In this document: positions 1 through 46,776 of the stretch, piece by piece
How the letters are laid out: each line of letters opens with the position of its first letter
Numbering within the stretch: position 1 is the stretch's first letter
DNA from: an uncultured Oscillospiraceae bacterium
Lineage (GTDB): Bacteria; Bacillota; Clostridia; Oscillospirales; Oscillospiraceae
NCBI GenBank assembly: GCA_947630395.1
Contig: CANRHK010000002.1
Coordinates: 1 to 46,776, forward strand
DNA length: 46,776 nt
Direction of reading: 5' to 3'
The notes under the pieces: model-generated
Told to the model about the DNA's origin: nothing
Database searches by the model: none
The model's input: the letters and a program-made list of their open reading frames with translations, nothing else
Made by a program: the position numbers and the translations under genes

Positions 1-75
<75 letters not shown>

Positions 76-115
76 AAAATCCCCCGGAAACCGCAGGGTT
101 TCGGGGGATTTTTCT
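76..115 (+). terminator. Rho-independent terminator after tRNA-Thr
   Basis: AAAAATCCCCCGGAAACC-GCA-GGGTTTCGGGGGATTTTT inverted repeat followed by T-rich tract. Confidence 0.8.
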
Positions 116-232
116 TGCTTTTTGCAATTTTTCTTTGAGAGCAAAAATTGACCGCTCGTGCATTAGTGTCCGTTTAGTGCCCAATTTCACCAGAAGATAC
201 AACGAGATACACGAAGGAAGCGGCGGGGTGCA

Positions 233-1648
233 TCAGCCTCCCGCCGCTTTTTTCTGCTTTTCACGCTTCTGCTCAGGAGCCAACACGTCGTTGAACCTGT
301 CAAAGGTCTGCATAGCTTTTGCCTGGGCCGATGCTATCATGTGGCTGTAGATATTGGCCGTGGTGCTGGTCTGAGTATGCCCCAGCTGTCGGGACACCAC
401 CACCAAGGGAACACCATCGGCAATCATCAAGGAGGCATAGGTATGCCGCAGGCTGTGGACCGTCACTTTCGGCAACCCTGACCGACTCACAAAGGCGCTG
501 AACCATTGGGACACGCTGTCCGGGAATACCGGGGCTCCGAGCTCGTTTGTGAAGACCCTACCGTCCTTATCCTCCCAGGCGTCCCCTGCGCTCTCCCGCT
601 GCGTATCTTGCCAGGACCGGTACTCCAACAGAATCATCATGGCAGCGGTGGATAGCAACAAGGGCCGGGCAGATCCAGCCGTCTTTGGAGTGCTGGTATA
701 GACCCCCTGACCGGGGAGGTAATTGGATGTCTGACGGATAGTGATTGTGTGGGCTTCCAGGTCTACATCTTCCCAGCGGAGCCCCAACAGTTCTCCCCGG
801 CGCAGGCCGGACAAAAGGTCGAAAGTTATCAGGGCCCGCCAGCGGATGGGCTCGGTCTGCAACAGCTCCAGCAACCGCCGGGCGTCGTCTTCCTCAAGGT
901 AAGCGGCCTCCCGGCGGCCCAAGGCGGGCTTCTCGGCGGCATCTGCTGGGTTGACTTGGAGATAACCCCATTTCACCGCTCTGGCCAGAACGGAGGACAA
1001 GGTGCGGTGGTAGGACAAGACGCTGGCCGGGGCCAAAGGTTCGCCATGCGTGGTGAAATCGAAGATCCTTTTTGCCTTGACCCCCAAGGCGGCGGCAATG
1101 GCCTCGGCGCTGGCCTGGGAGATAGGGTTCCCCTCTACGGCTTGTTGAATAGTGGCCCGGCTGATACCGGCCAACTTGGCAAACTCCGAAGCCCTTCCCC
1201 GCTGGGTACCGATTCGTTCTTGCAGGCCAGCTTTGGCCGTTGCTGTAACCCGGTTACGGATACCTGTTTCTTGGAGGTTTTGGTAAAAGGCGTTGATGTG
1301 GCCGGTGCGGAGTTCGGACAGCTTGATATGGCCCAGCGCCAGATTGATACGCCGCAAGTTTTCGGTATAGGTCTGAATCGTTTTGGGTTTCAAGTATAGC
1401 TTGGCATACTCGGCCATGAATTTGTCGGAGAAGTCCTTGAAGCGGATATTGGCATTGACACTGGTGCCGCCTAAAACCCTCTGCTCAAAAAGGACTTTCT
1501 GGCGTTCCAGTTCCTTCGCAATCTGGCGCTCCGACATTCCTGGTTCGGGTACCCATGTCATGTGTTGGCGGAGCCGCTTCCCACGGTAATCGTAGCCCTG
1601 TGAAACGGTTATTTTATAGCCCCGGCCTTGTTTCTGAACGGTTGCCAT
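233..1648 (-). CDS. int: Tyrosine recombinase / phage integrase with an internal HTH insertion
   Basis: Catalytic-domain motifs LLSGLRRGELLGLRWEDVD, HSLRHTYASLMIADG, LGHTQTSTTANIYSH; adjacent to and convergent with the tRNA. Likely start MATVQKQGRGYK at 1648 with RBS GGAGGA (track ORF extends to 1738). Confidence 0.93.
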   Translation of the reverse strand: MATVQKQGRGYKITVSQGYDYRGKRLRQHMTWVPEPGMSERQIAKELERQKVLFEQRVLGGTSVNANIRFKDFSDKFMAEYAKLYLKPKTIQTYTENLRRINLALGHIKLSELRTGHINAFYQNLQETGIRNRVTATAKAGLQERIGTQRGRASEFAKLAGISRATIQQAVEGNPISQASAEAIAAALGVKAKRIFDFTTHGEPLAPASVLSYHRTLSSVLARAVKWGYLQVNPADAAEKPALGRREAAYLEEDDARRLLELLQTEPIRWRALITFDLLSGLRRGELLGLRWEDVDLEAHTITIRQTSNYLPGQGVYTSTPKTAGSARPLLLSTAAMMILLEYRSWQDTQRESAGDAWEDKDGRVFTNELGAPVFPDSVSQWFSAFVSRSGLPKVTVHSLRHTYASLMIADGVPLVVVSRQLGHTQTSTTANIYSHMIASAQAKAMQTFDRFNDVLAPEQKREKQKKAAGG

Positions 1649-1742
1649 TTTTCCTCCTTTGACTTGCGGCCCCCGCCCTTTGGTGCTATAATAAAGGGCG
1701 CAAAAGGGCCTTGGTGTAGTAGCTTCGGTTCTTTGCATCCGT

Positions 1743-1779
1743 GCCGCCTCCGGTGTTCCCGCACCGGGGGCGGCTTTTG
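1743..1779. terminator. GC-rich hairpin with T-run on + strand
   Basis: GCCGCCTCCGGTG-TTCCCG-CACCGGGGGCGGCTTTT. Confidence 0.5.
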
Positions 1780-1788
1780 CTTATGGGG

Positions 1789-2358
1789 TCACTGATCCAT
1801 CGCGCTCTCCAGATAGTTAGAGGCGTTCAAAGGCGGGTGCGCCATAGAGACAGACGTTTTTAAGCCGTTGATAGTTAAATCAACGGTAAGCATTGAAATC
1901 CCGCCCACCTGCTTTGTCTCTTGCCGGGCCGTGGAAGCACCTACGACGGCCCCGGCTGCACCGAATAGGGCTCCGCCAACAACGGCCCTTCCCACGCCGC
2001 CTTTTGTCTTGGTAACTGTTTTCTGCCCCGCCCTTTCGATTTTGAAGCCATCGATTTCAGAAAATTTGAATACGATAGGCTCTACTTTCGGCTTCTTAAT
2101 GCTGGATATATAGATCATTTGCTGTTCGGAGTCAATGTACAGAAACCCGCTGCCAAAGTCGGAGACGGTCATAGTTGGTTTGAATGCCTCAAGGCGTCTG
2201 TGATTTTCTTCCCATGCCTTTTTTAGCTGCTCAACCGTGCAGAGCGGAGAATGGGTAATGAGGCGATTGCAGACAGGGCAAATATCCCCGCCGTTAATTT
2301 GGATTGCGGTGGACAATTTTTCGTTGCAAACAGCGCATTTTCCTTTTTTCCCAAACAT
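1789..2358 (-). CDS. Zinc-ribbon protein with PH-like/SHOCT-type middle region and glycine-rich segment, unknown function
   Basis: N-terminal CAVCNEKL...CPVCNRL double CxxC; GGVGRAVVGGALFGAAGAVVGAS glycine-rich segment; good RBS. Confidence 0.7.
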   Translation of the reverse strand: MFGKKGKCAVCNEKLSTAIQINGGDICPVCNRLITHSPLCTVEQLKKAWEENHRRLEAFKPTMTVSDFGSGFLYIDSEQQMIYISSIKKPKVEPIVFKFSEIDGFKIERAGQKTVTKTKGGVGRAVVGGALFGAAGAVVGASTARQETKQVGGISMLTVDLTINGLKTSVSMAHPPLNASNYLESAMDQ

Positions 2359-2376
2359 AGCTTTCTCCTCTTTCCC

Positions 2377-2418
2377 CGCCCCCCGGTACTACGGCACCGG
2401 GGGGCGGCTTTTTTTTGT
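2377..2418. terminator. GC-rich hairpin with T-run on + strand
   Basis: CCGCCCCCCGGTACTACGGCACCGGGGGGCGGCTTTTTTTT. Confidence 0.5.
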
Positions 2419-2426
2419 TTTCCGGC

Positions 2427-2450
2427 AAAAACGACAGCGCTGTCGTTTTT
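2427..2450. terminator. Perfect 24-bp palindrome, likely terminator of the ImmA-like gene
   Basis: AAAAACGACAGCGCTGTCGTTTTT beginning 2 nt past the stop codon of the minus-strand ORF. Confidence 0.65.
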
Positions 2451-2452
2451 GG

Positions 2453-2896
2453 TCAGTAGAAGGAACACTGTATTCCTTGGAGCCGGTATGCGGCCACGTC
2501 CTCGGAAAGCCCCAGGCAGGCCGCCGCCGTCGGCAGCGGGAGCTGGAGGAAGTCTTGCAGATCGGCGTCGTCGTAGAGCAGATCGGCGGCGAAGCGGTCC
2601 GCCTCCCGCTCATACCGGCCCGTCCTCATAAGGGTGCGGGTGTCCATAAAAATCCGGTTAAACCCTCGGTGCAGCAGAGAGTGCCCCAGCTCGTGGGCGC
2701 ACACGAAGCGGGCCTCGTTTTCATCCAGGGAGTCGTCCAGGTAGATGATATGGCACCGCTTCATGAATTGGTAAAAGCCCCGCACCCCCACCAAGGGCGT
2801 GAAAATGATGGTGTATCCCATGGCCTCGGCAATACGGAAGGGGTCCCGCGTTTTGTATTTCCGGGCCAGGGATAGCGCAAGGCGTCTGCTATCCAC
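2453..2896 (-). CDS. ImmA/IrrE-family metallo-endopeptidase
   Basis: ARFVCAHELGHSLLHRG with HExxH motif, followed by EREADRFAADLL; located directly downstream of the repressor gene. Confidence 0.9.
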   Translation of the reverse strand: MDSRRLALSLARKYKTRDPFRIAEAMGYTIIFTPLVGVRGFYQFMKRCHIIYLDDSLDENEARFVCAHELGHSLLHRGFNRIFMDTRTLMRTGRYEREADRFAADLLYDDADLQDFLQLPLPTAAACLGLSEDVAAYRLQGIQCSFY

Positions 2897-2899
2897 GGC

Positions 2900-3328
2900 T
2901 TACTCCTTTCTGTATTTCTTGGGTGTGAACCTCGCTTTGTTCTTCAGCCGGGCGGCCTCCAGGCCCAGCTTCATGGCGGCCCGGATGCTCTCGCGGGCCT
3001 CGGCGCTCATGGGGTCCCCGTCAAACATGAGGTCCCCGCTGCCGTCCAGCTGCTCCATGATGCCCTCCAGGTCCCTGGCGATATCGCGCTGTTCCTTCTT
3101 GGTAAGGGGAGACGGCGGCTCCGGCTGCTGCGGGCGCACCAGCTCCATGAAGTCCACGTTGAAGAAATCCGCGATATTCTCGAGCATTTCAAAATCCGGC
3201 TCTCGGGCCCCCACCTCGTACATACTGATGGTACTTTTGGCAACGCCCAGCCCTTCGGCCAGTTCTGCTTGGGTCAAGCCCTTTTTGGCACGGAGCCGCT
3301 TAAGGGCTTCGGGGAAACTATTACTCAT
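2900..3328 (-). CDS. CI-like XRE-family repressor
   Basis: MSNSFPEALKRLRAKKGLTQAELAEGLGVAKSTISMYEVGAREPDFEMLENIADFF; track ORF is N-terminally over-extended, MSNSF start at 3328. Confidence 0.88.
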   Translation of the reverse strand: MSNSFPEALKRLRAKKGLTQAELAEGLGVAKSTISMYEVGAREPDFEMLENIADFFNVDFMELVRPQQPEPPSPLTKKEQRDIARDLEGIMEQLDGSGDLMFDGDPMSAEARESIRAAMKLGLEAARLKNKARFTPKKYRKE

Positions 3329-3356
3329 AGCGGTCACCCTCCTACGTGATAAGTGG

Positions 3357-3385
3357 AGTATAACACGAAACGTGTCAAATGTAAA
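3357..3385 (-). promoter_or_regulatory. Predicted minus-strand lysogeny promoter
   Basis: Minus strand TTTACA - 17 nt - TATACT; operator 3363-3375 sits in the spacer. Confidence 0.65.
3363..3375. promoter_or_regulatory. Operator copy 1
   Basis: ACACGAAACGTGT, palindrome of consensus GTCACGAAACGTGAC. Confidence 0.75.
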
Positions 3386-3394
3386 GAGGAAAAA

Positions 3395-3409
3395 GTCACG
3401 AAAGGTGTT
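3395..3409. promoter_or_regulatory. Operator copy 2
   Basis: GTCACGAAAGGTGTT, overlaps the rightward -35. Confidence 0.7.
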
Positions 3410-3436
3410 GACAATCCGTGTGTGGAGTGCTAAACT
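3408..3436 (+). promoter_or_regulatory. Predicted rightward early promoter
   Basis: TTGACA - 17 nt - TAAACT upstream of the Cro-like gene. Confidence 0.7.
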
Positions 3437-3445
3437 CATAATGCG

Positions 3446-3460
3446 GTCACGAAACGCGAC
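3446..3460. promoter_or_regulatory. Operator copy 3
   Basis: GTCACGAAACGCGAC just downstream of the predicted rightward -10. Confidence 0.75.
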
Positions 3461-3481
3461 CACGAAAGGAGGTGCGATAAA

Positions 3482-3685
3482 ATGCCCAGCCCGGAAGTTA
3501 TCGGTAAGAAGCTGCGCGATTTGCGCGGGGAGCGAACCCGTGAGGCCGTAGCTGCCGCCCTGCACATCAGTGTTTCCGCCCTTTCGATGTACGAAAACGG
3601 GGCGCGGGTCCCGCGTGACGAAATCAAGGTCGCGCTGGCCCGATTCTATGACACCACTGTCGGGGAGCTTTTTTTTGGCCAGTAA
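3482..3685 (+). CDS. Cro-like XRE-family regulator
   Basis: MPSPEVIGKKLRDLRGERTREAVAAALHISVSALSMYENGARVPRDEIKVALARFY; divergent from the CI-like gene. Confidence 0.85.
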   Translation: MPSPEVIGKKLRDLRGERTREAVAAALHISVSALSMYENGARVPRDEIKVALARFYDTTVGELFFGQ

Positions 3686-3700
3686 GTCACGAAACGTGAC
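3686..3700. promoter_or_regulatory. Operator copy 4 (perfect palindrome)
   Basis: GTCACGAAACGTGAC immediately after the Cro-like gene. Confidence 0.75.
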
Positions 3701-3807
3701 TATCTTGAAGGGAGGCGAAAACAAGAGGATTGACGCGATATAAGCGTTGCAATTCTATTCTACACAATGGACTGTCCGATAATCCGGACAGTAGAAGGGA
3801 GGTCATA

Positions 3808-4077
3808 GTGGAAACCGAAAAAATCCCGCGTATGCGGACGGCTCCGCGGATCGTTGCCGAGATCAGGGCCCTGGACCCGGAGAGCGAGGTCACCGAGTAC
3901 TGCATCCGCCAGATGATGAAGGACGGCTCGGTGCCGGTGTTTTGGGCGGGCCAAAAGGCGCTGGTCAACCTGGACGACGTTCTGGCCCTGCTCCGCATCG
4001 GCAATCACCGGGCCCGTGCCGACCCTCCGACGGTGGACGGCATCCGCAGGGTTGACGTGCGGGCGTCCAGGATCTGA
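3808..4077 (+). CDS. Excisionase-like / MerR-type small DNA-binding protein
   Basis: GTG start after GGGAGG RBS; TEYCIRQMMKDGSVPVFWAGQKALVNLDDVLALLR resembles an excisionase-type winged helix. Track ORF starts earlier at 3730. Confidence 0.55.
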   Translation: METEKIPRMRTAPRIVAEIRALDPESEVTEYCIRQMMKDGSVPVFWAGQKALVNLDDVLALLRIGNHRARADPPTVDGIRRVDVRASRI

Positions 4078-4095
4078 CCGCGGGGAGGTGATTCT

Positions 4096-4260
4096 GTGAA
4101 AGACGGCATCGCCTTCGGGCTGGTCATGTTCCTGGCGCTCCTGGCCGACGGGCTCATGGAGTCCCTCGGGCCGCTGGGCTTCTGCCTGGTGTCTGCGCTC
4201 ACCCTCGCGGTGGTCTGGGTGCTCATTGAGTGGCCGGGCCTGGACCGGCACCGCCGGTAA
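4096..4260 (+). CDS. Small predicted membrane protein, 54 aa
   Basis: GTG start with GGGGAGGTG RBS: (M)KDGIAFGLVMFLALLADGLMESLGPLGFCLVSALTLAVVWVLIEWPGLDRHRR*, two hydrophobic segments; absent from the track because of size. Confidence 0.55.
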   Translation: MKDGIAFGLVMFLALLADGLMESLGPLGFCLVSALTLAVVWVLIEWPGLDRHRR

Positions 4261-4281
4261 AAAATAAACAGGAGGTTAATC

Positions 4282-4782
4282 ATGTACGTCCCACTGACTA
4301 CGCAGAAGGACCGAATCACCATCAGCCTTGCCGTGGATGGCTGCTTCGTGTCCGTGAACCGGGCCCGCCTGCTTTTGCAGGAAATCCTGGAGGATATGTT
4401 TTCCGACGCCAAGCAGAAAAGCATTGACTCCTACGACGCCGAAATGCTCGGCAACAAACTGTCCATCATCAACGACGTCCTTTTCGACGCGCAAATCATG
4501 TATGAGCTGACCGTTGGGAACAACACGATCCCCGGTACGGACATCCATTTGGAGTGCAGCAAGAGGGCCCTGGATATCGCCAAGTGCGAACAGCTGGGCC
4601 GTGACCTCTACGACGCCGCAAAGGGCCGTGAGGATGAAGCGGCGCTCATGGAAGCCCGGTCCGAAGCTCTGAACCTGCCGGATCGGGAAGCTATCCCCCG
4701 GTTGGAAGCCCTGCTCACCCTGGCCCGGAACAAAAAGAACGCCACCCCCGATGGTGCGAACATCGAGGGCGGCAACAAGTAG
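4282..4782 (+). CDS. Phage early protein, unknown function
   Basis: ORF with RBS AGGAGG in early operon. Confidence 0.7.
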   Translation: MYVPLTTQKDRITISLAVDGCFVSVNRARLLLQEILEDMFSDAKQKSIDSYDAEMLGNKLSIINDVLFDAQIMYELTVGNNTIPGTDIHLECSKRALDIAKCEQLGRDLYDAAKGREDEAALMEARSEALNLPDREAIPRLEALLTLARNKKNATPDGANIEGGNK

Positions 4783-4845
4783 CGACCATTTGGGAATCCA
4801 TCACTACACCCCTCATTGTAGCAGAGGAGAAAGGTAAAGTCAAGC

Positions 4846-5151
4846 ATGGACGAAATCAAGACCTTGTTCCAAGCGGCCAGCGAGGTCGAGAGCCCCCTGG
4901 CCCACATAGAGGACGCTATGGAAGCCCTCCAGCTGTGGCACGAGAAAATCGAGGAATCCGGGTATCAAAGCCAAAAGAGCTTTGACGACATCATGGCGAT
5001 TTGCTTCGTGAAAAACGAGTTCCCCGGTTTCCTCGCCATGCACAGCATCCTCGTGGACACCCTCATGCGGCACTTCGACGACCTGCGGGCCGCGGACAAC
5101 GCTATCTATGAGGCCGCCAGAAAAGCGAAAGCTGCGGAGGCGGCCAAGTGA
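4846..5151 (+). CDS. Phage early protein, unknown function
   Basis: ORF with RBS, 4-nt overlap with next gene. Confidence 0.7.
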   Translation: MDEIKTLFQAASEVESPLAHIEDAMEALQLWHEKIEESGYQSQKSFDDIMAICFVKNEFPGFLAMHSILVDTLMRHFDDLRAADNAIYEAARKAKAAEAAK

Positions 5152-5345
5152 GCCGCGAGGACGAGGCCCGGGTCTGCCTCAACTGCAAATTCAAGACCTG
5201 CAAAGGGGCCGCCGACTGCCCCGCCCTAAAGGTTGGCACCAAGCGGGAGTTCATCCGCATTTCCCTGTTGCGGGACCTGCTGCTGGCCGGGTACGACCCC
5301 GCCGAGATCTGCTTTGCTGTGGTCGAGGGGACCACGCTGGTATAA
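5148..5345 (+). CDS. Small Cys-containing phage protein
   Basis: CLNCKFKTCKGAADC cluster; overlaps previous stop. Confidence 0.6.
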   Translation: MSREDEARVCLNCKFKTCKGAADCPALKVGTKREFIRISLLRDLLLAGYDPAEICFAVVEGTTLV

Positions 5346-5362
5346 ACGAAAGGAGTTTGACA

Positions 5363-5866
5363 ATGGCAATCACCATCACCGTCACCGGCGACACGCCGCT
5401 GGAAGCCCTGGCCGCCCTCACGGCCTTCGGCATCCGCTGCATGAGCAACAAGGACGTGTCCGCCGCCGCCAACCGCATCTACGAAGCGGAGATGCACAAG
5501 GAGGCCAAGCTGGCCGCCAGCCAGGCCGCCGAGCAGCCCGCCCCGGAGGGTACCCCGGAGCCGGTGTCCGACACCCCCAGGGAGCCCTATGTGGAGGAAC
5601 CGCCCTTCGAGGCCGGGCCGGATACCAACCGTGTGACCGGGGACCCCGCCCCGGAGCCGGAGCCGGAGCAGAAGCCGAAACCGGCAAAGGCCCCCAAGCT
5701 GGAGGAAGTCCGAGCCGCGGGAATCGATGCCGCCAAGAAGTACGGCCAGGCAAAGGTCAAGGCCATCCTGGAAAAGTTCGGGGTGCCCAACATGACCAGC
5801 CTGGCGGAGCAGGACCGGGCGGCGTTCCTGGAAGCCCTGGAAGGGCTGGGTGAGGACAATGCCTGA
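5363..5866 (+). CDS. Phage early protein with Pro/Glu-rich linker
   Basis: MAITITVTGDTPLEALAALTAFGIRCM start with AGGAG RBS. Confidence 0.7.
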   Translation: MAITITVTGDTPLEALAALTAFGIRCMSNKDVSAAANRIYEAEMHKEAKLAASQAAEQPAPEGTPEPVSDTPREPYVEEPPFEAGPDTNRVTGDPAPEPEPEQKPKPAKAPKLEEVRAAGIDAAKKYGQAKVKAILEKFGVPNMTSLAEQDRAAFLEALEGLGEDNA

Positions 5867-7025
5867 CGCCCACGCCCTGCTGGGACCGTCCAGCTCCTAC
5901 ATGTGGATGTCCTGCCCGCCCAGCGCCCGCTTGAATGAGGGCTTCGAGGACAAGGGCAGCGAGTACGCCCAGGAGGGCACCCTGGCCCACCGGCTGGGGG
6001 AGCTGCGCCTGCGGGCCATCTACGAGGGAATCGACGTCACCGCCGAGCTGGAGGAAGTCCGGGCCGACCCGATGTATAGCGCCTCCATGGAGGAATACAT
6101 CGACGACTACGTGACCTTCATCGGGGAGCGCATGGCCGAGGCCAAGACCAAGTGCCCGGACCCCCGGCTGTTCATCGAGCAGCGGGTGGAGCTGGGCGAG
6201 TACATCCCGGAGTCCTTCGGCACCTCCGACGCCATCATCCTGGCCGACGGGCTCATGGACGTGACCGACCTCAAATACGGCACCGGTATCAAGGTCGATG
6301 CCGAGGGCAACAGCCAGATGCGTATCTACGCCCTGGGCTGCTACTTGGCCTTGAGCTGGGCCTATCAGATCGACGCCATCCGCATGAGCATTTTCCAGCC
6401 GCGGATCGGCAACATCTCCACCGCCATCATCAGCCCCGACCGGCTGTTGGCCTGGGCGGAGTACGAGCTGAAGCCGCGGGCCGCCCTGGCCTGGGAGGGC
6501 AAGGGCGAGTTCAACCCCGGAGAGCAGCAGTGCCGCTGGTGCAAGATCGCCGCCACCTGCCGGGCCCGTGCGGACTACCAGATGGAGCTGGCCGCCCACG
6601 ACTTCGCTCAGCCGCCCACGCTGAGCCCGGAGGAAATCGCGGACGTGTTGACCCGGCTCCCGGCCCTGCTCTCCTGGGCCGACCAGGTCAAGGAATACGC
6701 CCTGGACGCCGCCATCAACAAGGGGGAGCGGTTCCCCGGCTTCAAGGTGGTGGAGGGCCGGAGCAACCGGAGGTATGGCGACGAGGCCGCCATCGCCGCC
6801 GCTCTCCAGGGTGCGGGCTTCGCGGAGTCCGCCATCTACAAGCCCCGCGAGTTGCTGGGCATCACCGCCATGGAAAAGCTGGTGGGCAAGAAGAAATTCG
6901 GCACCCTGGCCGGTGCCTACATCGTGAAACCGGAGGGGGCCCCGGTCTTGGTCCCCGAGAACGACAAACGCCCCGAGCTGAATACTGCCGCTAAAGCGGC
7001 CGACGAATTTAAGGAGGAAATGTAA
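5859..7025 (+). CDS. DUF2800-like protein (PD-(D/E)XK / RecB-like nuclease type)
   Basis: MPDAHALLGPSSSYMWMSCPPSARLNE...EGTLAHRLGEL; CxxC-type C-terminal cysteines (CRWCKIAATCRARADY); paired with DUF2815-like gene. Confidence 0.85.
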   Translation: MPDAHALLGPSSSYMWMSCPPSARLNEGFEDKGSEYAQEGTLAHRLGELRLRAIYEGIDVTAELEEVRADPMYSASMEEYIDDYVTFIGERMAEAKTKCPDPRLFIEQRVELGEYIPESFGTSDAIILADGLMDVTDLKYGTGIKVDAEGNSQMRIYALGCYLALSWAYQIDAIRMSIFQPRIGNISTAIISPDRLLAWAEYELKPRAALAWEGKGEFNPGEQQCRWCKIAATCRARADYQMELAAHDFAQPPTLSPEEIADVLTRLPALLSWADQVKEYALDAAINKGERFPGFKVVEGRSNRRYGDEAAIAAALQGAGFAESAIYKPRELLGITAMEKLVGKKKFGTLAGAYIVKPEGAPVLVPENDKRPELNTAAKAADEFKEEM

Positions 7026-7026
7026 A

Positions 7027-7596
7027 ATGGCTACCCCTAACACCAACAACCCCTGCAAGGTCATCACCGGCAAGTGCCGCCTGTCCTACGAGCACATCTT
7101 CGAGCCCTCCAGCATCGACGAGAATTCCCCCAAGAAGTACTCCGCCTGCATCGTCATCCGCAAGGACGACGAGGTCACGCTGCGGAAGGTCAAGGCCGCC
7201 CAGGAGGCCGCCATCCAGGAGGGCATCAAGAGCAAGTGGAAGGGCAAGCGGCCCGCCAAGCTGAAGCTCCCCCTGCGGGACGGCGACGAAGAGCGCCCCG
7301 ACGACGAGGCTTTCGCCGGGTGCTACTTCATCAACGCCAACGCCAACCGCAAGCCCGGCGTGGTGGACCTGGCGCTCAACCCCATCATGGACCGCGACGA
7401 GGTCTATTCCGGCTGCTACTGCCGGTTCTCCGTAAACTTCTATCCCTTCTCCACCAGCGGCAACAACGGCGTGGCCGTGGGGCTGAACAACGTGCAGAAG
7501 GTGTCCGACGGTGACCGCCTGGCTGGTGGCAGCAAGGCCGAGGACGACTTCAACGACGGCTTCTCCGGCGACGGCGAGCTGGACGATATCATGTAA
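7027..7596 (+). CDS. DUF2815-like ssDNA-binding phage protein
   Basis: CKVITGKCRLSYEHIFEPSSIDENSPKKYSACIVIRKDD and acidic C-terminus GDGELDDIM typical of the family. Confidence 0.85.
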   Translation: MATPNTNNPCKVITGKCRLSYEHIFEPSSIDENSPKKYSACIVIRKDDEVTLRKVKAAQEAAIQEGIKSKWKGKRPAKLKLPLRDGDEERPDDEAFAGCYFINANANRKPGVVDLALNPIMDRDEVYSGCYCRFSVNFYPFSTSGNNGVAVGLNNVQKVSDGDRLAGGSKAEDDFNDGFSGDGELDDIM

Positions 7597-7606
7597 CATC
7601 CCACCC

Positions 7607-7636
7607 GGCCCCGCTACCCATCCGGGCGGCGGGGCC
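7607..7636 (+). terminator. GC hairpin, possible terminator or attenuator
   Basis: GGCCCCGC...GCGGGGCC between genes; lacks a strong T-run. Confidence 0.4.
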
Positions 7637-7661
7637 CTTCCAACCATAAAGGAGGATTGAC

Positions 7662-8081
7662 ATGGAAAACCTGACCGCAGTAAAGCTGGCCGAGCGGCTC
7701 AATGGGCGCGAGGTCATGCACGAAATCTCCCCCGACGAAGCCGCCGCCATAAAAATGGCGGGCCTTGTCGTAGTCTATGGGTACTCCGACGATTGCCTGG
7801 AGCTCGAGGGGGCCATTTCCGATGAAACCGGATGCTTCGGAGGCGGGACCATCTATGTGTCCAAGGACGGTGTGCTCCAGGTTCCGGACTGCAACAGCGA
7901 CGACTGCCCGTATTTTGCCGTCGCCAAAAGAGCCGCCAAGGCCATCAAAGCCGTGTGGCACGACGACGGGGGCCCCTGCTGGACCTTCGAAACCGATATC
8001 CCCCATAAAACCTTCAACATAAACGAGGACGGCGTGGTGTGGTGTCGCGGGATCGTGTTCAGCGTGGAGGACCTGGTATGA
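7662..8081 (+). CDS. Phage protein, unknown function
   Basis: ORF with AGGAGG RBS, overlaps next start. Confidence 0.65.
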   Translation: MENLTAVKLAERLNGREVMHEISPDEAAAIKMAGLVVVYGYSDDCLELEGAISDETGCFGGGTIYVSKDGVLQVPDCNSDDCPYFAVAKRAAKAIKAVWHDDGGPCWTFETDIPHKTFNINEDGVVWCRGIVFSVEDLV

Positions 8082-8311
8082 CCAAGAAACGCTTCGTGGA
8101 GTTCTACCTAAAGGCCATGCTGCAGGCGGCCATAAAAGGCCGGGCCACCCACCTGGTGTGCACCTACACCATGCACGGGCATATCGAGATGGTGCGGGTG
8201 GAGCTGAGCCGCCCCGACGGCGAATCCGTCCGCGAGTTTCCGGTGACGGATTTGTCCCTGCTGGATACCGCCACGGCGGTTATCAGCCACGTGAGGGAGG
8301 CGGTAAGGTGA
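8078..8311 (+). CDS. Phage protein, unknown function
   Basis: ATGA overlap upstream and GTGA overlap downstream. Confidence 0.6.
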   Translation: MTKKRFVEFYLKAMLQAAIKGRATHLVCTYTMHGHIEMVRVELSRPDGESVREFPVTDLSLLDTATAVISHVREAVR

Positions 8312-10293
8312 TTGTAGGGATTGACGTGGAGACCTACTCCAGCGTCGATATCAAAAAAGCCGGCTCCCGGCCCTACACGGAGGCCCCGGACTTCACCATC
8401 CTGCTGATCTCCTACAAGGTGGACGACCAGCCCACAAAGATTATAGACCTGACCGCCAGCAGGGAGCCGGAACACTACGGCTCCCTGCTCCCGGCGGTCA
8501 AGTCGGACCTGCCCGCCGGGGACCTGGACGAGTTCTTGGCCCTGCTCACCGACCCCGCCGTCCTCAAGACAGCGTACAATGCGGCGTTTGAGAGGACGTG
8601 CCTGGCCCGGTACTTTGGCCGCTCCATGCCCCCGGAGCAGTGGTGCTGCACGATGGTGCTGGCGGCCACGATGGGGCTCCCCGGCACCTTGGAACAGGTC
8701 GGGGCCGCCCTGGGGCTGGAACAGCAGAAGATGAAAGAGGGCAAGGCGCTGATCGCCTACTTTTGCAAGCCCGCGAAGGACGGCACCCGGCACTTCCCCC
8801 AGGACGCCCCGGACCGGTGGGAAACCTTCCGCCGGTACAACGTCCGGGACGTGGACGTGGAAACGACCATCCGGGATCTGTTGGCCCGGTTCCCCCGGCC
8901 ACAGGTAGAGCAGGACGCCTGGGTGCTGGACCAGCGTATCAATGACCGGGGCGTGGCCCTGGACCCCGTGCTGGTAAAAAACGCCCTGGAGCTGGACCGG
9001 CTATACTCCGGGCGGCTGCTGGCGGAGGCCAAGAAGCTGACCGGCTTATCCAACCCCAACAGCACCGCCCAGCTCTCCCACTGGCTGGAGGTGCGTGGCC
9101 TGGAGGTGGAGAGCCTGGACAAGAAGGCCGTGCCGGAGCTACTCGCCGCCGCCCCCGACGAAACCACCCGCCAGGTGCTGCGCCTACGCCAAGAGCTGGG
9201 CAAGACCTCCAACAAAAAATTTGAGGCCATGGACCGGGGGCTCTGCAAGGACGGGAGGGTCCATAACCTCCTGCAATTTTTCGGAGCACCGAGGACGGGC
9301 AGGTGGGCCGGGCGGCTGGTCCAGGTCCAGAACCTTCCCCAAAACAAGCTGCCGGACCTGGCCACCGCCCGGGAGCTGGTCCGCAACCGGGAGTTTGACC
9401 TGCTGGAGCTGGCCTTCGGCTCCCCGTCCTTCGTCCTCTCCCAGCTGATCCGCACGGCCTTTGTCCCATCGGAGGGCTGCCGGTTCATCGTCTGCGACTA
9501 TTCGGCCATCGAGGCCCGGATGCTGGCGTGGCTGGCCGACGAGGAATGGGTGCTGAACGTGTTCCGGGGCGACGGCCTGATCTACGAGGCCACCGCCTCC
9601 ATGATGTTCCACATCCCGAAGGACGAGATCAAGAAGGGCGGCCCCCACGCCGATTTACGCCCGAAAGGCAAGGTCGCCACCCTCGCCTGCGGCTACCAGG
9701 GCGGCCCCAATGCGCTGGTGGCGATGGGTGCCCTGCAAAGCGGCATCCCGGAGGACGAGCTGCCGGGCATCGTGAAGCGGTGGCGGGAAGCCAATTCCTC
9801 CATCGTGGCCTACTGGAGCGAGGTGGAGGATGCCGCGATCCGGGCCCTGCGGGGAACCCCCTCCACCCTGGCCCACGGGGTGCGGTTCAGCTGCGAGGAC
9901 GGATATTTATTCATCACCTTACCGTCCGGGCGGCGGTTGGCCTACTACCAGCCGGAGCTGCGGAGGGACCCGAATTTTGACAAGATGGGGCTCACCTACA
10001 TGGGCACCGATACCGGAAAGAAATTCACCCGCCAGAAAACCTACGGCGGGAAGCTGACCGAGAACATCACGCAAGCCGCCGCTCGGGATTGCCTGCGGGA
10101 CGCCATGCTGGCCCTGGAGGCCGCCGGGTACCGGGTCGTGATGCACGTCCACGACGAGGTCATCCTTGATACCCCACGGGGGACCGGCTCTCTGGAAGAG
10201 GTGCGGGAAATCATGAGCCGCCCGCTTTCCTGGGCCCCTGGCCTGCCCCTCAATGCGGCGGGCTTCGAGAGCGACTTCTACATGAAGGACTAA
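8308..10293 (+). CDS. Phage family-A DNA polymerase (exonuclease + polymerase)
   Basis: GTG start IVGIDVETYSSVDI (Exo I), CDYSAIEARMLAWLA, MHVHDEVILDTP; track ORF extends too far 5'. Confidence 0.92.
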   Translation: MIVGIDVETYSSVDIKKAGSRPYTEAPDFTILLISYKVDDQPTKIIDLTASREPEHYGSLLPAVKSDLPAGDLDEFLALLTDPAVLKTAYNAAFERTCLARYFGRSMPPEQWCCTMVLAATMGLPGTLEQVGAALGLEQQKMKEGKALIAYFCKPAKDGTRHFPQDAPDRWETFRRYNVRDVDVETTIRDLLARFPRPQVEQDAWVLDQRINDRGVALDPVLVKNALELDRLYSGRLLAEAKKLTGLSNPNSTAQLSHWLEVRGLEVESLDKKAVPELLAAAPDETTRQVLRLRQELGKTSNKKFEAMDRGLCKDGRVHNLLQFFGAPRTGRWAGRLVQVQNLPQNKLPDLATARELVRNREFDLLELAFGSPSFVLSQLIRTAFVPSEGCRFIVCDYSAIEARMLAWLADEEWVLNVFRGDGLIYEATASMMFHIPKDEIKKGGPHADLRPKGKVATLACGYQGGPNALVAMGALQSGIPEDELPGIVKRWREANSSIVAYWSEVEDAAIRALRGTPSTLAHGVRFSCEDGYLFITLPSGRRLAYYQPELRRDPNFDKMGLTYMGTDTGKKFTRQKTYGGKLTENITQAAARDCLRDAMLALEAAGYRVVMHVHDEVILDTPRGTGSLEEVREIMSRPLSWAPGLPLNAAGFESDFYMKD

Positions 10294-10306
10294 GGGAGGG
10301 AGTGCT

Positions 10307-12706
10307 GTGCCTAATCTCAACTATGACGGGGATCTCCAAATCACCACGTTTTCCTCGCGGCTGGCGAAGGTCGGCAGGGGCCAGGTCGTGGCCTGGTCCA
10401 CCTTCCTGGACACCATCCTCACCACGACCAAGACCAAGGAAACCCTGCAGGAATACGTCCGGCTCGGGAAAGACGAACAGGACCGCATCAAGGACGTGGG
10501 GGCCTACGTCGGAGGCCGGCTCCGGCAGGGCCGCCGGAAGATCGAGAACCTGGAGAACCGCACCCTGCTCACCCTGGACGCCGACTTCGCCCGGCCCGAT
10601 CTCCTGGACTGCTTCGACCTGGCCTATGGGAACGCCGCGGCGGTGTACCCCACCCACAAGAGCACCCCGGAGAAGCCCCGCCTGCGGCTCGTGATACCGC
10701 TGGCCCGGCCCATCACCGCCGAGGAATACCAGGCCGTGAGCCGGTGGGTGGCCCATGAGTTGGGCATGGAACAGTTTGACCCTACCACCTTCCAGCCCAC
10801 CCGCATCATGTACTACCCCAGCACCCCGAGGGACGGGGACTTCTCCCCGGCCTACCTGGACAACCCGTGGATGGACCCCGACGACATCCTGGGCCAGTAC
10901 CCCGACTGGCGGGACACGTCCTACTGGCCGATGCCGCCGCAGTTCGAGGAAAGCCGGAAGCGGGAGGCCAAGAAGCAGGGCAACCCCCTGGAGAAGCCGG
11001 GCATTGTGGGGGCCTTCTGCCGGTGCTACGACGTTGACACGGCCATAGAAAAGTTCCTGCCGGGTGTATATACCCCCTGCGCCATGCAGGGCCGTTACAC
11101 CTACGCCAAGGGCTCCACGTCGGCTGGATTGGTCCTCTACGACGGCGGGGTATTCGCCTACTCCAACCACAGCACGGACCCGGCGGGCGGGCGACTCTGT
11201 AACGCTTTCGACCTGGTCCGCATCCACCTGTTCGGGGCCCAGGACGAGGACGCCCAGCCGGACACCCCCATGAGCCGCCGCCCCTCTTTCCTCGCCATGC
11301 AGGACCTGGCGGCGGGGGATACGGAGGTCAAGCGGCTGCTGAACCGGGAGCGGCTGGACCGGGCCAAGGCCGACTTCGACGCACCCATGGAACCGGACGA
11401 CGAAAACTGGGCCGACGCCCTGGAGGTGGACCGGAAGGGGAAGGTCCTCTCCACCATCGACAACGCCTATATCATCATCTGCCACGATCCCTTGTTGAAG
11501 GGGGCGGTGGCCTACAACGATCTGAAGGTGCGCCCGGTGGCCCTGCGGGATCTCCCGTGGCGTCCGGTAGAGGACACGGTCAACGGCAGCACCTGGAACG
11601 ACTCAGACGACAGCGCCCTCCGCCGGTACCTGGAGAAATACTACAAGCTGACCGGCAAAGAGAAAATCATGGACGGCATGATGACCGCCGCCAAGGACCA
11701 CGCCATTCACCCCATCCGGGCCTACCTGGGCCGCCTGGAGTGGGACGGGGAGCCCCGGCTGGATACCCTGCTCGTTGACTACCTGGGGGCCGAGGACACG
11801 CCCTACGTCCGGGCCGTGACCCGGAAAACTTTTGTGGCGGCGGTGGCCCGTATCCTGGACCCCGGCTGCAAGTTCGACTATGTGCTGACCCTCTCCGGGC
11901 CCCAGGGCCGAGGAAAGAGCACCCTGGTGGCGAAGATGTCCAACGGCTGGTACACCGACAGCTTGGCCGGGATCGGCACCAAGGAAGCCTACGAGGGAAT
12001 CCAGGGCTACTGGCTGGTGGAGCTGGGGGAGCTGGCCGCCATGCGGAAGATAGAGATCGAAACCATCAAGAATTTTATCTCCAAGCAGGTGGACAGCTAC
12101 CGGGCCGCCTATGGCCGCCGGGTGGAGGACCACCCCCGACAGTGTATCTTCATCGGCACCACCAACTCCACGGCCTTCCTCCGGGACGACACGGGCAATC
12201 GCCGGTTCTGGCCGGTCCGCTTGGGCGAGGCCGCCCCGCCCCGGACGGTGTGGCGTGACCTCACCCAGCCCGTCATTGACCAGCTGTGGGCGGAGGCCGC
12301 CGCCCGGTACCAGGACGGCGAAAAGCTGACCCTGTCGCCGGAGCTGGCCGCCAGGGCCCTGGAACAGCAGCAGGAATTTACCGAGGACGACCCCCGGCGG
12401 GGGCTGGTGGAAAACTACCTGGACGTGCTGCTCCCCGCCGATTGGGAGAGTATGGACATCCCCCGGCGGCAGGGGTGGTTCACCGAGGACCCGGATATGC
12501 GGGCCATCGGCACCCAGCGGCGGGACTACGTCAGCGCCGTGGAGGTGTGGGCCGAGTGCTTCGGCGCTGATCCGCGCCGCCTGTCCCGGCAGGACCGGGG
12601 GGACGTCAACACCATTCTGCGGCAGCTTTCCGGCTGGGTAGAGGAACCGGGGCGGCAACGGTGCGGCGTCTACGGCAAGCAGACCCGCTTCCGGCGTGTC
12701 CCTTAA
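10307..12706 (+). CDS. VapE-like primase/helicase
   Basis: LTLSGPQGRGKSTLVAKMSNGWYTDSL (Walker A), YWLVELGELAAMRKIEIETIKNFISKQVDSYRAAYGRR, FIGTTNSTAFLRDDTGNRRFWPV. Confidence 0.92.
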   Translation: MPNLNYDGDLQITTFSSRLAKVGRGQVVAWSTFLDTILTTTKTKETLQEYVRLGKDEQDRIKDVGAYVGGRLRQGRRKIENLENRTLLTLDADFARPDLLDCFDLAYGNAAAVYPTHKSTPEKPRLRLVIPLARPITAEEYQAVSRWVAHELGMEQFDPTTFQPTRIMYYPSTPRDGDFSPAYLDNPWMDPDDILGQYPDWRDTSYWPMPPQFEESRKREAKKQGNPLEKPGIVGAFCRCYDVDTAIEKFLPGVYTPCAMQGRYTYAKGSTSAGLVLYDGGVFAYSNHSTDPAGGRLCNAFDLVRIHLFGAQDEDAQPDTPMSRRPSFLAMQDLAAGDTEVKRLLNRERLDRAKADFDAPMEPDDENWADALEVDRKGKVLSTIDNAYIIICHDPLLKGAVAYNDLKVRPVALRDLPWRPVEDTVNGSTWNDSDDSALRRYLEKYYKLTGKEKIMDGMMTAAKDHAIHPIRAYLGRLEWDGEPRLDTLLVDYLGAEDTPYVRAVTRKTFVAAVARILDPGCKFDYVLTLSGPQGRGKSTLVAKMSNGWYTDSLAGIGTKEAYEGIQGYWLVELGELAAMRKIEIETIKNFISKQVDSYRAAYGRRVEDHPRQCIFIGTTNSTAFLRDDTGNRRFWPVRLGEAAPPRTVWRDLTQPVIDQLWAEAAARYQDGEKLTLSPELAARALEQQQEFTEDDPRRGLVENYLDVLLPADWESMDIPRRQGWFTEDPDMRAIGTQRRDYVSAVEVWAECFGADPRRLSRQDRGDVNTILRQLSGWVEEPGRQRCGVYGKQTRFRRVP

Positions 12707-12957
12707 CCGGTAGGGACAGAGAGGGACAAGAGGGACAAACTTCGGGGCCCCTGTCCCTCTTGTCCCCGACGTGTCCCACATTAGAGGGACGGGGAAAACC
12801 CTGTAATTTCAACGGCTGGGCGGTGCTTGTCCCTCTTGTCCCTTATTTTTATTAAGACCTAAACGAATTAAAGAGATTAAGCGGGCAGGCGCACGCCTAA
12901 CGCGCCTAATGCGCGACGCCTATATACGCGCATGGGAAATGTGGGACACGGGGGACA
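12697..12957. repeat. GGGACA/TGTCCC hexamer cluster flanking AT-rich segment, putative replication origin
   Basis: Copies at 12697, 12713, 12723, 12732, 12752, 12761, 12772, 12828, 12837, 12943, 12952; four pairs at exact 9-bp spacing; AT-rich 12841-12881. Confidence 0.7.
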
Positions 12958-12996
12958 GACCCCAAAATCCCAAACGCTTGGCAATTTGGAGGACCT

Positions 12997-13287
12997 ATGG
13001 AAAAGACGGTTGAAGCATACCTTCGGCGGCGGATAAAAGAAGCCGGAGGCGTAGCCTTGAAATTGGTGTGCCCTGGGTGGACCGGGGTACCGGACCGGCT
13101 CATACTCATGCCGGGGGCGAGGGCCTACTTTGCGGAAACAAAGGACCTCGGGAAAAAGCCCCGGCCCCGGCAAGCGTATGTGCATGGTGTGATTCGACGG
13201 CTGGGCTTCCGGGTGTACGTCCCGGACAGCAAGCAGGCCGTGGACGATATGGTGACGGCCATATCTGGAGAGGGGGGCCCTGGATGA
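12997..13287 (+). CDS. VRR-NUC domain nuclease
   Basis: MEKTVEAYLRRRIKEAGGVALKLVCPGWTGVPDRLILMPGARAYFAETKDLGKKPRPRQ. Confidence 0.9.
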   Translation: MEKTVEAYLRRRIKEAGGVALKLVCPGWTGVPDRLILMPGARAYFAETKDLGKKPRPRQAYVHGVIRRLGFRVYVPDSKQAVDDMVTAISGEGGPG

Positions 13288-14654
13288 AGTACACACCCCA
13301 CGATTACCAGACGTACTGCATCGACTACCTGTTGACGCACCCGGCGGCTGGCCTGTTTTTGAAGCCTGGTATGGGCAAAACGTCCGTGTCGCTGACGGCG
13401 GCGGAGGCGCTTCTGTTTGACCGCTTCGAGGTGTCGAAGGTCCTGGTCATCGCCCCGCTGCGTGTGGCCGAGGATACCTGGAGCCGGGAAAGCGAAAAGT
13501 GGGACCACCTCCGGCACCTGCGGATCAGCAAGGTCCTGGGTTCCCGGCAGGAACGGCTGGCCGCCCTAAAGGCCGAGGCCGACGTCTATGTCATAAACCG
13601 GGAGAACACGGCCTGGCTGGTGGACCTCTACGGTCCGAAGTGGCCCTTTGACCTGGTCATTGTGGACGAGCTTTCCAGCTTCCGCAACCCCAGCGCCCGG
13701 CGCTTTCGAGCTCTGCGAAAAGTGCGGCCCCTGGTGCGGTACCTGTGGGGGCTGACCGGCACACCCCGGCCCCGGAGCCTGTTGGACCTGTGGGCCCAGG
13801 TGTACCTACTGGACCGGGGGGAGCGGTTGGGAAAGACCTTCACCTCCTACCGGAACCAATACTTCACCCCTGGCCGCCGGAATGGCCCGGTAATCTACGA
13901 TTGGGCACCGAGGCCGGGGGCCGAGGCGGAGGTCTACCGGAAGATCTCCGATATCTGTATCAGCCTGGAAACCGAGGGCAACGTGCCGATGCCGAAGCTG
14001 GTCCAGACGGTGCGGCCCGTGGTGCTGTCCCCGGCGGCACGGGCTCTGTATGACTCCATGGAGAAGGAGGCCCTCCTGGAGCTGGCTGGTAGTACCATCG
14101 ACGCCGGGAGTGCGGCGGCGGTCACCGGGAAGCTGTTACAGATCGCGGGGGGTGCCGTCTACGACGAGAGTCACGTCGCCCACGCACTCCACACCGACAA
14201 GCTGGACGTGTTGGAGGATGTGCTGGCCGAGGCCGACGGGGAGCCGGTGCTGGTGGCCTACCGGTACCAGCACGAAAGGGACCGCATCATGGCCCGGTTC
14301 CCCCAGGCGGTCCAGCTGAAGGACAGTGAAACCATAGCTGCCTGGAACCGGGGCGACATCCCCCTGCTGCTGGCCCACCCCGCCGGAGCCGGCCATGGGC
14401 TGAACCTCCAGGACGGCGGGCACATCATCGTGTGGTTCGGGCCGATATACGACCTGGAGCTGTGGGAGCAGTTCATTGACCGGCTGCACCGGCAGGGGCA
14501 GCGGTCGGCCACCACCAGCGTTATCGTGCTGGTGGCCGAGGGGACCGTGGAGCTGGATGCCATGCAATCCCTGGACGCGAAAGAGGACGGGCAAGCGTCC
14601 ATGATGCGGGCTATCCGGGCCAGGATTAAAAAGTTGAGGGAGGGGACGGTATGA
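13284..14654 (+). CDS. SNF2-family DEAD-like helicase
   Basis: MKYTPHDYQTYCIDYLL, LKPGMGKTSVSLTA, VIVDELSSFRNPSARRF, GLTGTPRPRSLLDLWAQ, IDRLHRQGQ. Confidence 0.92.
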   Translation: MKYTPHDYQTYCIDYLLTHPAAGLFLKPGMGKTSVSLTAAEALLFDRFEVSKVLVIAPLRVAEDTWSRESEKWDHLRHLRISKVLGSRQERLAALKAEADVYVINRENTAWLVDLYGPKWPFDLVIVDELSSFRNPSARRFRALRKVRPLVRYLWGLTGTPRPRSLLDLWAQVYLLDRGERLGKTFTSYRNQYFTPGRRNGPVIYDWAPRPGAEAEVYRKISDICISLETEGNVPMPKLVQTVRPVVLSPAARALYDSMEKEALLELAGSTIDAGSAAAVTGKLLQIAGGAVYDESHVAHALHTDKLDVLEDVLAEADGEPVLVAYRYQHERDRIMARFPQAVQLKDSETIAAWNRGDIPLLLAHPAGAGHGLNLQDGGHIIVWFGPIYDLELWEQFIDRLHRQGQRSATTSVIVLVAEGTVELDAMQSLDAKEDGQASMMRAIRARIKKLREGTV

Positions 14655-15001
14655 GCAATCCAAGCGTTGTTTTGAGCAAGGACACCATCTTTGTGGACGA
14701 GCTTATCCGGGAAAACGCCCGGCTGGTAATCCAGCACGAGGCGGACCAGCAGCTGATACGGGATCTCCGGGAGCGGGCCAGCAGTGAGGAATTGGAGCAG
14801 CGGCTGGCGGAAGCTCTCATGACCTGCGACGTCGCCAAGGTTGAAGCCAACCAGGCGGCGGCCAAGCTGCAAAAGGCCGTGAGCGCCCTTCACGGTGTCA
14901 TGGCCGGGGCGGACCCTTGCAAGGTGTGTCTGAAGAAGTGCCGGATGGGGGATTCGTGCGTACCCCAGTGGGTCGGGCTTGAGCCCGGAGGTGGAGAATG
15001 A
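14651..15001 (+). CDS. Phage protein, unknown function
   Basis: ATGA overlap with helicase; helical central region. Confidence 0.65.
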   Translation: MSNPSVVLSKDTIFVDELIRENARLVIQHEADQQLIRDLRERASSEELEQRLAEALMTCDVAKVEANQAAAKLQKAVSALHGVMAGADPCKVCLKKCRMGDSCVPQWVGLEPGGGE

Positions 15002-15438
15002 ATTGGAAACGCGAGGCAATCGAGAAGCTGAAAAACTACGAGGCCCACCGGGAAGCCCTGGTGTGCATCCCCAAGGAGATCAAGCGGCTGGAGCTGGCCT
15101 ATACCGGCATCCGCGGGGCGGCCACCGACGGCACCCCCGTTTCCGGGGGCACCAGCACACGGGAGGACATGATGCTGACCAACATCGTCCACCGGGACGA
15201 GTTGAAGCGGCGGCTGAAAGAGGCCAAGCTGTGGATCTCCCAGGTTGACGGGGCCCTGGGGGTCCTGGACGACGAAGAACGCCGGGTGCTGGACCGGTTC
15301 TACATCCACCGGGCAAAGGGGAACGTGGACCTGCTGTGTGAAGAATTGGGCCTTGAAAAGACCGCCGTCTATGACCGGCGGGAAAAGGCCCTGTGGCACT
15401 TCACCGTCGCCCTTTATGGGGCCACGGAAACCGAGTAA
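14998..15438 (+). CDS. Late transcription regulator-like protein (sigma-70 region 4 / ArpU-type)
   Basis: Coiled N-terminus plus LDDEERRVLDRFYIHRAKGNVDLLCEELGLEKTAVYDRREKALWHFTVALYG; sits at the early/late boundary. Confidence 0.75.
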   Translation: MNWKREAIEKLKNYEAHREALVCIPKEIKRLELAYTGIRGAATDGTPVSGGTSTREDMMLTNIVHRDELKRRLKEAKLWISQVDGALGVLDDEERRVLDRFYIHRAKGNVDLLCEELGLEKTAVYDRREKALWHFTVALYGATETE

Positions 15439-15460
15439 AAAGAGCGGAAAAAAACCGGGC

Positions 15461-15493
15461 GATTTTTTGGAAACAAGGTGGTACACTGGTACC
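15461..15493 (+). promoter_or_regulatory. Candidate late promoter
   Basis: TTTTTTGGAAACAAGGTGGTACACTGGTACC, TACACT -10-like at 15482 and GGTAC-ACTG-GTACC inverted repeat, just after the late-regulator gene. Confidence 0.45.
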
Positions 15494-15510
15494 GTGTAAA
15501 ATCCTGACAA

Positions 15511-15549
15511 GCCAGGCGGCCACCCCTCGCGGGTGGTCGCCATTCTTTT
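15511..15549 (+). terminator. Terminator-like hairpin before late genes
   Basis: GGCGGCCACCC-CTCGC-GGGTGGTCGCC followed by ATTCTTTT. Confidence 0.6.
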
Positions 15550-15664
15550 GGAAGGGAGGCTTTTCCGGCCCCGCGTTTCTCCTTTGCGTGGGGCTGTGGT
15601 CCGGGCTGGCGGTGGTCGCCAACATCGGCAGCGGCGGACACATCACGAAAAGGAGCAGCGAAAC

Positions 15665-16204
15665 ATGGACCTGCAGTTAGTGACCATGAAGCTGTCGGAT
15701 ATTCACCCCTATGAGCGAAACCCCCGGCGGAATGACCCGGCGGTGGCCGCTGTGGTGGAGAGCATCCGGCAGTGTTCGTACATCGCCCCCATCGTCGTGG
15801 ATGAAAACGGCGTGATCCTTGCCGGGCACACCCGGTATAGGGCGATGAAGAAGCTGAAGCGGAAAGAGGCCGAGGTCATCGTAAAGGCCGGGCTCACCGA
15901 GGACCAGAAGCGGAAATACCGCCTGCTGGACAACAAGACCGGCGAGCTGGCCGAGTGGGACCTGGATCTCCTGGCCGACGAGCTGGAAGGGCTGGACTTC
16001 GGGGACCTTGACCTGGACTGGGGCCTTGGTACCGACGAGGACGAGGGGGACCAGGGCGAGAAGCCCGGCAACTTCTCCAAGTCCGAGTTTGAGTACACCC
16101 AGCAGTATGGGGTGACCGTTATCCTGGCAAACGAAGCGGAACAGGAAGCCTGCTATAACAAGCTGCGCGGAATGGGCTATGAGTGCCGGGTGGTGACCGT
16201 ATGA
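15665..16204 (+). CDS. ParB/Srx-domain phage protein
   Basis: MKLSDIHPYERNPRRNDPAVAAVVESIRQCSYIAPIVVDENGVILAGHTRYRAMKKL. Confidence 0.9.
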   Translation: MDLQLVTMKLSDIHPYERNPRRNDPAVAAVVESIRQCSYIAPIVVDENGVILAGHTRYRAMKKLKRKEAEVIVKAGLTEDQKRKYRLLDNKTGELAEWDLDLLADELEGLDFGDLDLDWGLGTDEDEGDQGEKPGNFSKSEFEYTQQYGVTVILANEAEQEACYNKLRGMGYECRVVTV

Positions 16205-17340
16205 CCAGGATCGAGGTGCACAACCGTGTCAGCGACTTCGACAGCTACCGGGCGGCACGGGTCAAGAGCCTATTCAATGCGGAGAACGGCTGCAACTTCG
16301 ATTTAGAGCTGGACGCCGATCTCTCCGGGAGCTGGAGCATCGGTGTGGTGGTCGGGCCGTCTGGATCGGGCAAGACCTCCATCGGGCGTATCATCTTCGG
16401 GGAGGATAAAATCTACGACTACACGGAGGGCTGGGCCCCCGACAAGCCGGTTATAGATTGCATCGCCCCGGATGGGGACTTCAACGAAGTGACCGGGGCC
16501 CTGGCAAATGTGGGCCTTGGGTCCGTCCCTTCCTGGCTGCGGCCTTTCCGGGTGCTGTCGAACGGGGAGCAGTTCCGTGTGGGCCTGGCCCGCATCATCT
16601 GCGAGAAGCCCCAGGAGATCGTCATTGACGAGTTCACCTCCGTGGTGGACCGGCAGATCGCACGGATAGGGTCCCAGGCATTCCAGAAGGCGTGGCGGCG
16701 GGGAAACCCAGGTGGGAAGGTGGTGTTACTCACACCCCACTACGATATCCTGGACTGGATACAGCCGGATTGGGTCATCGACACCAAGACGAGGACCTTT
16801 GAACGTGGGGTTCCCCGGCAGCGGCCAACGATTGAGCTTGAAATATGGAAGGTCAACCAAAGTTACTGGAAGTATTTTAAGCCGCATTATTATTTAGACC
16901 TCCCCATGCCGGTGGCTGGGGAGTATTTCATTGGAACCGTAGACGGAGAGCTGGCCTGTCACATGGCCGTCGCCCCGCGCTTCGAGGTACAAGGCTACCG
17001 GGGGACCCGCTTGGTGACTATGCCAGAGTGGCAAGGGGCGGGTGTTGGTATGCGGTTCCTAAATTGGGTGGCGGAGTATCACAAACAGGGCAAGGGCCGC
17101 GGAGGCCACAAATACCCCTTGTACTTCCACACCAGCCACCCGCAGATGTGCGCCGCCCTGCGGCGGAGCCCTAAATGGACACAGTGTTCCGCCGTTCTGT
17201 ACGGTGGGAACAAGGCCAAGTCCGCCAGCTCTATATGCGCCTCCCGCACGAAGCGAGGACAACACGGTATCGGGTCCGGCTATGGTGGCCACTTCCGAGC
17301 CGTCCAGGGCTTCAAGTATATCGGGGAGGTGCAGCCATGA
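16201..17340 (+). CDS. ABC-type ATPase fused to GNAT acetyltransferase domain (COG2401-like)
   Basis: Walker A GPSGSGKTS, signature LSNGEQFRVGLARI, Walker B EIVIDEF, H-loop LLTPHYD; C-terminal RLVTMPEWQGAGVGMRFLNWVAEYH and TSHPQMCAALRRSPKW. Real start MTRIEVHN at 16201 (ATGA overlap). Confidence 0.88.
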   Translation: MTRIEVHNRVSDFDSYRAARVKSLFNAENGCNFDLELDADLSGSWSIGVVVGPSGSGKTSIGRIIFGEDKIYDYTEGWAPDKPVIDCIAPDGDFNEVTGALANVGLGSVPSWLRPFRVLSNGEQFRVGLARIICEKPQEIVIDEFTSVVDRQIARIGSQAFQKAWRRGNPGGKVVLLTPHYDILDWIQPDWVIDTKTRTFERGVPRQRPTIELEIWKVNQSYWKYFKPHYYLDLPMPVAGEYFIGTVDGELACHMAVAPRFEVQGYRGTRLVTMPEWQGAGVGMRFLNWVAEYHKQGKGRGGHKYPLYFHTSHPQMCAALRRSPKWTQCSAVLYGGNKAKSASSICASRTKRGQHGIGSGYGGHFRAVQGFKYIGEVQP

Positions 17341-18077
17341 AGCTGTTTCTATGCGGACAGCGCGCCTTCGGCAAGGAGGTGTGCCGGGCCCTGCTGGCCG
17401 CCGGGCACGATATCGTCGGCGTGGCACCAGCGCCGCCGGGGAAGTACCAGGACAAGTTATACGGCTATGCTGCCGTCAAGGGCCTGCCCCTGGTGACGGA
17501 CTGTAAGAGCCTGGTGTCCAGCTGCATCCCCGACGGCACGGAGCTGATCGTGGCGGCCCACTCCCACTGGCTGATTTCCGGCCAGTGCCTGGCTAAAGCG
17601 AAGCACGGCGGCATAGGTTTTCACCCGTCCCTGCTTCCCCGTCACCGGGGGAAGGATGCGGTCCGCTGGGCTGTCCACATGGGGGACTTCGCCTCCGGTG
17701 GCACCGTCTATCGGCTGACCGACAAGACCGACGGCGGCGACATTCTGCGCCAGGAGCTGGTGTGGATCAAGCCGGGGTGGGACTACCACGACCTGTGGAA
17801 AGCCATCTTCCCCGTCGGCGTCCGGCTGTTGGTGGAGGCCGTGCGGGATATCGAGCGCGGAGCCGCCGTCGGGACCGAGCAGGACGAGAGCTGCGCCACC
17901 TGGGAGCCATCGTGGGATAGGCCCCGGCTGGAGCGGAAGGAGCTGCTGGCCCTGGGCGGCCCCGTGTCCTATTCGGACACAACGCCCACCGTCCCTCCCG
18001 AGTGTGTGGACTGCATCCGGGATTGCCGGTGGTGTACCTACAACATAGCGGACCCGGAGATTTACCACAGGAGGTGA
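17337..18077 (+). CDS. Formyltransferase (GART-fold)-like protein
   Basis: MKLFLCGQRAFGKEVCRALLAAGHDIVGVAPAP; IGFHPSLLPRHRGKDAVRWAVHMGDFASGGTVYRLTDKTDGGDIL; C-terminal CVDCIRDCRWC. Confidence 0.85.
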   Translation: MKLFLCGQRAFGKEVCRALLAAGHDIVGVAPAPPGKYQDKLYGYAAVKGLPLVTDCKSLVSSCIPDGTELIVAAHSHWLISGQCLAKAKHGGIGFHPSLLPRHRGKDAVRWAVHMGDFASGGTVYRLTDKTDGGDILRQELVWIKPGWDYHDLWKAIFPVGVRLLVEAVRDIERGAAVGTEQDESCATWEPSWDRPRLERKELLALGGPVSYSDTTPTVPPECVDCIRDCRWCTYNIADPEIYHRR

Positions 18078-18083
18078 GTGCGT

Positions 18084-18461
18084 ATGGCGAGGCCGCTGAA
18101 GAAGATAGACCAAAAGGCGTTTGAGAAGCTGTGCGGCCTCCAATGCACTCTGGAGGAAATCTGCGGCTATTTCGACGTTACCGACAAAACCCTGCGGAGC
18201 TGGTGCCGACGCACCTATGGCCGGGGTTTTTCCGAGGTTTTTTCACAAAAGCGGGGAAACGGGAAAATATCTCTCCGCCGGTGCCAGTTCCGGCTTGCCG
18301 AGAAGAACGCGAACATGGCAATCTGGCTGGGCAAGCAGTATCTGGACCAGCGGGAGCCGGATGTCCGGGGCGATAAGCCGCCCGCCGGTGAAAATAACCT
18401 CCTGGACGCTATCATGGCCACGGAGGAAGTGAATGCCGATGATTTACCAGAGGTTGAGTAA
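18084..18461 (+). CDS. terS: Terminase small subunit-like
   Basis: HTH-type N-terminus LEEICGYFDVTDKTLRSWCRRTYGRGFSEVFSQKR, immediately precedes large subunit. Confidence 0.75.
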   Translation: MARPLKKIDQKAFEKLCGLQCTLEEICGYFDVTDKTLRSWCRRTYGRGFSEVFSQKRGNGKISLRRCQFRLAEKNANMAIWLGKQYLDQREPDVRGDKPPAGENNLLDAIMATEEVNADDLPEVE

Positions 18462-19686
18462 GCGCCAGAAGCTGGCCATGCTGTGGTGGCAGCAGCCCCG
18501 TTTCCGGGACCGTGACGCCCTGATCTGCGACGGCTCCATCCGCTCGGGCAAAACCGTGTGCATGACCGTGGGCTTCATCCTGTGGAGCATGGCCACCTTC
18601 AACGGCCAGAAGTTCGCCCTATGCGGAAAGACCATCGAAAGCCTGCGGCGGAATGTGATTCTGAACCTTCGGGATTGGGTGCCCCCGGCGCTGACCATCG
18701 TAGAGCGCCGGTCCGAGAATAAGCTGGTGATCTCCGACGGGGCCGGGCGGGAGAATACCTACTTCCTGTTCGGTGGCCGGGACGAGTCCAGCTATATGCT
18801 GATCCAGGGCATCACCCTTGCCGGGGTGCTGCTGGACGAGGTCGCCCTGCAGCCTCAGTCCTTTGTAGAGCAGGCGCTGGCCCGGTGTTCCATCGAGGGC
18901 AGCAAGTTCTGGTTCAACTGTAACCCGGAGGGCCCGGAACACTGGTTTTACAAAAACTGGATAGAGGGCAACAAGCCCAGGGAGAAGAACGGCCTGCACC
19001 TACACTTCACGATGGACGACAACCCGGCGCTCCCGGAGGCCATCAAGACCCGCTATGAGGGGATGTATTCCGGCGTGTTCTATGACCGGTATATTCGGGG
19101 CCTGTGGGTGGTGGCCGAGGGCTTGATCTACACCATGTTCAACAAGGATTTCCACGTGGTGCCCCCGGAGCCCGGCCCCTTCGACAAATTTTATATGTCC
19201 TGCGACTACGGCACCATCAACCCGACCAGCGTCGGGCTGTGGGGCCGCCTCCGGGACGGCCACGGGGGCGAGAAGTGGTACCGCCTCCGGGAGTACTACT
19301 ACGACAGCCGCAAGGAGGGCCGCCAGCGCACCGACGAGGAACACTACACCGAGCTGGAGAAGCTGGCCGGGGATCTCCGTATTTCCTCGGTCATCGTGGA
19401 CCCGTCGGCGGCCAGCTTTATCGAGGTGATCCGCCGCCACGGGCGGTTCCGTGTGGACAAGGCGAATAACTCCGTGATTGACGGCATCCGCAACGTGGCC
19501 ACCATGCTCCAGTGCGGGCAAATGTTCATCTGCTCTAACTGCGTGGACTGTATCCGGGAATTTGGGCTCTACCGCTGGGACGAAAAGGCCCCCATGGACC
19601 GGCCCATCAAGGAGAACGACCACGCCATGGACGACACCCGCTACTTCGCCGCGAAGGTCTGCGCCCCGAACCTGTTCAGTTTTTGA
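18433..19686 (+). CDS. terL: Terminase large subunit (PBSX family-like)
   Basis: GSIRSGKTVCMTVGFILWSM (Walker A), GVLLDEVALQP, FNCNPEGPEHWFYKNWI, MSCDYGTINPTSVGLWG nuclease motif. Confidence 0.95.
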   Translation: MPMIYQRLSKRQKLAMLWWQQPRFRDRDALICDGSIRSGKTVCMTVGFILWSMATFNGQKFALCGKTIESLRRNVILNLRDWVPPALTIVERRSENKLVISDGAGRENTYFLFGGRDESSYMLIQGITLAGVLLDEVALQPQSFVEQALARCSIEGSKFWFNCNPEGPEHWFYKNWIEGNKPREKNGLHLHFTMDDNPALPEAIKTRYEGMYSGVFYDRYIRGLWVVAEGLIYTMFNKDFHVVPPEPGPFDKFYMSCDYGTINPTSVGLWGRLRDGHGGEKWYRLREYYYDSRKEGRQRTDEEHYTELEKLAGDLRISSVIVDPSAASFIEVIRRHGRFRVDKANNSVIDGIRNVATMLQCGQMFICSNCVDCIREFGLYRWDEKAPMDRPIKENDHAMDDTRYFAAKVCAPNLFSF

Positions 19687-20057
19687 TGGAGGCTCCAAAC
19701 ATGACGGTTAGTATTTTGGGGACGGACTATTCCGTCACCGTCAAAAAGTACAGTGAGGACGGCGAGTTCGAGCGCCTGGAGTGCGGCGGCTATTGCAGCG
19801 GCAGCACGAAGCGGATTGTCCTCTGCGATATGTCCACCTATCCGGGCTGGGAGCACGAGGAAGCCGACGTGCTTGAAATCGTGCATAAGCGGATGCTTCG
19901 CCATGAAATCACTCACGCATTTTTGGAAGAAAGCGGCCTCTCCGACAACAGCGGCGAGGTGAGCGGTGCGTGGGCCCGGAACGAGGAAATGGTGGACTGG
20001 ATAGCCATCCAAGGGCCGAAAATATACGCCGCCTGGCAGCGGGCGGGGTGCCTGTGA
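19683..20057 (+). CDS. Phage protein with HExxH metallopeptidase-like motif
   Basis: HKRMLRHEITHAFLEESGL; overlaps terL stop; real start may be MTVSILG at 19701. Confidence 0.75.
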   Translation: MMEAPNMTVSILGTDYSVTVKKYSEDGEFERLECGGYCSGSTKRIVLCDMSTYPGWEHEEADVLEIVHKRMLRHEITHAFLEESGLSDNSGEVSGAWARNEEMVDWIAIQGPKIYAAWQRAGCL

Positions 20058-20068
20058 GGTGAAAACCG

Positions 20069-21610
20069 ATGGTTACGCTGAATTTAAGAGACGACTGCGC
20101 TTTCCGCACGGCCACCAATTTCCGCCGGGGCATGACGGACAAGCGGTTCCTGGAGCTGGAGATCACCGCCTGGCTGCGCTCCCCGGAGCGCAAGCGCCAG
20201 CTTGACGGGGAGCTGTACTACGATGGGGACCAGGCCGTCCTCCGCCGGGAGCGCATCACCCTGGACGACGACGGGAATATCAAGGTGCTGCACCACCTCC
20301 CCAACAACCGGCTCGTGGATAACCAATACTCCAAGATGGTGGACCAAAAGACCAACTATTCCTTTGGCCGCCCGTTTTCCTTCGATACGGAGGACAAAGC
20401 CTACGCCGATATCCTGGGGTCCATGCTGGGGGCCCGCTTCCGCCGGTTGATAAAGGCGGTGGGAGAGGGGGCGTGGATCGGCGGCAAGTCGTGGCTCTAC
20501 CCCTACTATGAGGGGGGCGAGTTGGCTTTCCGGCGGCTCCCGGCGGACGAAGTTCTCCCGTTTTGGGCGGATGCCGACCACACGATCCTGGACGCTGCGG
20601 TCCACGTCTATGTGGTCCAGGAGTACGACGAGAGCGAACAGGCCAAGGACGTGGTCAAGGTGGAAGTCATGCACGGCGGCGGGGTGGACTGCTTCATCCG
20701 CCGGGACGATGGCTCCCTGGAGCCGGACAACGACGCCACCTATGGGGACTATATCCGGGAAACGGACCCCGAGACGGGGGCCGTCCGGGGCTACAACTGG
20801 GAGCGGATTCCCCTGGTGTGCTTCAAGTCCTCCCACCACGAAATTCCCCTGCTCTGCCGGGTCAAGTGCCTGCAGGATGCCTACAACGATCTGCTCTCCA
20901 CCTTCGCCAATCAGATGGAGGAAGATGTCCACAGCACCATCCTCGTCATCAAAAACTACGACGGGGAGGACCTGGGGCGGTTCCGCCGGAACCTCGCCAC
21001 CTACGGGGCCATCAAGGTCCGGTCCTACGAGGGCTCCGACGGCGGCGTGGAAACGCTGAACATCGAGGTCAACGGCGAGAATTACAAGACCCTGCTCTCC
21101 TTGCTGAAGGACGCCATCATCGAGAACGCCCGGGGCTATGACGCCAAGGACGACCGCATGGGCGGGAACCCGAACCAGATGAACATCCAGAGTATGTATT
21201 CCGATATCGACCTGGACGCCAACGGCATCGAGACGGAGTTCCAGGCCAGCATGGAAGAGCTTTTCTGGTTCATCAACGCCCACCTCGCCAACACCGGCAA
21301 GGGGAGCTTCGACGGCGTAGAGGTCAAGGTCATTTTTGACCGGGACGTGCTGATCAATGAAACCGAGACAATCGCCAACTGCAAGGCGTCTGTCGGTATC
21401 CTCTCCAATGAAACCATCGTGAAAAATCACCCGTGGGTGTCCGACCCCGAGCAGGAGCTGGAGCGTATCAAGAAGGAGCAGGAGGAAGCCGCCGCCGACC
21501 CCTACCGGGCGGCCTTTGAGCAGACCAAGGGCGGCTCCGGCGCTGGCGGCGACCAGGGCCAGCAGAAAACGCCCCCGGTAAAGGGTGGGGACGATGGCGA
21601 GACAGACTAA
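20069..21610 (+). CDS. Portal protein (SPP1 gp6-like)
   Basis: Position after terL; NNRLVDNQYSKMVDQKTNYSFGRPFSF, IPLVCFKSSHHEIPLLCRVKCLQDAYNDLLSTFANQMEE. Confidence 0.9.
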   Translation: MVTLNLRDDCAFRTATNFRRGMTDKRFLELEITAWLRSPERKRQLDGELYYDGDQAVLRRERITLDDDGNIKVLHHLPNNRLVDNQYSKMVDQKTNYSFGRPFSFDTEDKAYADILGSMLGARFRRLIKAVGEGAWIGGKSWLYPYYEGGELAFRRLPADEVLPFWADADHTILDAAVHVYVVQEYDESEQAKDVVKVEVMHGGGVDCFIRRDDGSLEPDNDATYGDYIRETDPETGAVRGYNWERIPLVCFKSSHHEIPLLCRVKCLQDAYNDLLSTFANQMEEDVHSTILVIKNYDGEDLGRFRRNLATYGAIKVRSYEGSDGGVETLNIEVNGENYKTLLSLLKDAIIENARGYDAKDDRMGGNPNQMNIQSMYSDIDLDANGIETEFQASMEELFWFINAHLANTGKGSFDGVEVKVIFDRDVLINETETIANCKASVGILSNETIVKNHPWVSDPEQELERIKKEQEEAAADPYRAAFEQTKGGSGAGGDQGQQKTPPVKGGDDGETD

Positions 21611-23378
21611 CGGTGCATATTGGGCCCAGCGCATGAAGAACATGGAGGACGCCCTAAAAGACCAGGCGTATTCCTATGTGGAAAACATGGAGGCCCAATT
21701 CGCCGCCGCCCAAGCGGAGATCGAGAAGCAGCTCGCCGCCTGGTATCAGCGCCTGGCGGATAACAACGAGATTTCCCTGGCCGAAGCCAAGCGGCTGCTG
21801 GGGAAGGACGAGCTGGCGGAGTTCCACTGGACCGTCCAGGAGTATATCAAATATGGCCAGCAGAACGCCCTTGACGGGGCGTGGATGAAGCAGCTGGAGA
21901 ACGCCAGCGCCAAGGTGCATATCTCCCGGCTGGACGCCCTCAAGCTCCAACTCCAGCAGCAGGCCGAGCTCCTATACGCGAATCAGCTTGACTTCGTAGA
22001 CCAGGCCGCCCGGCAGATCTACGAGGGCAGCTACTACCACACCGCCTTTGAGGTCCAGCGGGGCCTCGGGGTGGGGTGGTCCATGCAGGCCATCAACGAG
22101 GCCACCATCGCCAAGGTGCTGTCCCGGCCTTGGACGACGGACAATCAGACCTTCCGGGACCGCTGCTGGACCAATAAGCAGAGCCTGGTCAACAGCGTGA
22201 ATACCCAGCTCACCCAAATGATTGTCCGGGGTGACTCCCCGGACAAGGCCATAGCCGCCATATCTAAGCAGTTCGGGGTGTCCAGGGCCAAGGCCGGGCG
22301 GCTGATCATGACCGAGAGCGCCTACTTCTCCAGCGCAGCGCAGAAGGACTGCTTCAACGCCCTGGGCGTGGAGAAGTACAAGGTCGTGGCCTCCTTCGAC
22401 AAATACACCTGTGACCTTTGCGGGGCCATGGATGGCCAGGTGTTCAAAATGTCCGACTACCAGGTGGGCGTCACGGCCCCGCCCTTCCACCCCTGGTGCC
22501 GGTGCTGCACCTGCCCCTACTTCGAGGACCAGGCCAACATCGGGGAGCGGTGGACCCGCAACCCGGACGGCTCCACCACGAAGATCCCGCCGGACACCTC
22601 CTTTGCGGAGTGGAAAAAGCAGTTTGTCCAGGCCACGGGGAAAGGTTTGACACCGCCCGCCGCCGGTGGTACAATACCAGCATCCAAGAAGGCCGCCTCC
22701 TCCAAGACCGCCGACCAGCAGCATTTTGCCAAGGCGGTGAAGGGGATGCCGGGCATGACCCAGGCATACAGCGACGCCCTGGAGAACCGCTTCGCATCCG
22801 GCACCCAGGCAGGCCAGCGGGCTTTTGCAAAGTTCGTCCCCGTCGGCTCCGTGGCCGATGGAGCGGCCAAGGGCACCGCCTTTTTCAGTTCCCGGACGCA
22901 GAAGGTCACAATGAATTTTGCCGACGACCTGGCCAACGTCCGCGGCCCCGGCACGACGTTCTTCCACGAACACGGGCACTACATCGACTTCGTGTCCAGC
23001 TCCGGGGGCGGGTGGACTTCGCTCAGCACCCCGGACTTCGGCACAGCCCTGCACAGCGACTTCGACGCCTACGTTAAAGCGGTGATGGGGAAGCATAGCC
23101 TCACCAAGCGGACCGACGCATACTCCCTGATCTCCACCGAGGTGATGGGGAACAAGTACAACGCCGTGTCCGACCTTATGGGCGGCCTATCCGGGAACCG
23201 GGCCCGCGGGAATTGGGGCCACAAGCGCAGCTACTGGAGCACCAAGGGGGCCTTGGAGCAGGAGGCATTCGCCCACATGTACGAGGCCCAATTTAGCGCA
23301 GATAAATATGCACTCATGCAAAAATACTTCCCGTCCGCGCTGGCCGAGTTTGAAAAGCTCTTGAAAGGGGTGATTTGA
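21594..23378 (+). CDS. Head morphogenesis (Mu gpF/SPP1 gp7-like) protein fused to zinc-metallopeptidase-like domain
   Basis: RAKAGRLIMTESAYFSSAAQKDCF...YTCDLCGAMDGQVF...APPFHPWCRCCTCPYF then TTFFHEHGHYIDFVSS (HExxH). Confidence 0.88.
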   Translation: MARQTNGAYWAQRMKNMEDALKDQAYSYVENMEAQFAAAQAEIEKQLAAWYQRLADNNEISLAEAKRLLGKDELAEFHWTVQEYIKYGQQNALDGAWMKQLENASAKVHISRLDALKLQLQQQAELLYANQLDFVDQAARQIYEGSYYHTAFEVQRGLGVGWSMQAINEATIAKVLSRPWTTDNQTFRDRCWTNKQSLVNSVNTQLTQMIVRGDSPDKAIAAISKQFGVSRAKAGRLIMTESAYFSSAAQKDCFNALGVEKYKVVASFDKYTCDLCGAMDGQVFKMSDYQVGVTAPPFHPWCRCCTCPYFEDQANIGERWTRNPDGSTTKIPPDTSFAEWKKQFVQATGKGLTPPAAGGTIPASKKAASSKTADQQHFAKAVKGMPGMTQAYSDALENRFASGTQAGQRAFAKFVPVGSVADGAAKGTAFFSSRTQKVTMNFADDLANVRGPGTTFFHEHGHYIDFVSSSGGGWTSLSTPDFGTALHSDFDAYVKAVMGKHSLTKRTDAYSLISTEVMGNKYNAVSDLMGGLSGNRARGNWGHKRSYWSTKGALEQEAFAHMYEAQFSADKYALMQKYFPSALAEFEKLLKGVI

Positions 23379-23632
23379 TGATTTTCCCGGAATTCCTACA
23401 CGACAGGGAGGTCCAGCGGGCCGCCAAGGAGTACGCCAACCGGCGGGAAGGCCGGTTCTACGGCGCGGAGCCCGGCAGCCTTTTGATCTACGAAACCGAG
23501 GACTTCGAGCATTCCTACTATTGCCCCGTGGACGACCCGCCCGAGAAGGTGATCGCGGACCTGCGGAGCGGCAAGCTCCTGTCGGAGTTGTGGCCGGAGC
23601 TGGAGGACCCGGACGAGGGCACCGTCCAATAA
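23375..23632 (+). CDS. Phage protein, unknown function
   Basis: ATGA overlap with previous gene. Confidence 0.65.
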   Translation: MMIFPEFLHDREVQRAAKEYANRREGRFYGAEPGSLLIYETEDFEHSYYCPVDDPPEKVIADLRSGKLLSELWPELEDPDEGTVQ

Positions 23633-23650
23633 AAACCCATATCGTTGATT

Positions 23651-23686
23651 GAGGCATCGCACCCCAGGGGTGCGGTGCCTTTTTCA
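23651..23686 (+). terminator. Rho-independent terminator
   Basis: AGGCATCGCACCCC-AGG-GGTGCGGTGCCTTTTT. Confidence 0.8.
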
Positions 23687-23782
23687 TACCCAAAATTACC
23701 GCTGGCCCGGCGGATAACAAGCGGGGCGGCCACAAAGCGGGGACTGGCCCGAGAAAAAGGACGTGGCAGAAAGGAGTTCATC

Positions 23783-24445
23783 ATGAAATTGCAGTGGATC
23801 AAGGATATCGTGGGCGACGCCTACACGGAGGAAATCGACGGCAAGGTGAGCCAGGCGCTGGGGGAGCGGTTCGTGGCCAGAGCCGACTTCAACGACAAGG
23901 CCACCAAGCTGAAGGAGTCCGAGGCCCTGGTAGCCTCCCTCCAGGAGAGCGCCAAGACCACCGCCACGCAGCTGGACGCTCTGAAGAAGTCCGCGGGCGA
24001 CAACGACGAGCTGAAAAAGCAGATCGAAGCCCTGGAGCAGCAGAGCAAGACCGACCGGGCCGCCTTCGAGAAGGAGCTGGCCCAGGTGCGGCTCATGGCC
24101 GCCGTGGACGCCGAGCTCACCGCGATGGGCTCCAAGAACAACACCGCCGTCAAGGCGGTCCTGGCGGACTTCCTCAAGGACGCCAAGGTCGTGGACGGCA
24201 AGGTGACGTCCAAGGACGCCACCGGCGCTGTCACCCTGGCAGCGAGGGTGGAGGCCATGAAGAAGGACGCCACCACCGACTTCCTCTTTGGGGAGGTCAA
24301 ACAGCAGCGCGAGGGCTGGAAGCCCGGCGAGGGCGGCGACAACGGAAACGGCAAGCAGGGGGCCGGTAAGAAGCCCTCCGAGATGTCCTACTCCGAGCTG
24401 GCGGCCTACCTCGCGGCCAACCCCGACGCCAAGCTCGACGACTGA
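23783..24445 (+). CDS. Phage scaffolding protein (GP20-like)
   Basis: MKLQWIKDIVGDAYTEEIDGKVSQALGERFVARADFNDKATKLKE, coiled-coil; precedes capsid. Confidence 0.85.
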   Translation: MKLQWIKDIVGDAYTEEIDGKVSQALGERFVARADFNDKATKLKESEALVASLQESAKTTATQLDALKKSAGDNDELKKQIEALEQQSKTDRAAFEKELAQVRLMAAVDAELTAMGSKNNTAVKAVLADFLKDAKVVDGKVTSKDATGAVTLAARVEAMKKDATTDFLFGEVKQQREGWKPGEGGDNGNGKQGAGKKPSEMSYSELAAYLAANPDAKLDD

Positions 24446-24456
24446 GAGGTGTAATC

Positions 24457-24999
24457 ATGCAAGGAATCACAACGACCCCGCGCAGCGTGTCCATGGAGAA
24501 TGCGCTGCGTAACCTGGCCAGTGTCCTGACCGGGAAACCCGTTGCGGGAATGCCCGCCACGCTGGAGGGCGTCCTGCAGTTCATGGCCGAGAACGTGGCC
24601 CCGGCTGGAGCCGCAGACCAGGGCGACCAGACGGAGGCGGTGTCCGCTGCCGTGGCGGAGAAGCTCAAGGCCGACGATAGCTTCATCACCGCCGTGGCGG
24701 AGAAGCTCAAGGCCGATGATAGCTTCATCACCGACCTGGCCGAGAAGGTGGCCGCCAAGAGCGCCGTCCCCGGCGGTGCCCCCGGTATGGAGGGCCCCAG
24801 CGCCATTAACGTGGACGCTCTCGGTGAGGCCATCACCCAGGAAGTCCTGGCCCGCCTCGACACGGCCTCTGTGACGGCCAACAAGGCCCCTTCCGCGGGG
24901 GAGGTACCCGAGGCCGCCCCCGAGGCCAAAGCGGCCACAGCGACCGCACGTGCGGCCACGGCGGGCTCTAACCGCAAGGCCACCAAAACCACCAACTAA
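24457..24999 (+). CDS. Head-module protein, unknown function
   Basis: ORF with RBS between scaffold and capsid. Confidence 0.7.
   Translation: MQGITTTPRSVSMENALRNLASVLTGKPVAGMPATLEGVLQFMAENVAPAGAADQGDQTEAVSAAVAEKLKADDSFITAVAEKLKADDSFITDLAEKVAAKSAVPGGAPGMEGPSAINVDALGEAITQEVLARLDTASVTANKAPSAGEVPEAAPEAKAATATARAATAGSNRKATKTTN
24652..24735 (+). repeat. 42-bp in-frame tandem duplication
   Basis: GTGGCGGAGAAGCTCAAGGCCGAYGATAGCTTCATCACCGMC twice, encoding VAEKLKADDSFIT(A/D). Confidence 0.9.
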
Positions 25000-25019
25000 A
25001 GAAAGGATGGAACGAAACT

Positions 25020-26195
25020 ATGCCTAACGAGAAATTCGACGCCAAGAGCTTCAACCCCCAGGCTTTCAAGTACAAGGCCGACCGTATCCCCCGCGTCCGT
25101 CTGAACGAGATGCGGAAGTCCCGCGTCCTGGCTGGCAACCCCGACATCCGGGCCGTGTTCTCCACCCAGGACGGCACCGCCTACGCCCGCATCGCCATGC
25201 GGGGCCTGCTGGACGGCGACGCCGTCAACTACGACGGCAAGACCGACATCACCGCCACCAGCACCAAGACCTTCGAGCAGGGTGTCGTGGTCGTGGGCCG
25301 GGCCAAGGCGTGGACCGAGAAGGACTTCTCCTACGACATCACCGGCGGCATCGACTTCATGGACAACGTGGCCCAGCAGGTCGCCGCCTACTGGGAGGAT
25401 GTGGACCAGGACACCCTCCTGGCCGTCCTCCAGGGCGTGTTCGCCATGACCAGCAAGCAGGGGAAGATCTTCGTGGCCAAGCACACCTACGAGGCCACCG
25501 GCAACCTGGAGCCCAACACCCTCAACAGTGCCACGGTCAAGGCTTGTGGCGACCGCAAGAAGAAGTTCTCCATGGTGTTCATGCACTCCGTGCCCGCCAC
25601 CAACCTGGAGAACCTCAACCTGCTGACCGCGCTGAAGTTCACCGACAAGGACGGCATCACCCGCGACCTGACCCTCTACACCTGGAACGGGAAGCTGGTC
25701 GTGGTGGACGACGGTATGCCCGCCGTGGACGGCTACTTCCCCGCCTCCGCAGGTGACCCCGGTGCGCTGAAGGTGACCACCGAGGGCGGCCAGGACGGCG
25801 AGATCAAGAAGGAGGACGTCAAGCCCTACTTCGGCACCGACGAGCTGACCGAGGACACCAGCTATGTGGTGCCCGGTACTCAGTACACCTCCTATGTGCT
25901 GGGCGACGGGGCTATCAGCTTCGAGAACATCGGGGCCAAGGTCCCCTACGAGATGGCCCGCGACCCCAAGACCAACGGCGGCCAGGATACCCTCTACACC
26001 CGCCAGCGGAAGGTGTTCTCCCCCTTCGGCATCTCCTACGAGAAGAAGTCCCAGGCTTCCCTCTCCCCCACGGACGCGGAGCTGGCCGACGGCCAGAATT
26101 GGGACATCGTCCACTCCGGCGAGGCCGAGGAGGATTCCCGCTCCTACATCGCGGACAAGGCTATCCCCATCTGCCGGATCATGTCCAGGGGGTAA
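25020..26195 (+). CDS. Major capsid protein
   Basis: Position after scaffold; KSRVLAGNPDIRAVFSTQDGTAYARIAMRG, FSYDITGGIDFMDNVAQQVAAYWEDVDQDTLLAVLQGVF. Confidence 0.88.
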   Translation: MPNEKFDAKSFNPQAFKYKADRIPRVRLNEMRKSRVLAGNPDIRAVFSTQDGTAYARIAMRGLLDGDAVNYDGKTDITATSTKTFEQGVVVVGRAKAWTEKDFSYDITGGIDFMDNVAQQVAAYWEDVDQDTLLAVLQGVFAMTSKQGKIFVAKHTYEATGNLEPNTLNSATVKACGDRKKKFSMVFMHSVPATNLENLNLLTALKFTDKDGITRDLTLYTWNGKLVVVDDGMPAVDGYFPASAGDPGALKVTTEGGQDGEIKKEDVKPYFGTDELTEDTSYVVPGTQYTSYVLGDGAISFENIGAKVPYEMARDPKTNGGQDTLYTRQRKVFSPFGISYEKKSQASLSPTDAELADGQNWDIVHSGEAEEDSRSYIADKAIPICRIMSRG

Positions 26196-26201
26196 TCCGC
26201 C

Positions 26202-26609
26202 ATGGAAACGAGCGTGTATGAGGACGTGGTTCTCCGGCTGGCCATGCTGGGGTACACGGCTACCGAGGACGACAGACCCGGTATCGAATACCTGATCCGA
26301 AAGAGCGAGGTGGCGATCCTGTCCAACATCCACCACCCGGTACTGCCGGACGGCCTCCGCTACACGCTCGTGGATATGGTCGCCGGTCAGTTCTTGTACG
26401 ACAAGAAGGCCGCCGGTGGCCTGGACGGGGTGGAGGGCTTCGACTTCTCCGCCCCGGCCAAGAGCATCACCGAGGGGGACGTGTCGGTCACCTTTGCGGG
26501 GGCCAGCGACGGCGCTTCCAGCCCGGAGGCCCGCTTCGACGCCCTGCTGGACCAGCTCCGTCTCCCCCCGGAGAGCATCCTGGCCTCTTTCCGGAGGATA
26601 CGATGGTGA
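26202..26609 (+). CDS. Head-tail connector
   Basis: METSVYEDVVLRLAMLGYTATEDDRPGIEYLIRKSE; position. Confidence 0.75.
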   Translation: METSVYEDVVLRLAMLGYTATEDDRPGIEYLIRKSEVAILSNIHHPVLPDGLRYTLVDMVAGQFLYDKKAAGGLDGVEGFDFSAPAKSITEGDVSVTFAGASDGASSPEARFDALLDQLRLPPESILASFRRIRW

Positions 26610-26965
26610 GCGCCTACGAAAAGGCCATCAAGCGCCTGTGGGTGGGCCGGGCCACCATCACCGTGCTGGCTGGAGAAGTCAACTCCGCCAATGGCCGCAC
26701 GGAACCCAAGGAGCGTGTTTTGGCAGAAAACGTGCCCTGCCGTATCTCCCACCAAACCGTCACCACCACCCAGCCCCTGGAGGGGGCCTCCCAGGTGGTC
26801 CAATCCGTCGTGCTCTACATCGACCCCTCTGTGGAGATCCCGGAGGGGTCGAAAATCACGGTCACGCAGAACAAGGTCACCAAGGACTACGGGCGCAGCG
26901 GCAAGGCTGCGGTGTTCACGCACCACAAGGAAGTGCCGCTGGAGCTGTTCAAGGGGTGGGCGTAA
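26603..26965 (+). CDS. Head-tail joining / head closure-like protein (XkdH-like position)
   Basis: KRLWVGRATITVL...NVPCRISHQTVTTTQPLEGASQVVQSVVLYID; position. Confidence 0.7.
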   Translation: MVSAYEKAIKRLWVGRATITVLAGEVNSANGRTEPKERVLAENVPCRISHQTVTTTQPLEGASQVVQSVVLYIDPSVEIPEGSKITVTQNKVTKDYGRSGKAAVFTHHKEVPLELFKGWA

Positions 26966-27438
26966 TGGCAAGGTGGGGACGATGCGATTACCAGCAGCTC
27001 CAGCGGCTGCGGGAGAAGATGGCGAAGCTCCAAAGCATGGACCTGGAGAAGTTCTGTTATGACGCCTCCCGAGAGTTGGCCGCTCGGCTGCTGGCCCTGG
27101 TCATCCCACGGACCCCCGTGGGGGACTACCCCAAGTCCAGCGGCAAGAAGGGCGGCACCCTGCGCCGTGGCTGGACCGGCAAGCAGAGCGGCAGCAGCGG
27201 GACGGCCTACGCCCAGGGGCTGCCGGTCTACAAGCAGGGCACCAACTACCACATCGAGGTCATCAACCCCGTGTACTACGCCAGCTATGTGGAGTTCGGC
27301 CACCGGACGCCCGGCGGGAAAGGCTGGGTGCCGGGGCAGTACTTCCTCACCTTGTCCGAGCAGGACCTGGAGAAGATCGCCCCCGGCGTTCTGGAGAAGA
27401 AGCTGGAGCGACTTTTACGGGAGGCGTTCAATGTCTGA
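26965..27438 (+). CDS. HK97 gp10-like / XkdI-like tail completion protein
   Basis: ALVIPRTPVGDYPKSSGKKGGTLRRGWTG...VINPVYYASYVEFGHRTPGGKGWVPGQYFL. Confidence 0.85.
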   Translation: MARWGRCDYQQLQRLREKMAKLQSMDLEKFCYDASRELAARLLALVIPRTPVGDYPKSSGKKGGTLRRGWTGKQSGSSGTAYAQGLPVYKQGTNYHIEVINPVYYASYVEFGHRTPGGKGWVPGQYFLTLSEQDLEKIAPGVLEKKLERLLREAFNV

Positions 27439-27862
27439 GATCAATTTCAACAGCATTTTCGACGGCGTGAGCCTGGCGCTTCATGCCACCTTTCCAGACC
27501 GGCAAGTCCACGGCGGGAGCGTGAAGCAGGGTCTAAACGACGGGGACTTCAACGTGTTCATGCCCGGCGTGGTCAACGCCAAGGAGGTGGGCCCGCGGTA
27601 TCGGCGCACCCCGACGGTGGACGTTATCTACTACCCCAGGGACCGGAAGCGGCTCACGGCTGAGTGCTACGACATGGCCCAGCAGATGGCCCAGGTCCTG
27701 GAGAGCATCGTCACCCCGGAGGGGGACACGGTACACGCCACCAGCATGGAGTTCCAGACGACGGACGACGTGCTCCACATGATTGCCCGCTATGACCACT
27801 TCGCCCGGATCGTGCCCGAGCCGGTCATGATGGAAACACTACAAGTAAAGCAGGAGGGCTAA
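27431..27862 (+). CDS. Tail terminator-like protein (DUF6838/XkdJ-like)
   Basis: LHATFPDRQVHGGSVKQGLNDGDFNVFMPGVV...RTPTVDVIYYP; position. Confidence 0.75.
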   Translation: MSEINFNSIFDGVSLALHATFPDRQVHGGSVKQGLNDGDFNVFMPGVVNAKEVGPRYRRTPTVDVIYYPRDRKRLTAECYDMAQQMAQVLESIVTPEGDTVHATSMEFQTTDDVLHMIARYDHFARIVPEPVMMETLQVKQEG

Positions 27863-27863
27863 A

Positions 27864-28055
27864 ATGAGCAATCCAGAAACCAAGACCGCGAAAGCGGCGG
27901 CCCCGGCTGCCTTCACCCGAGAGCAGCTGGCGGCGTCCAAACGCTACGCCCGGCGGCGTGACCTGGTCACCGCCCTGCTGGAGCCGGGCAAGCGGTACAC
28001 CCTGGCCGAAGTGGACGGCCTGATCGAGAAATTTATGAAAGGCAAGGTGAATTGA
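27864..28055 (+). CDS. Small phage protein upstream of sheath
   Basis: 63-aa ORF, RBS GGAGG, conserved position before sheath. Confidence 0.6.
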   Translation: MSNPETKTAKAAAPAAFTREQLAASKRYARRRDLVTALLEPGKRYTLAEVDGLIEKFMKGKVN

Positions 28056-28056
28056 C

Positions 28057-29382
28057 ATGGCTCTTGGCGGCGGCATTTGGCTGACCCAAAACAAGGTCCT
28101 GCCCGGCAGCTATATCGTATTCTCCAGCGTGGCCCGGGCCTCCGCTACCCTGTCCGACAGGGGATATGCGGCGGCCCCCTTCGTGCTGAGCTGGGGCCCG
28201 GAGGATACGGTGTTCGCTGTCACCTCGGGGGACTTCCAGAAGAACAGCAAGCGCATCTTCGGCTATGCCTACGACCACCCGAAGATGCTGGCCCTGCGGG
28301 AGATCTTTCTCCACGCCACCACCGTCTACTGCTACCGGCTGGGCCAGGGAGCGAAGAAGGCGGAGAACACCTACGCCACGGCCAAGTACCCCGGCGTCCG
28401 GGGGAACGATATCACCATCGTGGTCGCCAACAACGTGGACGCTCCGGAGAGCTTCGACGTGGCCACGGTGCTGGACGGCATCCAGGTGGATATCCAGACG
28501 GTGACCAAGGCCGACGAGCTGGTGAGCAACGACTATGTGGACTTCAAGTCGATGGAGGAATTGACCCCCACCGCCGGGGAGCCGCTGGCCGAGGGGGCGG
28601 ACGCCTCGCAGATCACCGGCGAAACCCACCAGGCGTTCCTCGATAAAATCGAGCCCTACGCCTTCAACGCCCTGTGCTGCCCCTCCAAGGAGGAATCTAT
28701 CGTGCAGCTCTACTCCACCTTCACGGAGCGCCTGCGCGACGAGGTGGGGGCCAAGTTCCAGCTCGTGGCCTGGAAGCCGGAGAAGGCCGACTACGAGGGC
28801 ATCATCGGCACGTGGAACGCCGCCACCCATGCTACCATCCGGGACGTGGACGAATACGCCGTGGTCTACTGGCTCACTGGGGCCGAGGCTGGCGTGGCCG
28901 TGAATAAGACCCTCACCAATGCCAAGTATGACGGGGAGCTTATCCTGGACACCAACTTCGCCCAGGCGGACCTGGAGGCGGCCATCAAGGCCGGGCGGCT
29001 CATGTTCCACAACGTGAACGGCGACGTCCGGGTGCTGGAGGATATCAACACCCTGGTCACCCTGTCCGACACCAAGGGCGAGGTGTTCCAGAGCAACCAG
29101 ACCATGCGGGTGTGCGACCAGATCGCCAACGATATGGCGGTGCTGTTCAACACCCGGTACCTGGGCAGTGTCCCCAACGACGCCCCCGGTCGTGCGTCCC
29201 TGTGGGGCGATACCGTCAAGCTCATCCGGGAGCTGGAGAAGATCCGGGCCGTGCAGGACTTCGACGAGAATATCGTGTCCTGTGAGCAGGGCGACAAGAA
29301 GAAGGCCGTGCTGCTGATCATCAACGGCCTGGACATCGTGAACGCGATGTCCCAGCTCTACATGAGCGTCATCATCCAGTAA
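28057..29382 (+). CDS. Contractile tail sheath protein (XkdK-like)
   Basis: MALGGGIWLTQNKVLPGSYIVFSSVARA...DRGYAAAPFVLSWG; DINTLVTLSDTKGEVFQSNQTMRVCDQIANDMA. Confidence 0.93.
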   Translation: MALGGGIWLTQNKVLPGSYIVFSSVARASATLSDRGYAAAPFVLSWGPEDTVFAVTSGDFQKNSKRIFGYAYDHPKMLALREIFLHATTVYCYRLGQGAKKAENTYATAKYPGVRGNDITIVVANNVDAPESFDVATVLDGIQVDIQTVTKADELVSNDYVDFKSMEELTPTAGEPLAEGADASQITGETHQAFLDKIEPYAFNALCCPSKEESIVQLYSTFTERLRDEVGAKFQLVAWKPEKADYEGIIGTWNAATHATIRDVDEYAVVYWLTGAEAGVAVNKTLTNAKYDGELILDTNFAQADLEAAIKAGRLMFHNVNGDVRVLEDINTLVTLSDTKGEVFQSNQTMRVCDQIANDMAVLFNTRYLGSVPNDAPGRASLWGDTVKLIRELEKIRAVQDFDENIVSCEQGDKKKAVLLIINGLDIVNAMSQLYMSVIIQ

Positions 29383-29397
29383 GGGAGGGGAAATAGA

Positions 29398-29870
29398 TGC
29401 CGAAACCGACTATGAATACCCAGGACGCCGTCAGCGCCAATTTTGCGGAGTGCTTCGTCACCCGCAACGGGACCCGCTACTCCATGCTGATGGCGAAGGA
29501 CTTCGAGGGCAAGGCCACTATCAACACCCAGGAAGTCCCCCGGCTGGGGGCCGTGGTCATCGGCCATAAGGCGCAGACCGCGGTCCTGGCCTTCTCCATG
29601 ACCATCTACAAGTGCACGGAAATCTTCGACGACGTGGTCGAGGAGTTCATCAACACCGGCGTGATGCCCACGTTCACCATCCAGACCAGCAACGAGGACC
29701 CGGCCACTTCGGTGGGGCGCACCACGAAGATCTATAACGACTGTGTGCTGGACGGCGACGTGCTGCTGTCCATGTTCAACGCCGAGGGCGAGTTCGTGGA
29801 GCAGGCCATCGAGGGCTTCTGCGACAGCTTCAGCCGTCCGGAGAAGTACACCAACCCGTCCTATATGTAA
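29398..29870 (+). CDS. Tail tube protein (XkdM-like)
   Basis: TQDAVSANFAECFVTRNGTRYSMLMAKDFEGKATINTQEVPRLG; position after sheath. Confidence 0.88.
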
Positions 29871-29894
29871 GGGCACCGTGAAGGAGGAAAACCC

Positions 29895-30323
29895 ATGAGC
29901 AACACTCTGAGCGCATTCCTGCGGCCCAACGTGGAGCAGGTCCCCAACATCAAGATCGTCGCCTCCACCCGCTTCAAGGGGGAGGACGGCAAGCCGATGG
30001 AGTGGGAGATCCGCTGCATCTCCGCCGACGAGTACGCCCGCATCCGGGGCGGCTGCATCCGGCAGGTGCCGGTGCCCGGCAAGAAGAACCAGTACAGCCA
30101 GCAGCTGGACACCTACTCCTTCCAGGCCAAGGTCGTGGCCCGCTGCACCGTGTTCCCGGACCTCGGCAACGCCGAGCTGCAGGATAGCTGGGGCGTGACC
30201 ACCCCCGAGGCCCTGGTGGGCGCTATGCTGATCGGCGGCGAGTTCGACGACTACGTGACGGCGGTGTTCCAGGCCAACGGCTTCAAGCGGGACGACGAGC
30301 TGGTCGAGGAAGCAAAAAACTAA
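29895..30323 (+). CDS. Tail assembly chaperone, short form (XkdN-like)
   Basis: MSNTLSAFLRPNVEQVPNIKIVASTRFKGEDGKPMEWEIRCISADEYARIR. Confidence 0.88.
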   Translation: MSNTLSAFLRPNVEQVPNIKIVASTRFKGEDGKPMEWEIRCISADEYARIRGGCIRQVPVPGKKNQYSQQLDTYSFQAKVVARCTVFPDLGNAELQDSWGVTTPEALVGAMLIGGEFDDYVTAVFQANGFKRDDELVEEAKN

Positions 30324-30511
30324 TTGAGGACGGCGACCCGGACGCTTCCTTTGCACACTTCTGTCTGCAAAAGTTCGGCTGGGAGCCGTCCAAGTTTTTG
30401 AACCTCCCGCGGGAGGAACGGGCCTTTGTGGTGGCCTCTATCAAAATCCGCATCGAAACGGAGAAGAAGAAAGAGGCCGAAATCAAAAGCAAGGCCAAGC
30501 GCAAGAAATAG
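30314..30511 (+). CDS. Tail assembly chaperone -1 frameshift extension (long form 29895..30511)
   Basis: Slippery A_AAA_AAC at 30314-30320 directly before TAA; -1 frame reads KKLIEDGDPDASFAHFCLQKFGWEPSKFLNLPREERAFVVASIKIRIETEKKKEAEIKSKAKRKK* to 30511. Confidence 0.85.
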   Translation, partial: KKLIEDGDPDASFAHFCLQKFGWEPSKFLNLPREERAFVVASIKIRIETEKKKEAEIKSKAKRKK

Positions 30512-30517
30512 CCACGC

Positions 30518-30553
30518 GGCCCCCGCTGACTCCAGCGGGGGCCTTGCTTTGTA
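30518..30553 (+). terminator. Terminator-like hairpin
   Basis: GGCCCCCGCTG-ACTC-CAGCGGGGGCC then TTGCTTTG. Confidence 0.6.
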
Positions 30554-30568
30554 AAGGGGGGTGAACCT

Positions 30569-32917
30569 GTGGCTACTATCCGGTCCCAAATGACGCTCAA
30601 CGACGGGATGTCCTCCGTGCTGAAGAAAATCACCAGGGCCCTGGACACCACACTCCACACCTTTGAAGCGGTGCAGGCGGCCTCCGGCCAGGCTATGGAT
30701 ACGGCGCTGATTCGGGCGGCCCACACGGAGCTGGCCCAGGCCAACGCCGAGATTGACCGCATGGAGGCCGGCTTCCGGGAAGCGGAGCAGCAGGAGCGGC
30801 GGCTGAATGCCAGCCTAAACAACGGGACGAACGCCGCCGGGCAGCTCCTGGGGAAAATCGCCTCCATGGTGGCCGCCTATGCCAGTCTGTCGGCCATCAA
30901 GGGCTTTGTCACCGACAGCCTGGAGGCCGCCGACGTGCAGATCGGGGCCCAGGTGCAGCTGCGGACCGTCCTGGAGAACATGGACGCCACGGTGAGCGGC
31001 TACGGGACGGGCGAGGTCATAGAGGACACCCTAACCCTGGACACGGACCCGGCCCTGGCCGCCTACGACGCCGCCCTCGCCTACTACGGAGACGGGACGG
31101 TGGAAGAAACGCTCACCATGGACACCTCCGGAGCGGAGGCCGCCTACGACGCCATCGTGCAAAAGGCGGCGGATATCCAGAGCCGGGGCATCTACGGCGA
31201 CGAGGCCATGATCGCCGGAGCCGCCGAGCTGGCCACCTACTTCTCCGACGCCGACGCCATCCTCAGTATGATGGACACGCTCAGCAACTACGCCATGGGC
31301 ATGAGCGGCGGCGGCGAGGTGAACAGCGAGGCCATGGTGGACTACGCCACCGGCATCGGCAAAATCATGTCCGGCAGCTACGACGCGATGACCAAGAAGG
31401 GCTTCGAGTTCTCCGACAGCCAGAAGGCCATCATCGAGGGCACCGCCACACAGTCCGAAATCGTCCAGGAGCTGGGCGAGGACTACCTGGCCATGAGCCA
31501 GGAAATGCAGGCCGCCGCCGTCATCGGCTCTATCATCGACGAGGGCTGGGCCGGTCTGTACGAAACTATGAGCAACACCCCGGAGGGGCAGATTATCCAG
31601 TTCAACAATGCCCTGGGCGACATCAAGGAGATGGCCGGTGCCGGTATCTACCCCGCCGTGCTAAATTTCATGAACCTGTTCCGGGAGAACCTTCCGCAGA
31701 TCCAAAACCTGACCATGGGGTTTGTATCCGTCCTCGGCTACCTGCTGGGGATACTCACCGGGATAACCACAGCCGCCGTAAACTTCGGCAGCGCCGTCAT
31801 GGAAAATTGGAGCTGGCTCGGGCCCATCGTGATGGGCGTCGTGACCGCGCTGCTGGCCTACCACGGGGCGCTGCTGGCCATCAATATCGCGGAGGGCATA
31901 CACAACGGCCTGGAGGTCATGTCCGCGGCGTCGGCGGCCTGGAAGTCCGGGGCGACCCTTGCGGAAGCAGCCGCCACAACGACCGCCACAGGGGCCCAGG
32001 TGGGCCTCAACGCCGCTCTGCTGGCCTGCCCTATTACCTGGATAGTGGTGGCCGTAATCGCCCTTATAGCGGGCATTGTGGCCCTTTGTAACTGGATCGC
32101 CAAGACCACCGGCGTGGCGCAGACGGGCTTCGGTGTAATCACCGGCGGCATCAATGTGGCCATCCAAGCGGTAATCAACGCCGGGATGGTGGTGGCAAAC
32201 GTGGCCCTGGGCATCTGGAACGCTATGGGCGCTGTCTGCTCCAACATCGGCACCGCTTTCCACAACGTGATAGCCAACGTGCAGGGCTGGTTCTTCGGCC
32301 TGCTGTCCACCGCCCTCACGGTGGTGGCCGGTATCTGCGAGGCGCTCAATAAGCTGCCCTTCGTGGAGTTCGACTACTCCGGCATCACCGGAAAGGCGGA
32401 CGAGTTCGCCGCCAAGTCTGCGGAAGCCTACGGCAACACCGAGGACTATACCAGCGTGGGGGACGCTTTCTCCGAGGGCTTCGGTACCTTCGACGCCTTC
32501 TCCGAGGGCTGGGCCTCCGATGCTTTCCAGGCGGGTGCCGCCTGGGGCGACGGTGTGGCCGACAAGGTGGGCGGCCTGTTCAGCTACGAGCCCGGCTCCA
32601 TCGACGACTACACGCAGAACGCCATGGCCGGGGCGGGCTTCACCCTGGACGATATGGCCGGGGACGTGGGGGACATCGCCGGGAACACCGGCAGCATGGC
32701 CGACAGCATGGAAGTGAGCCAGGAGGAGCTTGCCTACCTCCGGGATATCGCAGAGCGGGACGCCATCAACCGGTTCACCACGGCGGAAGTCTCCATCGAC
32801 ATGACCGGCATGACCAACCGCATCGAGGGCGAGGCCGATCTGGACGGGGTGATCACCCAGCTGACGGAGGGCTTCACCGATGCGCTGTTGACCGCCGCGG
32901 AGGGGGTACACGCATGA
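30569..32917 (+). CDS. Tail tape measure protein
   Basis: GTG start; 782 aa, hydrophobic central helices, follows chaperone; MATIRSQMTLNDGMSSVLKKITRALDTTL. Confidence 0.9.
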   Translation: MATIRSQMTLNDGMSSVLKKITRALDTTLHTFEAVQAASGQAMDTALIRAAHTELAQANAEIDRMEAGFREAEQQERRLNASLNNGTNAAGQLLGKIASMVAAYASLSAIKGFVTDSLEAADVQIGAQVQLRTVLENMDATVSGYGTGEVIEDTLTLDTDPALAAYDAALAYYGDGTVEETLTMDTSGAEAAYDAIVQKAADIQSRGIYGDEAMIAGAAELATYFSDADAILSMMDTLSNYAMGMSGGGEVNSEAMVDYATGIGKIMSGSYDAMTKKGFEFSDSQKAIIEGTATQSEIVQELGEDYLAMSQEMQAAAVIGSIIDEGWAGLYETMSNTPEGQIIQFNNALGDIKEMAGAGIYPAVLNFMNLFRENLPQIQNLTMGFVSVLGYLLGILTGITTAAVNFGSAVMENWSWLGPIVMGVVTALLAYHGALLAINIAEGIHNGLEVMSAASAAWKSGATLAEAAATTTATGAQVGLNAALLACPITWIVVAVIALIAGIVALCNWIAKTTGVAQTGFGVITGGINVAIQAVINAGMVVANVALGIWNAMGAVCSNIGTAFHNVIANVQGWFFGLLSTALTVVAGICEALNKLPFVEFDYSGITGKADEFAAKSAEAYGNTEDYTSVGDAFSEGFGTFDAFSEGWASDAFQAGAAWGDGVADKVGGLFSYEPGSIDDYTQNAMAGAGFTLDDMAGDVGDIAGNTGSMADSMEVSQEELAYLRDIAERDAINRFTTAEVSIDMTGMTNRIEGEADLDGVITQLTEGFTDALLTAAEGVHA

Positions 32918-33579
32918 GTTATGCCTGCTATCTGGACGGGGTGGAGTTCCCGGTCCCGTCCAAGCTGACCGTGAAGGTCAAAAACAAAAACAAGACCCTG
33001 GTCCTGCTGAACGAGGGGGAGATCAACTTCCTACGCACCCCCGGCCTGACCGAGATCGTGGTGCCCTTCGATTTCCCCATGCTCACCGGCTCCCGGTCCC
33101 CGGACTACTACCTGGGCGTCCTGGAGAAGCTGAAAACGGAGAAGCGCCACACGCAGTTTATCCTGGTCCGGCGCTCCCCCAATGGGCGGGCCCTTTTCGA
33201 CACCAATATCCAGGTGAGCTGTGAGGACTACAACGTCACGGAGGACGGCAAGAACGGCCTGGACGTGAGCGTGGACGTCAGCCTCAAACAGTGGCGGGAC
33301 TACGGCACCAAGACCGTGACGGTGCAGGAGAGCCCGGCCCCGGCGCAGGACACCTCCGCCCCCAGCCAGCCGCAGACCGTGGCTGTGGAGAAGGAGCGGG
33401 ACACCAGCACGGCCCCCCAGGCGAAAACCTACACCGTGAAGAAAGGCGATACTCTGTGGGCCATCGCCAAGAAGTACTACGGGGCGGGGGCCCAATACTC
33501 CAAAATCTACGAGGCCAACACGGACAAGATAAGCAACCCGAATCTGATCTATGTAGGGCAGGTGTTGACCATCCCATGA
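32914..33579 (+). CDS. LysM-domain tail protein (XkdP-like)
   Basis: C-terminal KTYTVKKGDTLWAIAKKYYGAGAQYSKIYEANTDKISNPNLIYVGQVLTIP. Confidence 0.92.
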   Translation: MSYACYLDGVEFPVPSKLTVKVKNKNKTLVLLNEGEINFLRTPGLTEIVVPFDFPMLTGSRSPDYYLGVLEKLKTEKRHTQFILVRRSPNGRALFDTNIQVSCEDYNVTEDGKNGLDVSVDVSLKQWRDYGTKTVTVQESPAPAQDTSAPSQPQTVAVEKERDTSTAPQAKTYTVKKGDTLWAIAKKYYGAGAQYSKIYEANTDKISNPNLIYVGQVLTIP

Positions 33580-34541
33580 CCTACGAATTGCTGATCCAGC
33601 ACGGCAGCCAAATCATGCTCCCGCCGGTGGTGGAGGGCGTCACCATCGAATGGGAACGGCAAGGCCAGCCGGGGAAGCTGGTGGCCGACGTGGTAAAGTC
33701 GCCGGGCCTCAGCTTCCAGGAGGGGGACCCCTGCCGCTTTTCCGTGGACGGCACCCCCGTCTTTTACGGCTTCGTGTTCGACAAGTCCCGCAAGGGCAGC
33801 AACCCCAACGTGATAACCATCACGGTTTACGACCAGCTGTACTACTTCAAGAACAAGGACACCTACGTCTACTCCAACAAAACGGCCACCGAGGTCATCC
33901 GCATGGTGGCCGAGGACTTCCAGCTCCAGTGTGGGGCCCTGGAGGATACCGGGTATAAAATCGCCAGCCGGGTGGAGGACAACCAGACGCTTTTTGATAT
34001 CGTCCAGAACGCCCTGGACGAAACCCTAAAGGCCACCGGCCAGATGTATGTCCTATTCGACGACGTGGGCAAGCTGACCCTCCGGGCCCTGGGCAGCATG
34101 AAGCTGGGGATGCTGATTGACGACGAGGCCGCCGGGGACTACAACTACAAGAGCTCCATTTCCTCTCAGACCTACGACAAGATAAAGCTCTCCTACGAAA
34201 ACAAGGACACCGGCAAGCGGGAAATCTACGTGGCCCAGGACGGCTCCCACATCAACCAGTGGGGCGTCCTCCAGTACTACGAGAAGATCAACAGCACGGC
34301 CAACGCCAAGGCCATGGCCGACGCCCTGCTGGGGCTCTACAACACCAAGACCCGCACCCTAAAGCTCCAAAACGTCCTGGGGGATATCCGGGTGCGGGCC
34401 GGGACGCTGCTGGTGGTCATGCTGGGGCTGGGCGATATCAACCTCTCCAACTATCTCATGGTGGAGCAGGTCAAGCACACGTTCAGCGATAACCAGCACC
34501 TCATGGAGTGCAAAATGCGAGGTGGTACGTTTGTCTCTTGA
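33576..34541 (+). CDS. Baseplate hub protein (XkdQ/gpD-like)
   Basis: WERQGQPGKLVADVVKSPGLSFQEGDPCRFSVDGTPVFYGFVFDKSRKG; ATGA overlap with XkdP-like gene. Confidence 0.9.
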   Translation: MTYELLIQHGSQIMLPPVVEGVTIEWERQGQPGKLVADVVKSPGLSFQEGDPCRFSVDGTPVFYGFVFDKSRKGSNPNVITITVYDQLYYFKNKDTYVYSNKTATEVIRMVAEDFQLQCGALEDTGYKIASRVEDNQTLFDIVQNALDETLKATGQMYVLFDDVGKLTLRALGSMKLGMLIDDEAAGDYNYKSSISSQTYDKIKLSYENKDTGKREIYVAQDGSHINQWGVLQYYEKINSTANAKAMADALLGLYNTKTRTLKLQNVLGDIRVRAGTLLVVMLGLGDINLSNYLMVEQVKHTFSDNQHLMECKMRGGTFVS

Positions 34542-34953
34542 CGCCAACGAGCTGGTCCGGGCGGTGAAGCGGGCGGCTGTGGACGCTGTCATGGCGGCGG
34601 GGCCTATGGCGATTTGCTTCGGTACGGTCACCGCCGAGGCCCCCCTGCAAATCACCGTGGACCAAAAGAAGATCCTCGGGGAAGCCCAGCTCATACTCAC
34701 CAACGCCGTCCGGGACTTCAACGTGGAGATGTCCACCATCGAGGGGACCGGCAAGAGCGAGGGCCCCCACTACACCGAGAACGAAAGCGGCGGGGCCGGT
34801 GACGCCGCCTTTGCATCCCACCGGCACAGATACCAGGGCCGCAAAAAGTGGCGGGTACACCTGGCCCTAAAGAACGGGGAGAAGGTCATCCTGCTACGCT
34901 GCGACGGCGGCCAGAAATTCGTTGTCCTGGACAGATGGGAGGCACCGGAGTAA
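34522..34953 (+). CDS. DUF2577-like baseplate protein (XkdR-like)
   Basis: FGTVTAEAPLQITVDQKKILGEAQLILTNAVRDF. Confidence 0.88.
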   Translation: MVRLSLDANELVRAVKRAAVDAVMAAGPMAICFGTVTAEAPLQITVDQKKILGEAQLILTNAVRDFNVEMSTIEGTGKSEGPHYTENESGGAGDAAFASHRHRYQGRKKWRVHLALKNGEKVILLRCDGGQKFVVLDRWEAPE

Positions 34954-35363
34954 TGGCCATGCTACCGACCACCGGGGAAAACCTGGACCTTGTCAGCCTG
35001 GTCTTTGCAGAGCAGCCGGGCTATACCCACAAGCTGGACCTGGACAGAAACCGGGTCAGCGGCATGACAGACGGGCGGGATGCCCTCTACCAAGCCGTCT
35101 ATCTGATTTTGAACGTGGACCGCTACGCCTACCCCATCTATTCCTGGCGCTACGGTATCGAGAGGGCGGACCTCATAGGGAAGCCCAAGGACTACGTTAT
35201 GAGCGAGTTGAAGCGCCGTGTGAACGACGCCTTGGGCCAGGACGACCGGATCACCGGCACCGACCAATGGACCTTTGAAACGGGCAGGCGGAGCCTTCAC
35301 GCCTCCTTCGTAGTCAACACCATCTATGGAGAAATCGAAATGGAGACGGAGGTGGCAATCTAA
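34953..35363 (+). CDS. DUF2634-like baseplate protein (XkdS / gp25-like)
   Basis: DGRDALYQAVYLILNVDRYAYPIYSWRYGIERADLIGKPKDYVMSELKRRVNDAL. Confidence 0.9.
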   Translation: MAMLPTTGENLDLVSLVFAEQPGYTHKLDLDRNRVSGMTDGRDALYQAVYLILNVDRYAYPIYSWRYGIERADLIGKPKDYVMSELKRRVNDALGQDDRITGTDQWTFETGRRSLHASFVVNTIYGEIEMETEVAI

Positions 35364-35365
35364 CC

Positions 35366-36583
35366 ATGTATGAGGATATGACCTACGAAGCCCTGCTGCA
35401 GCGGGCCCTCTCCCGGCTCCCGGCCACCATCGACAAGCGGGAGGGGTCCATGGTGATGAACGGCGTGGCCCCGTCTATGGCGGAGCTCGCCATGCTCTAC
35501 ATCGCCGCCGACTTCGTATTCCGGGCCACCTACCTGCTGACGGCTCCCCGCGAGTACCTTATCAAGCGGGCGGCGGACCGCAACATGGCCCCCTATGGGG
35601 CCAGCGCCGCCGTGTTCCGGGGCGAGTTCAATGTGCTCTTGCCCCTGGGGGCCCGCTTCTCCTGCGACGACCTCAACTTCGTGGCCACGGAGCGGATGCC
35701 GGAGAAGGACGAAAACGGGCGCTTCAGCTATCGCCTGATCTGCGAAACGGCGGGGGCCGTCGCCAACGGATACACCGGCACCCTCATTCCCGTGGAGTAC
35801 GTGGACGGGCTGACCTACGCCGAGCTGGTGGAGCTGCTTGTCCCCGGGGAGGACGAGGAAGAAACCGAGGCATTCCGGCAGCGGGTCCTCGACAGCTACA
35901 AATCCCAAGCCTTCGGCGGCAACCAGGCCGACTATGTGGAGAAGGTCAACGCCATGGAGGGCGTGGGCGCTGTCAAGGTCCACCCCGTCTGGAACGGCGG
36001 CATCAGCCCGGCGTCTTTCATCCCCAGCGAGGAAGTGACGTCCTGGTACGAGGGGGCCGTGGGCACCCTGGAGCCGGCTGTATCGGCCTGGCTGACGGCA
36101 GTACACACGGCGGCCAAGGACAAGCTGCTGACGGTGGGCGGCACCGTCAAGCTGGTAATCCTGGCCGCTGACAACCGGGCCCCCAGCGAGGAGCTCCTGC
36201 AGCAGATCCAAACGGCCATAGACCCCACCCAAAACGCCGGGGAGGGCCTGGGCCTCGCCCCTATCGGACACGTGGTCCATGTGGTGGGCGTCACCGCTCA
36301 GCAGGTGAATATCACCCTCCACATCACCTACGCCCACGGCTGGGGGTGGGACTCCGCCAAGAGCTACATCGAGAAGGTCGTCGACGACTACCTCCTGGAG
36401 CTGTCCCGGAGCTGGGCCAGCTCCGATTTTATCACCGTCCGCATTTCGCAGATTGAGAGCCGCATCCTGGCGGAGTGCGCCACGATGGTCACCGACCTGG
36501 GCGGCACCGAAATCAACGGCAAGGAGGAAAACCTTGTGCTGGATGCTGACAGCATCCCTGTGAGGGGGACTGTCGATGGATAG
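35366..36583 (+). CDS. Baseplate J-like protein (XkdT-like)
   Basis: MTYEALLQRALSRLPATIDKREGSMVMNGVAPSMAELAMLYI...TEAFRQRVLDSYKSQAFGGNQADYVEKVNAMEGVGAVKVHPVWNGG. Confidence 0.93.
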   Translation: MYEDMTYEALLQRALSRLPATIDKREGSMVMNGVAPSMAELAMLYIAADFVFRATYLLTAPREYLIKRAADRNMAPYGASAAVFRGEFNVLLPLGARFSCDDLNFVATERMPEKDENGRFSYRLICETAGAVANGYTGTLIPVEYVDGLTYAELVELLVPGEDEEETEAFRQRVLDSYKSQAFGGNQADYVEKVNAMEGVGAVKVHPVWNGGISPASFIPSEEVTSWYEGAVGTLEPAVSAWLTAVHTAAKDKLLTVGGTVKLVILAADNRAPSEELLQQIQTAIDPTQNAGEGLGLAPIGHVVHVVGVTAQQVNITLHITYAHGWGWDSAKSYIEKVVDDYLLELSRSWASSDFITVRISQIESRILAECATMVTDLGGTEINGKEENLVLDADSIPVRGTVDG

Positions 36584-37217
36584 GCATCTGCTGGACTACC
36601 TCCCGCCGGTACTCCAGGAAGTCCTGGAGTTCAAGGCCATCAACGAGGCTTGTGAGCCGGAGATCGTTCTCGCCTGGGACGCCCTGACGCTGATCCTGGA
36701 CAATCAGTTCCTGGACACCGCGAAGGAGTCCGGGGTCCGGGTGTGGGAGCAGGAGCTGGGGATATACCCCAAGGACACGGACACCCTGCAAGCCCGCAAG
36801 GACCGCATCAAGGCGTATTGGAACCGGGAGCTACCCTATACCCTCCCCTGGCTCAAACAGTGGCTGGCGGGGCTGTGTGGCCCCCTGGGGCACCAAGAAA
36901 CGGTCACCGACTACACCATCGCCATCCAGTTGGACCACACCGTCCTCCCGGACGCCGCCCGGCTGACCGGCGAAATACTGGAAATGTTGCTGGCCGTCCG
37001 GCCCTCCAATATGCGGGTCCTCATGGACTCCATGCTCCAGACCAACGGGGGCGTCATCGTCGGGGCCTGCTCCGAGATGGAGAGCCGTGTGGACGTGTGG
37101 CCCCGGCTGGTCAATGACATGGAGAGCTTCGGCGGCAGCATAGCGGCGGGAACAATCGAATACCACGCAAAGGTCAATATCTATCCGAAACAAGGAGGGA
37201 CACAAGATGCCCGGTGA
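36576..37217 (+). CDS. DUF2313-like tail protein (XkdU/YmfQ-like)
   Basis: LLDYLPPVLQEVLEFKAINEACEPEIVLAWDALTLILDNQFLDTA...GVRVWEQELGI. Confidence 0.88.
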   Translation: MDRHLLDYLPPVLQEVLEFKAINEACEPEIVLAWDALTLILDNQFLDTAKESGVRVWEQELGIYPKDTDTLQARKDRIKAYWNRELPYTLPWLKQWLAGLCGPLGHQETVTDYTIAIQLDHTVLPDAARLTGEILEMLLAVRPSNMRVLMDSMLQTNGGVIVGACSEMESRVDVWPRLVNDMESFGGSIAAGTIEYHAKVNIYPKQGGTQDAR

Positions 37218-39864
37218 AAAAACCTATGGCACCATAGTGACGACGAAGGGGGCGGAGCTGATCGCCGCCTGCATCCTCAACGGCGAAAAGCTGAAGATCT
37301 CCGAGGCCGCCGCCGGTGACGGAAACGGGGCCTACTACGTCCCGTCGCTGGACCAGGAGGCGCTCCTGCACGAGCTGTGGCGGGGCGAGATTGCCTCCGC
37401 GGAGCTGAACGCCTCCACCCCGAATATGCTGGACGTCAAAATCGTCATTGACGACAGCGTGGGGAATTTCATCGTCCGGGAAATGGGCCTGTTCAGCGAG
37501 GACGGCGACCTGATCGCCGTCTGCAACACCCCCGACACCGAGAAGGTGGCAATCTCCACCGGCGTGTCCGGTCAGCTGACGATGGTCATGCACATCGTAG
37601 TGGCGGACGCCTCGGTGGTGGAGTTCACCATCTCCCCCAGCCTGGACACCGTGAGCAAGGAGGACCTGGAGAACGCCATCTCCAAGCACAACACCGACAA
37701 GAACGCCCACCCGGATATCCGGGCCTCGCTCACCGACCTGGACACCCGGCTCAAGGCCGCCGCGAAAACGGCTGGGGATGCCGCCGACGCTGCGGACAAG
37801 GCCCTCAAGGCCATCACCAAGCTGACAAACACCATCAGCACCGTGCCCTCGCAGAACGGCACCCTCACCTATAACGGCGGCAATCAGACCCCGACCTGGA
37901 ACAACTACAACCCGGACGCCCTCGACCTGGGCGGCGTGACCGAGGGGAAGGATGCCGGGGAGTACGAGGCCACCTTCACGCCCAAGGAGGGCTTCACCTG
38001 GAGCGACGAGAGCAGCGAGGCCAAGAAGGTGAAGTGGTACATCAGCCGGGCGACCATCGCCGTGGAGCCCTCGCAGACGGGAACGCTGACCTATGACGGG
38101 GAGCCCAAGACCCCCAGCTGGACCGGCTACGACGAAGATAAAATGACCCTGGGCGGCACCACGACGGCCACGGAGGCCGGGCAGCACACCGCTGAATTTA
38201 CCCCGACCAAAAATTATCAGTGGTCCAACGGCTCCAGCGACAAGAAGGACATCCTCTGGACCATCGGGCGGGCGACCATCACGGCCACCCCCGCCCAGCG
38301 GGGCACCCTCACCTATACCGGGGAAGTGCTGACCCCCAGCTGGAACGACTACGACCCGGACAAGCTCACCCTCGGCGGCCAGCCTACCGGCACCACCGCC
38401 GGGCGGTATGAGGCCACCTTCACCCCGACGAAGAATTACCAGTGGAGCGGCGGGTCCATCACGGCCAAGACGGTGGCCTGGAACATCAACAAGGCGGCGG
38501 GCAGCCTGTCCATTGACACGCCCACCCTCACGCTGAACGCGAAAACCAAGAGCGGCACCATCAAGGTCACCAGGGCCGGGAACGGCACCATCACCGCCAG
38601 CGCCAGCCCCGACAGCGTGGCGTCGGTGTCCGTCGCCGGGGACGTGGTCACCGTCACGGGGAAGTCCTACGGCGTGGCCAGCGTCACCATCAAAGTGGGC
38701 GAGGGTACCAACCACCTGGCACCGGCGGAGGGAAAGACCTGCTCCGTCACCGTGAACATTTTCACCGGCGACATCAAGAGCAACTCCTGGGCCGCGATTC
38801 GGGCCGCCAGCGCCGCCGGAGAAGCCGCCAGCACCTGGGCCGTGGGCGACACCAAGCCCATCACCTTGAACGGCAAAGTGGGGAATTTCAACTTCTCCAG
38901 CTTCTCCATAGACGTGTTCATCATCGGCTTCAACCACAACGCCTCCAGGGAGGGCAACAACAAGACCCACTGGCAGATCGGCAAGATCAACGGCAAGATG
39001 GTGGGCCTCTGCGACACCAAGTACGGCAGCGGTGTTTCCGAGGCTGGGTACTTCTCCATGAACACTACGAACACCAACGTAGGCGGCTGGAAGAATAGCT
39101 ACCGGCGCAAGACCCTCTATGGCAACGACGACACGCACACGCCCACCAACCCGCTCCCGAATAGCCTCATGGCCGCCCTGCCCGCCGATCTCCGGGCCGT
39201 CATGCAGCCGGTGACCAAGTACACGGACAACACCGGCAACGCCTCGAATAAGGACACCGACGTCACCACGACCACGGATTACCTGTTCGACCTGGCGGAG
39301 TTTGAGGTCCAGGACAAGCGGTACTATGCCAATCAGTACGAGCAAAACTACCAGGTGAGGTATGCCTACTATCAGGCGGGCAATACGAAGATTGCCTATC
39401 GACATGACAACACAGGGTCGGCGGTGTGGTGGTTCGGGCGGTCCCCTTATTACTCCAACTACTATTACTTCACCTTTACCTTCACCGACGGCTCCAAGGC
39501 GGTAATCCTTTCAGGTGACATGGTTTTGGGCGGAGTGCGCAACTATCTGGAATCCTACGGGAGCGATGCGGTACTGCTGGCCAGCATCTCCCCCAACAAC
39601 GCCCTACAGAGCTACTTTGTGGATGAGGAAGGGCTGGATGATGTTTATCTCACTGAGAAAGCCCAAACCAAGATCGGCTGGCAGTCGGTCTTCCTGGATG
39701 AGATGATGGCCCGGGGTTATGTCGGGGAGCTCCAGGATTTTATGGAGTGCGCCGCCACCGGGCGGCAGCCAATCTCAGGGTTTGAGATGGCCTATAAGAC
39801 AACCAGGGCAATCTATGCTGCGTATCTGGCGGCCGAGAAAGACAGCCGGGTACAAATGATTTGA
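37207..39864 (+). CDS. Chimeric ORF: phage tail fibre (XkdV-like N-terminus, Ig-like repeats, truncated DUF6273-like domain) fused in frame to C-terminus of a Gfo/Idh/MocA-type oxidoreductase
   Basis: GTIVTTKGAELIAACILNGEKLKISEAAAGDG N-terminus; three ~74-aa repeats; GSAVWWFGRSPYYSNYYYF; then NYLESYGSDAVLLASISPNNALQSYFVDEEGLDDVYLTEKAQTKIGWQSVFLDEMMARGYVGELQDFMECAATGRQPISGFEMAYKTTRAIYAAYLAAEK. Confidence 0.85.
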   Translation: MPGEKTYGTIVTTKGAELIAACILNGEKLKISEAAAGDGNGAYYVPSLDQEALLHELWRGEIASAELNASTPNMLDVKIVIDDSVGNFIVREMGLFSEDGDLIAVCNTPDTEKVAISTGVSGQLTMVMHIVVADASVVEFTISPSLDTVSKEDLENAISKHNTDKNAHPDIRASLTDLDTRLKAAAKTAGDAADAADKALKAITKLTNTISTVPSQNGTLTYNGGNQTPTWNNYNPDALDLGGVTEGKDAGEYEATFTPKEGFTWSDESSEAKKVKWYISRATIAVEPSQTGTLTYDGEPKTPSWTGYDEDKMTLGGTTTATEAGQHTAEFTPTKNYQWSNGSSDKKDILWTIGRATITATPAQRGTLTYTGEVLTPSWNDYDPDKLTLGGQPTGTTAGRYEATFTPTKNYQWSGGSITAKTVAWNINKAAGSLSIDTPTLTLNAKTKSGTIKVTRAGNGTITASASPDSVASVSVAGDVVTVTGKSYGVASVTIKVGEGTNHLAPAEGKTCSVTVNIFTGDIKSNSWAAIRAASAAGEAASTWAVGDTKPITLNGKVGNFNFSSFSIDVFIIGFNHNASREGNNKTHWQIGKINGKMVGLCDTKYGSGVSEAGYFSMNTTNTNVGGWKNSYRRKTLYGNDDTHTPTNPLPNSLMAALPADLRAVMQPVTKYTDNTGNASNKDTDVTTTTDYLFDLAEFEVQDKRYYANQYEQNYQVRYAYYQAGNTKIAYRHDNTGSAVWWFGRSPYYSNYYYFTFTFTDGSKAVILSGDMVLGGVRNYLESYGSDAVLLASISPNNALQSYFVDEEGLDDVYLTEKAQTKIGWQSVFLDEMMARGYVGELQDFMECAATGRQPISGFEMAYKTTRAIYAAYLAAEKDSRVQMI
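37845..38500 (+). repeat. Three tandem ~74-aa Ig-like repeats in the tail fibre
   Basis: PSQNGTLTYNGG..TPTWNNYNPD / PSQTGTLTYDGEPKTPSWTGYDED / PAQRGTLTYTGEVLTPSWNDYDPD units. Confidence 0.85.
39520..39864 (+). pseudogene. Remnant 3' end of host Gfo/Idh/MocA oxidoreductase
   Basis: C-terminal signature and codon usage shift relative to the phage part; the N-terminal Rossmann half is absent. Confidence 0.75.
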
Positions 39865-39881
39865 CGAATGAGGTGAGAGCA

Positions 39882-40820
39882 TTGAAAACAAAGGAGTCAA
39901 CGGCGGCCCACAGCAAGCGCGGCTGGAAACAGCGGGCATATCAAAGCCGCTATCTGCTGATGATGATGTTTATTCCTTTTGTTTATCTGATCATTTTCCA
40001 CTATATTCCCATGTATGGCGTTCAAATCGCCTTTCGGGACTACAACCCTTATCTGGGCATTCTGAAAAGCCCTTGGGTGGGGATTTCCCACTTTATCGAT
40101 TTCTTTACCTCCACCTATTTTTGGCGCCTGATCAGAAACACATTGGCTATTAGTCTGCTTCAGCTGCTTTTGGCATTTCCCGCCGCGATTATCCTGGCGC
40201 TGATGATTAACGACCTGGAAAATAAATACTTTCAGAAAGCAGTGCAAACCATTGCCTATCTTCCCCATTTTATTTCCTCCGTGGTGGTGGCCGGTCTGGT
40301 GCTCTCTGTGCTTGCTACCCGCACGGGCATCATCAACCAGGCGCGCCATGCCCTTGGGCTGGGCGAGATTTCCTTTATGACGAAGTCATCCTATTTCCCG
40401 TTTATCATGGTACTTACCGAGATTTGGCAGAACACTGGCTGGGGCTCCATCATCTATTTGGCGGCGATGACCGCCATTGACCCGGCGCTTTATGAGGCGG
40501 CGATTGTGGACGGTGCCTCCCGCTGGCAGCAGATCCGCAACATTACGCTTCCCTGTATCCTTCCCACCATCATCATCCAGTTTATCCTAAAGGTGGGCGG
40601 CCTGTTTACCGTGGGATATCAGAAGATCCTGCTGCTGTATAACCCGCAGATTTATGAGAATGCCGATGTTATCGGAACCTATGTGTATCGCCGCGGCCTG
40701 ATGGGGCTGGAATACAGCTTCGGCGCCGCTGTGGATCTGTTCAATACCGTGCTGAACCTGCTGATGCTGCTGACGTTTAACGCTATCTGCCGCAAGGTCA
40801 GTGACACCAGCCTGTGGTAA
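39882..40820 (+). CDS. ABC transporter permease (LplB-like)
   Basis: IIFHYIPMYGVQIAFRDYNPYLGI; EAAIVDGASRWQQIRNITLPCILPTIII. TTG start at 39882 with upstream GAGGTGAG. Confidence 0.92.
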   Translation: MKTKESTAAHSKRGWKQRAYQSRYLLMMMFIPFVYLIIFHYIPMYGVQIAFRDYNPYLGILKSPWVGISHFIDFFTSTYFWRLIRNTLAISLLQLLLAFPAAIILALMINDLENKYFQKAVQTIAYLPHFISSVVVAGLVLSVLATRTGIINQARHALGLGEISFMTKSSYFPFIMVLTEIWQNTGWGSIIYLAAMTAIDPALYEAAIVDGASRWQQIRNITLPCILPTIIIQFILKVGGLFTVGYQKILLLYNPQIYENADVIGTYVYRRGLMGLEYSFGAAVDLFNTVLNLLMLLTFNAICRKVSDTSLW

Positions 40821-40832
40821 AGGGGGATTCAT

Positions 40833-41711
40833 ATGAGTATTCAAAAGCTGTCAGCGGGGGATAAAGCCTTTAAGGCAGTTAACGGGGTGGTTCTAATCCT
40901 GTTCTGCGCCCTAATCCTGTATCCGCTTTTGTGGATTGTCAGCGGCTCCTTCTCGGACCCCTTTGCGCTTATGACCGGTAAGGTCCACCTGCTGCCGGTG
41001 GATCCCACGCTGAAAATCTATAAGATTGTCTTTAAGCATCCGGATATCTGGATATCTTACCGCAATACCATTGTCTATACCGTTGTGGGTACCTTTATCA
41101 GTGTCTGCCTTACCGCCATGGCGGCGTATCCCCTTTCCAGAACCGAGTTTTTTGGTAAACAATTCTTTACGGCCGTGCTGATGATCACGATGTTTTTTTC
41201 CGGCGGCATGATCCCTACTTTTCTGCTGGTGCAGAAACTGAAAATGTTGGACACCATCTGGGCCATCGTCCTTCCGGGCGCGATGAGCGTTTACAACACC
41301 ATCGTTATGCGCACCTTCTTCATCTCCACCATTCCCAAGGAGCTGGAGGATTCCGCTTTCCTGGATGGGGCCAACGATATCCAGTTTTTCTGGAAGATTG
41401 TGCTGCCCCTTTCCAAGGCCATTATGGCGGTTATGGTGCTCTTTTACGGGGTGGGCCAGTGGAACAGCTGGTTTTCCGCTTTCCTGTACATGTCCTCCCG
41501 GGACCGCTACCCTCTTCAGCTGATCCTCCGGGAGATTCTGATTCAGGGCAATACCAACATCAGCGGTGGGGGAGGCGGCGATAACGACCTGATCGGAGAG
41601 GGCGTAAAGTTTGCCACGATGGTGGTGGCCACGGTTCCCATTATGTGCCTCTATCCATTTTTGCAGAAGTATTTTACCAAGGGCGTTATGATTGGTTCCT
41701 TAAAGGGATAA
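40833..41711 (+). CDS. ABC transporter permease (YtcP/AraQ-like)
   Basis: LYPLLWIVSGSFSDP; EDSAFLDGANDIQFFWKIVLPLSKAIMAVM. Confidence 0.92.
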   Translation: MSIQKLSAGDKAFKAVNGVVLILFCALILYPLLWIVSGSFSDPFALMTGKVHLLPVDPTLKIYKIVFKHPDIWISYRNTIVYTVVGTFISVCLTAMAAYPLSRTEFFGKQFFTAVLMITMFFSGGMIPTFLLVQKLKMLDTIWAIVLPGAMSVYNTIVMRTFFISTIPKELEDSAFLDGANDIQFFWKIVLPLSKAIMAVMVLFYGVGQWNSWFSAFLYMSSRDRYPLQLILREILIQGNTNISGGGGGDNDLIGEGVKFATMVVATVPIMCLYPFLQKYFTKGVMIGSLKG

Positions 41712-41763
41712 TGCGTTGACAGTGATTCCTTTGCCTTATATATTATTAAAGGAGGAAGATTCT

Positions 41764-43461
41764 ATGAAAACCAAGCAAAAAGCAGTGTCTATGGCTTTGG
41801 CATGTTTGTTGGCTGTTTCCTGTGCTGGGTGCAGCGGTGCTTCCGGCAGCTCCAGCGCCGCCCCTGCGTCCTCCGCGAAGAGCAGCTCCGGTACCACCCC
41901 TGCATCTTCCGCACCGAGCAGCTCCGCCTCGGAGGCTGCGGGAAATGAGTACGGTGTCCCTCAAATTTCTGAAAAACCCATTACGCTGAAGATCTATGCC
42001 TCCAAGGGCAGCGGAACTCCCGACTACAACGATATGGAGCACATGAAAAAGTATGGTGAGTTTACCAATGTGTCGGTAGAGTGGGAGCAGCCTCCGCAAG
42101 ACCTTTCCACAGAACGTTTCAACATTGTCATCGCTTCCAACGAGCTGCCAGATATGTTCTGGAACATCAAGGCCGACCAGTATACGCAGCTGAAAACCAC
42201 AAAGGCCATCATCCCGGTCCAGGATTACTTCTCCCAGTGCCCCCATCTCCAAAATGTCATGGCGGAGTTTCCCAATATGGAGAAATATATTTTTGACCCC
42301 GACGGCCAGGCGTACAGCCTTCCGTTCTTTGACGGACTGACCGTAAATGATATCATGATCCTGCGCAAGGACTGGCTGGATCAGCTTGGGATGGACGTTC
42401 CCGTCACCAAGGACGACTGGCTCCAATATTGGCGCGGCGTTCGGGACAACGACGTCAACGGAAACGGTGACAGCTCTGATGAGATCCCCCTTTCCGGCAC
42501 CAGTTTCAACAGCGTTCTCTCCCTGATGAGCGCGTTTGAGATGGACAGCATGAATAACGGCTTCTTTGTGGATCCCTCGGATGGGAACAAGGTGAAGTAC
42601 TCCTACTACGATTCTAGGTTCCGCGACTTTATAAGCTGGATTCACCAGCTCTGGGAGGAAAATATCATCGACCCAGATATCCTCTCCACCGACTCTAAAA
42701 CCTTGGGCAACAATACCGCTTTGAACCTGGTAGGCTCTTACCGCGGCAAATTAAACGGCCAGCTGAACACCTACATGACTACGATGCCGGATAAAATCCC
42801 CGGGTTTGACCTGCTGGGGACTCCGCCGATTCAAAGTGACAACGGCGTTTCCTTCCATCCTGGTTCTGTTCCTCTGGTGCGCACGGATACCATCGGCGGC
42901 GTTGTCACCGTTACGAGCAAATACCCGGAGGAATGTGTGCGGTACTGCGATTGGTTCTATGATTTTTCTGCTCCTTACGGCGGTGCATTCATGAATATCT
43001 TTGGCTATGAGGGTGTGACTTTTGAGTACGCCAACGCTGAAAAGACCGATTATCAGTATACTGACTGGGTGCTGCACAATGCTGATGGACTGTCCCCTCA
43101 ACAGGCGCTGCAGACGATGACCACCCGCTGCCAGCATCCATCCTATGTCCCTCCCATCGGCAGCTTCAAGATGTGGCATCCCTCCACGGTCGCCTCTTAT
43201 GAGAACAGCGAGCCGTATTACAATGACTCTCTGAAATATAAGGTACCCAGCCTGACCTTCAGTGATGCGGACGCGAAAACCATCCGCAGCACCATGGCGG
43301 ATATCAGCACCTACGTCTCGGAAATGAGCGCCAAGTTTATGACCGGCGAGGAGTCCCTCGACCAGTTTGAGAGCTATATTGCGACCATCCAGGGTATGGG
43401 TATTGAGAATGTCCTGGAAATTTACAACAAAACCTATCAGGAGTGGAACCAGCCCCGATAA
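41764..43461 (+). CDS. Extracellular solute-binding lipoprotein
   Basis: Signal peptide with lipobox LAVSCAGC; ELPDMFWNIKADQY; pairs with the two permeases. Confidence 0.92.
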   Translation: MKTKQKAVSMALACLLAVSCAGCSGASGSSSAAPASSAKSSSGTTPASSAPSSSASEAAGNEYGVPQISEKPITLKIYASKGSGTPDYNDMEHMKKYGEFTNVSVEWEQPPQDLSTERFNIVIASNELPDMFWNIKADQYTQLKTTKAIIPVQDYFSQCPHLQNVMAEFPNMEKYIFDPDGQAYSLPFFDGLTVNDIMILRKDWLDQLGMDVPVTKDDWLQYWRGVRDNDVNGNGDSSDEIPLSGTSFNSVLSLMSAFEMDSMNNGFFVDPSDGNKVKYSYYDSRFRDFISWIHQLWEENIIDPDILSTDSKTLGNNTALNLVGSYRGKLNGQLNTYMTTMPDKIPGFDLLGTPPIQSDNGVSFHPGSVPLVRTDTIGGVVTVTSKYPEECVRYCDWFYDFSAPYGGAFMNIFGYEGVTFEYANAEKTDYQYTDWVLHNADGLSPQQALQTMTTRCQHPSYVPPIGSFKMWHPSTVASYENSEPYYNDSLKYKVPSLTFSDADAKTIRSTMADISTYVSEMSAKFMTGEESLDQFESYIATIQGMGIENVLEIYNKTYQEWNQPR

Positions 43462-43567
43462 GGAACAAAACCACCTCTTACTTTGAAGGGCAGAGGGGCC
43501 TGCAACATTGCGGCCCCTTGTTCGGAAAAGATTTCGGTATCAATGAATGACGAAAGGATGAAAGGCT

Positions 43568-44365
43568 ATGATTAAGGAACTAAACCACGTAGCGGTAAGA
43601 ACCGGTGATATGGAGGCATCCCTCCACTTTTATGTGGATATTCTGGGCGCTAAGGTGATTCGCGACGCTACCTCCCCCGACGGTAAAGGACGCTTTGTCT
43701 ATGTCCAGCTGGTGGACGGCGTGATTGAAATCATCAAAGGCAAACCTGGCTCTGACAATTTGGGGCTTCAGCATGTGGCGTTTCTGATCTCCGACGATAC
43801 GGATATCCATCAGGTCCATGACAAGCTGGTGGGGATGGGTTACCACTTTACGGTGGAGCCGAAGCCCGCTTCCTCCGGTGATGGCTATCTGGCCTTCTTT
43901 GAGGATACCAGCGGCGCCATCTTCGAGGTGATCCAGCGCAAGGAGAATATCCGGATTCCCGGGCTGAAAAACGAACATCTGGAGGAATTTGACCATATCT
44001 CCATCCGTGTGACAGACGACAGCTATAAGCAGTGCGAGGACTTTTATCTGAACACCATGGGCTTTGAGGTGCGCCGCATTCTGGAAAAACCCAAGTCGGT
44101 GATGAGCTATTACAAATTTGGTCCCGATACGCTGGAAACGCTTTACTCCGTGGGAAAGCCCAAAGTGGAGAAGCCTCTGTGCCACATCGCGTTCCGGGTG
44201 AAGGACTGTTTTGAAACCAAGAAATATCTGGAATCCCAGGGCGTTGCCTGCCCGGAGCCGAAGACCTCCGGTATGGGAGACTTCCATGTGATGAATATCA
44301 CTGGACCGGATGGCGAGATTCTGGAATTCCTGGATCGGGTATCTCTGGATGATTATCGCAAATAA
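43568..44365 (+). CDS. Two-domain VOC/glyoxalase-family protein
   Basis: LNHVAVRTGDMEASLHFYVDILGAKV and second copy FDHISIRVTDDSYKQCEDFYLNTMGFEV; LQHVAFLI, CHIAFRV. Confidence 0.9.
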   Translation: MIKELNHVAVRTGDMEASLHFYVDILGAKVIRDATSPDGKGRFVYVQLVDGVIEIIKGKPGSDNLGLQHVAFLISDDTDIHQVHDKLVGMGYHFTVEPKPASSGDGYLAFFEDTSGAIFEVIQRKENIRIPGLKNEHLEEFDHISIRVTDDSYKQCEDFYLNTMGFEVRRILEKPKSVMSYYKFGPDTLETLYSVGKPKVEKPLCHIAFRVKDCFETKKYLESQGVACPEPKTSGMGDFHVMNITGPDGEILEFLDRVSLDDYRK

Positions 44366-44490
44366 ACAATTAGGATAACCATATGGGGCAGGGAGGTTTT
44401 CGGATTGGCGGAAGCTTTCCTGCCTTTTCTGCAAAAAGTCAGAAATACTTGTAAGCATTCTGTATCCTAAAAAGGAAAGGGTGACGGTAA

Positions 44491-45231
44491 ATGAGGATGC
44501 CATTGGCAGGTACCTGCGCGGTGGTGACCGGGGCCAGCAAGGGAATCGGCCTGGCGATTACCAAGGCGCTTTTGGAACAGGGGGTACGGGTGGCGACGGT
44601 CTCCCGCACCGCTGCCGACCTGGAGCAGGTGGTGCGGCAGCTGCGGGAGCAGTATCCCGATAGGGTAAAGGCTTTCCCGGCGGACGTGAGCCAGGAGGAG
44701 GAGGCTGTCCGGGTGATCGGGGAGATCGGAAGGGCTTTTGGACGGATTGATATCCTGATGAACTGCGCAGGTGTGAGTCAGCACAGCCCTGCCCGGCTGG
44801 AGGCGCTGGAGCGGCAGGAGTTTGAACGGATCCTGCGCACCAATCTGAACTCGGTGCTTTACTGCACCAGAGAGACGCTGCCATATCTCAGACGGCAGCC
44901 CCAGAGCTTTGTCCTTTCTATCCTCTCCACAGCCGCCTTTCATTCCAGCGGGGGAGGCTTTACCTACGCGGCGTCCAAGTACGCGGCGCGGGCGGTGATG
45001 GAGGGGCTGGAGCAGGACTGCAAGGGCTCCGGCGTTCGGGTGGCCTCCATCAGTCCCGGTCCGGTGAACACCAACATCTGGTCCCACAAGGACGTACCGG
45101 TTCCCCAGGAGCGAAAGGATAAGATGCTCCGGGCACAGGACATTGCCGAGATCGCGCTGTTTCTGCTCCGGCTGGATGACAATGTGCATATCGGCAACGT
45201 CACGGTGGAGCCGTGGTTTTACCAAAAATAA
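44491..45231 (+). CDS. Short-chain dehydrogenase/reductase
   Basis: VVTGASKGIGLAITKALLEQG; ILMNCAGVSQ; YAASKYAARAVMEGL. Confidence 0.93.
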   Translation: MRMPLAGTCAVVTGASKGIGLAITKALLEQGVRVATVSRTAADLEQVVRQLREQYPDRVKAFPADVSQEEEAVRVIGEIGRAFGRIDILMNCAGVSQHSPARLEALERQEFERILRTNLNSVLYCTRETLPYLRRQPQSFVLSILSTAAFHSSGGGFTYAASKYAARAVMEGLEQDCKGSGVRVASISPGPVNTNIWSHKDVPVPQERKDKMLRAQDIAEIALFLLRLDDNVHIGNVTVEPWFYQK

Positions 45232-45244
45232 TAAAATACAATAT

Positions 45245-45313
45245 GTGAACACCATAATACATGTTCACCTTAAGATCATTGTGCTATAATAACCGTAGAA
45301 ACGGTTGTTATAG
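45245..45313 (+). promoter_or_regulatory. Candidate regulated promoter region with two inverted repeats
   Basis: GTGAACA-N10-TGTTCAC at 45245-45268, TATAAT at 45285, CTATAATAACCGT-AGAA-ACGGTTGTTATAG at 45284-45313. Confidence 0.5.
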
Positions 45314-45421
45314 ATTGAAGTGGCCGCGCAAACCATTCGCACCCAACTGCGTTGGGTGCTCCTTCTGCGCATGGCCGATTATAGCATTCACGCTATGCTT
45401 TCTATAATAAGGAGACGAAAG

Positions 45422-46282
45422 ATGAGTAAACCAAAAGTAGCAGTCCAAACGATTGTTTTCAGCTCTGTGGTCCGGCAGGAGGGCTATGACCGGATGATGC
45501 GTTTTATCCGGGAGCTGGGGGTCCGGGAGGTTGAGCTCTCCAAGGTCCCGGTCAACCGGGATACCGTCCCGCAGATTGAAGCCCTCTGTCAGGAGTTGGG
45601 GCTGCATATCTGTGTGATGAATGTGGGCTTGGAGCCCTCTGGCCCCAAGGCGGAGGTACCGAACCTTCAGGAAAATTTGGACGAGATGGCGCAGTACGCC
45701 AACCGGTTGGGATGCCGGTACTTAAGAATCGGAAGCCTGCCCTGGTGGTGCTATGGCAAGGCGGATGAGCACCTGCGGTATGCCGGGCTGCTCAATCAGT
45801 ATGGGGAGAGGCTGTCCCATTATGGCATTAAGCTGTATCACCATCACCATGAGTTTGAATTCCAGAAATATGGCGGCGTATATGGGCTGGACCTGCTGGC
45901 CCAGAACACGGACCCCAGCTATGTAGGCTTTGAGCTGGATACCCACTGGCTGCAGTTCGGCGGACAGGAGCCCATTTCCTGGATTGAGAAGCTGAAAGGC
46001 CGCGCGGACCTGGTTCACCTGAAGGATTACCGGATTGTGATGCCTCCGGAGGGCGTTTCCGGTGAGGAACGCTCCCCCAAGGTGGTTCGGAAAAAGGTGG
46101 TACAGTTTGCGGAGATCGGAACCGGAAATCTGGATATCACCGGTGTGATCGACGCCTGCATCCGCACTGGCGTCAAATATATGCCCATTGAGCAGGATAC
46201 TTCCTATGATTTGAGCCCCTTTGAGAGCATTCGCATCAGCGTGGAGAACATCAAGAAGCTGGGCTTCACGGACTGTTTCTGA
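45422..46282 (+). CDS. Sugar phosphate isomerase/epimerase (TIM-barrel)
   Basis: GIKLYHHHHEFEFQKYGGVYGLDLLAQNTDPSYVGFELDTHWLQFGGQEP; LVHLKDYRI; start MSKPKVAVQT with RBS GGAG. Confidence 0.9.
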   Translation: MSKPKVAVQTIVFSSVVRQEGYDRMMRFIRELGVREVELSKVPVNRDTVPQIEALCQELGLHICVMNVGLEPSGPKAEVPNLQENLDEMAQYANRLGCRYLRIGSLPWWCYGKADEHLRYAGLLNQYGERLSHYGIKLYHHHHEFEFQKYGGVYGLDLLAQNTDPSYVGFELDTHWLQFGGQEPISWIEKLKGRADLVHLKDYRIVMPPEGVSGEERSPKVVRKKVVQFAEIGTGNLDITGVIDACIRTGVKYMPIEQDTSYDLSPFESIRISVENIKKLGFTDCF

Positions 46283-46316
46283 TATTTGGTGGATAAAAAG
46301 GCAGGAGGGAATTGTT

Positions 46317-46776
46317 ATGAGCCGGGAGTATGATGTGCTGATCATCGGCGGTGGTGTGGTCGGCAGCGCCATTGCCCGGGAGATGGCGCGGTATCAGCTG
46401 AGGATCGGTGTGCTGGAGAAGAATCTGGATGTCTGCTATGAGACCAGCGGCCGAAATTCCGCGGTGGTTCACGGAGGCTTTGCCTATGATCCCGGTACCC
46501 TCAAGGCGAGGCTGTGCGTCGAGGGCAACCGGATGATGGACGCGCTCTCCAAGGAACTGGATTTTACCTTCCAGCGCTGCGGGAAGGTGCTGGTGGGCAA
46601 TACCCCGGAGGATCTGGAGACCCTGAAAAGAACAATCCGGCAGGGGGAGCAAAACGGCGCCTCCGGCCTGGAGCTGATCGATGAGCAGCAGCTGCACCAG
46701 CTGGTGCCTGCTGTGGTGGGGAAGTTTGCCATGTACTCCCGGAACAGCGGCATCATGGATCCCTTCGGCTTTACCA
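46317..46776 (+). CDS. FAD-dependent oxidoreductase (glycerol-3-phosphate dehydrogenase-like), truncated by window end
   Basis: MSREYDVLIIGGGVVGSAIAREMARYQLRIGVLEKNLDVCYETSGRNSAVVHGGF. Confidence 0.9.
   Translation, partial: MSREYDVLIIGGGVVGSAIAREMARYQLRIGVLEKNLDVCYETSGRNSAVVHGGFAYDPGTLKARLCVEGNRMMDALSKELDFTFQRCGKVLVGNTPEDLETLKRTIRQGEQNGASGLELIDEQQLHQLVPAVVGKFAMYSRNSGIMDPFGFT

Follow-up and report, generated by a model that had tools for sequence, protein, structure and literature searches.

The DNA analysed here (the window, a 46,776-nucleotide contig stretch from an uncultured gut bacterium of the Oscillospiraceae) raises the question of what a cassette of three translationally coupled genes, encoding a ParB-like protein, an ABC-ATPase-GNAT fusion and a formyltransferase-like protein, does beside the terminase genes of a prophage. 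The original prediction was that the cassette modifies DNA before packaging. The cassette genes and their coupling are real: as had been claimed, three open reading frames on the + strand are joined by ATGA overlaps at 16201 and 17337. The first (15665..16204, + strand) encodes a 179-residue protein with an N-terminal ParB/Srx-type domain and a C-terminal domain that we term the tail; the second (16201..17340, + strand) encodes a 379-residue ABC-ATPase-GNAT protein (ABC-GNAT); and the third (17337..18077, + strand) encodes a 246-residue protein of the formyltransferase fold (FT). The predicted location beside the terminase also holds: a gene for an ArpU/RinA-like late-gene regulator lies directly upstream (14998..15438, + strand; phrog_36, 1.2e-11; phrog_248, 3.8e-11; TIGR01637, 3.8e-5, which is below cut-off), and a terminase small subunit-like gene (18078..18461, + strand; phrog_309 and phrog_606, ~1e-4) and then a terminase large subunit-like ORF follow. 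Read from sequence only, the ORFs of the window describe a prophage that starts on the left with an integrase-like ORF and reaches ~39.9 kb, and ORFs at 39960-46282 resemble host sugar-transport genes, which suggests a right prophage border at ~39.9 kb.

In the second protein, as predicted, an ABC ATPase whose motif set is complete is joined to a GNAT domain (ABC, residues ~1-205, ABC_tran E = 1.3e-7; GNAT, residues ~210-379), and the protein matches phrog_11143 along its whole length (2.8e-146). The ABC half contains the Walker A motif GPSGSGKTS (52-60), the signature LSNGE (119-123), the Walker B/Glu pair D143-E144, the D-loop SVVD (147-150) and H180. Alignments of relatives show motifs of the fusion protein to be invariant. 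The GNAT half of the window protein scores below the Pfam cut-off and that of a relative, L246, above it (Acetyltransf_1, 2.1e-7); an AlphaFold model of the GNAT half (pLDDT 87.3), used by itself because Foldseek searches with the full-length protein returned mostly ABC ATPases, matches acetyl-CoA GNATs of solved structure (best PDB match, E = 2e-6). GNATs use acyl-CoA, and the acyl-CoA pyrophosphate-binding motif QGAGVG (residues 278-283; 17032..17049, + strand) is invariant or nearly so across the family. The phrog_11143 group is marked by ABC motifs together with the GNAT acyl-CoA motif, whether on a single chain or on neighbouring ones; the window protein has them on a single chain. In a clade mainly from viral contigs (L056, L057, L059, L060, L062-L065, L067-L076 and others) ABC and GNAT are separate overlapping ORFs, and the two parts can presumably act as two chains.

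The prediction had likened the GNAT domain to phage Mu Mom, and in sequence this likeness does not hold. The Mom profiles (PF25680 / phrog_1384) give no match to the window GNAT and score Mu Mom at 253 and 282 bits, hhalign finds no relation between the window GNAT and the Mom family, and membership in the Mom family is ruled out by every sequence test applied. In P335 and streptococcal phages, the corresponding protein is annotated as 'ABC iron siderophore transporter'. The ABC half is indeed nearest, in sequence and in fold, to transporter and ABC-F ATPases, but the fusion to GNAT, the conserved phage operon, and the finding of no permease gene annotated alongside in the phage records inspected make the ATPase of a nutrient transporter a barely credible reading.

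The first protein is ParB/Srx-like as predicted (Pfam ParB_N, E = 1.8e-6, above cut-off; phrog_620, 6e-47), and its ParB_N domain also matches the ParB-methyltransferase fusion models phrog_498 and PADLOC MTase_II. Its last 39 residues, the tail (residues 141-179; 16085..16201, + strand; placed also by alignment), match a PHROG of their own, phrog_28816. A ParB partition protein was considered for this gene and rejected: Pfam and PHROG profiles detect no HTH DNA-binding domain, only ParB_N, and the C-terminus is the tail. The tail also occurs free-standing. A 42-residue 'acr candidate' of Porphyromonas phages is one such free-standing tail (L003, BK068090, 5873-6001; also BK068091, BK068092 and PP754929), and the anti-CRISPR label on that protein is probably wrong.

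To define how far the cassette is conserved, we scanned viral contigs, phage records and bacterial genomes, which yielded about 235 ABC-GNAT loci in 131 clusters (80% identity). The tail lies upstream of ABC-GNAT in 120 of the 126 clusters with enough sequence: as a ParB-fused domain in 60, as a free-standing protein of 40-60 residues in 58, and within other long proteins in 2. ParB is thus optional, and the constant upstream element is the tail domain of ~40 residues. FT lies downstream of ABC-GNAT in 92/113 clusters, at a distance of no more than 130 nt in 89 of them, so that the co-occurrence of ABC-GNAT and formyltransferase, which the original prediction had offered as a check, is conserved. 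The -4 (ATGA) overlap is found at 86 of 119 tail-ABC junctions and at 40 of 95 ABC-FT junctions. The same order in more than 100 divergent clusters, with the recurring -4 overlap, argues that the order of the cassette is not due to chance. The operon occurs in phages or genomes of Bacillota, Bacteroidota, Pseudomonadota, Planctomycetota, Verrucomicrobiota and Actinomycetota, and lies 5' of terminase genes in the window, in Gordonia phages, in Pasteurella phages and in several IMG/VR loci.

In the tree of ABC-GNAT proteins, FT characterises a single large clade, in which it has been lost here and there; the sister clade has no FT and keeps the ParB-tail in most members. Three histidines of ABC-GNAT, H254, H310 and H364, vary little or not at all within the FT-associated clade. 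In the sister clade all 11 have Phe in place of H254, Val or Thr mostly replaces H310, and the H364 region is mostly unaligned. ABC-GNAT is found in none of 150 further genomes from the host's family, and a search of 391 genomes of the host's class with the tail profile, a weak model of 41 positions, returns the window copy and one marginal fragment only. From this near-absence we conclude that the operon is phage cargo and that the tail is part of the operon. A host system was accordingly rejected; a tail serving as a general adaptor for other phage enzymes is likewise unsupported in the 391 class genomes, within the reach of the weak 41-position model.

Com is the translational activator of Mu mom, and is so annotated in the Mu record. 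A Com homologue (PF10122) lies directly upstream of the operon in 38 loci, corresponding to 26 clusters; 38 of 39 Com matches are upstream of the operon and 1 is elsewhere (PF10122 scores: L051, 1.6e-5; Mu Com, 2.7e-9). The com ORF overlaps the start of the tail ORF in 25 of the 26 clusters, with the +1 frame in 24 of them, by 17-77 nt, a length that varies with the start codon chosen where several are possible; the Mu com/mom overlap is 80 nt, also in the +1 frame. Com is found only with free-standing tails (26/58, vs. 0/53 for ParB-fused tails), as though the operon took either Com or ParB at its front, and the Mu-type arrangement seen in the Mu-like relatives is not seen in the window. Most Com loci fall in one clade of Mu-like phages (the exceptions on the tree are L160, L230 and L231), so that the clusters do not count as independent events. 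Porphyromonas phage008a is Mu-like, with homologues of transposase, MuB and Gam; its last genes, at the right end, are the tail, ABC-GNAT and FT, in the place that com-mom takes at the right end of the Mu genome. A search for Mom in the records of twelve Com-bearing loci found none, and detected the Mu positive control. The tail start region is predicted to fold more strongly in com+ loci (mean z -1.49) than in com- loci (mean z 0.09; p = 4e-6), and predicted Shine-Dalgarno pairing at the tail start is 0.52 vs. 0.38 (p = 0.013); the folding as a Com-related feature is suggestive only, because a hairpin test over the start in Mu itself, in the same interval, gave no signal.

The conserved co-occurrence, the com-mom position in a Mu-like phage, the presence of Com at the start of the operon and the absence of Mom from the searched Com-bearing records together support DNA modification, which we consider very probable as the function of the cassette; the attachment of Com is the strongest evidence, because Com is the translational activator of mom. 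A function on protein or RNA, in which GNAT would acylate the polymerase or ribosome of the host, in the manner of phiKMV Rac, or FT would deplete formyl-THF and so hamper the host, has in its favour that phage GNATs that modify host proteins are known (PMC7824862) and that an acceptor cannot be read from a GNAT domain alone. The Com coupling and com-mom position in Mu-like phages, the ParB domains common to the operon and DNA methyltransferases, the late position beside the terminase, and the fusion to an ABC ATPase all weigh against it, and leave it quite improbable.

The third protein is formyltransferase-like, as predicted (Formyl_trans_N, E = 2e-17). Compared with solved structures, it is closest to 10-formyl-THF dehydrogenase (FDH) in the hydrolase domain of that enzyme (4qpd; E = 5e-24 with a single sequence), and its profile scores are 146 bits for the FDH hydrolase domain, 98 for Fmt, 69 for ArnA, 53 for PurN and 33 for HypX. 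The catalytic Asn of Fmt, PurN and ArnA, two residues before the catalytic His, is replaced in 155/155 distinct FT copies (by Gly in 111, Ile in 31, Val in 8, Ala in 3 and Ser in 2), and the residue just before the His is always Tyr or Phe. The His, in the motif HPSLLP, is kept, and the catalytic Asp motif is found in 153/155. The window FT has G94-F95-H96 at this site (17616..17624, + strand), with Gly in the place of the Asn, followed by the aromatic residue and the catalytic His; D132 (17730..17732, + strand), invariant in the FT alignment, is the counterpart of catalytic Asp142 of FDH (PMC4388273). The host's own Fmt (L095) keeps the Asn. FT therefore has the FDH-type site (His and Asp, non-Asn at position 104, nearest sequence similarity) and not the Asn-His-Asp set of amine formyltransferases, and an ordinary amine formylase of the Fmt/PurN type is disfavoured. 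The residue in FDH is Ile104, and substitution I104N leaves <10% hydrolase activity; the Asn is crucial in FMT, ArnA and GART (PMC4388273). The phage FT clade has 100% support in the FT tree and its placement 46-83%; with this support for the placement, descent from FDH was not adopted, and we claim the likeness at the level of the site only, where the Asn-less site may be convergent.

Two features of FT sequences vary. Short FTs of about 140-160 residues (L003, L030, L033, L039, L040) have lost much of the N-terminal Rossmann half and kept the catalytic half. The C-terminal extension of the window FT (17980-18077) contains a CxxCx3CxxC cluster, possibly a metal site, which in the alignment is present only in the close relatives L009 and L081.

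FDH hands the formyl group to the 4'-phosphopantetheine arm of a carrier domain (PMC8748788), and HypX, which has a related domain, has been proposed to make formyl-CoA (PMC6802093). The loss of Asn as in FDH, the transfer of formyl to a pantetheine thiol by FDH and the proposal for HypX lead us to propose that FT makes a donor for GNAT. The use of acyl-CoA by GNATs points the same way. That a formyl thioester from FT feeds GNAT is plausible on this evidence, if somewhat short of an even chance. The original prediction thus stands, through co-occurrence, Com and Mu position, as to a DNA-modification cassette; a formyltransferase that itself places formyl groups on bases is less likely, the Asn being lost, than the supply of a formyl thioester to GNAT. 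FT without Asn could also carry out simple hydrolysis of formyl-THF, as the isolated FDH hydrolase domain does.

A two-step hypermodification, in which GNAT would install an amine-bearing acyl group (e.g. of glycyl type) and FT would then formylate the amine, as Fmt does with aminoacyl-tRNA, would suit the gene order, ABC-GNAT then FT, the rank of Fmt as second-best relative of FT, with its aminoacyl group on nucleic acid as substrate, and the occasional absence of FT where GNAT is kept. The Asn of amine formyltransferases is missing from every FT copy, however, Pfam finds no C-terminal formyltransferase domain, and the best match of FT is FDH, not Fmt; we regard this pathway as unlikely.

The neighbouring FT is missing in about 9 close relatives, and none is found elsewhere on their viral records, many of which are fragments; GNAT therefore apparently can work with another donor. 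Among the FT-less contigs, two bacterial genomes (L257, L258) have FDH-like chromosomal proteins away from the cassette. In one relative without FT, a gene for a family III CoA-transferase lies 350 nt downstream (L249:2263-2967; PF02515, 3.7e-10), a neighbour seen in no other locus; this single case would agree with acyl-CoA supply to GNAT, and the enzyme may be the alternative supplier. An ASCH-domain protein (2.3e-5) is encoded at L005:4936-5331, next to the separate ABC and GNAT genes of a streptococcal phage, and ASCH domains were reportedly predicted by Iyer and colleagues in 2013 as readers of modified bases. The FT-less sister clade and the occasional FT-less members, together with the generic acetyl-CoA type of the GNAT fold and this ASCH-domain gene, would fit modification of DNA with ordinary acetyl-CoA (e.g. 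to N4-acetyl-dC, cf. TmcA on RNA), FT having a side role in THF regeneration or formyl-THF hydrolysis. A side role leaves unexplained why FT adjoins ABC-GNAT in 92/113 clusters, usually with overlap, and the FT-associated clade has invariant GNAT residues of its own, H254 and H310; use of acetyl-CoA is accordingly a doubtful reading.

The best explanation of the whole is, in our estimate with a probability of roughly 0.5, that the cassette is a late prophage operon for base acylation and a functional equivalent of Mu com-mom, a reading drawn from sequence and structure comparisons. Computation shows the domains, the motifs, the conservation of the operon, its link to Com and Mu and the loss of Asn; the chemical steps, the acceptor base and the benefit we infer to be as follows. 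FT would transfer formyl from 10-formyl-THF to a thiol, most likely that of CoA, to give a formyl thioester; the GNAT domain would bind the acyl-CoA and with it acylate an exocyclic amine of a DNA base (N6 of A, N4 of C, or N2 of G); and the ABC module would dimerise on ATP and clamp or distort the duplex, presenting the base. The tail, made just before ABC-GNAT through translational coupling, would be a partner or adaptor that ABC-GNAT requires; in operons with ParB, this protein would target DNA. Modification would precede packaging, and the phage genome would be shielded from host nucleases. In its most specific form, that phages make formyl-CoA from 10-formyl-THF to N-formylate the bases of their own DNA, the explanation is tentative and less likely than not.

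If the cassette acts in this way, widespread phage operons now labelled as transporters, 'acr candidates' or purine enzymes can be tested as a DNA-modification pathway whose donor (the formyl thioester) and partner (the tail) are named and whose control switch (Com) is known; the anti-restriction repertoire of phages gains one more base modification; and FDH-like formyl transfer to thiols gains a second biological use. If N-formylation in particular is true, the modified nucleoside and this use of formyl-CoA would both be new, and ABC-GNAT, replacing Mom under Com, would have its first biochemical role. Gordonia phages with the full operon have already been isolated; in Axumite, Shatter and Ligma, ParB-tail, ABC-GNAT and FT are encoded by genes 1-3.

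Several known systems bear comparison with the operon. TmcA, the tRNA cytidine acetyltransferase, acylates a nucleobase amine and likewise joins an NTPase to GNAT in one protein; its ATPase is of a class different from the ABC ATPase here, and the two are compared at the level of the generic GNAT fold. The nearest precedent is the COG2401-like system, a phage-encoded ABC ATPase coupled to GNAT, that Iyer et al. (2013, doi 10.1093/nar/gkt573) predicted to acylate DNA bases, as reported in PMC7824862; their example, from Tenacibaculum phage pT24, is also among the matches of the present ABC-GNAT. FT, the tail and Com go unmentioned in the passage of PMC7824862 on this prediction. In the literature searched, in which Iyer et al. 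is represented through PMC7824862, we found no paper for the COG2401 or ABC-GNAT names, for formylated phage DNA or for the gene combination, no mention of the Com link, the tail or the FT chemistry and, as the original prediction had supposed, no experimental description of the ABC-GNAT/formyltransferase combination. To this the present analysis adds statistics on the operon, the tail, the connection with Com and the argument from the active site of FT.

ParB domains are known near phage modification enzymes, in ParB-methyltransferase and ParB-CmoX neighbourhoods (PMC12783734). These are alike in placing a ParB_N-domain protein beside a DNA-modifying enzyme, whereas the present operon is without methyltransferase and has, in about half of operons, the bare tail in place of ParB. 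The FDH hydrolase domain (ALDH1L1) and the HypX N-domain belong to the same fold family as FT and keep His and Asp, and FDH, like FT, has the Asn replaced and an aromatic residue at -1; FT differs from both as a free-standing phage protein of ~150-250 residues, without carrier or dehydrogenase domain, in a monophyletic phage clade. Mu com-mom, finally, has Mom as modifier and is without a tail, whereas here the modifier would be ABC-GNAT, not a Mom-family protein, a tail gene stands between com and ABC-GNAT, and FT is added; and whereas Mu has Com in front, the operon of the window starts with ParB.

Follow-up and report, generated by a model that had tools for sequence, protein, structure and literature searches.

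The 885-residue open reading frame (ORF) that joins a phage tail fibre to the end of a Gfo/Idh/MocA oxidoreductase is most probably the product of a chimeric metagenome contig, joined at a hypervariable region, and not a real gene. The stretch of DNA analysed here (the window) is the entire contig C2 (46,776 bp), which ranks among the longest contigs in a draft genome of 2.4 Mb and 274 contigs. Within it the ORF runs uninterrupted from 37207 to 39864, and the in-frame fusion claimed by a sequence-only reading is indeed in the assembled sequence, as indicated by the Pfam domains and a homologue in the Ruminococcaceae MAG UBA1405 (locus L004). That reading had proposed either a deletion or a misassembly as the cause. 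Misassembly is favoured over deletion by the break in a variable region, by a lysis gene and att core found on another contig (C64) of the bin, and by the foreign appearance of the right-hand side.

The N-terminal part of the ORF is as in other tail-collar fibre proteins, with a near-full-length Phage_tail_fib domain (PF12571) at residues 5-146 (1.5e-37), and residues 627-760 match DUF6273 (1.5e-5; positions 32-149 of the 172 in profile PF19789). When the last 121 residues were searched separately, they gave the predicted Gfo/Idh/MocA match (GFO_IDH_MocA_C, 7e-4). The match is confined to profile positions 121-218 of 218 and leaves out the beginning of the domain, and its 19.9 bits lie just below the cut-off of 22.9 bits. 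The homology of the ORF tail to Gfo/Idh proteins is certain, because residues 1-120 of the tail are 81% identical to the UBA1405 protein. The last 127 or so residues of the ORF belong to a Gfo/Idh/MocA C-terminal domain and continue colinearly into the sugar-ABC operon. Compared with the UBA1405 oxidoreductase it keeps approximately the last third of the protein; the start is absent, and Pfam detected no N-terminal NAD(P)-binding Rossmann domain in the fused ORF, whereas L004 has one. The UBA1405 gene (L004:5193-6363) is itself divided between two overlapping reading frames, which match GFO_IDH_MocA (Rossmann domain) and GFO_IDH_MocA_C; the split is a frameshift or an assembly error.

Table 1. 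Features of the window that bear on the fused ORF.
Feature	Coordinates	Strand	Basis
tRNA-Thr(GGT) without its first base, attL; core 31-75 identical on C64 and C9	1..74	+	Rfam tRNA 65.3 bits, 5'-cut; 45-bp identity
Prophage tyrosine integrase, adjoining the tRNA 3' end	about 233..1738	-	PF00589 5e-24; phrog_1 integrase
Prophage packaging, head, contractile-tail and baseplate genes (terminase large subunit, major head protein, sheath, baseplate)	18433..37217	+	PHROGs
Tail-collar fibre gene with C-terminal DUF6273 (DGR-target type), cut within the variable region	37207..39477	+	Pfam, PHROGs, alignment with relatives
Truncated DGR variable region, 5' part (SAVWWFGRSPYYSNYYYFTF)	39415..39477	+	TR/VR pairs of relatives
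Junction zone	39469..39480	+	Phage-like certain to F755 (39469-39471); host-like at latest from T758 (39478)
Gfo/Idh/MocA oxidoreductase, C-terminal third, without NAD-binding domain	39478..39864	+	Pfam; 81% identity to L004
LplB-type sugar ABC permease	39861..40820	+	PF00528; 85.1% aa identity to UBA1405
YtcP-type sugar ABC permease	40833..41711	+	PF00528; 88.0% aa identity to UBA1405
Solute-binding lipoprotein (SBP)	41716..43461	+	PF01547; 75.3% aa identity to UBA1405
Glyoxalase-family protein, same operon	43568..44365	+	Domain search; blastn to L004

Alignment with relatives shows that the fibre gene breaks off within a DGR variable region (VR), at residue 755-757. Where the relatives' gene is complete, the domain extends about 25 residues past the junction point to a stop that follows "...GFAA". 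None of 42 fibre relatives reads through into Gfo/Idh, and the domain order of the fused ORF is thus found in no other phage of this set. Most relatives carry a template repeat (TR) about 0.5-1.1 kb downstream of the fibre C-terminus, and in VR/TR pairs 203 of 378 template A's differ, versus 13 of 1055 other bases. A DGR-type RT is encoded downstream in 40 of 56 related loci (the copy in L211 matches Pfam RVT_1). In the draft genome of the window, a profile search for RVT_1 and a search for the start of the VR with up to three mismatches returned neither an RT nor a second VR/TR copy.

DUF6273 proteins with a C-terminal VR have been described as DGR targets in the Faecalibacterium phages Roos, Pioen and Lelie (PMC11792537) and among 'tentaclins' (PMC10743442). 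The window fibre likewise has its VR at the C-terminus of the domain, and over residues 283-749 it shares about 49-50% identity with FP_Taranis, Roos and Pioen proteins. Unlike these published targets, the window copy is cut within the VR and has no TR or RT after it or in the bin. In the sister phages L206 and L211, a different module replaces everything beyond the N-terminal 195 or so residues of the fibre; this module begins with a short fibre gene and a TR-like segment, followed by an RT and a tentaclin-like protein that combines DUF6273 with an Ig/FN3-like part and has its VR near the N-terminus.

The contigs of 4 of the 42 IMG/VR relatives stop within the same stretch of about 130 bp of the VR, against 0.36 expected from the lengths of the relatives' contigs if contig ends are uniformly placed (P about 5e-4). 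DGR variable regions appear to be sites at which metagenome contigs break. The exact 24-mer at the start of the window VR has no match in IMG/VR, so the true continuation of the gene is not readable from a near-identical phage there; GenBank likewise holds only 76% relatives.

The junction can be placed to within a few codons, and both the span (39460-39864) and the 'FTFTDGS' junction given in the sequence-only reading are correct at that resolution. Protein alignment shows that phage relatives continue as '...WWxxRSPYYSNxNYFCFVYTDGTxxxYYAYxSxGVRPGFAA' followed by a stop, of which the window retains ...RSPYYSNYYYF. Oxidoreductase relatives read '...VEDxxxxxxxTFTDGSKA...GDMVLGGVR'; the window retains TFTDGSKAVILSGDMVLGGVR and has lost the VED(W) motif. 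Phage-like sequence could extend as far as F757 (39477), and DNA similarity to L004 (blastn) starts at 39481 and extends through the ABC operon. At the position of T758 most phage relatives have V, encoded by a GTN codon. DGRs mutate A's only. Given that the relatives' codon contains no A, T758 was not made by a DGR. The fusion is in frame because both sides carry a TDG motif in one frame at 39469-39480. Of the microhomology suggested earlier, the shared (F/Y)TDG motif is real, but no junction word of 16-21 bp matched any of the other loci analysed. The overlap of the two parental sequences may be only about 9-15 bp.

The left-hand side of the junction belongs to a prophage integrated in a tRNA-Thr gene, the anticodon of which (GGT) was taken from a reading of the sequence. 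Rfam detects this tRNA and ARAGORN does not, probably owing to the missing first base. The contig starts at base 2 of the tRNA, and this start is probably an assembly break at the repeated att/tRNA sequence. The integrase (501 aa) has an Xre-type HTH_3 domain at residues 184-221, between its SAM-like and catalytic domains. Two ORFs between a ParB-like gene and the terminase region (16183-17340 and 17175-18077) are predicted to encode an ABC ATPase-like protein with an acetyltransferase-like part and a formyltransferase-like protein, seemingly an unusual pair for a prophage. From 27.9 to 37.7 kb the window is colinear with the IMG/VR sister phages L205-L217, at a DNA identity of about 75% and a range of about 70-79% (blastn). 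The fibre is the last phage gene in the window; in the sister phages a DGR RT and a second DUF6273 protein come after it, and an endolysin lies about 5 kb beyond the fibre.

Because the prophage is integrated in tRNA-Thr, a second copy of the tRNA 3' end must mark its genuine right boundary. The edge of C64, at base 10991 of this contig from the same bin, lies 3 bp upstream of an endolysin gene (phrog_3513) that is 57-62% identical to the sister-phage endolysin in amino acids and 71-74% in nucleotides, and about 2.3 kb past this gene is a 45-bp att core identical to positions 31-75 of the window. This layout fits the right end expected of a prophage in that tRNA and argues against a deletion of the right end. 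We infer that the right end of the present prophage is found on C64. No sequence connects C64 to the fibre gene, and the link falls short of proof because C9 carries the same 45-bp core next to a different integrase, such that several elements use the site. The three copies of the tRNA-Thr 3' core (window 31-75, C64 7702-7786 and C9 19593-19637) each have an integrase nearby on the downstream side, and several mobile elements (the prophage, a Fic/MobA-type and an FtsK/replication-type element) are apparently stacked or competing at this tRNA.

On the right-hand side, the LplB/YtcP-type context described in the sequence-only reading is present, with LplB, YtcP and solute-binding protein genes following the ORF in the same order as downstream of the oxidoreductase in UBA1405. 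DNA similarity to UBA1405 reaches 44086, within the glyoxalase gene and near the end of the L004 locus. The last 7.3 kb of the window have a GC content of 0.532, versus 0.618 +/- 0.038 in 75 chunks of 7 kb from the same genome. Their tetranucleotide correlation is 0.473 to their own genome and 0.614 to UBA1405, and none of the 75 chunks is shifted as far towards UBA1405. The operon proteins are 75-88% identical to those of UBA1405, a distant relative, against a median of 47% for matching proteins of the two genomes. The SBP has no close relative, at a threshold of E<=1e-60, among 150 further genomes of the family, and the LacI-type regulator that neighbours the oxidoreductase has only distant relatives in the window's own genome. 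Even in the genus of UBA1405 the operon is accessory, being present in one of four genomes. By composition and closest relatives, these 7.3 kb are foreign, whether as another organism's DNA added during assembly or as an operon gained by lateral transfer. As claimed earlier, the junction lacks both the right end of the prophage and the 5' portion of the oxidoreductase gene, and the latter was found nowhere in the bin. The label of 'host' oxidoreductase is doubtful, since that side is unlike this genome and the fragment is probably from another organism.

These features most probably have a common origin in assembly. The prophage in tRNA-Thr encodes a tail fibre whose C-terminal DUF6273 is a DGR target, and DGR activity would make the 3' end of the fibre gene hypervariable in the population and duplicate it in the template repeat. 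An assembly break at the VR is expected because reads of this stretch then differ from one another and the stretch has a further copy in the genome. The assembler path would halt there and would then be continued through an unrelated contig with a short (F/Y)TDG-coding stretch in common. This contig would be the sugar-ABC operon of a different Ruminococcaceae-like organism, and the path would join it in the 3' third of the Gfo/Idh gene. We infer that DGR variation caused the break and that the assembler made the join. Chimeric metagenome contigs likewise show two sides that differ in composition and closest relatives, as seen here, and a break at a hypervariable repeat; in this case the diagnosis comes from the assembled sequence alone. 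A literature search on chimeric prophage contigs in MAGs found none. The joining step is unexplained in detail, given that an overlap of about 9-15 bp is below the usual assembly k-mers, and C64 may be the end of a different phage.

Alternatively, a real deletion or illegitimate recombination could have removed the right end of the prophage (the 3' end of the VR, the DGR, the lysis genes and attR). We regard such an event as unlikely. Its other breakpoint would lie in a laterally acquired sugar-ABC operon, so that the fibre became fused to the 3' third of a Gfo/Idh gene, and the outcome would be a defective prophage and a broken enzyme gene. The ORF is open along its whole length, the in-frame TDG motif common to both parents could act as microhomology, and the DNA overlap seems short for a de Bruijn join. 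The patchy distribution of the operon, even within the genus of UBA1405, is consistent with its lateral transfer into this genome. However, an endolysin-to-att segment of the expected kind persists in the bin on C64, for which a second source would be needed, and both attR and the host flank originally on the right would need to have been lost or taken by another element. The deletion further requires that a rare transfer took place and that the break fell precisely within the one segment of about 130 bp at which contigs of this kind tend to stop. It is improbable, marginally more so than the deletion as such, that the join exists in cells as a deletion of a DGR prophage inside its VR, with a putatively expressed fibre-oxidoreductase fusion and a defective, domesticated prophage. 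A chimeric contig is in our judgement the likely explanation, because one event at a break-prone site accounts for all of the facts and deletion needs more.

Site-specific insertion of the phage into the Gfo/Idh gene, with 39478 as attR, would explain the sharp boundary between phage and host-like DNA but is extremely improbable. The attL is the tRNA-Thr next to the integrase, no copy of the 45-bp core is at the junction, and the 5' half of the oxidoreductase gene is neither at the left end of the window, which has no homology to the oxidoreductase locus, nor elsewhere in the bin; we rejected insertion into this gene on the basis of the tRNA att site. Capture of an oxidoreductase domain by the phage as a receptor-binding or catalytic fibre tip has in its favour the open reading frame alone and is scarcely credible: a working protein is very unlikely because the enzyme fragment has neither the NAD-binding domain nor the first part of its C-terminal domain and the fibre is deprived of the last part of its binding domain, and the 42 relatives offer no parallel.

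If the fusion were biological, it would be of little consequence, since both its enzyme part and its fibre are broken. Taken as an artefact, it gives a useful warning for the interpretation of metagenomes. In this case contigs were probably joined wrongly at a DGR variable region, and wrong joins at such regions can yield convincing in-frame phage-host 'fusion genes', as well as false host or operon assignments in MAGs.
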